Source: a virus
Virus record (IMG/VR): IMGVR_UViG_3300025322_000969
Coordinates: 1 to 39,400 of that record
Length of the DNA: 39,400 nucleotides
Strand: one strand, 5' to 3'
In this document: positions 1 to 39,400 of the stretch, one piece after another
Layout of the letters: every line of letters begins with the position of its first letter
Position numbering within the stretch: the first letter of the stretch is position 1
Program-made: the position numbers and the translations under genes
The notes under the pieces: model-generated
What the model saw: only the letters and a program-made list of their open reading frames with translations
The model's database searches: none
What the model was told of the DNA's origin: nothing

Positions 1-2
1 TG

Positions 3-146
3 AAACAAAGAAAATTTGATGTCAATTGTATAATTTGCTTATTTAATTATAATCGGAAATTAAAAAGTAAGATACACATTCATATTAGACCAGTGAGTGA
101 AGGTGCAGAAATACAAACAAAGAAAGAGTTATTTAATATTATTTAA
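3..146 (+). CDS. C-terminal fragment of unknown protein
   Basis: This is an open frame entering from the left edge and ending at TAA (144-146), giving about 47 codons. The bases tg at 1-2 could be the end of an ATG whose A lies just outside the window, in which case the gene would be a complete small protein. A Cys-x2-Cys pair and two later histidines (residues around 9-30) hint at a small zinc-binding fold, but no family is recognised. Only the open frame and the tidy stop support it. Confidence 0.35.
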   Translation, partial: KQRKFDVNCIICLFNYNRKLKSKIHIHIRPVSEGAEIQTKKELFNII

Positions 147-148
147 CT

Positions 149-196
149 ATGATTAAACCTACTACTGATAAGGGGCAGGGGAAGGGGGTTAATTAG
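149..196 (+). CDS. possible 15-residue leader peptide
   Basis: An ATG at 149 opens a 15-codon frame ending at TAG 194-196. It has no clear Shine-Dalgarno site and a biased composition (Lys, Gly, Thr). It is listed only because its stop abuts the first GCTAGCG box of the structured element at 196, just as the stop of the 17408-18166 gene abuts the second copy at 18167. If translated, a terminating ribosome would disturb that structure. It could equally be chance. The stretch 147-195 also holds the G-run segment 172-188 (runs of 4, 4 and 5 G), which is striking in an AT-rich genome. Confidence 0.2.
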   Translation: MIKPTTDKGQGKGVN

Positions 197-243
197 CTAG
201 CGGTTATTAAGCTGGGAAGTTCGCTAGCGCCCGGCTTAATGAC
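196..243 (+). promoter_or_regulatory. interleaved stem element, copy 1, covering a start codon
   Basis: GCTAGCG at 196-202 is followed at once by a 14-base arm (203-216), a 5-base gap, CGCTAGC (222-228), one G, and the complementary 14-base arm (230-243). The 14-bp stem has two G-U wobbles (205-241 and 213-233), which suggests that pairing matters in RNA. The two GCTAGCG boxes are also mutually complementary, so the pairings are interleaved. The start codon of the 239 gene (239-241) lies inside the 3' arm, and no Shine-Dalgarno site is present. Copy 2 at 18167-18213 has the same architecture with compensating base changes. Confidence 0.75.
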
Positions 244-496
244 AAAAACTGTCTATTATAATTTAAGCGAGATTAATGGACTTCAAACAGACATAATGAG
301 GTTAATTGATGTTTGGGCGCACCACAATAAAACTCCTATACCACTAAAAATAATCAAAGATCAAATGAAAGCGGAGGGGGTAATAGAACCTACAACTATT
401 AAGGCTTTGGGTGTCCTCTTAAAGAAAGGATATATAAGGCGTGCTGTGACTATTTCCAACAAATCGTATTTTGTTATGTTGAGAAAAGTGGTTTGA
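239..496 (+). CDS. small winged-helix-like DNA-binding protein
   Basis: This 85-residue protein has a predicted helix-turn-helix with wing: helices around residues 12-28, 34-45 and 50-64, then a two-strand wing (residues 65-84). The pattern resembles MarR/LexA-like winged-helix domains, so a transcription-regulatory or terminase-accessory role is plausible; no exact family is recognised. Its start codon is buried in the structured element 196-243 and it has no Shine-Dalgarno site, so translation may be controlled by RNA folding. Its TGA stop (494-496) sits inside the TTGACT -35 hexamer of the promoter driving the terminase genes. Confidence 0.6.
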   Translation: MTKTVYYNLSEINGLQTDIMRLIDVWAHHNKTPIPLKIIKDQMKAEGVIEPTTIKALGVLLKKGYIRRAVTISNKSYFVMLRKVV

Positions 497-520
497 CTTA
501 AAATAAACCTACCCTCTACC
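493..520 (+). promoter_or_regulatory. promoter-like site upstream of terminase genes
   Basis: TTGACT (493-498), a 16-base spacer opening with the A-rich block seen at the other sites, then TCTACC (515-520) as a weak -10. It matches the promoter-like family found before other genes here, but this one leaves a leader of roughly 35-40 bases with an AAGGAAG Shine-Dalgarno site (545-551) before the ATG at 564. The -10 is the weakest part of the call. Confidence 0.5.
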
Positions 521-563
521 CTTAACTAAACCAAACTCTTAAAAAAGGAAGAACGGTAAAAAA

Positions 564-1022
564 ATGACCCTCAGACAAAAAGCAGCAATCAAGAAAGTGG
601 TGGAAAACGGTGGAATTGTTAGTAAAGCAATGAGAGATGCTAAATATTCTCCTAAAACCGCAAAAAACCCTAAAAAGCTAACTCAATCTAAAGCGTGGAT
701 GCAACTCATGGAGCAATATATCCCTGATGGTAGCTTACTTAAAAAACATAAGGAAGCCTTAAATGCTACTAAACCAATAGGAGCGCAAATACTTATTGAT
801 AAAGATGGGGAAACTATAAATAAAGAAAATGAAGGTATGATAGAAGTACCGGATCAGGTTGTTAGACTAAAAGCAGTTGAATTAGGATATAGAGTCAAAG
901 GCAAACTTCGACCAGAGGAAGGAGCGAGTATAGAGGCGAAGATACTGGTAATTCCAAGTGAATTGATAAAGAAATATGATACACCAATTACACCAGACAC
1001 AATCAATAGTAGCGCAAGATAA
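564..1022 (+). CDS. terminase small subunit-like protein
   Basis: This 152-residue protein is the likely DNA-recognition subunit of the packaging motor. The first 50 residues look like the N-terminal helix-turn-helix of phage small terminases (basic helices, with Tyr-Ser-Pro-Lys-Thr-Ala around residues 28-33), followed by a helical oligomerisation region. It starts at ATG 564 behind AAGGAAG (545-551). Its 3' end overlaps the large terminase gene by 47 bases. Assignment rests on the helix-turn-helix pattern, size and position directly before the ATPase gene; the sequence is otherwise divergent. Confidence 0.72.
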   Translation: MTLRQKAAIKKVVENGGIVSKAMRDAKYSPKTAKNPKKLTQSKAWMQLMEQYIPDGSLLKKHKEALNATKPIGAQILIDKDGETINKENEGMIEVPDQVVRLKAVELGYRVKGKLRPEEGASIEAKILVIPSELIKKYDTPITPDTINSSAR

Positions 1023-2328
1023 CCATGATTTTAGAATAGTTGATTGTGGTAGGCAGTGGGGCAAGACTACACTCGCAGTCGAAGAGATGAAGGCTTGTGG
1101 ATATTATAAAAAGGTTTATCCAAATGTTCCACACAATGAGATAGCGTATTTTGCAACAACATTCGATCAGGCTAGGAATATTGCATGGGCAATGCTTAAA
1201 GACTCAACCCGCTCCGCATGGGATAGACCTCCAAATGAATCAAGGTTGGAATTATGGTTAAGGACAAAGCATGGTGAATTATCAAGGATTACTTTAAGAG
1301 GGTTTGAGAATATTGAAACAGCAAGAGGTCAACAATTTGATCTATTAGTTATTGATGAAGTAGCTTTTATGAGGAATTGGAAATATGCTTGGCAGTCTAT
1401 TCTTGAACCAACACTAGCTTTTAGAAAAGGAAAAGCGTTATTCATTAGCACTCCACAAGGTTTTAATCACTTCTACGATTTATATAATTTAGGACAAAAA
1501 GAGGATAAATTCTACAAATCATGGAAGTTTACCAGTTACGAAAACCCTTTTCTTGATAAAGAAAGAATAGAGCAGGCTAAACTCACAAGTACACCTGATT
1601 ACTTTGCCCAGGAGTATCTTGCAGACTTCAGAAAATATGCTGGACTTGCTCTTACTCAATTTCAAAGAGAAATACATCTTATTGAAGCATTTGAAGTACC
1701 TAGCGAATGGCAAAGAGGTAGGGGGTTTGATTATGGTTCAAAAGATCCGACTGCCTCACTTAGAATTGCGATTGATAACGATGATAATTGGTTTATTGAA
1801 AGAGCATATAAACAAAAAGAGTCTACAATTCAAGAACACGCAACAACTATACTTGCCCAAGATTATGGATTAGGTTTTATGCCTATATTTGGTGATCCTT
1901 CAGGCGATCAATGGGAGAAGGAGTTTAAACAATATGGACTTAATATAACCCCGGCAAGTAAAGAAACAGGTCAAAACGCTCAAGGATATGTTGCATTTAC
2001 CATTGAAACAATCAACGAAAGGCTTAAACCAATTCCCGGACATACGGTTAATTTACCAAATGGAAAAGTTATAGAAAATGCTCCTAGATTATTTTTCTTA
2101 AATACTCCTGAGGTTATGATGGCAGTCAAAGAAGCGGAGTTATTAAAGTGGAAAGAAACAGCACAAGGACAAACTCTACCAATTTTAGATGAATATGTAG
2201 ATCCTGACGGACATTGTGATTTAATGGCTTGTTTAAGATACTTTGCAGTTAGTTATATAAAACCTAAGCCCATTAACTATAATGATGATCCAGGTGGGGT
2301 CCAGCCATATATTGAAGGCATTGGTTGA
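976..2328 (+). CDS. terL: terminase large subunit (packaging ATPase/nuclease)
   Basis: This 450-residue protein pumps DNA into the prohead and cuts the concatemer. Visible motifs: Walker A GRQWGKT (residues 25-31), Walker B LLVIDE (123-128), coupling motif ISTP (157-160), then an RNase H-like nuclease domain with acidic residues at D252, D307 and the C-terminal His413/Asp415 region. All are in family order at near-standard length. The start at 976 is preferred although it overlaps the small terminase gene by 47 bases, because residues 1-24 match the conserved segment before Walker A in this family. Its TGA stop lies within the -35 hexamer of the portal promoter. Confidence 0.95.
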   Translation: MIHQLHQTQSIVAQDNHDFRIVDCGRQWGKTTLAVEEMKACGYYKKVYPNVPHNEIAYFATTFDQARNIAWAMLKDSTRSAWDRPPNESRLELWLRTKHGELSRITLRGFENIETARGQQFDLLVIDEVAFMRNWKYAWQSILEPTLAFRKGKALFISTPQGFNHFYDLYNLGQKEDKFYKSWKFTSYENPFLDKERIEQAKLTSTPDYFAQEYLADFRKYAGLALTQFQREIHLIEAFEVPSEWQRGRGFDYGSKDPTASLRIAIDNDDNWFIERAYKQKESTIQEHATTILAQDYGLGFMPIFGDPSGDQWEKEFKQYGLNITPASKETGQNAQGYVAFTIETINERLKPIPGHTVNLPNGKVIENAPRLFFLNTPEVMMAVKEAELLKWKETAQGQTLPILDEYVDPDGHCDLMACLRYFAVSYIKPKPINYNDDPGGVQPYIEGIG

Positions 2329-2361
2329 CTATAGATAAAGTATTCCTTTAATCTCTAAATT
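2325..2361 (+). promoter_or_regulatory. leaderless-type promoter for portal gene
   Basis: TTGACT (2325-2330), a 16-base spacer, TTTAAT (2347-2352), C, then 8 bases to the ATG at 2362. Transcription starting about 7 bases after the -10 would begin at or next to the A of the start codon. There is no Shine-Dalgarno site. The upstream terminase stop is embedded in the -35. Confidence 0.65.
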
Positions 2362-4146
2362 ATGGCTGATAATCCAATTGTTGAAGACAATCTTGAGTTG
2401 CAGATGCTCCTAAACATAAAAGAAGAAGGGTATAACTACCGCGAGAGGCGTGAAGAGGATTGGCGGGAGAACTACGAACTCTATAGAGATAAAGTTACAA
2501 TAAATCGCTTAACCCAGCGTCAATCCGTAAACCTCCCCCTAATGAAAACTACTCTAAGGACTTTACTTAAAGATATTGATGATATGCCTATTATTCAATT
2601 TGAGAATTTGGACAACGACAAGCAAGCCGAGTTGTTTCAGAATGAGTTTTGGAAAGTAACACTTGAGCAAAACAACGCTGAGATACAAGATATTGTAGAT
2701 AAAAAGCAGGATTTCTTCTTTGGTAGGACTTTTGACTCATGGCAGATAGAGGATGGTAGGATAATCTTTGATGTTGAAGACCCGGAAGACGTTTTAATTC
2801 CCCGTTTTATGAACCCATATGATATTGATTCTGCTAGATCACTTACCCATATCAATATTTTTAAACCACTTAGCAGCCTTAAGAAAGATCCCGATTATAA
2901 TCAGGATGAGGTTAGAAAGCTGGAGGAGTTCTTTAGGTCACAAATGGGAATAGTTAAGGCTAAAGATAATGAAAATGCCTTGCAACAAAAGAATAAAAAG
3001 ATGGCTGATATGGGGGTTACTGACATAGATGATCCAGTGCTTGGTGAAACCTATGTACAATTAACCATGACTTATGTTTATAGGGATAAAGGAGAGAAAT
3101 GGACTGATAATATAGATGGCAAGAAATATACAACCGAAGATGAGCAAATCTTTCTTTATGTAGAGGCTGAAGAGCAAACTATCTTAATGAAAAAGCCTCA
3201 AGAGAAGATAATCGGAGTAACAAAAGACCACTATTGGAGAAACCACTATAGATACAACACATGGGGTGATGATATAGACAAGCAGGACTTCTGGACTGAT
3301 GGGATAGCGGATATTGTTAGAGTACCTAATAAAGTGCTTAATTCCTGGTTTTCACAGTTAGTTGAAAATAGAACGCTTAGAAACTTTGGTATGCACTACT
3401 ATGATTCATCACTCAAAGCGGAAGGTTTTATACCTAGTACATTTAATCCTGTCCCTTGGGGCTGGTATCCAGTCCCTGGTAAACCTTCAGATGTGCTGCA
3501 AAAGGTAGATATTCCTGATTTATCAGAATCCTTAGATGAGATGGCATATGTAACAACTATGATTGAAAAGGCCACAGGGGCTACAGCCACACAACAGGGA
3601 GTAGAAACTAAAGCTCAAACTACTTTAGGGGAGGTACAACTTGCCCAAGGAGAAGCAAAGGCTAGGACTCAGGGTATGTCTAAGTTCTATACCGATGCTT
3701 GGAAACAAAGGGCTACTAAGTTTCTAAAGCTTATAGAAGCCGCTTCTGACCGCTTGGATGCTGTCAAAATCTACCACCAAGGTAAAAACACTGATAATGT
3801 CTTTGAACGGGAGATAAGCCCTAAAGATTGGATGACAAAGGCAGGATATAGAGTAAAAGTATGGAGCCAGGATGAGAAGAAAGCCAATGATACTGACTCG
3901 CTTACTAAGTTAAACGCTGTTATGATGAATATGGCTGATAATCCTAAACTTAGGGAAGTTTATCAAAGGAAATTGCTTGAGTTTGCAGACTTAAAGCCTG
4001 AAGAAATAACTGAGATCATGCAGTTTGAAGAGCAAAAGCTGATGATGTTAGGTAATGGACAGATGGGACTACCACCTCAAATACCAGGGCCAGGACAACC
4101 ACAGCCTCAAGCTCAGCCTATGATAGGAGGATTCCAAAGTGCTTGA
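2362..4146 (+). CDS. portal protein
   Basis: This 594-residue protein forms the dodecameric ring at the DNA-entry vertex. The N-terminal part is charged and helical with Trp/Tyr-rich segments, the central part matches the P22-type portal wing/stem layout, and the C-terminus ends in a Pro/Gln-rich tail (residues about 570-590). Its place directly after the large terminase, and its size, agree. It starts at ATG 2362, 9 bases after a -10-like TTTAAT with no Shine-Dalgarno site, so the mRNA may be leaderless. An AGGAGG at 4125-4130 inside its 3' end serves the next gene. Confidence 0.88.
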   Translation: MADNPIVEDNLELQMLLNIKEEGYNYRERREEDWRENYELYRDKVTINRLTQRQSVNLPLMKTTLRTLLKDIDDMPIIQFENLDNDKQAELFQNEFWKVTLEQNNAEIQDIVDKKQDFFFGRTFDSWQIEDGRIIFDVEDPEDVLIPRFMNPYDIDSARSLTHINIFKPLSSLKKDPDYNQDEVRKLEEFFRSQMGIVKAKDNENALQQKNKKMADMGVTDIDDPVLGETYVQLTMTYVYRDKGEKWTDNIDGKKYTTEDEQIFLYVEAEEQTILMKKPQEKIIGVTKDHYWRNHYRYNTWGDDIDKQDFWTDGIADIVRVPNKVLNSWFSQLVENRTLRNFGMHYYDSSLKAEGFIPSTFNPVPWGWYPVPGKPSDVLQKVDIPDLSESLDEMAYVTTMIEKATGATATQQGVETKAQTTLGEVQLAQGEAKARTQGMSKFYTDAWKQRATKFLKLIEAASDRLDAVKIYHQGKNTDNVFEREISPKDWMTKAGYRVKVWSQDEKKANDTDSLTKLNAVMMNMADNPKLREVYQRKLLEFADLKPEEITEIMQFEEQKLMMLGNGQMGLPPQIPGPGQPQPQAQPMIGGFQSA

Positions 4147-4450
4147 CGAAATTTTAGAGAAATCAGGGCTTAAATACGAACAATTAACTGCCCTGGAGAA
4201 AGAAACGCTTAATACCTGGATGGATGCCCTCCAAAAAGGCCAGGTAAGTATAGAAAAGGTTAGAGAGTATATTGGTTCAATGAAAGAGGCGGTTGAGCAA
4301 GAACTTACAAAGTTTGACTTAGATCCGAACCAAGACCTATTCTTAAAAGCAAGATTGCGCAATTATATGTTATTGGATGCTTATTTAAGTACACCTGAAA
4401 GAGCTAAGGAGCAGATAGAGAACGCAATTTCCCAAATGGTAAGGAAGTGA
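4139..4450 (+). CDS. hypothetical helical protein after portal
   Basis: This 103-residue protein is predicted almost wholly alpha-helical, with charged amphipathic repeats. It has a GTG start at 4139 set by AGGAGG at 4125-4130 (8-base spacing) and overlaps the portal stop. No family is recognised; its position between portal and scaffold suggests a virion or assembly accessory role, which is inference. The same AGGAGG-plus-8 geometry is used by the apparent AUA starts later in the window, so it is a useful internal standard for this genome's Shine-Dalgarno spacing. Confidence 0.7.
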   Translation: MLDEILEKSGLKYEQLTALEKETLNTWMDALQKGQVSIEKVREYIGSMKEAVEQELTKFDLDPNQDLFLKARLRNYMLLDAYLSTPERAKEQIENAISQMVRK

Positions 4451-4455
4451 TAGAC

Positions 4456-4614
4456 ATGAAACACGGAAAACATAAATTGACATCATCTAAAGCTAAAGAA
4501 ATTCTTAGACATGGATCAGTTAAAGGACATAAATTAACTGCAAAACAAAAGAGATTTATGGGAGCAAGAGCAGGTGTAAGCCTAGTTCGTAGAAGGAAAA
4601 AGAGGAAGGCTTGA
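4456..4614 (+). CDS. 52-residue basic virion-associated protein
   Basis: This short gene (ATG 4456, TGA 4612-4614) encodes 52 residues, about one third Lys/Arg. The middle resembles a motif recurring in small phage head-region proteins: His-Gly-x-Val-(Lys/Arg)-Gly-His-x-Leu-Thr followed by Lys-Gln-(Lys/Arg)-Arg-Phe-x-Gly (residues about 19-36), then a strongly basic tail. That resemblance is from memory of the family and was not searched. It lies 5 bases after the previous stop, and its TGA lies in the -35 hexamer of the next promoter. It may bind DNA or capsid; the function is not known. Confidence 0.65.
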   Translation: MKHGKHKLTSSKAKEILRHGSVKGHKLTAKQKRFMGARAGVSLVRRRKKRKA

Positions 4615-4647
4615 CAGTAGATAAAAAACTTATCTAATCTATAAATA
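4611..4647 (+). promoter_or_regulatory. leaderless-type promoter for 4648 gene
   Basis: TTGACA (4611-4616), a 16-base spacer beginning GTAGATAAAA, TCTAAT (4633-4638), C, TATAAATA (4640-4647), ATG at 4648. It is the best match to the shared pattern in the window. The -35 contains the TGA stop of the preceding gene. A second reading uses TATAAA (4640-4645) as the -10 with a 23-base spacer. Confidence 0.7.
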
Positions 4648-4881
4648 ATGAATCCAGATTTCCAAGAAGTCCTAAATAAAATTCTCGCTAAAACTCCCGA
4701 AGAGCTTAATGAACAGGAAAAAGCCTTCCTAAGAGCCAGAAGTTCATATCTTAAGAAAGCTCAATTAGAAGAATATGATAGTATATTAAATCCTAAACCA
4801 GAAATATATGTTGCTAAAAAGGATAGAGAAACCAAACCTGCTAAAGAGCAGACGGTAAAAGAAAATGTTAACACCAAATAA
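4648..4881 (+). CDS. hypothetical small protein before scaffold
   Basis: This 77-residue, charged, helical protein of unknown function has an N-terminal half that could form two helices and a Lys/Glu-rich, probably disordered C-terminal third. It starts directly after the promoter-like site 4611-4647, so it would be read from a leaderless mRNA. It overlaps the scaffold gene by 17 bases in another frame, which suggests translational coupling. Position suggests head assembly; nothing in the sequence proves it. Confidence 0.6.
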   Translation: MNPDFQEVLNKILAKTPEELNEQEKAFLRARSSYLKKAQLEEYDSILNPKPEIYVAKKDRETKPAKEQTVKENVNTK

Positions 4882-5701
4882 ACCCACACCTGAAGAGTTA
4901 AAAGCCAAAGAAGAGGAAGCAATCAAAGCTGCTGAAGAGTTAGAGGGCAGACAACAGATCCCACCAGACGAGGAAGAGGAAAAAAAAGAAGAACCAACTG
5001 AAGATGCAGGTAATGAACTGGAAGAAGAAGCAGGAGAGGTTGAGGAAGAGGCAGAAGCAGAAGAAGTATCCGAAGAGGTAGAAGAGAAAGAAGCCATCCC
5101 CTCTAAAGAACTCTACAAAAAGAAGTTCTCCGAATCATCAAAGGAAAACCAAAAGATATATGCCAAGAATAGGGTTATCAATAAAGCACTAGCTGATGCC
5201 GAAGATGTTCCTGAACCAACCGAGGAAGAATTGCAGGTAGAGTTTGCTGATTGGGATGTGATGAGTGATACCGAGAGGGTATTTGCCAAAGAGACGGTTA
5301 TATCACGCAATTGGAGAAAGACAATAGCACAAGCCAAGGAACAAGCTACCAGGATTGAGAAATGGAATGAATCAGTAGAAGACTTTGTAAGTGATCCGGT
5401 AACTTTAACTGATAATCCGGAGTTGGAAGGCAAGACCGAAGAGTTTAAAGCTTTTGCCACAGAAGAAGCCAATAACAGTGTGCCATTTAAGCTACTTGTC
5501 TCCGCTTTTTTACATGACCATACTACTAACAAACCAAATAATAAAGGCAGGATGTTTGAAAGAGGCAGTGGTGGTCCCAATGATAAACCACAACCAAAAG
5601 ACGGGTCTATAACTTTGGAAGAAGGCAGAAAATTAAGAGAGACGGATTATAACCGCTGGAAGGAATTACTTGCTGCCGGAAAGATTAAGTCAGATCTTTG
5701 A
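4865..5701 (+). CDS. scaffolding protein
   Basis: This 278-residue protein has a very acidic, Glu-rich N-terminal stretch (residues about 8-75), coiled-coil-like helices (about 80-190) and a basic, Gly/Pro-containing C-terminal region ending in a short helix. Highly charged, helical proteins placed directly before the major capsid gene are typically scaffolds that shape the prohead and then leave or are cleaved. There is no enzymatic motif and no protease domain. It starts at ATG 4865, overlapping the previous gene. Assignment is by composition and order. Confidence 0.72.
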   Translation: MLTPNKPTPEELKAKEEEAIKAAEELEGRQQIPPDEEEEKKEEPTEDAGNELEEEAGEVEEEAEAEEVSEEVEEKEAIPSKELYKKKFSESSKENQKIYAKNRVINKALADAEDVPEPTEEELQVEFADWDVMSDTERVFAKETVISRNWRKTIAQAKEQATRIEKWNESVEDFVSDPVTLTDNPELEGKTEEFKAFATEEANNSVPFKLLVSAFLHDHTTNKPNNKGRMFERGSGGPNDKPQPKDGSITLEEGRKLRETDYNRWKELLAAGKIKSDL

Positions 5702-5726
5702 GGCTATATTGGTCTAAGTTGCCCTA

Positions 5727-5763
5727 TTGACAGTAAGTAAAACTAACAAGTATTCTATAAATA
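5727..5763 (+). promoter_or_regulatory. promoter-like site upstream of capsid gene
   Basis: TTGACA (5727-5732), a 16-base A-rich spacer, AGTATT (5749-5754), C, TATAAATA (5756-5763). It is aligned with the other members, but here the start codon is about 58 bases further on, so a leader with secondary structure would be made. The 23-base TTGACA to TATAAATA distance is identical to that at 4611. Confidence 0.6.
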
Positions 5764-5794
5764 GTTAAAGAAAACTCCTAACGTCCTCGGACAC

Positions 5795-5818
5795 GGTAAA
5801 GCAATCTACAACTTTACC
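5795..5818 (+). promoter_or_regulatory. hairpin immediately before capsid start
   Basis: GGTAAAG (5795-5801) pairs with CTTTACC (5812-5818) around a 10-base loop, leaving 3 bases before the ATG at 5822. No Shine-Dalgarno site is present. A smaller possible stem (GTC/GAC, 5783-5785 with 5790-5792) lies upstream. A leader of this kind could stabilise the mRNA or control initiation; the function is inferred. Confidence 0.5.
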
Positions 5819-5821
5819 AAA

Positions 5822-6928
5822 ATGTCAGCATACGGAACAAAAATAGCAGAAGGTTTTTCCTCAAAGGTCATGCAGTTTGTGTATGATCGAAGTTTAATTG
5901 ACTCTATCGTTAACAGAAACTATGAAGGTGAGATTAACGGAGTAGGCTCTATATTAAATATCCTTGATTTTTCTAAACTCACAGAAAAAACTTATGCAGA
6001 CACAGCTTTAACAGCAGATTCTCTATCAGAAAACAATGGTGCATTAACTATTGACCAATATAAATCTTTTTATTGGAAAGAGAAAACCTTAGCAAAATGG
6101 CTTTCCTACATTAAAAACCCACATCCTTATATAGTTACCCAAGTTGGTAATGAAAGAGCAAAGAACATGGACACATTTGTCTTTGACTTGCATCCCGATG
6201 TTGGTTCAGGGAACAGGGTTGGAACTGATTACACTACAGGAGATGTTGAAGTAGCAGTAACCACAGGAGTTGTAACTGGGAATGGAACCACATTTACAGC
6301 AGCAATGGTAGGCAGGGGATTTAAAGCAACAGGGCATACAACCTGGTATAGAATTAAGACTTACACAAGTGCAACTGAAATTGTAATTGAAGACGACAAA
6401 GATGATGAAGCTTCAGCTTACACAGGTGGGGCAATCGCAGCATCAACAGCATATACCATTGAAGCAGCTACAGTGTTAACAATTACAGCAGCAAATATCT
6501 TGAATAAAGTTGCTACATTAAAAGAAACACTAGATTTAGCAGAGAAAAATGGTTATTCAGCAGTACCGGATTCAGACAGGTTTTTAGTTGCTCCTCCAGA
6601 GTTCTTTACTATCTTAACTCAAGGAACTGGAGTAGTCCTTCATGTAGATGAAGCATACCAGGACTTAGTTAAAAAGGGCTTCATGGGTATGTTGCAAGGT
6701 TTCAAACTCTTTATGAGCAATAGACTTGATGGAGATAATACAGATGGCTACTATCTTTTAGCAGGACACGCTAATTGGGTAACCTTTGCAGAGAAAGTCT
6801 TAGACGCCAGAATGGAAGAGGATTTAATCGGAGACTTTGGAACAGCATACAAAGATTTATTTGTCTATGGAGCTAAAGTGAAAGATATTAATAGACATCA
6901 AGCAGCACTTGGATTCTGGAAATTCTAA
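5822..6928 (+). CDS. major capsid protein
   Basis: This 368-residue protein is the predicted shell subunit, with an HK97-fold pattern: N-arm, long spine-helix region, then a C-terminal half ending in a conserved-looking hydrophobic tail. Residues about 137-215 form a separate all-beta insertion rich in Thr and Gly, of the kind found as a recurring add-on module in phage structural proteins. It follows the scaffold, has its own promoter-like site (5727) and structured leader, and is followed by a terminator, as expected for a highly expressed gene. No Shine-Dalgarno site precedes ATG 5822. The assignment is by order, size and fold pattern. Confidence 0.85.
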   Translation: MSAYGTKIAEGFSSKVMQFVYDRSLIDSIVNRNYEGEINGVGSILNILDFSKLTEKTYADTALTADSLSENNGALTIDQYKSFYWKEKTLAKWLSYIKNPHPYIVTQVGNERAKNMDTFVFDLHPDVGSGNRVGTDYTTGDVEVAVTTGVVTGNGTTFTAAMVGRGFKATGHTTWYRIKTYTSATEIVIEDDKDDEASAYTGGAIAASTAYTIEAATVLTITAANILNKVATLKETLDLAEKNGYSAVPDSDRFLVAPPEFFTILTQGTGVVLHVDEAYQDLVKKGFMGMLQGFKLFMSNRLDGDNTDGYYLLAGHANWVTFAEKVLDARMEEDLIGDFGTAYKDLFVYGAKVKDINRHQAALGFWKF

Positions 6929-6965
6929 AGCTACTTGATGGTAGGATCGCAAAGCCTAAAGCTTG

Positions 6966-7018
6966 AAGCCTAAAGCTATATATAAAAAGCATTTAGGTTT
7001 TGAGATTTAGGCTTTTTT
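6966..7018 (+). terminator. rho-independent-type terminator after capsid gene
   Basis: AAGCCTAAA (6966-6974) pairs with TTTAGGCTT (7006-7014), followed by a T run to 7018. The 31-base loop can form a minor inner hairpin. The arm sequence is duplicated just upstream (about 6952-6962), so an alternative pairing exists. It separates the abundant capsid transcript from the fibre genes. Confidence 0.65.
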
Positions 7019-7029
7019 GATGGAGATAT

Positions 7030-7998
7030 ATGGCTGTATTTAAAAGGAAACAGGACTTATCGCTAGACACACAAGCAGAACTCGCTAGAATCGAGGCGAA
7101 ATCTAGTGGTTTAAGGACTACTACAGAAACAAACTTCCTAACAGCTCTTGGTGATTATAGATATAACAGGGTGTTAAGGTGGGATACACAGCTAGTTCAA
7201 GGGTCAACGAACGAAACTCATCTTTCAACAGATAATATTTTAGAAGCAGAAGGTAATACCCTACCTACAGGGGATTCAGGATTTAAGACCGGTGCAATCT
7301 TTTATGATCTTACTAAGACAGGCAGAAATGCTTATAGGAATACTGGGACAACAACTTCTGCTATTTGGAGTATAGTAGGATCAGCAGTAGCTTCACCTTC
7401 CAAGTCAGCTAGTCCCTCAGCCTCAGAGTCCAAATCTGCCAGCCCATCGGGTAGCGCATCTAAATCAGAATCTAAAAGCGCTAGTCCTTCGGCTTCGGCT
7501 TCAAAGTCTCAAAGTCCATCACCAAGCCTTTCGCCTTCGGCTTCTGGTAGTGCTAGCGCGTCTAAGTCACAGAGTCCATCAGCTTCAGAGAGTGCTTCAG
7601 CTTCAGCTAGCGAAAGCAAGAGTACTTCTGCTTCTCTTAGCCCATCTGGGTCAGAAAGTGCAAGCGCATCTAAATCAGCTAGCCCATCAGGTAGCCTTAG
7701 TCCATCAGGGTCGGAGTCACCAAGTGCTTCATCATCAGCTAGTGCGTCAGCATCCGAAAGTCCAAGTGGAAGTGCTTCATTATCGCCATCTGCATCTGGC
7801 TCTGCCTCCAGAAGCCCCTCTGCTTCAAAGAGTCCATCAGCTAGTGCCTCTAAATCAGCCTCTAAATCAGCGAGTCCATCGGGAAGTCAATCTCCTAGCG
7901 CAAGTGAATCAAAATCAGCCTCGAAGTCTCTTAGTCCATCAGGATCACTTTCACCATCAGCTAGTGCAAGTCCAAGTGCAAGTATAAGTTTTCCATGA
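7030..7998 (+). CDS. serine-rich repeat virion protein 1
   Basis: This 322-residue protein has two parts. Residues 1-120 form a folded, probably virion-attached head domain with a basic N-terminus. Residues about 121-320 are a (Ser-X)n tract in which every second residue is Ser and X is mostly Ala, Pro, Glu, Lys, Gly, Leu or Gln. The tract resembles streptococcal serine-rich adhesin stalks, which are O-glycosylated. It starts at ATG 7030, a few bases after the capsid terminator, with a weak GGAG at 7022-7025. It is probably a head fibre or decoration; the attachment site is unknown. Confidence 0.75.
   Translation: MAVFKRKQDLSLDTQAELARIEAKSSGLRTTTETNFLTALGDYRYNRVLRWDTQLVQGSTNETHLSTDNILEAEGNTLPTGDSGFKTGAIFYDLTKTGRNAYRNTGTTTSAIWSIVGSAVASPSKSASPSASESKSASPSGSASKSESKSASPSASASKSQSPSPSLSPSASGSASASKSQSPSASESASASASESKSTSASLSPSGSESASASKSASPSGSLSPSGSESPSASSSASASASESPSGSASLSPSASGSASRSPSASKSPSASASKSASKSASPSGSQSPSASESKSASKSLSPSGSLSPSASASPSASISFP
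7391..7995 (+). repeat. (Ser-X)n coding repeat, tract 1
   Basis: This low-complexity coding tract encodes alternating serine. Serine codons TCA, TCT, AGT, AGC, TCC and TCG are freely mixed, so the protein pattern is far more regular than the DNA. Confidence 0.9.
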
Positions 7999-8010
7999 TA
8001 GAATAATAAT

Positions 8011-8310
8011 ATGAACCCACTAGAATCATCAGCAAACGAATTTACAAACATAATCACAAGTGGTGCTACTGTGATAAGTGGAAAGTTAGTATTAGTCCGT
8101 GTAGTTGTGAATAAAAAGGGTGCAAGTTCAAACGTAGCTACCCTTAATAGGTTAGATTCCCCGGAAGGAAAGACTGCTATTGGTGTTATTGATACCACTG
8201 ATAAAGTAGGTAATATTGAATATGGTTTACCTTGTAATAACGGGTTGGAAGTAGTCACCGCTACTGGTACACAAGCTGATTTAACTATTGTTACCCGCCC
8301 TCAGCCCTAA
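8011..8310 (+). CDS. small beta-rich structural protein
   Basis: This 99-residue, mostly beta-strand protein with Val/Thr-rich strands resembles small phage decoration or fibre-tip proteins whose core reads as a compact beta-sandwich around an Ile-Asp-Thr-Thr turn (residues about 67-70). No signal peptide or catalytic motif is visible. It starts 12 bases after the previous stop, without a strong Shine-Dalgarno site. Its place between a serine-rich fibre and the regulator-like gene suggests a virion component, but no function can be assigned. Confidence 0.6.
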   Translation: MNPLESSANEFTNIITSGATVISGKLVLVRVVVNKKGASSNVATLNRLDSPEGKTAIGVIDTTDKVGNIEYGLPCNNGLEVVTATGTQADLTIVTRPQP

Positions 8311-8317
8311 CTCCTTG

Positions 8318-8354
8318 TTGACAGAAACTACTTTTAATGAGTAGGCTATATGTA
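8318..8354 (+). promoter_or_regulatory. leaderless-type promoter for RHH gene
   Basis: TTGACA (8318-8323), a 16-base spacer, AGTAGG (8340-8345, poor -10), C, TATATGTA (8347-8354), ATG at 8355. The TTGACA to TATA distance of 23 equals that at 4611 and 5727. The alignment supports 8355 rather than the in-frame ATG at 8337 as the start. Confidence 0.5.
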
Positions 8355-8543
8355 ATGAAGCGTATTAACCTCTTTATCTCCGATGATTACTTTGATTTTC
8401 TTAAGACTCATTCAGAAACAAGACTAAGTGAGCATGTGCGTTGGGCTTTAGCAGAATACATTCATAAAATAAGACAAGAAGAGGTTAGGCTTGCTCAAAA
8501 TGTAAGTGCTTCAGAATCCACAAGAAAGGAGAATAATGGATAA
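8355..8543 (+). CDS. ribbon-helix-helix DNA-binding protein
   Basis: This is a 62-residue protein with the ribbon-helix-helix layout of the CopG/Arc/MetJ class: a short basic beta strand (residues 1-7, KRINLFI), helix A (8-20) and helix B (about 23-39), then a helical tail. Such proteins bind operators as dimers. An in-frame ATG at 8337 would add six residues, but the domain begins naturally at 8355 and the promoter spacing fits 8355. It overlaps the next gene by 8 bases. It could regulate the glycan operon downstream; this is inference. Confidence 0.65.
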   Translation: MKRINLFISDDYFDFLKTHSETRLSEHVRWALAEYIHKIRQEEVRLAQNVSASESTRKENNG

Positions 8544-8826
8544 TGCAATAGAAGAAAAAACATTAACACCCCAACCTGGAGAATATCTAACACCAATTCC
8601 AAGAGAAGTAGGCCAGTCTATTACTATGGACTTTCCTGATGCTATGAGGGAAGTTATTAAAGGCAATAAAGTTAGAAGAATATCATGGGAAACACAAAGC
8701 GATCATGGATTATTAAAGGATGGCTGGCTAAGTATTCATACAAAAGGAGCTTACCACACATGGCTCGTGTCTGATGGGGATTTAGAAGGTCAGGACTACA
8801 TAGTGATAGTACAGGAGACAAACTAA
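8536..8826 (+). CDS. DUF2829 / Tad2-like protein
   Basis: This 96-residue protein has an unusual N-terminal extension of about 30 residues, then a domain with the features of DUF2829: a hydrophobic-Asp-Ala-Met helix, Gly-x-Lys-Val-Arg-Arg followed by Trp (residues about 42-52), and a C-terminal Trp-x-x-Ser-x-x-Asp-Leu then Asp-Tyr-x-x-x. DUF2829 includes Tad2, a phage sponge that sequesters the gcADPR signal of Thoeris immunity. Family membership is judged by eye. ATG 8536 follows AAGGAG (8526-8531). It overlaps the first glycosyltransferase gene by one base (TAATG), so it is probably co-expressed with the glycan operon. Confidence 0.6.
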   Translation: MDNAIEEKTLTPQPGEYLTPIPREVGQSITMDFPDAMREVIKGNKVRRISWETQSDHGLLKDGWLSIHTKGAYHTWLVSDGDLEGQDYIVIVQETN

Positions 8827-9707
8827 TGATTGACCTATCAGTAGTTATACCTAATTTTAATTCCCCTTTTACAGTACAAACTATAGATGATGTCTTAAAA
8901 AACGCCAGTTGTAGCGTAGAAGTAATTGTAAATGTAGAACAATTATGGCCTGAGCCACTTTCTACAGACGAGAGAGTCCATTATATCCACCCACCTGCCC
9001 CTATTGGTCTTAGAGCTGGTGTAAATGCTTGTGTAGCTATGGCTAAGGGTAAGTACATAATGAAGACTGACGATCATTGTATGTTCGGTGAGAACTTTGG
9101 CAAGATCTTAATAGAATCCCATCAACCTGATTGGGTACAAGTACCTCAACGATATGCCCTAGACGCTGAAAACTGGAAAATTGAGGAGAGAACTGATGAT
9201 AAGTACCCGATTGTCCAGATGTATCAAGATTTTCCCCGTAAAGGTAAAGCTAATGATGATGGAACGCATGGAGTTGAGTGGAGGGAACGAAGAAATCAAA
9301 CCAAAGATCAGGATTTAGTAGAAAGTCCATCAATGCAAGGGAGTTGTTGGTTTATGACTAGAGAATACTTTGATAAGTTAAAACTCATGGATGCTACAGG
9401 ATATGGTCAATTTGCCCAAGAAGCACAGGAAATTGGCTTTAAGACGTGGTTAAGTGGGGGAAAGTTAATGATAAACAAGAAAACCTATTATGCGCATTTG
9501 CATAAAGGAAATCATTATGGAAGATTCTACAAAATGCCCAGTGGTAATGTAGAGGCGGATTCATGGAGTGCGTCTCATTGGTTAAATAATGAAGAACCCG
9601 GAATGATACATGATTTCGCATGGTTCATTAACGAGAAATTCCCTAATATGCCAGGATGGGAATCAAATTGGCAGGAACAAATAAAGGAGATGGGCTGGGT
9701 AAAATGA
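8826..9707 (+). CDS. GT-A glycosyltransferase with DDH motif (1)
   Basis: This 293-residue family 2-type (GT-A fold) glycosyltransferase has the nucleotide-sugar binding N-terminal strand-turn (VVIPNFN, residues 6-12), a metal-binding Asp-Asp-His (82-84) in TDDHC, and an acceptor-side segment with Gln-Gly-Ser-x-Trp and Trp-Leu-Ser-Gly-Gly. The DxH form of the metal motif and the downstream Glu/Trp-Leu-x-Gly-Gly pattern recall polypeptide GalNAc transferases (GT27), but most bacterial relatives are filed under GT2. There is no membrane segment, so it is probably cytosolic. It opens the glycan operon and overlaps the next gene by ATGA. Confidence 0.82.
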   Translation: MIDLSVVIPNFNSPFTVQTIDDVLKNASCSVEVIVNVEQLWPEPLSTDERVHYIHPPAPIGLRAGVNACVAMAKGKYIMKTDDHCMFGENFGKILIESHQPDWVQVPQRYALDAENWKIEERTDDKYPIVQMYQDFPRKGKANDDGTHGVEWRERRNQTKDQDLVESPSMQGSCWFMTREYFDKLKLMDATGYGQFAQEAQEIGFKTWLSGGKLMINKKTYYAHLHKGNHYGRFYKMPSGNVEADSWSASHWLNNEEPGMIHDFAWFINEKFPNMPGWESNWQEQIKEMGWVK

Positions 9708-10450
9708 AAATATCAATTGTAGGTACAGAACATATGGCTCAATCTTTTTCCTATTGTATGGAAAGAATGGGTCATGAAATAGTTTCTTTGGAAGAGTGTG
9801 ACATTTGTTGGATAGCTATTGATACTCCTATTAAAGATGGGCGTGGAGATATTGAAGATGTCTTTATTGCAGCTAAAAGAGTAAGAGATAAACTTAGACA
9901 AGGTGTATTGGTAATCTGCTCAAGCCAAATACCTGTTGGAACTTCAAGAGAACTAATGAATATATTAGGAAACAATTATGCCTATATTCCTGAACATATG
10001 AGGATGGGAAGAGGTATTTTTGATTTTATGAACCTTAAAGAAATCACAATTGGAGTGGATGATGATAAATGTAAACCTATTCTATTAAACTTATTTTACG
10101 ATAAGTCAGTCTTCTTCACCAGCATAGAAACTGCTGAAATGATTAAACATGCCACTAATGCTTACTTAGCCACTACCGTCTCTTTAATCAATGATATTGC
10201 TGATATTTGTGAGCAGGTTGGGGCTGATGTGGCTGATGTCACTAAAGCACTAAGGTCTGATTGGAGAATAGGCAAAGAAGCGTATTTAGACGTATCAGTG
10301 GGCTTTAGAGGCGGTCATTTTGATAGAGATATAAATTACTTACAAGGTGTGGCAAGAGAAAAGAAGATTGAGATTCCAATACTGGATGCTGTTATGGAGA
10401 AAAACCATAAACGCAGGGATAAAATTGTTAGCAAGCTAATTGATATATGA
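9704..10450 (+). CDS. UDP-glucose/GDP-mannose dehydrogenase-like, catalytic Cys missing
   Basis: This 248-residue protein has the NAD-binding and central helical domains of nucleotide-sugar dehydrogenases. The central signature is intact (Ala-Glu-Met-Ile-Lys-His-Ala-Thr-Asn, with Lys148 and Asn152). The usual GG-x-C-x-P-K-D catalytic loop reads GGHFDRD (203-209): both the Cys and the Lys are gone, and the C-terminal UDP-binding domain is absent. Oxidation to a uronic acid is therefore unlikely; a different redox step or a structural role is possible. The start at 9704 (ATGA overlap) is chosen over an upstream in-frame ATG at 9656. Confidence 0.75.
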   Translation: MKISIVGTEHMAQSFSYCMERMGHEIVSLEECDICWIAIDTPIKDGRGDIEDVFIAAKRVRDKLRQGVLVICSSQIPVGTSRELMNILGNNYAYIPEHMRMGRGIFDFMNLKEITIGVDDDKCKPILLNLFYDKSVFFTSIETAEMIKHATNAYLATTVSLINDIADICEQVGADVADVTKALRSDWRIGKEAYLDVSVGFRGGHFDRDINYLQGVAREKKIEIPILDAVMEKNHKRRDKIVSKLIDI

Positions 10451-11379
10451 AAAAATTGCATTTTGCTTTAATTGGTAGAGGTAAGATGGGGAAGAGATGG
10501 GAACAAGTATTATCTAAATATACTTGTTTTCATAGTATTGTTGATACAGATCCACACAAAAGATTTAATGGTGTTTTAGAAAATGAGGATATAAATGCGG
10601 TTTTAATTGTTACTCCCCATAAGTACCATGCTTCTCTTACAGAACAAGCTTTTAAAGCTGGTAAGCACGTTCTTTGCGAGAAACCGGGGGCAATTAGTTC
10701 AAGTCAGATTAAAAAGAATATTGAGTTAGCAAATAAGATGGGTTTAATTTATAAGATTGGTTATAACTACCGCTTCCATGATGGTTTTATTAAAGCAAAG
10801 AAGCTTTTTGATAAGGGAGAGATCGGTAAACTTGTATTTATTAGGGCAACACACGGTTTTGGAGGTAGACCAGGATATGAAAAAGAGTGGCGGCTTAACA
10901 AGGAAATGAGCGGAGGAGGACACTTACACGATCAAGGAGTACACACGATAGATATGGCTAAGTATTTTATGGGAAATATAGTCAAAGTAGAAGGAATGAG
11001 GTCTGATATGTTTTGGGGTGCCGGTACTGAAGATAATGGTTTTGTACTGCTTAAAAACAAAGATGGAGTAATTGCTTCAATTCATAGCAGTTTAACTCAA
11101 TGGAAGCGTAAACATACTTTTGAAATATATGGGGATAAAGGATATTTGATTATAGAAGGATTAGGAATGAGATATGGAGAGCCTGAAAAGCTGATACTTG
11201 GCAAACGCACTAAAGATCCGGATAAAGTAAAAGAGAGAATAATTAAATGTGATCCGATAGCCGATCACTCATTAGAGCTTGAATTAAAAGATTTTATGTC
11301 GGGATCAGTTTCAAATGCTCAAGATGCTTATGAAACTTTAAGGATTGTGGAGGAAGTATATCGAAGGGATCGGATCTAG
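10447..11379 (+). CDS. Gfo/Idh/MocA-family oxidoreductase
   Basis: This 310-residue NAD(P)-dependent sugar oxidoreductase has a Rossmann motif IGRGKMG (residues 9-15), the family hallmark EKP (78-80) and the C-terminal active-site segment GGGHLHDQGVH (157-167) supplying the catalytic His/Asp. Members act on cyclic sugars, often nucleotide sugars such as the 3-position oxidation of UDP-GlcNAcA (WlbA/WbpB). The substrate is not readable from the sequence. It overlaps the preceding gene by ATGA and ends 3 bases before the next glycosyltransferase, so it is clearly part of the same operon. Confidence 0.87.
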   Translation: MKKLHFALIGRGKMGKRWEQVLSKYTCFHSIVDTDPHKRFNGVLENEDINAVLIVTPHKYHASLTEQAFKAGKHVLCEKPGAISSSQIKKNIELANKMGLIYKIGYNYRFHDGFIKAKKLFDKGEIGKLVFIRATHGFGGRPGYEKEWRLNKEMSGGGHLHDQGVHTIDMAKYFMGNIVKVEGMRSDMFWGAGTEDNGFVLLKNKDGVIASIHSSLTQWKRKHTFEIYGDKGYLIIEGLGMRYGEPEKLILGKRTKDPDKVKERIIKCDPIADHSLELELKDFMSGSVSNAQDAYETLRIVEEVYRRDRI

Positions 11380-11382
11380 AGT

Positions 11383-12288
11383 ATGATTACAAGTATACTA
11401 ATTCCAAGCAGAGCTGAAAAGTCTGAAAACCTAGGTAAAACACTTAATAGTATCTATGATAACGCTACCGGTGAATTTGAAGTAATAGTTGGCTTAAATG
11501 GTCAACCCTGGACAGAGATTGAAGCATATCCAAATTTAAGAGTGATTAAGCTTGATGAGAATATCGGTATTAAGGGAATGATTAACCTGCTTGCAGCTTT
11601 AGCAAGAGGTAAATATATCTATAAATCAGATGCACATTGTTCCTTCGGTAAAGGCTTTGATGAGATACTTCACGCTAATATAGAGGACGATTGGATAGTA
11701 ATGCCCCGCTTCAAAATAATCAAAGACGACTGGAGTATTCAGATGAGAGACGGACAGGAGGAGTATTACGATTATTTTTACCTCTCATGCCCCTTCACAG
11801 ACCCTAGAGGCTTTAGATTTAAGGCAGGTGGTCATTGGAAAGAAAGAACACAAGAACGCCTAGAATCGTATCCTGGCGTGGATGAGACCCCACAAATACA
11901 TGGCAGTGGTTGGATGATGACAAAGGATAGGTTCTTTGAGTTAGGTGGATTCCCAAATATTGATCCTAATGGACACGGACAAGAGCCTATTTGGCTAGCA
12001 TTAAAGAATTGGCTAATGGGTGGTAAGGTAATGGTAAATAAAAAAACCTGGTATGCTCACCTACATCAAGACAATAGTGTCAAAGGTTATCATTATACAA
12101 GGGAAGAAGAAGAATATACTTATAACACGACAGCTTCTCATTGGATGGCAGATAAAGAACCTAATTTAATCTATGATATGGCATGGTTTGTAGAAAAGTT
12201 TTATCCAATGCCATCATGGCCCGAAGATTGGTATCAGCAACTAAGAAATTATAAAGCAAACTTAATTTATCCTGCATCGGAGAGATAA
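11383..12288 (+). CDS. GT-A glycosyltransferase with DAH motif (2)
   Basis: This 301-residue paralogue of the 8826 and 18211 enzymes has an N-terminal nucleotide-binding strand (SILIPSR, 4-10), a metal motif DAHC (83-86), an acceptor segment with His-Gly-Ser-Gly-Trp, and Gly-Gln-Glu-Pro with Trp-Leu-Met-Gly-Gly further on. The order of DAHC followed by a Gly-x-Glu/Gly-Gly segment and a C-terminal His-containing strand is shared with GT27-type GalNAc transferases. It has no membrane helix. The product and acceptor are unknown; serine-rich virion proteins are the suspected acceptors. Confidence 0.83.
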   Translation: MITSILIPSRAEKSENLGKTLNSIYDNATGEFEVIVGLNGQPWTEIEAYPNLRVIKLDENIGIKGMINLLAALARGKYIYKSDAHCSFGKGFDEILHANIEDDWIVMPRFKIIKDDWSIQMRDGQEEYYDYFYLSCPFTDPRGFRFKAGGHWKERTQERLESYPGVDETPQIHGSGWMMTKDRFFELGGFPNIDPNGHGQEPIWLALKNWLMGGKVMVNKKTWYAHLHQDNSVKGYHYTREEEEYTYNTTASHWMADKEPNLIYDMAWFVEKFYPMPSWPEDWYQQLRNYKANLIYPASER

Positions 12289-12289
12289 T

Positions 12290-12793
12290 ATGGCATACAA
12301 AATGCGCGTTAGTTTGAAATATGGCACACACTTACCAGCTCTTATAAAAGCTGTTGAAAAAACATTGGAAGATGTGTTGGAGCTTGGGACAGGAGTATTT
12401 AGCACACCTTACCTACATTACGCTTGTACCCTCTCTAAACGTAAACTAGTAAGTTATGAGAACTTTCAGGAATGGTTTGATTTCATAAAAACTTATGAAA
12501 ATGAGTATCATAAAGTAAACTTTGTCGAGAAGTATGCAGATGCTCCAATAGATAAAGAATGGGATGTTGTTTTAATAGATCAAACCCCGGATACCAGCAG
12601 GTCAGAGGAAATTAGACGACTTGCTAATCTGGCTAAATATATTATTATCCATGACTCTAATCCAAGCAATGACAAAGTGACTCATTATTCTGCTATCTAT
12701 CCTTTATTCAAATATAAGACAGACTGGCATGGAGATAAAAATAGAGCGACTGTACTTTCTAACTTAGTGGATTTAACCGATTTTTGGAAATGA
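12290..12793 (+). CDS. SAM-dependent methyltransferase-like protein
   Basis: This 167-residue protein has a class I methyltransferase motif I, Val-Leu-Glu-Leu-Gly-Thr-Gly (residues about 29-35), a following acidic strand and a Asp-Val-Val-Leu-Ile-Asp motif (about 91-96). It is shorter than typical members, and the C-terminal sheet is abbreviated. It may methylate a sugar in the glycan pathway or be a degenerate relative. It starts 1 base after the previous stop. A 63-base gap without a recognised element follows, where no promoter of the shared type was found. Confidence 0.65.
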   Translation: MAYKMRVSLKYGTHLPALIKAVEKTLEDVLELGTGVFSTPYLHYACTLSKRKLVSYENFQEWFDFIKTYENEYHKVNFVEKYADAPIDKEWDVVLIDQTPDTSRSEEIRRLANLAKYIIIHDSNPSNDKVTHYSAIYPLFKYKTDWHGDKNRATVLSNLVDLTDFWK

Positions 12794-12856
12794 AATTTTT
12801 ATCTAACACATATTTAACACTACATACAGAGATATTAAGGATAAGGTAACTTTGAT

Positions 12857-13513
12857 ATGAGCAATTCAACATACGACTACATTATAAAAAAATACAATAT
12901 CATTGTTGGCAATCAATACCTAATTGATGTTGAAGGAATGGTTGGAAGTGTCGCTTTATCTAAGTTATTTGCCGAGTTAAAGTTTAACAAGGGGGTAGAA
13001 GTAGGAGTAGACAGGGGATTGTTTTCTGAAGTTCTATTGAAAGATAATCCTAATCTACACTTATATGGAGTTGATTGTTGGATATCCAGTGCTTTTCCTG
13101 AAGGTAATCCTTATAGATTACAACAGGAATACTTTGATACTTGTTATCAGGAAGCTAAGACACGATTAGAATCATATAACTGCACAATTATTAAAAAGAC
13201 TTCGATGGAAGCCTTAGCGGATTTTGAGGATAACTCTCTTGATTTTGTTTATATTGATGCCAACCATGACTTCGTGAACTTTATTCAGGATATACACTAC
13301 TGGTACAAGAAAGTTAAAGTAGGAGGGATTATTTCAGGACATGACTATACCTATTTCTCTTATAAGAAATTCAATCATGTAAAAAGGGCAATAATTGCTT
13401 ATGCTAGATGTTATAGAATGATACCTCTTTTTGCGGTTATGTATACAAAGACAGGATTAAAACGGGATAAATATAGAAGTTGGTTTTACGTCAAAGATAA
13501 AGATAATCCTTAA
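12857..13513 (+). CDS. class I SAM methyltransferase (Methyltransf_24-like)
   Basis: This 218-residue protein has motif I Gly-Val-Glu-Val-Gly-Val-Asp (residues about 47-53), an acidic residue after strand 2 (Gly-Val-Asp, about 75-77), Phe-Val-Tyr-Ile-Asp-Ala-Asn-His (about 131-138) and Gly-Gly-Ile-Ile-Ser-Gly-His-Asp (about 155-162). The Asp/His metal-like positions resemble TylF-type sugar O-methyltransferases. O-methylation of a glycan residue is plausible. It ends 1 base before the reductase gene start. Only a weak AAGG-type Shine-Dalgarno site is seen. Confidence 0.75.
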   Translation: MSNSTYDYIIKKYNIIVGNQYLIDVEGMVGSVALSKLFAELKFNKGVEVGVDRGLFSEVLLKDNPNLHLYGVDCWISSAFPEGNPYRLQQEYFDTCYQEAKTRLESYNCTIIKKTSMEALADFEDNSLDFVYIDANHDFVNFIQDIHYWYKKVKVGGIISGHDYTYFSYKKFNHVKRAIIAYARCYRMIPLFAVMYTKTGLKRDKYRSWFYVKDKDNP

Positions 13514-13514
13514 T

Positions 13515-14306
13515 ATGACTAAAGTTTTAATATTAGGTTCTACAGGAATGTTAGGTTCAATGGTTTTAGATTATCTTTCTAAAAAGGAGGATCTAATTAT
13601 TACAGCACCTTTAAGAAAAGAGTTGGATAAACTCTCCTATAAGAATTATGACTATATTATAAACTGCATAGGTATTATTAAACAGAAATTAGATAATCCG
13701 GAAGAAGCAATAAGGATTAATTCACTTTTTCCTTATGAACTTAGTAGGAAAGCGCCTAATGCTAAGATTATTCAAATAGCAACGGATTGTGTTTTTTCAG
13801 GGGAGACGGGAAATTATAAAGAATTTGATGAACATAACGCTTTAGATATATATGGCAAAACCAAAAGTTTAGGAGAAGTAAAAGATAAGAACTTTTATAA
13901 TATCCGTTGTTCAATAATAGGTTTTGATAAGAAGAAAGTTTCACTTCTAAGTTGGTTTTTATCCCAAAAGAAAGTAAATGGTTATCTTAATCACTACTGG
14001 AATGGCATTACAACATTACATTTTGCCAATATTTGTTATTCAATTATAGAAAATAAATTAGAACTTCCTAATGTAATTCATTTTATTCCAAAAGATAAAG
14101 TGAGTAAATATCAATTACTTGAAATTATTGCAAAGAAATTTAACAAAAAGATTGAAATTAATGCTAAAACTACCACAGAAGGGATTGATAGAACTTTATC
14201 TACTTCTTTAATGCTTAATAGATTGTTATGGCATGATATGGGTTACGAACACACCCTAACAATAGAACAAATGGTTGAGGAGTTAGCGGAATATGTTAAA
14301 AAATAA
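13515..14306 (+). CDS. extended SDR sugar reductase (RmlD/WbvR/FnlB-like)
   Basis: This 263-residue extended short-chain reductase has an NAD(P) motif Gly-x2-Gly-x2-Gly (residues 8-14), Ala-Thr-Asp-Cys-Val-Phe-Ser-Gly (89-96) and the catalytic Tyr113-x3-Lys117. It is related to dTDP-4-dehydrorhamnose reductase. Next to a UDP-GlcNAc dehydratase-like gene it more likely reduces a UDP-4-keto-6-deoxy-HexNAc, as WbvR/FnlB do in L-RhaNAc, L-QuiNAc or L-FucNAc pathways (inference). It overlaps the dehydratase gene by 14 bases. The C2-epimerase that completes those pathways is not seen in the window. Confidence 0.8.
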   Translation: MTKVLILGSTGMLGSMVLDYLSKKEDLIITAPLRKELDKLSYKNYDYIINCIGIIKQKLDNPEEAIRINSLFPYELSRKAPNAKIIQIATDCVFSGETGNYKEFDEHNALDIYGKTKSLGEVKDKNFYNIRCSIIGFDKKKVSLLSWFLSQKKVNGYLNHYWNGITTLHFANICYSIIENKLELPNVIHFIPKDKVSKYQLLEIIAKKFNKKIEINAKTTTEGIDRTLSTSLMLNRLLWHDMGYEHTLTIEQMVEELAEYVKK

Positions 14307-15168
14307 AGTAGTAATGATTACAGGTGGTACAGGGAGCTTTGGCAATGCTTTAGTAGATAGAGTACTGCCTATGAAGCCTAAGAGAATAGTAATTTTTAGT
14401 CGTGATGAGAAGAAACAAAGCGATATGCGTAATAAATACAAGAACAAGCTCTTATACTTTATTATTGGAGATATCAGAGATAGAGAAAGTGTGGATAACT
14501 CTATGGTAGAAGTTGATTATGTATTTCATGCAGCAGCCTTAAAACAAGTACCAGCTTGTGAGTTTTGGCCTATGGAAGCTGTTAAGACTAATATTTTGGG
14601 AGGAAATAATGTAATTCAATCCGCGATAGAGCATAAAGTCAAAAAAGTAATTATTTTAAGTACTGATAAAGCAGTCTATCCCATAAATGCTTATGGAATG
14701 AGTAAGGCTATATTGGAAAAGATAGTGCAGATATCATCAACTAAAGATACTATTGTTTGCGGAGTGAGATATGGGAATGTTATGTATTCAAGAGGTTCAG
14801 TCATTCCTTATTTTATAGATTCAATTAAAAAAGGTGAACCATTAAAGATAACTAATTTGGATATGACACGATTTCTTCTTAAATTAGATGATGCAGTTGA
14901 TTTAGTTTTAGAAATATTAGCTAAAGGTAAACGTGGGCAAATGTATGTTCGTAAGTCTCCTGCTTGTACGATAGGAACATTAGCAAAAGCAGTCTGTGAA
15001 ATCTTTAACTATAAAAATGGTTATAAAGTAGTAGGAGTAAGGATAGGCGAGAAAATGCACGAAACTCTTATTGCTTCTGAAGATGAACCTTTTACTTCTA
15101 AAAATGCTAAAAGATTAAATGTTGAAGAAGTTAAAAAATTACTTTTAACTTTACCGGAAATAAAATGA
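14293..15168 (+). CDS. UDP-GlcNAc 4,6-dehydratase-like SDR
   Basis: This 291-residue protein has GGTGSFG (11-17), the family-typical His-Ala-Ala-Ala-Leu-Lys-Gln-Val-Pro segment (79-87), Ser-Thr-Asp-Lys-Ala (123-127) and Tyr134-x3-Lys138. This is the PseB/CapE/FnlA group, which converts UDP-GlcNAc to a 4-keto-6-deoxy sugar, with or without C5 epimerisation. The Tyr in the Y-x3-K motif is PseB-like, while the flanking VYPINA is FnlA-like, so stereochemistry is uncertain. It is the committed entry step for a deoxy-amino sugar in this operon. Confidence 0.87.
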   Translation: MLKNKVVMITGGTGSFGNALVDRVLPMKPKRIVIFSRDEKKQSDMRNKYKNKLLYFIIGDIRDRESVDNSMVEVDYVFHAAALKQVPACEFWPMEAVKTNILGGNNVIQSAIEHKVKKVIILSTDKAVYPINAYGMSKAILEKIVQISSTKDTIVCGVRYGNVMYSRGSVIPYFIDSIKKGEPLKITNLDMTRFLLKLDDAVDLVLEILAKGKRGQMYVRKSPACTIGTLAKAVCEIFNYKNGYKVVGVRIGEKMHETLIASEDEPFTSKNAKRLNVEEVKKLLLTLPEIK

Positions 15169-15989
15169 GTAATATAAGTATTTTTGCTAAACCGCCATTT
15201 GAAATGAAACATTTACAAAGAGTATCGTCTATAATTCGTGGCGAGCAAATTGCAGCCTATATGTTAAATTGTCGTCTTAATCCTACAAGTGGTTACGAAG
15301 ATGATACCTGTATCTATGTTAAGCCCCATATCAGGCCAGGTACAGATTATAAGTTTGAAAAACATTCCTATGTAGATGTGCATGATGGGTTTGAGTTAAG
15401 ACATACACTTAGAAAGTATCCTGAAGTAGGAGCTATTGCTATATCAGATCATAGTGCTTACGTTTTGGGGCAGTATGTAAAGAATAAAATTGTTATAATC
15501 CCCCATCATCATTGTAATTTTGAGAGAACTACAAGAGTGAGAGATAAGATAAGAAAGGTAGGAATTACAGGATCTGCTCAAGCTTTTCCATTTGTTCCTG
15601 ATGTAATAAAAGAAGGATTGAAAAAAAGAGACATTTTATACGAGGAATATTCTAATTTCTATCCTAGATTATCGGTTGCCAGATTTCACTATAGTTTAGA
15701 TATTCATTTAGTATGGCGACCTTGGAAGAAAGGACTATCCTCTCCTTTGAAAGTTACTAACGCTATGGCGTTTGGTGTCCCTACGATTGCTTTAGATTTA
15801 GATGAGCCTTCATATAAAGAAGTTGAGGGTTGTTATATTGGAGTTAAGACACCGGAAGAATGGTTAGAAAAATTGGATGAATTAATTGCAAATTCAAAAA
15901 TGTATCAAGATATGTCTAAGTTTTGTCTTGAAAAAGTAGAGCGTTATCATATAAGCGAGATAGCAAAGTTATATAAGGAGTTACTATGA
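15165..15989 (+). CDS. GT-B-like glycosyltransferase
   Basis: This 274-residue protein has a C-terminal half that carries the donor-binding pattern of GT4/GT1 enzymes: Pro-Leu-Lys-Val-x-Asn-Ala-Met-Ala-Phe-Gly-Val-Pro-Thr-Ile-Ala (residues about 195-211) followed by the acidic Asp-Glu-Pro. The N-terminal half is short, so it is below the usual length of about 350. Its fold differs from the three GT-A enzymes, so it probably adds a different sugar or linkage. It overlaps both neighbours by 4 bases. Confidence 0.7.
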   Translation: MSNISIFAKPPFEMKHLQRVSSIIRGEQIAAYMLNCRLNPTSGYEDDTCIYVKPHIRPGTDYKFEKHSYVDVHDGFELRHTLRKYPEVGAIAISDHSAYVLGQYVKNKIVIIPHHHCNFERTTRVRDKIRKVGITGSAQAFPFVPDVIKEGLKKRDILYEEYSNFYPRLSVARFHYSLDIHLVWRPWKKGLSSPLKVTNAMAFGVPTIALDLDEPSYKEVEGCYIGVKTPEEWLEKLDELIANSKMYQDMSKFCLEKVERYHISEIAKLYKELL

Positions 15990-16384
15990 TTGGAATTGTA
16001 ACTGGAAGTTTTGACCTTCTTCATGCTGGTCACATAAATTTACTTAGAAAAGCTAAGCAGAAATGCGATCACTTAATTGTGGGACTTCATGTAGATCCTA
16101 GTATAGAAAGACCGGATAAAAATAAACCTATTGAAAGCCTTCTAGAGCGTCAAATAAAACTTAAGGCTTGTAACTATGTGGATCAGGTTATTGTTTATGA
16201 AACTGAAGCCGATCTATCAATTATATTTAAGTATCTTAAAATTGATATAAGATTTTTAGGTACAGACGCTAAAGATGGCAGGGTAATTACTGATGAGGGT
16301 GCTATCCCAATCGAATATCTCGAATCTTTGCCTATTCATACTTCAGAACTTAGGGGAAGGATCAAAAATGACAACTCAAAATGA
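15986..16384 (+). CDS. cytidylyltransferase-type nucleotidyltransferase (TagD-like)
   Basis: This 132-residue protein has the nucleotidyltransferase signature His13-x-Gly-His16 in an N-terminal Gly-Ser-Phe-Asp context, and a C-terminal Thr-Ser-Glu-Leu-Arg in the place of the family's Ser-Thr-Thr-x-Ile motif. Length and motif spacing match glycerol-3-phosphate cytidylyltransferase (TagD), which makes CDP-glycerol; other substrates (ribitol, ethanolamine or sugar phosphates) are possible. It supplies an activated alcohol or sugar for the glycan. It overlaps the previous gene by ATGA and the next by 17 bases. Confidence 0.8.
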   Translation: MIGIVTGSFDLLHAGHINLLRKAKQKCDHLIVGLHVDPSIERPDKNKPIESLLERQIKLKACNYVDQVIVYETEADLSIIFKYLKIDIRFLGTDAKDGRVITDEGAIPIEYLESLPIHTSELRGRIKNDNSK

Positions 16385-16604
16385 TCCTGCAACAGCAATT
16401 AAAGTTAGAAGATCTAAACAGTTTAAGTTAAAAGCTAGAACAAATAAAAACTTGCAGGTTATTCATATAAAAGACTTTGGTTTTATTCCTGAAACTCTTA
16501 TCTTTGAAAGAATAAATCAAAATTGGTTTGCTATAAGCGCTATTTTAACTCCTGAAGAGATTAAGAAAGAAGAGGAATTAGTTAAGGAGGAGAAAAAGAA
16601 ATAA
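16368..16604 (+). CDS. small basic hypothetical protein in glycan operon
   Basis: This 78-residue protein is rich in Lys, with a possible small beta region (residues about 15-60) and a charged helical tail. It starts at ATG 16368 behind an AGGGGAAGG purine tract; an in-frame earlier start at 16293 would lie inside the cytidylyltransferase gene and is less likely. Its last codons contain the AGGAGG that serves the next gene, and its TAA overlaps that gene's apparent AUA start. No family is recognised. Confidence 0.55.
   Translation: MTTQNDPATAIKVRRSKQFKLKARTNKNLQVIHIKDFGFIPETLIFERINQNWFAISAILTPEEIKKEEELVKEEKKK
16585..16603 (+). promoter_or_regulatory. strong SD placed on an AUA codon (site 1)
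   Basis: AGGAGGAG (16585-16592) lies 8 bases before ATA at 16601-16603, which overlaps the previous TAA stop as ATAA. The frame from this ATA encodes the missing Rossmann glycine motif of the epimerase-like protein, so it is the apparent start. ATT at 16604 is a less likely alternative. Confidence 0.6.
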
Positions 16605-17098
16605 TTATCGGAAACGGAGACATCGGCACTATATTAAAAGAAGCTATGCGTCCGGCAGACGAGGGCTATATTTTCTTTGCCTCAGGAGTTTCAAATAGCC
16701 AGGAAACAAGGGAAGATGAATATAATAGGGAGTATTTACTGCTTATGGAGCAGGATAGGTCAAAGCATCTAGTTTATTTTAGCTCTTTGGCGGTTTTCTA
16801 TTCGGATACACGCTATACTAAGCATAAAAGACTAATGGAGGCTTGGATTAAAAAAGAGTTTCCCAAATATACTATAGTCAGGTTGGGGAATATTACATGG
16901 GGAACTAACCCTCATACACTTATCAATTACTTAAAAGCCCATCCAGAAGCGGAAATACAAGACGTTTACCGCTATATTATTGATAAAGATGATTTTTTGC
17001 ATGTTATCGAGCTTATTCCTGACTGGTCATGTGAACTATCTATCTTTGGTCGTAGAATGAAAGTTAAAGAAGTGGTAAAGGAGTATTGTAATGGATAA
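16601..17098 (+). CDS. NAD-dependent epimerase-like protein with apparent AUA start
   Basis: This is a 165-residue short extended-SDR relative. From the ATA at 16601 the N-terminus reads Ile-Ile-Gly-Asn-Gly-Asp-Ile-Gly, the expected NAD-binding glycine motif, which is lost if the first ATG (16646) is used. Ser-Ser (residues about 63-64) and Tyr-x3-Lys (about 74-78) form the catalytic core. It is half the usual length, so substrate-binding parts are reduced. It could be a sugar-nucleotide reductase or epimerase. It overlaps the phosphatase-like gene by 8 bases. Confidence 0.68.
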   Translation: MIIGNGDIGTILKEAMRPADEGYIFFASGVSNSQETREDEYNREYLLLMEQDRSKHLVYFSSLAVFYSDTRYTKHKRLMEAWIKKEFPKYTIVRLGNITWGTNPHTLINYLKAHPEAEIQDVYRYIIDKDDFLHVIELIPDWSCELSIFGRRMKVKEVVKEYCNG

Positions 17099-17411
17099 AT
17101 CAATAAAAATACTTTGTGTCTGCCAGCATGGTTACTGTAGGAGTGTAGGGACAAGATATTGCCTTAATAAACGTGGCTATAATAATGTGATTGCTATTGG
17201 ATGGCGCAATACTTCTCTTGAAACTTTAAAGATGCTTTCCGATTGGGCAGATATAATCTTAGTAGCTAAACCCTATCATGCTGATTATCTTCCAAGTGGA
17301 AAAGAGAAAGTAAATAACAAATTTACCATAGGAGAAGATAATTGGCTTAATCCTATGAATAAAGAGTTACACGAAATCGTAGATAAACAATTGGAGTTAA
17401 TAAAATTATGA
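17091..17411 (+). CDS. low-molecular-weight protein tyrosine phosphatase-like protein
   Basis: This 106-residue protein has an N-terminal P-loop Cys11-x5-Arg17-Ser18 (CQHGYCRS), the LMW-PTP/arsenate reductase signature, directly after a beta strand. The usual Asp-Pro general-acid loop near the C-terminus is not obvious (an Asn-Pro occurs instead), and the protein is shorter than the usual 140-150 residues. In capsule operons such enzymes dephosphorylate tyrosine kinases that control chain synthesis; here it may have a different phosphate substrate. It overlaps the next gene by ATGA. Confidence 0.65.
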   Translation: MDKSIKILCVCQHGYCRSVGTRYCLNKRGYNNVIAIGWRNTSLETLKMLSDWADIILVAKPYHADYLPSGKEKVNNKFTIGEDNWLNPMNKELHEIVDKQLELIKL

Positions 17412-18166
17412 AAACTGGCTGCGTGGGTTTTGGCTGGGTTGGTAAAAGTATGAAACAACTATTTCCAGAAGCTGTAGTATACGACCCTGCTTTAAATATG
17501 GGAACTAAAGAAGAAATTAATAAAGTAGATATTTGTTTTATTGCAGTGCCAACTCCTAATATTGGTGAGAGTAAACTTGATACTTCAATAGTCGAAGAAG
17601 TGATTAAATGGTGTGAATGTCCACTTCTTGTTATTAGGTCAACAGTAAATCCTGGGGATTGTGATAGATGGATAAAAGAAACAAAAAAAAACATTTTAAT
17701 GCAACCGGAATATTTGGGCGAGTCTCCTGCTCATCCAATGCTTGACCCTAAAATTAGACCCTTTTTGATAATTGGCGGATTACCTTTTGCAAGGTACAAA
17801 CTTATTCAACTTTATCAAACAGTTTATAACGCCAATATTACAATTCGGGAAGTGACTAATTTAGAGGCAGAAGTTATTAAACTTTCGGAAAATAGGGCAA
17901 TTGCTTTTAAAGTAGCCCAATGTCAGGAACTTTATGATATATGTGAAAAAGCAGGAGTTAATTACAATACTATTCGAGAAGCGGTTTATGGTGATGATCC
18001 TCGATTTAATCTTTGGTGGACTTTTGTCTATCCAGATAAAAGAGGATTTAATTCAAAGTGTATTCCCAAAGATGTGTATGCTTGGTGTGCTTGGGCTGAA
18101 AGTCTAGGTTATGAACCGAAAATTACCAGAGCCATACTTGAGAAGAATAAGGATTGGATAAAGTAA
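17408..18166 (+). CDS. UDP-glucose/GDP-mannose dehydrogenase family, catalytic residues intact
   Basis: This 252-residue protein has an NAD motif Gly-Phe-Gly-Trp-Val-Gly (7-12), a central helix with Glu-Ala-Glu-Val-Ile-Lys158-Leu-Ser-Glu-Asn162, and a catalytic loop Ser-Lys-Cys218-Ile-Pro-Lys221-Asp222. These residues are those used to oxidise a nucleotide sugar C6 to a uronic acid. The C-terminal nucleotide-binding domain is missing, so it is shorter than the usual 390-450. It contrasts with the paralogue at 9704, which has lost the Cys. Its TAA abuts the structured element at 18167. Confidence 0.82.
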   Translation: MKTGCVGFGWVGKSMKQLFPEAVVYDPALNMGTKEEINKVDICFIAVPTPNIGESKLDTSIVEEVIKWCECPLLVIRSTVNPGDCDRWIKETKKNILMQPEYLGESPAHPMLDPKIRPFLIIGGLPFARYKLIQLYQTVYNANITIREVTNLEAEVIKLSENRAIAFKVAQCQELYDICEKAGVNYNTIREAVYGDDPRFNLWWTFVYPDKRGFNSKCIPKDVYAWCAWAESLGYEPKITRAILEKNKDWIK

Positions 18167-18213
18167 GCTAGCGCATAATTCGCAGGGCCGTCGCTAGCGC
18201 CCTGCGAATTATG
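18167..18213 (+). promoter_or_regulatory. interleaved stem element, copy 2, covering a start codon
   Basis: GCTAGCG (18167-18173), a 14-base arm (18174-18187), a 4-base gap, CGCTAGC (18192-18198), one G, then the complementary arm (18200-18213). The 14-bp stem is perfect, and the ATG of the next gene (18211-18213) is the last three bases of the 3' arm. Against copy 1, six pairs differ by compensating changes on both strands while the GCTAGCG boxes and the GGG/CCC loop-end pairs are fixed. There is no Shine-Dalgarno site. The upstream stop codon (18164-18166) touches the first box. Confidence 0.8.
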
Positions 18214-19842
18214 ACAGATTTAAGTATTTGCATACCTAGTCGCAACGAGGAATTTCTAGGTAGGACAATACAAGATTTACTTGAGCATACAAGTGATAAG
18301 ACAGAAATTATAGCCATTTTAGATGGTTGGCTACCCAACCCCCCCTTGCCAACAAGCCCTAGAGTAACAGTAATTTATAATCCTGTTTCTGTTGGACAAC
18401 GTGCAGGAGTAAACCAAGCTGCAAAAATAGCCAAAGGTAAATATATCCTTAAACTGGATGCTCATTGTGCAGTAGATCAGGACTTTGATTTAAAGATGAT
18501 TAAAGCAATGGAAGAATTGGGTGAAAATACAACACTTATTCCCTTAATGAAGAATATGCACATTTTTGATTGGGTGTGTGAGGAGGGTCACAGACGTTAC
18601 CAAAGCCCTTCAGGGGTATGTGAAACGTGTGGTAAGCCTACTACCAAAGATATTGTATGGATTGCTAAGAAAAGCCCTAACACTTTTACTTTTAGAATTG
18701 ATAAAACAATGCACTTTCAGTATTTCTCGGAGCTTGCTAAACGTCCAGAGAATATTGCAGGTGCTTTGAAGTTAGATGGTACTAGAGATACTAACTATCG
18801 TGAGACTATGAGTATCCAGGGTTCGTGCTTCATGATTACTAGAGAAAAGTACTTTGAATTGGATATTTGCAGCGAGGATTTTAACTCATGGGGGCAACAA
18901 GGCTGTGAAGTTGCGATGAAAACCTGGCTCTCAGGAGGACAAGTAATTGCTAATTTATATACCTGGCACGCGCATACCTTCAGAACAAGAGGGGGTGATT
19001 TTGGCTTCCCTTACTCCAACCCACAAGATAAAGTTAATGAGAACAGAGAACTATCAAGAGAGTTATTCCAAAGAGATAAATGGCCTAAAGCTACCCGTAA
19101 ATTCCAGTGGATACTGGATAAATTTAATCCGCCAGACTGGGGAGTAAGCAAGGGTATGATTTATTATACCCATAATCAGTTGACTGAAGCGATTGCTAAA
19201 CCAGTTAGAGATAACCTTTTAAAAATAAGCCAGGACAAGAAAATAAACATAACTTCAGCCTCACTTAAAAAGATGGATTTTGGGGTTAAAAATGTACGAT
19301 TCCCTTCACTTAAAAAAAGTTACTATGCCATGCACAAACAAATCTTAGGGGCATTGGAGAATAGTAGGGATGATTGGATATTCTTTACCGAGCATGACGT
19401 GTTGTATCATCTCTCACACTTTGATTTTGAGCCTAAGGATAAAGAAACTTTCTACTATAATCAAAATATTTGGTACTTACGGGAAGATGGACACGCTCTG
19501 CATTATGACGTTAATCAATTATCAGGACTTTGTGTTTGGAGGGAAACTGCAATTACTCACTTTAGAGAAAAGTTAGCAAGAATAGAAAAAGAGGGATTTT
19601 CACGGAATATGGGTTTTGAACCTTTCACTCATAATAGAGTCCAATGGGATAAGACATTTAAGATGGAAACTTGGAAATCAGAAGCACCAAATGTAGATAT
19701 ACGTTTCAAACAAAATAGTACTGGTATGAGGTGGAAAAAAGAAGAATATAGAAATCAACAGTTACTTATAAATTGGCAAGAAACAGACGACTCAATAGAT
19801 GGTTGGGGTAAGACTCAAGACCTCGTAAAAACACTTCAATAA
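18211..19842 (+). CDS. large bidomain GT-A glycosyltransferase with DAH motif (3)
   Basis: This 543-residue protein has an N-terminal GT-A domain (1-about 300) with IPSRNE (8-13), DAHC (83-86), a Cys123/His127/Cys137/Cys140 zinc-ribbon-like insertion, a Gln-Gly-Ser-Cys acceptor motif and Trp-Gly-Gln-Gln-Gly-Cys-Glu. This last pattern is close to the Trp-Gly-x-Glu-Asn-x-Glu of GT27 polypeptide GalNAc transferases. The C-terminal domain (about 315-543) has Phe-Thr-Glu-His-Asp, which could be a second metal-binding GT-A site. The start codon is within the structured element. It is the last gene of the glycan operon and the best candidate for a protein-glycosylating enzyme here. Confidence 0.82.
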   Translation: MTDLSICIPSRNEEFLGRTIQDLLEHTSDKTEIIAILDGWLPNPPLPTSPRVTVIYNPVSVGQRAGVNQAAKIAKGKYILKLDAHCAVDQDFDLKMIKAMEELGENTTLIPLMKNMHIFDWVCEEGHRRYQSPSGVCETCGKPTTKDIVWIAKKSPNTFTFRIDKTMHFQYFSELAKRPENIAGALKLDGTRDTNYRETMSIQGSCFMITREKYFELDICSEDFNSWGQQGCEVAMKTWLSGGQVIANLYTWHAHTFRTRGGDFGFPYSNPQDKVNENRELSRELFQRDKWPKATRKFQWILDKFNPPDWGVSKGMIYYTHNQLTEAIAKPVRDNLLKISQDKKINITSASLKKMDFGVKNVRFPSLKKSYYAMHKQILGALENSRDDWIFFTEHDVLYHLSHFDFEPKDKETFYYNQNIWYLREDGHALHYDVNQLSGLCVWRETAITHFREKLARIEKEGFSRNMGFEPFTHNRVQWDKTFKMETWKSEAPNVDIRFKQNSTGMRWKKEEYRNQQLLINWQETDDSIDGWGKTQDLVKTLQ

Positions 19843-19878
19843 TTGCCATAAAATAAAAACATAATTTAATCTTTTGAT
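19843..19878 (+). promoter_or_regulatory. leaderless-type promoter for LamG serine-rich gene
   Basis: TTGCCA (19843-19848), a 16-base A-rich spacer, TTTAAT (19865-19870), C, then 7 bases to the ATG at 19879. The TAA of the glycosyltransferase gene immediately precedes the -35. There is no Shine-Dalgarno site. Confidence 0.65.
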
Positions 19879-21111
19879 ATGGCACTAACAGATAATCTAG
19901 TATCATATTGGAAATTAGAGGAAGCCAGCGGGACACGGATCGATGAACTTGCTACTAATGATTTAACTCCAACTGCCACTCCTGGTAATGCAATAGGGAA
20001 AATTGATAATGCTGTAGCTTTAGCTTCTGCCAGTTCACAATTCCTGTCTAAGGTCGATAATGCCTCACTTGATTTTACCACTGCTTTTTCCTGGCAGTCT
20101 TGGGTTTACCTGACTGATTTTGCAGACAATAATACAGTATCTTCCAAATGGAATTATCAGACTGATGGTAGTTGGGCTACACAAGTAAGAGCTGATTTTA
20201 AAATCCAAACCTTTATTGCTGCTACTGTTGATGACGCTGGAGTAAATTATGGTATAGGAGATACAATTTTTTCAACTGCGACTTGGTATCATATTGTCGT
20301 AGTTTATGATGGTACTTTAGCGGCTGCTGACCGTTTAAAAATCTATGTAAATGGTGATCCGGAAACCCTTTCTATCACTGGTACTATTCCCGCTTCCTTA
20401 TTAAATTCAGCTGCTTCATTAAACGTTGGTTTTTGGAATGGATTAAATAGATACATGAATGGACGGATTGATGAATCAGCAGTCTGGAGTAGGGCTTTAA
20501 GTTCTACTGAAGTAACAAGTTTATATAATGGAGGATCTGGTTCCCACTATCCTTTTATTGGTAGTGCTTCAGCATCAGCATCTACTAGCGCTTCGGAGAG
20601 TAAAAGTGCAAGCGCCAGTAGTTCCGCATCAGTTTCAGCTAGCGAATCAAAATCATTATCTCCTTCAGCTAGTCAATCTCCTTCGGCTAGTGAATCTAAA
20701 TCAGCGTCAAAGTCAGAGTCTAAGTCTAGTAGTGCCTCAGAGTCAGCTTCAGAATCTAAATCTCTAAGCCCATCAGCTTCAGAATCTAAATCAGAGTCAG
20801 CTTCTTTAAGCCCTTCTGCTTCCGTCTCTGCCTCTGAATCAAAATCGTTAAGCCCCTCTGCCTCTGGTTCAGCTTCGGAATCAAAATCAGCTTCAGCCAG
20901 TGAATCAAAGTCACAAAGCCCTTCTGCGAGCGGAAGTGCGTCTCAAAGCCCCTCTGCAAGTGCCTCAAGATCTGCCTCAGCTTCTTTAAGTCCTAGTGCT
21001 TCTGCAAGTGCCAGTCCCTCCGCCTCCGTATCTCCTTCCCCTGCTGAATATACAAACAAATATTCAACAGTCGGCAATATCTATACGGATAAATATACAA
21101 GTACACTTTAA
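19879..21111 (+). CDS. LamG-domain serine-rich repeat virion protein 2
   Basis: This 410-residue protein has residues 1-about 225 as a concanavalin A/LamG-type beta-sandwich (opening Leu-Val-Ser-Tyr-Trp-Lys-Leu-Glu, middle Trp-Tyr-His-Ile-Val-Val-Val-Tyr, end Asp-Glu-x-x-Val-Trp-x-Arg-Ala-Leu), a fold used to bind glycans. Residues about 229-388 are alternating serine repeat. The last about 20 residues carry two Tyr-x-(Asn/Asp)-Lys-Tyr motifs also found at the end of the 26552 protein. It is probably a tail or head fibre with a sugar-binding domain on a serine stalk. It is read from its own leaderless-type promoter. Confidence 0.85.
   Translation: MALTDNLVSYWKLEEASGTRIDELATNDLTPTATPGNAIGKIDNAVALASASSQFLSKVDNASLDFTTAFSWQSWVYLTDFADNNTVSSKWNYQTDGSWATQVRADFKIQTFIAATVDDAGVNYGIGDTIFSTATWYHIVVVYDGTLAAADRLKIYVNGDPETLSITGTIPASLLNSAASLNVGFWNGLNRYMNGRIDESAVWSRALSSTEVTSLYNGGSGSHYPFIGSASASASTSASESKSASASSSASVSASESKSLSPSASQSPSASESKSASKSESKSSSASESASESKSLSPSASESKSESASLSPSASVSASESKSLSPSASGSASESKSASASESKSQSPSASGSASQSPSASASRSASASLSPSASASASPSASVSPSPAEYTNKYSTVGNIYTDKYTSTL
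20563..21042 (+). repeat. (Ser-X)n coding repeat, tract 2
   Basis: About 160 codons of alternating serine, with X dominated by Ala, Glu, Lys, Pro and Leu. Serine codons are mixed. Confidence 0.9.
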
Positions 21112-21114
21112 ATT

Positions 21115-21450
21115 ATGGCAACAATTAAACTAACCAAAGTAGACATTGGGCCGACTAGATATATTGTTTATCAAGACGGTATACCCTCAGAAGTTACATC
21201 AGAGGTTTTTATGGTTGTTGATATAGACGGAAAAGTAATCTACAACTATGATACTTGGAGTAAACAAATAGGTTTCGCTACACCCTCAAAAGCACTGTCA
21301 GACAAACAGTACGCTACTCAAGCTAACGGCTATCATTGGGTAAAAATTCCAGGCTATGCCGTAATCAAAATCCCACCTGAACATATCACTAACAATACCC
21401 TTAACCAAGCAGGGATAGACTATATAAAGATTTGGGCGGGGGAGGGATAA
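21115..21450 (+). CDS. small hypothetical protein between fibre genes
   Basis: This 111-residue mixed alpha/beta protein of unknown function has no signal peptide or known motif. It starts 3 bases after the LamG fibre stop, and its TAA overlaps the next gene's ATG (TAATG), so it is in the same operon. Its Gly-rich end encodes a G-run that acts as the Shine-Dalgarno site for the next gene. A fibre-chaperone or connector role is possible, without evidence beyond position. Confidence 0.6.
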
Positions 21451-24400
21451 TGGCAATTACAATTGGCACACCAACATCATCTGGCAATCAAGCAAATACA
21501 TCTGGATTTAGTTTTAACAACACCCCTAACGCTAACACTAAAGCATTAGTAGTTGTAGTTATGGGAGTGGATTCAAGTGCTACCGATTCAGTTGTTAGCG
21601 GTGTTACTTTTGGCGGAGTTGCCCTTGAACCAGCCAGAGCCAGATATAAGCCCAATGGAGAATTTTTCCATATCTGGTATCTTAAAAACCCCACAATAGC
21701 TTTAGGTTCTGTTGCTGTTAGCTTAGGTGGTACCTGTACTGACTGTCAGGCTACCGCCATTCCCTTAATAGACGCAAGTGCGACAAGTATTTTTTACGAT
21801 ACGGGTCTTGAAAACACCGATGCCGATACAACTCACGGATTTACAATAACTTCTGTAAAAACAGGTGCGATGGGTATAGCGGCTATTTGGAATGGTGATG
21901 CTCTCACAACTGATGTCGCCCCTACTTCTACTCCTACTTCAGGAACACTTGTTACAGGTAGTGAAGCTGATAATGGTGCTTCTTGTAATGAAGTTGCTTG
22001 GCTTGGAGAATCAGGGGGTTCGGTGGCTTTCTCTTGGACAAAAGTTGCCACAAATGCCTCTGGTGCTCAAGGTGCGACTTTTTATTCTCAATTTGCTCCT
22101 ACCGTAGTCTTAACCACTCCCACAGACACCGCCACAGGACAAAGCGTTACTCCTACTTTAATCTTTACAGGAACAGATCTTAATGCAGACGAGGTGGAAT
22201 ATGAGGTACAGGTAGATACGAATAGTAATTTTGGAATGATTGCTGGACAAAGTACATATGATACTGACACTGTCCTATATTCGGGATTTATTATTGCTGC
22301 TGGACAATCTTTCACTGGAGATGGAAGTACTCTCGATCATTGTGATATTCTTTTAAGTAAATCTGGTTCGCCAACTGGTACAGCTCAAGTCAAAATCTAC
22401 AATCATAGTGGTATATATGGAACATCTAGTGTACCAACAGGAGCTGCTTTAGCGACATCTGGTACACTGGATGTATCGACGTTGACAACAACTCCCACCT
22501 TGACTACATTTAGTTTTACAGGTGGAGACAGAATACCGTTAGAGAATGGGACTTACTATGTAGTTACAATTGAATATTCTGGAGGAAATAGTACCAATAG
22601 TGTGCGAGCTTATCGTAGCACTTCAAATGTCTATTCTGGGAATTATTGTTACTATTCTTCTTCGTGGTCAGCATATAGTACCAATGATTTAGTTTTTGGT
22701 GTATATCGTGAAATTACTCTTGACACCCTCTCCTCCACCGATGATGACGCTAACTGGACAGGTACAGGAGCTCCCAATCCTTTTCCTAGTGGAAATGCGA
22801 TAAGTTATACGATACCAGTAGCAAGTACATTAGATGCCTCTACTACCTATTACTGGAGAGTAAGAGCTATTGACCCCCTAGGAAGTAATACCTGGGGAGC
22901 ATATCCGACAGCGTTTAGTTTTACGACGGCGGCGGGGGGTACTGTTTCATCTTCTGCTTCTGGATCGGCTTCAGCCAGTGCCAGCGGTTCTGCTTCTGAG
23001 TCTAAAAGCGCTTCCGCTTCTGAAAGCGCATCGGAATCTGCCAGTGAAAGTAAGTCATTAAGCCCTAGTGCTTCAGAGTCAAAAAGTGCTTCTGTTAGTG
23101 AATCAGCCTCAGCTTCACCATCAGAAAGTGCGTCAGAAAGCAAGTCATTATCTCCATCTGCAAGTGAGAGCAAATCTGAATCAAAATCCGCCTCTGCCAG
23201 CGAATCTGCTTCTGAATCCAAATCTCTATCTCCATCAGCATCAGAAAGTAAAAGTGCTTCAGCTAGCGAAAGCGCCTCAGCTTCCGCTTCCGAAAGTAAA
23301 AGTCTTAGTCCTTCCACATCAGAAAGTGCATCGGCATCAGCCAGTGAATCTAAAAGTGCCTCCGCGTCGGAAAGTAAGTCTCTTTCACCCAGTGCATCCG
23401 AAAGCAAAAGCGCTAGTGCTAGTGCTTCGGCTTCTGAGTCAGCGTCAGCTTCAAAATCTGAATCTAAGTCAGCTAGTCCATCCACCTCAGAGTCCAAATC
23501 AGAGTCTGCTTCCGAGTCGAAATCTCAAAGCCCTTCTGCCAGTGAAAGTAAATCTCAGTCTGCTTCAGGAAGTGCTAGTGAGTCAAAATCGGAAAGCAAA
23601 TCCCAGTCTCCTTCGGCTAGTGAATCAAAGAGCGAATCTAAATCCGAAAGTAAGTCTGAGAGTAAAAGTGAGTCTAAAAGTTTAAGCCCATCATCAAGTG
23701 AAAGCAAATCGGAATCGAAAAGCGAATCAGCTTCTGAGTCAAAGTCCGAATCCAAGTCATTGAGCCCTAGCGCATCGGAATCGAAATCTGAATCAAAATC
23801 AGAATCTGCTTCAGAAAGTAAATCTGCCTCTGCTTCCTTAAGTCCCAGTGCTTCATTATCTCCTTCAGCTTCTGAGTCTCCATCAGCTAGTTTATCTCCT
23901 TCAGCTTCCCAAAGTCCTAGTGCATCAGAGTCTAAATCCCTTTCACCATCAGCATCAGAATCCAAAAGTCAAAGTCCCAGCGCTAGCCTTTCGCCTAGCG
24001 CTTCTCTCAGCCCTTCCGCCAGCGAATCTAAGAGTCTTAGTCCTTCGGCGAGTGAGTCAAAAAGTTTGTCACCTAGCGCCTCACTTTCTCCTAGTGCTAG
24101 CCTTAGTCCATCGGCTAGCTTAAGTCCATCGGCTTCGGAGAGTAAATCTCAATCACCATCTGCATCGGAATCAAAATCTCAATCACCCTCGGCTAGTTTG
24201 TCTCCATCTGCAAGTCTCTCTCCTTCAGCTAGTTTAAGCCCTTCAGGATCACTTAGTCCTTCAGCTAGTTTAAGCCCTTCAGGTTCTCAAAGTCCAAGCG
24301 CATCTGAGTCTAAAAGTTTGTCACCATCTGCGTCAGAGTCCAAGTCACAAAGCCCATCCGCCAGCCTTTCTCCATCAGCATCCCAAAGTCCATCTGGATC

Positions 24401-26552
24401 TTTAAGCCCTAGTGCATCGGGATCTAAAAGCTTAAGCCCTAGTGCATCGGAATCTAAGTCTTTATCTCCAAGCGCTTCATTATCACCATCCGCCTCATTA
24501 AGTCCAAGTGCCAGCTTGTCTCCTTCAGCCAGTGAATCTAAATCTCAAAGCCCTTCTGCATCCGAATCAGCCTCGGCTAGCGCCAGTGAGAGTAAAAGTT
24601 TATCGCCTTCTGCCAGAGAGTCTAAGTCTGAAAGCAAATCAGCTAGCGCTTCTCAATCGGCTAGTGAAAGCAAGAGTTTGTCACCATCAGCATCAGAATC
24701 AAAATCAACCAGCGCCTCGGAGTCTAAAAGTGAGAGCAAAAGTGAATCCAAGTCGTTAAGTCCTAGTGTCTCCGAATCAAAATCAGAAAGCAAATCTGCC
24801 TCAGCCTCAATGTCTGCTTCCGAAAGTAAATCTCTTTCTCCATCTGCTTCCGAATCAAAATCAGAAAGCAAATCTGCCTCAGCCTCTGAATCTGCATCGG
24901 AGTCTAAAAGTTTATCCCCTTCAGTATCCGAATCTAAGTCTGCTAGTAAGAGTGAATCTAAATCTCAATCGCCATCGGCAAGCGAGAGTGCTAGCGAATC
25001 TAAGAGCCAATCCCCAAGTGCCAGTGAATCCAAAAGCGAAAGTAAATCTTTAAGTCCATCAGCGTCAGAATCCAAATCTCTTAGTCCTTCTGCTTCTCAA
25101 AGTCCAAGTGCCTCTGAATCAGCTAGTGCGAGTGCAAGTGCTTCTCCTTCAGGCGGAAGCGCTTCTGGTTCAGCCTCTGAATCTAAGTCGCTTTCTCCCT
25201 CTACCTCAGAGTCAAAATCTGAGTCCAAATCTGAGTCCAAATCTCAGAGTCCTTCTGCCAGTGAAAGTAAATCTCAGTCTGCTTCAGGAAGTGCTAGTGA
25301 GTCAAAATCAGAAAGCAAATCATTATCACCATCAGCGTCAGAATCGAAAAGTGAGAGCAAGTCAGAAAGTGTTTCGGAGTCAGCTAGTGAGAGTAAAAGT
25401 CTTTCACCAAGCGCTAGTCTTTCATTTTCTGCTTCTGAATCAGCAAGTGCTTCAAAGAGTGCTTCAGCTTCTATATCGGCTTCGGAAAGCAAAAGTCAAT
25501 CACCATCCGCTAGTGAGAGTAAGTCTGCTAGCGCTTCGGAGAGTAAATCAGAATCCAAATCTGAATCTAAATCCCAAAGTCCTTCTACTAGTGAATCAAA
25601 AAGTGCTAGCGCCAGTGCCTCGGCAAGCGAAAGTAAATCGGAAAGTAAAAGTCAGTCTCCATCGGCATCTTTAAGCCCAAGTGCAAGTGAAAGTGCTAGT
25701 GGTTCTGCCTCTGTATCTAAAAGTCAGTCTCCATCTGCAAGTGAGAGCAAATCTGAATCAAAATCCGCCTCTGCCAGCGTCTCTGCTTCTGAATCAAAGT
25801 CAGCATCAGCATCAGAATCAAAGTCCCTAAGTCCATCGGCAAGCGAATCGGCATCAGAAAGCGCCTCTGAATCCAAATCCTTAAGTCCTTCCGCTTCAGA
25901 ATCAAAATCTGCTTCAGCTTCCGAATCTAAATCTCTTAGTCCGTCTGTCAGTGAGAGTAAAAGTGCCTCTGCTTCAGAAAGTAAATCTCAATCCCCCTCG
26001 GCTTCTCTCAGTCCTAGTGCAAGTTTATCTCCTTCGGCTTCGTTATCACCATCAGCTTCACAATCCCCTAGTGCAAGTGAGTCAAAGTCGCTATCCCCTA
26101 GTGCGTCAGAATCTAAAAGTCTTAGTCCTAGTGCCTCTCCCAGTTTGGGATATACAGGCTATACAAGAGGAGATGAGGCAACGCTTCCAACAAATGATAC
26201 CGATTTGGAAACTGCTTACACTGCTCAAAATGTAACTGATGTCGCAACAGATGACGGAGTGAGAGTAGGCCAAACTGGAACGCTACAATACATGATACAT
26301 CAATTCAAAAACTTTGTGCCGGTAAGCAGTACTCTTTTAAACTGGAATGGACAATCAAGCCTAGCACCTTCTGCCTCAATAGTCCGTTTACAGATTTATA
26401 ACAGAAATACTCCAGCTTGGGAAACTGTGGATAGTGATAACACAACAGGAGCAAATACTGATTTTGACTTAAGTGGGAATATAGCGGATTTGACTAATTA
26501 TAAGGATGCAGGAAACGTAATAAGCTGTAGGGTTTATCAGGAGGCGACATAA
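21450..26552 (+). CDS. giant serine-rich repeat fibre protein 3
   Basis: This 1700-residue protein begins with residues 1-about 205, a Thr/Val-rich beta domain. Then comes a fibronectin III-like domain split by an inserted beta-sandwich (about 205-500; the last strand motif is Tyr-Tyr-Trp-Arg-Val-Arg-Ala). A (Ser-X)n tract follows from about 500 to 1564, and a C-terminal beta domain of about 135 residues closes the protein. The serine tract contains no Tyr or Trp and few bulky residues, so it should be an extended stalk. ATG 21450 is preferred over the ATG at 21432 because it overlaps the upstream stop as TAATG behind GGGGGAGGG. It is likely a long virion fibre and the main suspected glycosylation target. 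Confidence 0.82.
23151..23219 (+). repeat. duplicated 69-base segment, copy A
   Basis: It is almost identical at DNA level to 25728-25796 (about 66 of 69 bases), although serine codons elsewhere are scrambled. Confidence 0.8.
23532..23602 (+). repeat. duplicated 71-base segment, copy A
   Basis: It matches 25251-25321 with a single G/A difference, indicating a recent duplication or gene conversion. Confidence 0.85.
24771..24886 (+). repeat. tandem 38-base repeat pair
   Basis: 24771-24808 and 24849-24886 are identical and offset by 78 bases (26 codons), a recent tandem duplication that keeps the reading frame. Confidence 0.8.
25251..25321 (+). repeat. duplicated 71-base segment, copy B
   Basis: Partner of 23532-23602, 1719 bases apart. 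Confidence 0.85.
25728..25796 (+). repeat. duplicated 69-base segment, copy B
   Basis: Partner of 23151-23219, 2577 bases apart; the difference is concentrated in one codon that changes Glu to Val. Confidence 0.8.
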
Positions 26553-29347
26553 TGGCAAGACTAGACAAAATTAACGCAACTACATTTGCAAGAGAAGTTA
26601 AAAGTAATCCTAAAGACCGTATAGAGATAGAAGTGGGGGATTCCAAACAACCTGATTTTAAGCCTCAATTCAAAATAATGCGGTGGAATAATGAGGTTAA
26701 TTTTTCCCTTCGTGCAGAGGAAGACCCCATAGCCACAGTCGTAGAAGAAGGTGACAAGATTAAGTACATTGGTGACAAAGTTGAAGTTCATCAATACGAT
26801 AAACCAGAAGCAGGAGAAAACGAAGGCTTTGAGTTTGAGTGGATTTTAAAAGAAAAACCAGATACCAACGTACTAACTGCGACTATCCAAACTAAAGGAC
26901 TTAACTTCTTTTTTCAGCCTCCACTTACTCAACAGGAAATAGATGAAGGTGCTTCAAGGCCTGAAAATGTAGTTGGAAGCTACGCCGTTTATCACAAAAC
27001 CAAAGGTGGAATGAATGACATAGCAGGAATGGAATACAAGGTAGGTAAAGCCTTTCATATTTACAGACCAAAAGTAACAGATGCCAATGGAGTAGAAACT
27101 TGGGGAGAATTGAACATAGATGAACAAAATGGACTTCTGACAGTAATCATAGACCAAACATGGCTTAACAATGCGGTATATCCAGTGGTTGTTGATCCTA
27201 CTTTTGGATATACGAGTATTGGAGCAAGTGATTGGGCTGATATAGCTTCAATTACTTCTGATGCATCAAGAATGGTAGGAGTGGCTGTAGCATTAGGTAC
27301 TGCTGGCACATTGGATAGTCTCCATGCAGCATTGAGATTAACTGCTACCGGAACTGAAAATGTCGATCTTTATGCTGCGTTATACGATAAAGATAGTGTA
27401 ACTACTAGCTCTCACGGTTTAGTAGCTAGTGTTGAAAGATTAAATGTAAACACCTCAAGTACAACTTTTGCATTTTTTACTTTCACGGCCAATTCGGAAT
27501 CACTTGCAATTGATACTTATATCATAGCAATTCTTGGAAATGGGGAGGATTTAGTTACGGCAACTCAGCAAGTCTACCTTGCGTATGATAGCGGAGCCTC
27601 TGTCTCACGATATGCTGAACAAAGCGTTGGTGCTGGTTCTTATGCTGCAAGGAAGGAAAACCCCTGGACAAATGTTGCTGCTACTAGCAGTGCTAATATA
27701 TCTCTTTACGCCACCTATACAGCAGCAGGTTCAGAAAGTCCCTCACAATCCCCTTCTGCAAGCAGAAGTGCGTCTTTGTCGCCATCTGCTTCTTTGAGTC
27801 CTAGCGCTTCTCTCTCCCCGTCTGCTAGCCTTTCTCCTAGTGCTTCCTTATCACCCAGCGCCAGTGCTTCCCCTTCTTCAGTTCAATATGAACTTTTAAC
27901 AGATTTATGGAATGTTAGTCAGGGGAGTGCATCACCTTCTCAATCACCATCCGCCAGCGGGAGTAAATCACAATCTCCAAGTGCTAGTTTGAGTCCCTCA
28001 GCTTCTTTATCACCAAGCGCTTCTCAAAGCCCTAGCGCCTCAGAGTCTAAATCTTTAAGCCCAAGTGCCTCCGAATCTAAAAGCCTTTCTCCCTCTGCTT
28101 CCCTTTCCCCGAGTGCCAGTCTTTCACCATCTGCTTCGGAATCGAAATCATTATCACCAAGTGCTTCCGAGTCAAAATCACAATCTCCGTCAGCTAGTTT
28201 AAGCCCTTCTGCAAGTCTCTCACCTTCAGCTAGTCTTAGTCCATCAGCTAGTCTTTCACCGTCTGCCAGTGAGTCAAAATCGCTATCTCCATCTGCCTCA
28301 GAATCAAAATCGCAATCGCCAAGTGCTAGTCAAAGCCCCAGTGCTTCTCAATCACCATCGGCTTCTGAGTCTAAGTCTCAAAGTCCCAGTGCATCAGAAA
28401 GTAAATCATTATCTCCGAGTGCCTCTTTAAGTCCTAGCGCCTCTCAATCACCAAGTGCTAGCGTGTCAGCATCACTTAGTCCATCAGCTAGCGAAAGTAA
28501 GTCTCTTTCACCTTCTGCTAGTTTGAGTCCTAGTGAATCTTTATCTCCTTCAGCCAGTGAATCTAAAAGCCAAAGTCCAAGCGCCTCAGAGAGTAAATCC
28601 CAAAGCCCAAGTGCATCAGAAAGTACTTCTGCTAGTAAAAGTGCGTCAAAGTCAGAATCTCTTTCTGCTAGTGCCAGTTTATCCCCGAGTGCTTCTCAGT
28701 CCCCATCCGCTAGTGAGTCAAAGTCATTATCTCCTTCCGCCTCAGCCTCAGCTTCTGAATCCAAAAGCTTAAGTCCTTCCGCAAGCGAAAGTAAATCTCT
28801 TTCTCCAAGTGCAAGTGCTTCACCATCTGGTGGAAGTGGGTCGGCTTCCCAAAGCCCTAGCGGATCACTTTCACCTAGCGCATCAGCAAGCGCTTCTGCT
28901 TCGGCGTCAGAATCTAAAAGTCTGTCTCCTTCTGCCAGCGAGAGTGCATCGGAGAGTAAAAGTGCGTCAAAGTCAGAATCTGAGTCGGCTTCCGCTAGCG
29001 CGTCAGAGTCAAAATCCGCCTCAGCTTCAGAGTCTAAAAGCGAATCTAAGTCAGCTTCTGCTTCGGAATCGGTATCTGAGAGTGCTAGTGCCTCTGCTTC
29101 AGAGTCAAAAAGTCAAAGTCCATCACAATCCGCTTCAGCATCATTATCTCCCAGCGCCAGTGTTTCGCCTAGTCCTTCTGCTTCTGTCTCGGCAAGTGCC
29201 AGCGCCAGTCCTTCTCAATCACCTATAGAATATGTTGATAAGTACTCAACTACCGGAAACACTTATGGTGATAAGTATTCGGAATTAGGTAATGATTACA
29301 TAGATAAATATAAGCAGTGGGACGAGTTACCACAAGCACCAGACTAG
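26552..29347 (+). CDS. serine-rich repeat fibre protein 4
   Basis: This 931-residue protein has an N-terminal region (1-about 225) ending in [11 protein letters not shown], a segment I recall from phage tail and fibre-like proteins. A jelly-roll-like beta domain follows (about 226-390), a short serine tract (393-443), a 13-residue break, a long serine tract (458-890), and a C-terminal tail with three Tyr-x-(Asp)-Lys-Tyr motifs. The start ATG overlaps the previous stop (TAATG). Its TAG stop forms the first bases of the next promoter's -35. It is likely a virion fibre. Confidence 0.82.
27731..27880 (+). repeat. (Ser-X)n coding repeat, tract 4a
   Basis: About 50 codons dominated by the unit SLSPSAS, separated from tract 4b by a 13-residue non-repetitive linker containing Tyr and Trp. 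Confidence 0.88.
27926..29223 (+). repeat. (Ser-X)n coding repeat, tract 4b
   Basis: About 430 codons of alternating serine, Pro-rich in the first two thirds and Glu/Lys/Ala-rich in the last third. Confidence 0.9.
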
Positions 29348-29380
29348 ACTATAAATAAAACTCTCCTCTAATCTAAGGGT
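29345..29380 (+). promoter_or_regulatory. leaderless-type promoter for 29381 gene
   Basis: TAGACT (29345-29350) in the -35 place, a 16-base spacer beginning ATAAATAAAA, TCTAAT (29367-29372), C, 7 bases, ATG at 29381. The upstream TAG stop occupies the first three bases of the -35, which may explain its deviation from TTGACT. Confidence 0.6.
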
Positions 29381-30979
29381 ATGGTTTTAGAAGATAAATC
29401 ATTTGAGGGCGGGATAAGTAGTTTTGCAGATCGTGGAATCAGGGGGGCATTTAAATTTGGTTCTAATTTGTCGATTCGCAAAACTGTAGATACCCTTTCT
29501 TGTGGGCAAGCATTAAAAGAAGAAGGAGAATTTGGTCCAAGCCATTCACAATCTCCTTCTATCTCCGCAAGTGCCTCACAATCACCAAGTGCAAGTAGTA
29601 GTGCTTCTTATAGTCCTAGCTTATCAAACTCACCTTCTAAATCACCTTCAGCTTCAGCATCAAGAAGTAATTCCCCATCCCAAAGCCCTTCGGGTTCCGC
29701 TTCACCATCCTCTTCTGCTAGCGCTTCCCCTTCCACATCAGCAGGACTTAATAACGTATATGAAGATTTAGTAATCGCTTGGGTTCCCGCAACTGATGGA
29801 AATTTATATGGTTTTGGTAATGCCGGCCATATCTACAGGCGCTATTCGGACGGATTTACTAGAATGGTATATACAGATGCAGACGGATCAATTAAAGGGG
29901 CTATAGAGAAACCTTCAAGTGATGGCAAAACCTACCTTCAATGGGCTACTGGAACTTCTATTAAGAGAAAACCTCTCCCTGGAGCAGGTGATTGGACTGA
30001 TGTAGAGGAGATTGCGGATAATTTAACCGGAACTGATTGGCACACCATGAAACAGGTAGGTGGGGCTAATTATATCGCAAATGGTTCAAAAGTAGCTTTA
30101 GTGGGATATGACGATTCGTGGACTAATGAGGCGTTAGACATAATCCCCGGAAGATATATAAAAACCATTGTTGAGAGAAATGGGCGGGCGGTATTTGGTA
30201 CTTATCCAGCCGGATACCCAAATAAGGGAGTTAATGGAGCAATTGATTGTGAATATCCTTTAATGCAAATAGGTGATGATGGAGAGTTATATTTTGCAAA
30301 CTTCACGGATTCAATGCCTGTTAAAAGATTCCCCGGGGGTGGGAGAGTAAATCCGAGTGGAGTAGCAAATGAAGTTCAAGAGATTGAAATGTTTGATTGG
30401 GTATTTGGAGCCGATAGCTGGATTGATAGACAAACGCTGGGAAATATGTCTATCTGGGGAGTATTTGATGCAGATTCGGGTAAAAATGGTTTATATTACT
30501 ACGGCAGAAAAAATAAAGAACAACCTTTTACCATGAATCTTGAATATGCTATGGATGTTGACGAAATAGGGGCAGTCGTAAATGTAGATGGTGTAACACT
30601 TGCAAGTTATAAGGATGGTAATGATTTTGGGGTAAAAGCTGTAGATTCAACTACAAAAGCCGAAGGGATATGGGAATCACTAGAATTCAGGTTTCCGGTT
30701 AAAAAGGCTGAACAAATCACAAAAGTATCCCATGTTGAGATATTTTTCGATGAATTACCTGTAGGATGCAGTATTTATTTCTATTACCAGAAGAATAAAT
30801 CAGGAACATGGGTACAGGCATATACCGCAGAAGGAGGTCAGGCTTTTACTTCAACAGGGGGCAAAAAGGCTACTTTTAGAATTGGGGAGGAAATGGATAT
30901 ATATGAACGTAGAATATTAATGACACCTAGCGGGAATACTACACCGGAGATTTTTAGAATTAGAACTTATTTTAATTAA
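29381..30979 (+). CDS. tail/hub-like protein with internal serine-rich insertion
   Basis: This 532-residue protein has residues 1-about 52 as a conserved-looking N-terminal arm (Asp-Lys-Ser-Phe-Glu-Gly-Gly-Ile-Ser, with Ile-Arg-Lys-Thr-Val-Asp). A serine-rich tract follows at about 54-122, then 400 residues of beta-rich sequence with repeated blade-like Gly/Asp turns suggestive of a propeller and a C-terminal beta-sandwich. It is probably a tail hub, nozzle or receptor-binding component. Unlike its neighbours the repeat is internal, joining two folded parts. It is read from its own leaderless-type promoter. Confidence 0.7.
   Translation: MVLEDKSFEGGISSFADRGIRGAFKFGSNLSIRKTVDTLSCGQALKEEGEFGPSHSQSPSISASASQSPSASSSASYSPSLSNSPSKSPSASASRSNSPSQSPSGSASPSSSASASPSTSAGLNNVYEDLVIAWVPATDGNLYGFGNAGHIYRRYSDGFTRMVYTDADGSIKGAIEKPSSDGKTYLQWATGTSIKRKPLPGAGDWTDVEEIADNLTGTDWHTMKQVGGANYIANGSKVALVGYDDSWTNEALDIIPGRYIKTIVERNGRAVFGTYPAGYPNKGVNGAIDCEYPLMQIGDDGELYFANFTDSMPVKRFPGGGRVNPSGVANEVQEIEMFDWVFGADSWIDRQTLGNMSIWGVFDADSGKNGLYYYGRKNKEQPFTMNLEYAMDVDEIGAVVNVDGVTLASYKDGNDFGVKAVDSTTKAEGIWESLEFRFPVKKAEQITKVSHVEIFFDELPVGCSIYFYYQKNKSGTWVQAYTAEGGQAFTSTGGKKATFRIGEEMDIYERRILMTPSGNTTPEIFRIRTYFN
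29540..29748 (+). repeat. (Ser-X)n coding repeat, tract 5
   Basis: About 70 codons, less regular than the other tracts, with Tyr and Asn present and more Pro. It is flanked by folded domains on both sides. Confidence 0.85.
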
Positions 30980-30984
30980 CATGA

Positions 30985-31920
30985 ATGAAAAAAATATTAA
31001 TAATTTTAATAGTTACAATAATATTTTTAACAATAAATTATATGGATAATAAAGTTTATGAACCAGAAATAATTGTTGAAACACCTTTTCCAAGCGAAGG
31101 GGGGATACCTACTTTTGCATCAACCCCAGCTAATGCAGTTGGAACCTATACTCCAACTACTACAAAAGAGAAGTTTATTCCTAAGAAAAAAGTAGCCCTT
31201 GAGTTACTTAGCACTGCATTAAATACCAGAAGTAAAAAGATACTTCAGGAGTTTAATTTGGCAGATTCAGGAGGATTAAAAATTGGTGATTTTAAAGAGG
31301 GCATATCAGGAGATTTAAGAATTACTCCTAGTGGATTAACAGCAAGAGATATAGCAGGATTAACTACTTTTGCAATAGATGGAGAAACCGGATCGGCTGT
31401 ATTTAGAGGAGAGATTAGAGCAGCAGACTTTGTTGTATCAGATGAAAATGGTCTAATTTCTTTAAATAATTTTAATTCTGGTTATGTAGATAATGCTAAT
31501 GTTTTAACTATTACCCCAGGTGGAGTTTATGTGGAAATTGATGTTACAGGTGGTGGAGATCCATTGGTTGTAGAATTTGATTTAACTAGAGAATCTAATG
31601 TTATGGTATTTTTTAATGCTACGGGTAGGAATACAGTTGACGGTAGTTTTCAATTAGTAGCAATTTATGAGGATGGTGGATCTGGAACTGTAGGTACAGC
31701 TCCTTTTACTCAACTAACAGGCCATTCAAGAATTTCGGGGGCTGTAAATGCTGATACAGCAGCAGGTGGAACAGCAATGAGCGTTATAACAGCCTCACAA
31801 ACAAAAATCGTTACATTAGGTGCAGGACATCATAGATTAGCACTTAGACATAGAGCGGTAGGTGCAAATTCAGTAATTATCCAAGATATGACTATTGGTT
31901 TTATGGTACTAGGAAGATAA
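30985..31920 (+). CDS. membrane-anchored fibre-like protein
   Basis: This 311-residue protein has residues about 3-19 as a single hydrophobic helix after two lysines, a signal anchor with no clear cleavage site, then a Thr/Pro-rich linker (about 30-60). A short helical and fibre-like segment (about 75-150; Gly-Glu-Thr-Gly-Ser-Ala-Val-Phe-Arg-Gly resembles tail-fibre motifs) and a C-terminal beta-sandwich of about 140 residues follow. An exported or membrane-inserted virion-type protein is unusual; it may assemble at the cell surface or have the helix buried in a trimer. The start at 30985 is used; the ATG at 30981 is out of frame. Confidence 0.68.
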   Translation: MKKILIILIVTIIFLTINYMDNKVYEPEIIVETPFPSEGGIPTFASTPANAVGTYTPTTTKEKFIPKKKVALELLSTALNTRSKKILQEFNLADSGGLKIGDFKEGISGDLRITPSGLTARDIAGLTTFAIDGETGSAVFRGEIRAADFVVSDENGLISLNNFNSGYVDNANVLTITPGGVYVEIDVTGGGDPLVVEFDLTRESNVMVFFNATGRNTVDGSFQLVAIYEDGGSGTVGTAPFTQLTGHSRISGAVNADTAAGGTAMSVITASQTKIVTLGAGHHRLALRHRAVGANSVIIQDMTIGFMVLGR

Positions 31921-31936
31921 TTAGCAAAAGACTTTC

Positions 31937-31972
31937 TTGCCAATAAATAAATTTGTACTTTAGTCTTGTTGT
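31937..31972 (+). promoter_or_regulatory. leaderless-type promoter for adaptor gene
   Basis: TTGCCA (31937-31942), a 16-base spacer beginning ATAAATAAAT, TTTAGT (31959-31964), C, 7 bases, ATG at 31973. There is no Shine-Dalgarno site. Confidence 0.62.
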
Positions 31973-32698
31973 ATGGATGATTTAGCAGATATACGAGCTG
32001 CCGTGCAAGACGATCTCACTGTTGGTGAGGAAAGTACACTTTTTTCTCCCAGTCTTATTGATCGGGCAATTAATAGAGCTTACAGGAAAGTTGCGGCATT
32101 ATTCCCCTGGCCTGAACTTCAAGACGCTAAAAAGACTTCAACTCAGATAGATCAGGAATATTATGACTATCCTACAAACTGGCGGTCTAACTCTATCTGG
32201 AAGCTAACAATATTAGATTCTGATAGCAATGATGATAGATATGGGGAAGATCCTGACGGAAGCCCTCTTTCTTTTGATGATTACTTAGTTTGGAAAGAAG
32301 ATAATCCGGATAGTACAGAAAAAAAATGGTCTAATCAGTGGAGAAGGTTCTTTATCTGGCCTATTCCTACTACTGCCGGAACTAATAATATTCATGTTTG
32401 GGGAATAAAAGTTGTAACAACTTTGAGTGACGATGCTGATACTACAATCTTTTCTCTTTCAACACCAGAGGCGAATGAGGCAATAGCGCTTGAAGCAGTT
32501 GCGATTTTGAAATCCAAAGAAGACAAAGAAGATTCCAGTAAGTTTAGAAGCATGGAAGCAAAACAAATATTAATAGTTGCTTGGGGAAAAATTACAAAGG
32601 AAATGGCTAAATATGAAAAGAATCAACCATTTTTTGAAGTAGAAGATATGTTCGGGCCAGGAAGAAGTAAAGATCTTAGGGGGAGATTTGATATATGA
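31973..32698 (+). CDS. head-tail adaptor-like (connector) protein
   Basis: This 241-residue protein has an N-terminal helical bundle (Ile-Asp-Arg-Ala-Ile-Asn-Arg-Ala-Tyr-Arg-Lys-Val, about 29-40) followed by Trp-Pro and Tyr-Tyr-Asp-Tyr-Pro segments. This arrangement is seen in P22 gp4-type and other neck proteins that sit under the portal. A C-terminal helix pair (about 165-215) follows. Its place before the internal virion proteins fits. The family assignment is by pattern only. Its stop overlaps a tiny ATG-ATG frame that ends before the next gene. Confidence 0.62.
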   Translation: MDDLADIRAAVQDDLTVGEESTLFSPSLIDRAINRAYRKVAALFPWPELQDAKKTSTQIDQEYYDYPTNWRSNSIWKLTILDSDSNDDRYGEDPDGSPLSFDDYLVWKEDNPDSTEKKWSNQWRRFFIWPIPTTAGTNNIHVWGIKVVTTLSDDADTTIFSLSTPEANEAIALEAVAILKSKEDKEDSSKFRSMEAKQILIVAWGKITKEMAKYEKNQPFFEVEDMFGPGRSKDLRGRFDI

Positions 32699-32705
32699 TG
32701 AAATT

Positions 32706-32722
32706 AGGAGGATATTAAAATA
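32706..32722 (+). promoter_or_regulatory. strong SD placed on an AUA codon (site 2)
   Basis: AGGAGG (32706-32711), 8 bases, ATA (32720-32722). The sequence GGAGGATATYAAAATAG is shared with site 3 at 36545. No ATG, GTG or TTG lies in frame within a plausible distance of this site; TTG and ATG codons further in would remove a conserved-looking N-terminal domain. Confidence 0.68.
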
Positions 32723-33985
32723 GATCCATCAATTGTAAATTGGTTAAATTCACAAGGCCAAAAGAGTGACTACGCTTCACGCGCTCAACTAGCAGCTTCT
32801 AAAGGTATCACAGGATATGTAGGGAGTGCTGCCCAAAATACCCAGCTCTTAAATCTATTAAGAGGTGCTCCAGTAGCCCAGCAAACTGCACCCACACCGC
32901 AGCCTCAAACACAACAGCAACAAGCTCCACAACAACAGCCAACTTATCAATCCACCCAACCACAGCAGCCTACTGGACAGCCAGGCTCAGTCCAAGACTT
33001 GATAAACATGGGATTTAGTGGTTATCAGGGTTGGGGAAATGCAGAAGCTTTGGCAGATTTTAAATCAACAGGAGGTCAGGGGAAAGGTAGCTCAAGTTCA
33101 GGGGTATCTAGTTTTTCTAACCGTCCGGCAGCCCCAAACTTCCAGAATATTTATGATACCGCCTTAACCGCTGCTACCGCAGGAATACAGCCACAAATTG
33201 ATGCAATTAATACCCAGATAGCTGCCAAAACAGATGCATATAATACCCAAGTCTCCAAAATAAAAGACAATCCCTATTTATCTGAAGCAACTATGTCAGG
33301 CAGGTTAAGTAAGTTAGCCGAGAGGTTTAATGCTGATATGCAACTTGAAACCAAAAAACAAGCAATAGTTGAGGGTAAGTTAGCTCAAGGCAAAGCTGAT
33401 GCTCAGGTTAAGTTAAATATAGCAGCCCAGCAATATAATGTTGAAGACTCGCAATATCAACAAAATTTGCAATTATTTACTAATCTTTTATCTTCAGGCG
33501 CATTAGAAAATGCCAGCGGGACAGATATAGCTCAGATTACCAGTTCAACAGGGCTATCAAGTTCAATGGTGCAATCTATTATTAACTTCCAGAAGAAAAA
33601 GAATGCACCACAACCAAATATTACTACTGTTGATGATGGAACTAATCAATATGTGGTAGCTATAGATCCTTCTACAGGTAATGTTATAAATAAACAAATT
33701 ATAGCTCGCTCTATACCTAAATCTACAGGTGGAGGTGGAGGAACAGCAGGTGAAAGAACCGCAGCAGCAGCTAAAACAGCTTTATCAGATATGAGTTCTT
33801 TGATTAATGGAGCATTAGATGCATCAGGTAAAAAAGCGTCTTCTTTACAAAAAGGGTCAGATGGATATTTATCACCTCAAGCTTATCAGTATTATAGAAG
33901 CCTATGGGTAGCTCAAGGACTATCTACAAAGGATTTTGAAGCTCAATTTAGTTATCTAAAGAATCCATACCAAGAGGGGTATTAA
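32720..33985 (+). CDS. internal virion-type protein with Gln/Pro linker and apparent AUA start
   Basis: This protein is about 421 residues from ATA 32720. Residues 2-52 form a compact helical domain (Val-Asn-Trp-Leu-Asn-Ser near the start, Ala-Ala-Gln-Asn-Thr-Gln-Leu-Leu-Asn around 44-52) that I recall from N-termini of phage virion proteins. Then comes a Gln/Pro-rich linker (about 58-88), a second helical domain, long coiled-coil-like helices (about 140-260) and a Gly-rich patch. A start at the first in-frame ATG (32999) would discard 93 codons that read as real protein. Order suggests a DNA-ejection or internal core protein. Confidence 0.7.
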   Translation: MDPSIVNWLNSQGQKSDYASRAQLAASKGITGYVGSAAQNTQLLNLLRGAPVAQQTAPTPQPQTQQQQAPQQQPTYQSTQPQQPTGQPGSVQDLINMGFSGYQGWGNAEALADFKSTGGQGKGSSSSGVSSFSNRPAAPNFQNIYDTALTAATAGIQPQIDAINTQIAAKTDAYNTQVSKIKDNPYLSEATMSGRLSKLAERFNADMQLETKKQAIVEGKLAQGKADAQVKLNIAAQQYNVEDSQYQQNLQLFTNLLSSGALENASGTDIAQITSSTGLSSSMVQSIINFQKKKNAPQPNITTVDDGTNQYVVAIDPSTGNVINKQIIARSIPKSTGGGGGTAGERTAAAAKTALSDMSSLINGALDASGKKASSLQKGSDGYLSPQAYQYYRSLWVAQGLSTKDFEAQFSYLKNPYQEGY

Positions 33986-33986
33986 T

Positions 33987-36101
33987 ATGAATATGTTTAT
34001 TAACCAAGCTAGTCCACAGCCTGGTAAATCGACTTCTACTTCTCCAGCATTTCAGAGAGCTACAGATATAAAAAATGCACAAAAGACTAACGTGTTTATT
34101 AATAGTAAAACTTCTACCAATATTGAAGTTCCTATATTTACCCCAAGCGCACCTAGTACACCTAGACAATTTCCTAAAGAATCTATAGTTAGTTCTCAAC
34201 CACAACAGAATTTTCTACAAACTGTACAAACTAAAGCAGCTCCTATTATTGGACAAGCGCTACAGCTTGCCAAAGAAACAGTGAAACAAGTAGTAGATTT
34301 TATTCCTCAAGTACCATCTTATGCCAAAGCAGCTAAAGAAAAACCACTAGAGACAGTTGCAGGAGCAGGAGAAGCTAGTTTAACCTTTTTTGGTTCTTTG
34401 GCGGGGATAGTCCAGCGTGGTATAGCTTCGGTTGCCAAGGTAAATATTCCCGAAAGATGGGATATTACCAAACAAACAAGGGCTTTGAGAGAATTAGATG
34501 AACAATTAATACGAAAAGATACAAAAACCGCTGGGGAATTAATAGATAAAAGAAAAGCGTTTGAAACAGGAAGATTTGTAGGATCTTTTTTGCCTTATGC
34601 CTTAGGATCAGAAGTGGCAGCGGCATCAATAGGCTCTAAGATCCTACTTCCAACAGCAGAAAAGTTTTTACCAGGGGCAGTTAAATTTATTTCTACTATT
34701 AATAACGCTATTGGTTTTATGGGGGTAGGACAAATAGAACATGATCCAGAACACGGATCAAGAGTAGATAGGTTTAAAAATGACTTAATTATGTTAGGAC
34801 TTTTTGAAGTAGGTGGAGTGGTATTAAAAGGGCTAACTAAAGGAACTAAAAACTTAATTTCCAAAACAACTAATGAAGTAAAGGGTAAAAAGACAGTTGT
34901 TATGGAAGAAGTTGAACCCCAAATTCAGGAAATTAAAGTTGCAATTAAAAAGGATACAGGGCAGAGTATGGAGGTTGTAGTTGCCAAACAAATAGCTGAA
35001 GGAAAACCAAAACCTATAGTTTCTAAACCCCTCCAACCATTAGCAGAAGAAGCAAGGAAGTATAAGAGTGCGAAGGAGTTTGTGGAGGATTATGGAAAAA
35101 TTTCAAGAGAAATATCACGGGGGAAACCATCAGCTGGAGCATTAGGAGAATACACTTCAGAGGGGAAAATAAGAATAAAAACAAAAGGATTATCTAAGGA
35201 AGAAATAAAAGAAGTTATTGGACATGAACAAAAACATCAGATTTCAGAGAAAATAATGGGCTATTTTATAAAAAAAGGCCCAAATGGTTTTGATAAAGAG
35301 TTTAGTAGAGTGGAAAAAATAATTAAAAAAATGGGAAAAGTTGTAGCGGTTGAAACCAAAGGAGAAATTGATATACAAATATTTGAACAATTCACATATA
35401 ACAATAAAGAATTTGCAAAAAGGTTGCCTGAATTACATAAATACTTAATCGATTATGTTAATCTTAGGAAACAGGCTCAATCAATTCCCGATCTTACCGA
35501 TTTCTACATCCAAGCTACAGGAGGAATTAAACCTAAAGGGATTAAGATTGAAACTAAGCCTAAAGAGGTTAAGCCCATTGGTGAAGGTGAAACAAAAGTA
35601 TCTACACTTGGTCTTCGTGTAGAACAAACAGCTATTGAAAAGAAGTTAGTTAAAGAGTTAGGTGATTTACCAGAATATAAACAGCTTAATATGAAAGACC
35701 AGGCTACAAAAGCTGGAAACTTAATTAATTCTGATCCTGATAAAGCAATGAGGATAGCTTTGGGTCAAGAATTACCACCAGAAGGATTACTTAAAGAAAG
35801 CATATTTAAAGCCGTAGAAGAAAGCATCACAACTCCAGAGATGGCTAGAAGATTAGCAAGCTCTCCCTTGGTTTCAGAGAGTACAGCTTTAGGTCAAAGA
35901 ATTAAGGCTTTAGATGTACAGATTGCAGATTCACCAGTAGGAGCTATGAAACAAGTAATTGATGCAAGAAAAAAAGTTATTGAGGGAAGATATGGTAATG
36001 TCGATAAGGCTACCGAGAGGGTTACTAAAGATATACAATCTAAAGTGAAGATCCCTTCAAAATGGGATTGGAATAAATTTATAGAAGGGATTCAGTGCTA
36101 A
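33987..36101 (+). CDS. internal virion protein with HEXXH metalloprotease-like motif
   Basis: This 704-residue protein has an N-terminal low-complexity segment (1-75), two hydrophobic stretches that could cross or enter a membrane (about 122-150 and 196-290), and then a domain containing His413-Glu-Gln-Lys-His417. This HEXXH pattern lies in a helix after Ile-Lys-Glu-Val-Ile-Gly, with Glu-rich sequence downstream for a third ligand. The motif is typical of zinc metalloproteases, which could open the cell envelope or process virion proteins; activity is inferred. It starts 1 base after the previous stop. Its TAA precedes the HNH gene's ATG. Confidence 0.68.
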   Translation: MNMFINQASPQPGKSTSTSPAFQRATDIKNAQKTNVFINSKTSTNIEVPIFTPSAPSTPRQFPKESIVSSQPQQNFLQTVQTKAAPIIGQALQLAKETVKQVVDFIPQVPSYAKAAKEKPLETVAGAGEASLTFFGSLAGIVQRGIASVAKVNIPERWDITKQTRALRELDEQLIRKDTKTAGELIDKRKAFETGRFVGSFLPYALGSEVAAASIGSKILLPTAEKFLPGAVKFISTINNAIGFMGVGQIEHDPEHGSRVDRFKNDLIMLGLFEVGGVVLKGLTKGTKNLISKTTNEVKGKKTVVMEEVEPQIQEIKVAIKKDTGQSMEVVVAKQIAEGKPKPIVSKPLQPLAEEARKYKSAKEFVEDYGKISREISRGKPSAGALGEYTSEGKIRIKTKGLSKEEIKEVIGHEQKHQISEKIMGYFIKKGPNGFDKEFSRVEKIIKKMGKVVAVETKGEIDIQIFEQFTYNNKEFAKRLPELHKYLIDYVNLRKQAQSIPDLTDFYIQATGGIKPKGIKIETKPKEVKPIGEGETKVSTLGLRVEQTAIEKKLVKELGDLPEYKQLNMKDQATKAGNLINSDPDKAMRIALGQELPPEGLLKESIFKAVEESITTPEMARRLASSPLVSESTALGQRIKALDVQIADSPVGAMKQVIDARKKVIEGRYGNVDKATERVTKDIQSKVKIPSKWDWNKFIEGIQC

Positions 36102-36560
36102 ATGAATCGTAAAGAATATTATAAGTTTTTGAAATTTAACCCACCGTTTTTAGGTAGGAAACATTCTGAAGAGACTAAAAAGAAAATTGGACTAAAATCT
36201 AAAGGTAGATGTGCTGGTAAAAAAAGCAATTTTTATGGAATTCATAAATTAGGAAAAAATAGTCCGAATTGGAGAGGTGGTTTAAGAGGTGATAGTTATC
36301 TGGAAAGACGAAGATTTAGAGCAGCTATGCAAAAACTTATTTTTGAACGAGATGGATACAAATGCCAAATGTGTGATTCTGGAGGAGATTTACAGGTAGA
36401 TCATATAGCCTCATGGGCTGAATTTAAAGAACTTAGATTTGATCCAGATAATTGCAGGACTTTATGTGCTAAATGTCATTATGAAATCACATTTAAAAAA
36501 CCTATGCCCGAAAATATAAAAACATGGGGACATAATTTAGAACGGAGGATATCAAAATAG
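36102..36560 (+). CDS. HNH homing endonuclease with NUMOD3-like motif
   Basis: This 152-residue protein has an N-terminal Leu-Gly-Arg-Lys-His-Ser-Glu-Glu-Thr-Lys-Lys-Lys-Ile-Gly (17-30), the NUMOD3-type DNA-binding motif of homing endonucleases. The HNH nuclease follows: Cys88-x2-Cys91, Asp100-His101, Asn117, Cys122-x2-Cys125-His126. It is a free-standing selfish nuclease placed exactly between two virion genes (stop-to-start without a gap). Its last codons contain the AGGAGG of the next gene and its TAG overlaps that gene's ATA start. No flanking intron was identified by eye. Confidence 0.9.
   Translation: MNRKEYYKFLKFNPPFLGRKHSEETKKKIGLKSKGRCAGKKSNFYGIHKLGKNSPNWRGGLRGDSYLERRRFRAAMQKLIFERDGYKCQMCDSGGDLQVDHIASWAEFKELRFDPDNCRTLCAKCHYEITFKKPMPENIKTWGHNLERRISK
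36545..36559 (+). promoter_or_regulatory. strong SD placed on an AUA codon (site 3)
   Basis: GGAGG (36545-36549) lies 7-8 bases before ATA (36557-36559), overlapping the TAG stop of the HNH gene as ATAG. It is nearly identical to site 2. The first in-frame ATG (36638) would remove 27 codons. Confidence 0.65.
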
Positions 36561-36949
36561 CTAAATGGTGTCTTATACCTGAACAGGTACAGAAATTTAA
36601 AGAAGCATTAAGAAACAGGACTATTGACCCTGAAAAGTTGGGCAAGATGTCCAGTGAGGAAAGAAATGCCTTTTTAAGCAAGATAGTAGGGAGAGATAAT
36701 GCTTTACAAGTTAATTCCTTATTTGAAAGTAAGTTACTTTTAAAGAACCAAAAAGCAGGGTACATTTCTTGGGCTAAGAAGGTAGCTGGTTTAACCCCAG
36801 AGGTAAGACGCGATTTAATCGCTAAAATTGAAAGATTAGATAGAGTATTAAGTCCAAAAGAAGGTGAACAATTCTTAAAAGATTTAGCTGAAACAAGATT
36901 AGGAGCTAGTGTTAGTGAAACTGAAGCTAAGAATATATTTAATTTATGA
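36557..36949 (+). CDS. N-terminal part of lysozyme-bearing virion protein, apparent AUA start
   Basis: This covers 130 codons from ATA 36557 to an in-frame TGA (36947-36949). The protein is helical and charged, opening Ala-Lys-Trp-Cys-Leu-Ile-Pro, with later Lys-Leu-Gly-Lys-Met and Trp-Ala-Lys-Lys-Val-Ala-Gly. The reading frame continues past the TGA into the large downstream frame with no shift, and the sequence on both sides reads as one domain, so this is probably the front of a single protein of about 945 residues. Whether the TGA is a true stop, a mutation or is read through cannot be told here. Confidence 0.65.
   Translation: MAKWCLIPEQVQKFKEALRNRTIDPEKLGKMSSEERNAFLSKIVGRDNALQVNSLFESKLLLKNQKAGYISWAKKVAGLTPEVRRDLIAKIERLDRVLSPKEGEQFLKDLAETRLGASVSETEAKNIFNL
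36947..36949 (+). other. in-frame TGA inside lysozyme-bearing gene
   Basis: TGA separates two parts of one continuous frame (36557-39394). The next 31 codons contain no ATG, GTG or TTG, and no Shine-Dalgarno site is near. One base change from TCA, TTA, GGA or CGA would explain it, as would readthrough or a sequence error. Confidence 0.7.
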
Positions 36950-39394
36950 GAGAGAGTTAAAAAAACAAAATCATTACAACAAGAAAATTTAACTTTTAAA
37001 ACAGAAGAACAAAGATTAGCTTATGGTAGATCAAAAGTAGCTTTGATTAATTATGTTAATGATTTAAAAGGTAGAACTAATCAGAGAATTACTTTAAATC
37101 CAGTAAAAGCATTATCTACTATTGCAGGTAATGCTAAATCTATAAAGGCTTCTATGGATAATTCAGCAATATTTAGACAAGGTTGGAAAACTTTATGGAC
37201 AAATCCCGTAATTTGGTCTAAAAATGCTGTTAAATCCTTCTCTACTATTTTTAAAACCTTTGGAGGCAAGAAAGTCATGGACGAACTAAATGCTGATATT
37301 ATCTCTCGTCCTAATTATGATTTAATGGTTAAGGCTAAACTAGCTATAGGAACTATAGAAGAGGCCTTCCCTGGAACTGTTGCTGAAAAATTACCTATTC
37401 TGGGGAGGGTCTACAAAGCTTCAGAGAATGCTTTTACTGGCTTTGTTCATAAAACAAGAGCTGATGTATTTGATAAATATATCCAAATTGCTCAAAAATC
37501 AGGAATTGAACTAACAGAAAAAGAATTACAAAGTATTGGATCTATGGTTAATTCTCTAACTGGAAGAGGTAATCTTGGTAGGTATGAAGGTTCAGCAGCT
37601 AATTTAATTAATAATGTTTTCTTTTCCCCGAGATTTGTTAAAAGTCAGTTTGACACCTTAGGTCATGTTATTAGCGGAGCAGGAGGAAGTAATTTTGTTA
37701 GAAAACAAGCAGCCTTTAATTTATTAAAAGTAGTTTCAGGTACAGCAACTGTTCTTGCAATTGCTGATACTATAAAACCAGGTAGTGTTGAGTGGGATTC
37801 AAGAAGTTCAGATTTTGGAAAAGTAAAGATAGGTAATAGTAGCTTTGATGTTACAGGAGGAGCAAGTAGCCTTGTAGTACTAGCTAGTAGAATATTACCT
37901 TTATTAATAGGACAAGCAGCATCTACAAAATCAAGTATAACTGGTGCAATTATTCCTATAAATGAAGGTAAGTATGATCCTAAAACAGGAGAATTCGTTT
38001 TAAAGTATGGTGCTTCAACTGGAAAAGACGTATTATTTAATTTTTTCTCAAACAAAGCTGCTCCAGTAGCAGGATTTTTCTTGAATCTTCTTGAAGGTAG
38101 AAACTTTAATGGTGAAAAACCTACTCTTAAAGGTGAAGTAGTTAATTTATTTCAACCAATTCTTTTTTCTACATATGAAGATCTACAAAAAGATCCAAAC
38201 TCCCCTAATAAAGTAATTACTATGATTTTAGATGGATTGGGTATAGGTGTTAATACATATTTGCCTAAGCCTTCTAAGGAGAATAACTGGATTGATAAAC
38301 CAACTATATCTCAAAATGCTTTCTTAAAGAAAGTTGGAGAAGAAAAGTTTAAAGAAGCTAACCAGGTATTTAATACTAGATTTGAAACTTGGAAGAAAGA
38401 AATTGAGTCTAACGAAATATATAACAAGTTATCTGACGATAAAAAAGATGGAGTAAGACAGAGTGCTAGACAAAGAATTCAAGATGCAATTTTCAAAGAA
38501 TACCAATTTATCTATAAAGAACCTAAAAAGACCAAAGAAGAATTAAGACAGGAAAAGGAGTTAGAGAAAGCTAAACCTAAGAAAGTTACTCAATCTTTAC
38601 TAGATAAATTAATTCCTACAGCTTATGCAGCTGAGGATAATAGTTTATTTGGTAGTGCTACATACAAGTCAGATTTTAAAACAGGGAAAACAATTGTAAC
38701 AATTAATGAAGGTATTATAAATAAAATTATTAAAGCAGTAACTGGATTATTTTCAAATAAGTCAGAAGAAGTAAAAACTGAATCTAACAAAGATTATGAT
38801 AAAATAAAAATAACTTATGGTAAGGTTACTTCTAATACAGCAACAGAAGAAAAAAGCGGAGAAACTATATCTATTCCTAAAATTCCAGTAAGTAAAGAGG
38901 GTGAAATAGATTTTAAATTATTTCCTAATGACCAAAAATCTGCTACAAGACCCAACTTTACACCGCCTCAACCACCCCAAGATATTGCAGATATTATTAA
39001 AAAACATTTTGGTGAGGATTATGCAACAGCAGTTTTAGTGGCAGTTACTGAAAATGCTAGATATCTTTCCACCAAAGAGGCAGATAATATTTGGAATAAA
39101 GATGGAAGTATTGATAGGGGTATTTTTGCTATAAATTCAAATAGTTTTAAGGGATTAATGGAAAGACAAGGAAATAAATTAAAAGCTTATGATATCAATT
39201 CATTTGAAGATATGCTTGACCCTGATAAAAATGCTTACGTAGCTAAACTTATGCGAACTGAAAGTAAACAAGCTAATCCACAAACTAATGGTTGGGGTCG
39301 TTGGTTTGGTTGGCAAGATACGGGATATAACATAAATAATGGATGGTATTCAAAAGCAGAAAGAATTGAATATGAAGTTAATAAAAAGAAATAA
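36950..39394 (+). CDS. internal virion protein with C-terminal lysozyme-like domain
   Basis: This covers about 814 codons downstream of the in-frame TGA. The first possible start is TTG 37043, which has no Shine-Dalgarno site. A long helical and amphipathic region with hydrophobic stretches is followed by a charged linker. A C-terminal lysozyme/transglycosylase-like domain (about 39000-39310) has Val-Thr-Glu-Asn-Ala (Glu as likely catalytic acid), Asp-Gly-Ser-Ile-Asp-Arg-Gly-Ile-Phe-Ala-Ile-Asn-Ser, and a Met-Leu-Asp-Pro helix start. Internal virion proteins with such a domain cut peptidoglycan during DNA injection, as in T7 gp16. Its TAA is 6 bases before the window end. Confidence 0.72.
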   Translation, partial: ERVKKTKSLQQENLTFKTEEQRLAYGRSKVALINYVNDLKGRTNQRITLNPVKALSTIAGNAKSIKASMDNSAIFRQGWKTLWTNPVIWSKNAVKSFSTIFKTFGGKKVMDELNADIISRPNYDLMVKAKLAIGTIEEAFPGTVAEKLPILGRVYKASENAFTGFVHKTRADVFDKYIQIAQKSGIELTEKELQSIGSMVNSLTGRGNLGRYEGSAANLINNVFFSPRFVKSQFDTLGHVISGAGGSNFVRKQAAFNLLKVVSGTATVLAIADTIKPGSVEWDSRSSDFGKVKIGNSSFDVTGGASSLVVLASRILPLLIGQAASTKSSITGAIIPINEGKYDPKTGEFVLKYGASTGKDVLFNFFSNKAAPVAGFFLNLLEGRNFNGEKPTLKGEVVNLFQPILFSTYEDLQKDPNSPNKVITMILDGLGIGVNTYLPKPSKENNWIDKPTISQNAFLKKVGEEKFKEANQVFNTRFETWKKEIESNEIYNKLSDDKKDGVRQSARQRIQDAIFKEYQFIYKEPKKTKEELRQEKELEKAKPKKVTQSLLDKLIPTAYAAEDNSLFGSATYKSDFKTGKTIVTINEGIINKIIKAVTGLFSNKSEEVKTESNKDYDKIKITYGKVTSNTATEEKSGETISIPKIPVSKEGEIDFKLFPNDQKSATRPNFTPPQPPQDIADIIKKHFGEDYATAVLVAVTENARYLSTKEADNIWNKDGSIDRGIFAINSNSFKGLMERQGNKLKAYDINSFEDMLDPDKNAYVAKLMRTESKQANPQTNGWGRWFGWQDTGYNINNGWYSKAERIEYEVNKKK

Positions 39395-39400
39395 GTAAAA

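Follow-up and report, generated by a model that had tools for sequence, protein, structure and literature searches.

A compact element of two interleaved helices with covarying arms at start codons of an uncultivated phage, and its possible role in intercistronic translation control

We describe a compact element in which two helices interleave around a start codon and which is present twice in the genome of an uncultivated phage and once in each of two related phage loci. The window analyzed here is an entire IMG/VR virus record of 39,400 bases. An RNA-level structure of the element is well supported, and in the reading we prefer, to which we assign a probability of about 0.5, it is a cis element of the sense mRNA that controls intercistronic translation via two mutually exclusive, interleaved hairpins.

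The first-pass annotation had described two copies, located at positions 196-243 and 18167-18213, and direct reading of the sequence confirmed all parts, their order and their positions (Table 1). Helix A (7 bp) is formed by box1 and box2, helix B (14 bp) by arm1 and arm2, with the AUG of the next gene lying in the 3' strand of helix B. The element is 47-49 nt long, and copy 2 with its 47 nt fills the gap from the stop codon to the next start codon. As had been proposed, both bases differ between copies 1 and 2 in six of the 14 arm pairs, and the arms of copy 1 contain two G-U pairs. The statement that each copy ends on a start codon holds for copy 2, but in copy 1 arm2 extends two bases beyond the ATG. 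Likewise, the claim that each copy begins on a stop codon has to be made more precise: in copy 1 the TAG of a 15-codon ORF overlaps box1 by one base, and in copy 2 the TAA (18164-18166) of a gene for a 252-aa protein directly precedes box1. The lack of a Shine-Dalgarno sequence, also pointed out before, is not distinctive, many genes of the same phage being likewise without one.

Table 1. Coordinates of the element copies, of adjoining genes, and of elements with the same layout in other phages
Feature	Locus	Position	Strand	Basis or remark
TAG stop of 15-codon ORF (149-196)	window	194-196	+	sequence; its G is base 1 of box1
Copy 1 box1 GCTAGCG, helix A 5' strand	window	196-202	+	sequence and pair table
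Copy 1 arm1 GTTATTAAGCTGGG, helix B 5' strand	window	203-216	+	sequence and pair table
Copy 1 linker AAGTT	window	217-221	+	sequence
Copy 1 box2 CGCTAGC, helix A 3' strand	window	222-228	+	sequence and pair table
Copy 1 single G between box2 and arm2	window	229	+	sequence
Copy 1 arm2 CCCGGCTTAATGAC, helix B 3' strand, with ATG 239-241	window	230-243	+	pair table
Downstream gene of copy 1, 85-aa conserved protein	window	239-496	+	homologs in 43 viral loci
Gene upstream of copy 2, UDP-glucose/GDP-mannose dehydrogenase family, 252 aa	window	17408-18166	+	TAA abuts box1
Copy 2 box1 GCTAGCG, helix A 5' strand	window	18167-18173	+	sequence and pair table
Copy 2 arm1 CATAATTCGCAGGG, helix B 5' strand	window	18174-18187	+	sequence and pair table
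Copy 2 linker CCGT	window	18188-18191	+	sequence
Copy 2 box2 CGCTAGC, helix A 3' strand	window	18192-18198	+	sequence and pair table
Copy 2 single G between box2 and arm2	window	18199	+	sequence
Copy 2 arm2 CCCTGCGAATTATG, helix B 3' strand, with terminal ATG 18211-18213	window	18200-18213	+	pair table
Downstream gene of copy 2, glycosyltransferase family 2	window	18211-19842	+	homology
Form (a) element	L174	3050-3109		
Form (a) element	L174	2538-2578		
Form (a) element	L183	7621-7662		
Form (a) element	L190	7248-7290		
Form (a) element	L197	1948-1988		
Form (a) element	L207	8323-8375		
Form (b) element	L277	2187-2226		after major capsid or adjoining structural genes (all form (b) rows)
Form (b) element	L278	2187-2225		
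Form (b) element	L279	2191-2227		
Form (b) element	L280	2199-2236		
Form (b) element	L281	2212-2248		
Form (b) element	L282	2165-2208		
Form (b) element	L299	2129-2170		
Form (b) element	L136	6243-6281		
Form (b) element	L201	7029-7066		
Form (b) element	L223	13108-13149		
Form (b) element	L207	14852-14893		
Form (b) element	L225	16774-16813		
Form (b) element	L215	near 6307		

The box sequence GCTAGCG occurs 21 times in the window versus 1.8 expected occurrences, a 12-fold enrichment. As most of these copies (14 of 21) sit in low-complexity Ser/Ala-rich reading frames, the enrichment alone is no evidence for the element, and GCTAGCG was rejected as a genome-wide motif, being mostly a product of Ser/Ala-rich coding repeats. 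Long low-complexity stretches of this kind, the source of most GCTAGCG copies, extend over positions 21432-29347, 7400-7760 and 29500-29750 and involve several large genes. Of the 21 occurrences, none outside the two elements shows the paired layout, and among the strong hairpins of the window just these two carry a common repeated box in both loop and 5' flank. Chance origin was rejected since dinucleotide shuffles of 0.97 Mb gave no interleaved case scoring like either copy. When the window was searched against Rfam release 15, nothing reached the gathering score; around copy 1 there was no match at E ≤ 10, and around copy 2 there were only sub-threshold chance matches.

The product of the gene downstream of copy 1 has no Pfam or PHROG match. 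Downstream of copy 2, the start assigned to the glycosyltransferase gene matches that of homologs lacking the element. Genes for sugars and surface glycans (glycosyltransferases, UDP-glucose dehydrogenases, epimerases, a methyltransferase) make up about 11 kb of the phage genome at positions 8826-19842, and positions 36102-36560 encode an HNH endonuclease with a NUMOD3 motif. The phage's own capsid-like gene (5822-6928) is followed by a terminator-like inverted repeat, AAAGCCTAAAG...TTTAGGCTTTTTT, at 6951-7015, and similar inverted repeats occur in L129, L134 and L158.

With the box sequence and, in the narrower scans, also the ATG spacing fixed, scanning 2.9 million viral contigs and 84,980 genomes left two related phage loci apart from the window itself and L122, a 5-kb piece with 100% identity to the left end of the window. 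L126 (also L047; IMGVR 3300009285_006018) is the one true relative from the exact-pattern scan of viral contigs; its element precedes a 91%-identical glycosyltransferase, and the upstream gene is unrelated and epimerase-like. L134 (IMGVR 3300009285_000986; terminase 62% identical) was found by reading terminase relatives and provides a fourth copy, which precedes a homolog of the 85-aa protein gene and has quite different arms, the sequence at the homologous start being GTTAGCG-GGCAACTAGAGGTG-GAATAT-TGCTAGCG-CTCCTCTGAATGCC. Further copies that keep their complementarity had been called for by the first reading, and L126 and L134 supply them. An L134-based pattern scan with the ATG included gave no other true copy in viral contigs or bacterial and archaeal genomes, and besides L047, L122 and L134 no pattern match in the viral and bacterial collections combined the boxes with comparably complementary arms. 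A match in L123 is due to chance, lying within a G+C-rich gene. Bacterial repeats in L145, L152 and L156 (GCTAGCG...CGCTAGCGCTCC..GAATGACA) apparently represent a different, dispersed palindromic repeat that fits the pattern by chance.

At sites homologous to that of copy 1 the element was found only in L122 and L134 among the 43 loci, and the corresponding starts in L128, L132 and L133 are without it, as are the glycosyltransferase starts homologous to copy 2 in L124, L125 and L127. Close relatives lack the element at both sites. L124 has homologs of both genes flanking copy 2, yet its stop-to-start gap is six bases. Many dispersed copies in either orientation, as in a mobile palindromic element, were not found; there are two copies in 39.4 kb.

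We aligned the four copies (copy 1, copy 2, L126, L134; two of the four near-identical) with the linker excised, which makes the alignment gap-free. Across 21 pairs in four copies 95.2% of the cells form standard pairs versus 80.7% in shuffles, none of 500 shuffles reaching the observed value, and in slid-register controls 27-40% of the cells are paired. In eight of the 14 arm pairs both partners are changed (12 cells), so that the proposal of a covarying interleaved element at start codons is upheld by four copies. Box1 and box2 are paired in all 28 cells, two of them being G-U in L134. Helix A shows no double-sided change, with five of its seven pairs invariant and two varying by wobble, and the conservation of the boxes can therefore be explained equally well by sequence recognition. 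The arm stem of L134 is weak (10 Watson-Crick pairs and one G-U of 14; z -0.15), and one mismatch in L126 is uncompensated. Comparing the window with L126, the element is identical at 45 of 47 positions, whereas the third codon positions of the gene agree at 199 of 309 (64%) and the upstream flanks are unrelated. This indicates that all 47 bases, beyond the start codon, are under selection and that the unit travels with the downstream gene.

The evidence favours RNA of the sense strand, on small numbers. The orientation is the same and the AUG lies within arm2 in all four copies, and the few non-Watson-Crick cells of the sense strand are five G-U and one A-C. Copy 1 folds with -20.1 kcal/mol as sense RNA (z -2.4) versus -11.1 kcal/mol as antisense RNA (z -0.3), and box1 of L134, GTTAGCG, has lost the DNA palindrome while retaining its RNA pairing with box2. 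The helices follow the A-B-A'-B' order of an H-type pseudoknot, and both are kept in the four sequences. Judged by the sequence of copies 1 and 2, there are no loops long enough to span the two helices: the linkers provide 0 nt across the 14-bp helix and 0-1 nt across the 7-bp helix, so that all pairs cannot coexist in one molecule. We thus share the earlier steric objection to one pseudoknot containing all pairs, the geometry being taken from general knowledge. In minimum-energy folds of the growing transcript, where equilibrium folding of truncated RNAs is a mere proxy for kinetics, helix A is present in all four copies when the RNA ends at box2. The changeover to helix B needs about 8 more nucleotides in copy 2 and L126 and 15 more in copy 1; in L134 it is seen only after downstream sequence has been added. 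The first reading had left a pairing switch, loop-loop dimers and a DNA-level site side by side; the G-U bias, the sense folding of copy 1 and the recurrence of the layout between stop and start codons favour a pairing switch in the sense RNA.

From these features we infer a switch that would decide whether the second gene is translated. Helix A would form first as the RNA exits the polymerase, with arm1 looped out and the AUG open. Once arm2 emerges, the RNA would refold to helix B and bury the AUG at the base of the stem. A ribosome terminating on the upstream gene would cover box1 and the base of helix B, including the bases that pair with the AUG, and might so reopen the start codon, which would tie translation of the second gene to fresh transcripts, to translation of the first gene, or to both. 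In all four copies the downstream start lies within the structure, its AUG being part of arm2, and the AUG-pairing bases of arm1 lie 0-5 nt past box1 and would therefore be covered by a ribosome that has its stop codon there. The upstream stop is 0 nt from box1 in copy 2 and 19 nt before it in L126, and the adjoining upstream ORFs that end in or at box1 have 15 codons in copy 1 and 33 codons in L134; given the distance in L126 and the two short ORFs, coupling to upstream translation would not be universal. Short stop-to-start spacing is common in compact phage genomes anyway.

Boxes that stay nearly constant while the arms vary are what a protein-bound operator would look like, and autogenous translational operators are known from several phages. 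The element might accordingly be a plain start-codon hairpin with a protein landing site, where the 14-bp arm stem regulates and the constant box, present as GCTAGCG outside the stem and as CGCTAGCG in its loop, is an autogenous operator. The box is indeed exposed in the hairpin loop, and the copies precede unrelated genes, so one regulator could serve both. We nevertheless consider an operator unlikely, since it leaves unexplained why the L134 boxes stay complementary through two separate wobble changes and why elements with wholly different boxes keep the interleaved layout. The constancy of the boxes could also stem from recognition of DNA, with the arms as an inverted repeat, for instance by protein binding to palindromes, in a cruciform or in a small mobile or recombination element. 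The box core is palindromic as DNA, some homologous sites carry the element and others do not (L124, L125 and L127 for copy 2; L128, L132, L133 and other loci for copy 1), and the homology between the window and L126 starts at the 5' edge of the element. The uniform orientation with the AUG inside arm2, the tolerance of sense-strand G-U, an antisense strand of copy 1 that folds no better than shuffles, and the non-palindromic box1 of L134 that still pairs in RNA render such a site quite improbable.

A strong hairpin immediately after a stop codon would also suit an element for mRNA stability or processing, that is, protection of the upstream 3' end or a nuclease site, or a factor-dependent terminator; stable structures, annotated as terminators in Bacillus and Paenibacillus phages, often follow the capsid genes of other phages. 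An intrinsic terminator or a promoter was rejected because no T run follows the stem and neither site has a terminator- or promoter-like match. A pure stabilizer, moreover, needs neither the next start codon nor a second interleaved helix, and we regard this explanation as decidedly improbable. Conservation of both helices would be expected of a true single pseudoknot, and the palindrome in the loop is of the same kind as kissing-loop dimer sites, which brings to mind RNA dimers formed via the self-complementary CGCUAGCG in the hairpin loop. A pseudoknot would have to cross the 7-bp helix with 0-1 nt and the 14-bp helix with 0 nt, whereas dimers do not explain box1, and L134 (UGCUAGCG) retains the inner palindrome only, making either structure very improbable.

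The layout underlying the proposed pairing switch is not confined to this box sequence. When 0.97 Mb around terminase relatives were searched, regardless of sequence, for the A-B-A'-B' order with short linkers, 13 interleaved cases scored at least 42 versus one in shuffles, the 13 corresponding to 11 distinct ones as L174 and L176 share two. Tandem hairpins of equal strength, which control for hairpin richness, numbered 55 versus 14 in shuffles. Of 44 listed cases scoring at least 38, in which many loci are counted twice because both strands were read, 41 are intergenic. Reversed sequence proved useless as a control because reversal preserves the interleaved layout. Lambda, T7, Page, HTVC026P, API480 and one environmental phage (249 kb in all) had no strong interleaved element, a weak control as about three would be expected.

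Two forms could be distinguished. In form (a) the short helix comes first, as in the window, and this form recurs with unrelated sequences in distant relatives. Relative to the stop codon of the upstream ORF (at least 50 codons) the elements in L174 (twice), L183, L190, L197 and L207 start at -1, +1, 0, -1, +1 and -1 nt, a pattern matched by copy 2 with 0 nt; exceptions to this placement are L126 (+19 nt) and L204 (+45 nt). Form (b) follows capsid genes at a minimum of nine distinct loci and has an outer stem P1 (ATTGTT...AACAAT) that encloses two helices, one long (about 9-12 pairs) and then one short (about 7). These inner helices are interleaved with linkers of 0-5 nt, the start codon of the next gene often follows directly, and the last strand often has Shine-Dalgarno-like bases. 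When 13 sequences were cut to the helix cores, all 22 pairs changed on both sides and 99% of the cells were paired, figures somewhat flattered by hand-picked registers and, for the inner helices, partly built in because the search selected them. P1 lies outside the search score; there, 78 of 78 cells pair and six of six pairs covary. An excess of sense G-U in the capsid-linked group (13:0) was discounted as the score used in the search was biased towards G-U; when scoring was made symmetric, the total over all hits, background included, is 45:36. The six form (b) loci searched had no Rfam match. Judged by eye, the next gene is GroES-like after the capsid gene of L209 and GroEL-like in L223, where a group I intron (Rfam RF00028; 11947-12170) lies just upstream of a capsid gene fragment. 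Form (a) resembles form (b) read on the opposite strand, and the two may have a common function. The three-helix structure of form (b) is possibly more interesting than the element of the window. That all these elements belong to one sequence-diverse class of linker-less interleaved helices, placed stop-to-start and acting as a two-state device on the second gene in a large group of uncultivated phages, appears to us possible at slightly less than even odds.

Among known systems, the SAM-II and SAM/SAH riboswitches are H-type pseudoknots that control ribosome access. The window's element shares with them the A-B-A'-B' helix order near a start codon, but their loops are long enough to cross, whereas here linkers of 0-1 nt face helices of 7 and 14 bp. 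Translational coupling by unfolding of a start structure is established for f1 VII/IX, MS2 coat/lysis and rpmI-rplT (review PMC12548453). As in this 'RNA unfolding' model, the downstream start is hidden where a terminating upstream ribosome can open the structure; unlike the single or long-range hairpins of coupling, the element keeps a second interleaved helix and constant boxes. The mRNA of the H. pylori toxin aapA3 forms co-transcriptional metastable hairpins (PMC6733600), and timP mRNA adopts mutually exclusive folds that contain pseudoknots (PMC11228461). In both, exclusive folds of one mRNA gate the start and folding order matters, as proposed here, but they are type I toxin-antitoxin leaders with an antisense RNA, whereas the phage element is intercistronic and has no known antisense partner. 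Cluster K mycobacteriophages carry SAS and extended SAS (ESAS) repeats at the translation starts of a subset of genes (PMC3203893). In SAS the start is preceded by an invariant stretch of 13 bp, GGGATAGGAGCCC, to which ESAS adds an upstream conserved 17-bp imperfect inverted repeat; SAS is present or absent gene by gene, and a role in translation is suspected (PMC3203893). Like SAS, the element is a phage repeat present at the starts of some genes and absent from others. Unlike SAS, its arms vary and covary, include the AUG and interleave with a box, and the sequence preceding both starts is arm2 and not SAS. We did not find the layout described in the open-access literature, and we file the element as a cis-acting start-codon structure in kind that belongs to no named family.

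Structured control of translation in phages is known from a handful of model phages. Standard RNA searches that rely on nested structure are largely blind to this layout, as interleaved helices are not modelled and the sequence hardly repeats. Here, uncultivated phages repeatedly show a compact conserved layout where two genes adjoin. If the switch is true, co-transcriptional folding order and coupling to the terminating ribosome could be tested directly on pieces of 50 nt, and an A-B-A'-B' order anchored to a stop codon would serve as the search rule for more.

Follow-up and report, generated by a model that had tools for sequence, protein, structure and literature searches.

Free-standing HNH endonuclease genes are known in phages, for example the mob genes of T4 (PMC2988022), and in ShiLan an HNH gene is hidden inside a phage gene (PMC11855218). 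Starting translation at AUA or AUU is also known, from S. aureus: infC, ccpN, citZ, and cvfC1 have AUA or AUU starts with extended Shine-Dalgarno sequences, and AUA/AUU reporters in poor medium gave about 10% of the AUG level, with ccpN reaching up to 30% in rich medium (PMC13009471). A search of a limited collection of literature gave no report of an HNH gene that supplies an AUN start to the gene that it displaces. Here we describe a gene whose start appears, judging from its sequence, to be of this kind: a ribosome site supplied by a mobile endonuclease gene, together with an unusual AUA start. The gene lies in a virus contig of 39,400 bases (the window), and a terminase and a major head protein are among the other genes. 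A first-pass annotation of this DNA overlooked two things, namely that this gene is without a usual start and that its start is overlain by an HNH gene. It is this start-replacing HNH gene, which looks like a variant of the free-standing HNH elements, that is the finding worth following.

All of the features at this locus are on the plus strand. The upstream gene (33987-36101) ends with a TAA, which is followed without a gap by the ATG of the HNH gene (36102-36560), and the HNH gene fills the interval from that stop to the GCT codon of the displaced gene. The final codons of the HNH gene are GAA CGG AGG ATA TCA AAA TAG. They include a GGAGG, or Shine-Dalgarno sequence (36544-36548), and 8 nt after it is an ATA (36557-36559), the candidate start codon, which overlaps the TAG (36558-36560). 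From this ATA to an in-frame TGA at 36947-36949 is the N-terminal part of the displaced gene (36557-36949), which is conserved from the second codon onward; the remainder of the same gene (36950-39394) is an open frame with a weakly lysozyme-like C-terminus. A stop-to-stop list of frames gives the gene as two entries, 36536-36949 and 36950-39394; it is one long phage gene (36557-39394), not two. An 8-base direct repeat, GCTAAATG, is found at the borders of the HNH gene (36097-36104, with the second copy at 36560-36567), possibly by chance.

The product of the HNH gene has 152 residues. It matches the Pfam models for HNH (37.7 bits, cut-off 21.4) and NUMOD3 (22.9 bits, cut-off 20.4), and it also matches 22 PHROG families, which are mostly named HNH endonuclease. 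As expected of a free-standing HNH homing endonuclease, it has an HNH domain with an intact motif, it stands alone, and its site is empty in relatives; we infer that the gene is mobile. An Rfam scan of the window gave no match, and we rejected an intron around the HNH gene for this reason. As with the T4 mob genes, the HNH gene is alone between two conserved phage genes, and its start is coupled to the upstream stop as for mobE, but the excerpted account of those genes does not describe what we see in the window, where the 3' end of the HNH gene supplies a Shine-Dalgarno sequence and an AUA/AUU to the displaced gene (PMC2988022). The ShiLan case (PMC11855218) also involves the insertion of an HNH gene into a phage gene in a different frame, with a stop in the last bases of the insert and with no intron or intein. 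There, the insert is inside the host gene and is open in the host frame, whereas in the window the HNH gene lies at the first codon, and the displaced frame does not open until 36536. And what the S. aureus genes share with the window (PMC13009471) is an AUA or AUU after a strong Shine-Dalgarno sequence, but they are cellular genes whose weak starts are native and were not brought by a mobile gene.

With the N-terminal part as the query, we found homologs at 70 loci, of which 65 are viral (including 8 from the first scan) and 5 are in bacterial genome bins. The cysteine of MAKWC is kept in all 71 of 71 sequences, and the start codon nearest before this invariant cysteine is ATG in 66 of the 70 homologs and GTG in 4. 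Furthermore, the upstream frame stops between 15 nt before and 8 nt after the start in 57 of the 70, while GGAG or AGGA is found within 16 nt of the start in 21 of 70 and GGAGG in just 2. So in the usual layout the start and the upstream stop are coupled, and a clear Shine-Dalgarno sequence is mostly missing. Among the loci scanned, only the window, L028, and L063 have an HNH match directly before the gene. An empty junction is available from L078, which shares its contig with L112; the terminase of L112 is 88% identical to that of the window. L078 has no HNH gene at the junction, which reads TGCTAAATATATGGCTAAA. In the window, the homologous N-terminus begins at the ATA at 36557, which stands behind a strong Shine-Dalgarno sequence at a good spacing.

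We propose that the HNH gene inserts at the start of the gene, with its ATG following the upstream stop, where relatives have the gene's own ATG. In this way it would take over the AUG that is coupled to the upstream stop. Near its end, the codons for Arg-Arg (CGG AGG) would double as a Shine-Dalgarno sequence and would place ribosomes on the AUA as a replacement start. Ribosomes that finish the HNH gene, or that bind its last codons via the Shine-Dalgarno sequence, would then begin translating the displaced gene from the AUA or AUU. The initiation at AUA/AUU itself is what we infer from these sequences. The junction (36510-36590) can also be folded into a hairpin that has the Shine-Dalgarno sequence and the AUA in its loop (z of -3.17 relative to shuffles, for one hand-picked stretch).

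The same layout occurs in other phage contigs, where the best-matching relatives of the HNH gene stand ahead of other genes. Using five aligned HNH sequences as the query, we obtained at least 426 confirmed relatives (from 600 stretches). We took the best 80 of these and 9 further HNH ends, for a total of 89, and 86 of the 89 had 300 nt after the end. We determined where each HNH gene ends by following the frame in which its match starts, and we required the next frame to have at least 90 codons. Among these ends (the best 80 of at least 426, plus 9), 11 of 86 had a long next frame without ATG, GTG, or TTG within 30 nt of the HNH stop. In 7 of these 11 loci, the window included, [AG]GAGG is followed after exactly 8 nt by an in-frame ATA or ATT; because L119 and L154 are apparent copies of one another, these amount to 6 distinct loci among the matches listed. 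(The other apparent copies are L085/L142, L158/L159, and L170/L182.) The codon is ATA in the window and in L119/L154, and ATT in L120, L121, L122, and L123. We queried spacings of 7-9 nt in the same 11 loci, from the best 80 of at least 426 plus 9, and found only the 8-nt spacing and no other codons. Among the matches listed, the motif is absent from the other 4 of the 11 (L125, L134, L135, and L177). The window's two junctions, the second of which is described below, align with those of L119-L123 without an internal gap. The placement of the start is supported by L121, whose ATT aligns with the ATG of a paralog, and by L122 and L123, in each of which the ATT aligns with the TTG of L153. For L119 and L120, we found no homolog that fixes the N-terminus, and the genes after HNH in L120 and L122 had no match when searched in phages.

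These comparisons also bear on another way to join the two frames. If ribosomes slipped by -1 while finishing the HNH frame, they would make a fusion of the HNH and virion proteins instead of starting at AUA. The sequence TC AAAA TAG does allow a slip into the ATA GCT frame, with a Shine-Dalgarno-like sequence upstream, and L119 is alike. But a slip cannot account for L122 and L123, where the A-run and the ATT come only after the HNH stop, and the feature that is common to the loci is the Shine-Dalgarno sequence, 8 nt, and ATA or ATT. We reject a frameshift fusion from the HNH frame, which is contradicted by L122 and L123 and which seems extremely unlikely.

Not every HNH insertion leaves a weak start. 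HNH genes also precede homologs of another gene of the window (gene 32720) in L025, L075, L085, and L105, with L025 placed by synteny and tblastn. The HNH match of L025 is weak (E = 8e-5). The 3' end of the HNH gene supplies an ATG in L025, L028, L063, and L085 and a TTG in L075, so HNH insertions do not in general bring a weak start. L105 has a TTG near the Shine-Dalgarno sequence and an ATT 10 nt after it, and can be read as using either one. In L063, the signal ahead of the HNH gene is AAGGAAGGATAAAATATG, which is also what precedes the virion gene in L058 and L059; a second Shine-Dalgarno sequence and an ATG are available where the HNH gene ends.

A scan with a fixed rule, which covered the 116 loci L003-L118 and not the HNH loci L119-L198, picked out the ATA at 36557 and a second one in the window, described below; in the 116 other loci, no ATA start came after GGAGG. 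An earlier scan, with other rules, had given two ATA hits in 70 loci, in L019 (on the minus strand) and in L067; both of these fail the fixed rule.

The window's other junction of this kind is ahead of gene 32720 (32696-32722, on the plus strand). It reads GGAGG ATATTAAA ATAG, with 8 nt before the ATA with which the gene begins, while homologs such as L004 begin with ATG. There is no HNH gene ahead of it. When read in the frame of the TAG, the junction encodes Glu-Ile-Arg-Arg-Ile-Leu-Lys-stop, as compared to Glu-Arg-Arg-Ile-Ser-Lys-stop at the end of the HNH gene. Perhaps this is a relic of an HNH 3' end, and the ATA of gene 32720 is the scar of an HNH gene that was lost, although the stretch is short and the resemblance could be due to chance. 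Overall, we lean slightly towards the view that a subfamily of HNH genes inserts at the start codons of structural genes, uses the AUG at the junction, and carries a Shine-Dalgarno sequence with AUA or AUU at 8 nt as a replacement, and that the AUA can remain as a scar. As a separate observation, the frame of gene 16601-17098 seems to begin at an ATA after AAGGAGG, with an A-TAA overlap with the previous stop, and encodes IIIGNGDIG. It has a weak NAD(P)-binding match, and a search of viral_contigs gave no homolog to fix its N-terminus; it fails the fixed rule for ATA starts and was not counted.

The gene's other oddity is the TGA, and here the observation in the first-pass annotation stands, and its interpretation stands in part. 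It described the frame from 36557 to 39394 as interrupted by a single TGA (36947-36949) with no frame shift, which is correct, but 36557 is no normal start: that position is the ATA that overlaps the TAG of the HNH gene. It stated that there is no usual start just after the TGA, and the first ATG, GTG, or TTG is indeed a TTG at 37043, 32 codons downstream. It also considered the codons just after the TGA to look coding, and both sides are indeed coding, as the alignments with homologs run uninterrupted across the junction. We agree that TGA is unlikely to be recoded in general: TGA terminates 15 of the 39 other listed frames, so we reject general recoding. (The gene at 31973-32698 also ends in TGA; six homologs of it end in TAA.) The annotation named homologs that are encoded as two separate genes divided at this place as the case that would speak against it, but 0 of 70 are, and we reject a split gene with a second start.

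At the column of the TGA, the 70 homologous loci have Ser (34), Ala (34), or Tyr (2), and none of the 70 has a stop. Nine of the Ser codons are TCA, which is one base off TGA. In a structure model, which was built from 41 aligned sequences with the TGA read as Ser, this residue is inside a helix (residues 120-137, in a block with a confidence of 83-92), so a product that was truncated there would be predicted to stop mid-helix. The 100 nt from the TGA onward fold no better than shuffled sequences (z of -0.85). The first-pass annotation had offered local readthrough, a nonsense mutation, or a sequence error. Given the Ser/Ala column, the absence of a stop from the 70 homologs, the single base between TCA and TGA, the use of TGA as a normal stop, the position of the stop mid-helix, and the lack of a structured element after it, we favor a nonsense change or a consensus error, while local readthrough gained no positive support. 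Specifically, the TGA is most likely a one-base nonsense change in a TCA-type Ser codon, either a true mutant allele or a mistake in the metagenome consensus. The TGA is present in the sequence, but in all likelihood it is ordinary: not a designed stop, and presumably not decoded. Unless it is real in the reads, it is of little importance.

In virion genes such as A1 of Qbeta, an in-frame UGA is read through into a long open frame. The virion gene in the window likewise has an in-frame UGA with a long open frame behind it, but its stop is not conserved in the 70 homologs. If readthrough were programmed, most ribosomes would make a 130-residue N-terminal protein and a minority would make the full virion protein. 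In favor of this, the TGA is single, both sides are coding, and a further 814 codons are open, and in L056 the homolog is likewise interrupted by a premature stop, 52 codons on. However, besides being conserved in 0 of 70 homologs, the stop is inside a modeled helix instead of between domains, no notable structure follows it, and a tRNA search found none in the window nor in L107, L112, L114, and L078. We consider programmed readthrough to be very unlikely. Selenocysteine or a suppressor tRNA we reject, given the result of the tRNA search and the lack of a notable hairpin after the TGA. The premature stop in L056 is a TAA (L056:6538-6540) that comes after residue 181, and the frame past it stays open to the normal end.

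Another possibility is that the gene is decaying: the HNH insertion would have removed its start, and the TGA would be a later hit in a gene that is no longer made, so that the allele is real but defective. It is true that one gene has two oddities, an ATA for an ATG and a TGA. On the other hand, 814 codons past the TGA remain otherwise open and can be aligned, the 70 homologs keep a canonical start, and 69 of the 70 have no early stop in the stretch seen. Also, the ATA is behind a strong Shine-Dalgarno sequence, at a spacing that is common to other HNH loci. Decay seems unlikely to us. Instead, we think it likely that both parts of our reading hold, namely that the TGA is a nonsense change or an error and that the HNH gene invaded the gene's start and supplied the Shine-Dalgarno sequence and the AUA.

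If this is correct, then the insertion of a mobile gene at the start of a conserved gene need not silence the latter, since the mobile gene carries a spare start. Gene finders do not accept ATA or ATT, so genes of this kind would be annotated as too short or as broken. The layout of a Shine-Dalgarno sequence, 8 nt, and AUA or AUU would also be a natural test of the use of weak starts beyond the few host genes in which they are known, and of whether the invaded gene yields less when its start is weak.

As for the protein itself, the first-pass annotation called it lysozyme-bearing. This is plausible, but the last 144 residues match Pfam only below the curated cut-offs (SLT_3 with E = 0.0099, Lys with 0.083, and SLT with 0.091). 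Searches of the C-terminal part in viral_contigs, and of the N-terminal part and of the DNA of 33987-39394 in phages, gave no match; one distant phage relative, MW202497, matches the C-terminal part only. A fold search of PDB with the model found nothing at E of 0.001. A viral fold search gave 9 matches at this threshold, four of which are named large polyvalent protein associated domain proteins, but the model is middling (pTM of 0.55) and we did not file the protein in that family.

We made a few other observations about this virus and its relatives. The homologs in L068 and L069 are in bins named Shapirobacteria and Patescibacteria. This is no more than a hint as to the host group of the phage family. 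L107, a contig from another IMG/VR record, is 100% identical to positions 1-5035 of the window, an overlap that does not extend to the place of the TGA, and it continues for 836 bases further to the left; by eye, these extra 836 bases contain another lysozyme-like frame. Finally, the proteins encoded by 9656-10450 and 17408-18166 both match phrog_9148, which is labeled as UDP-glucose dehydrogenase, in a cluster of sugar-nucleotide genes.
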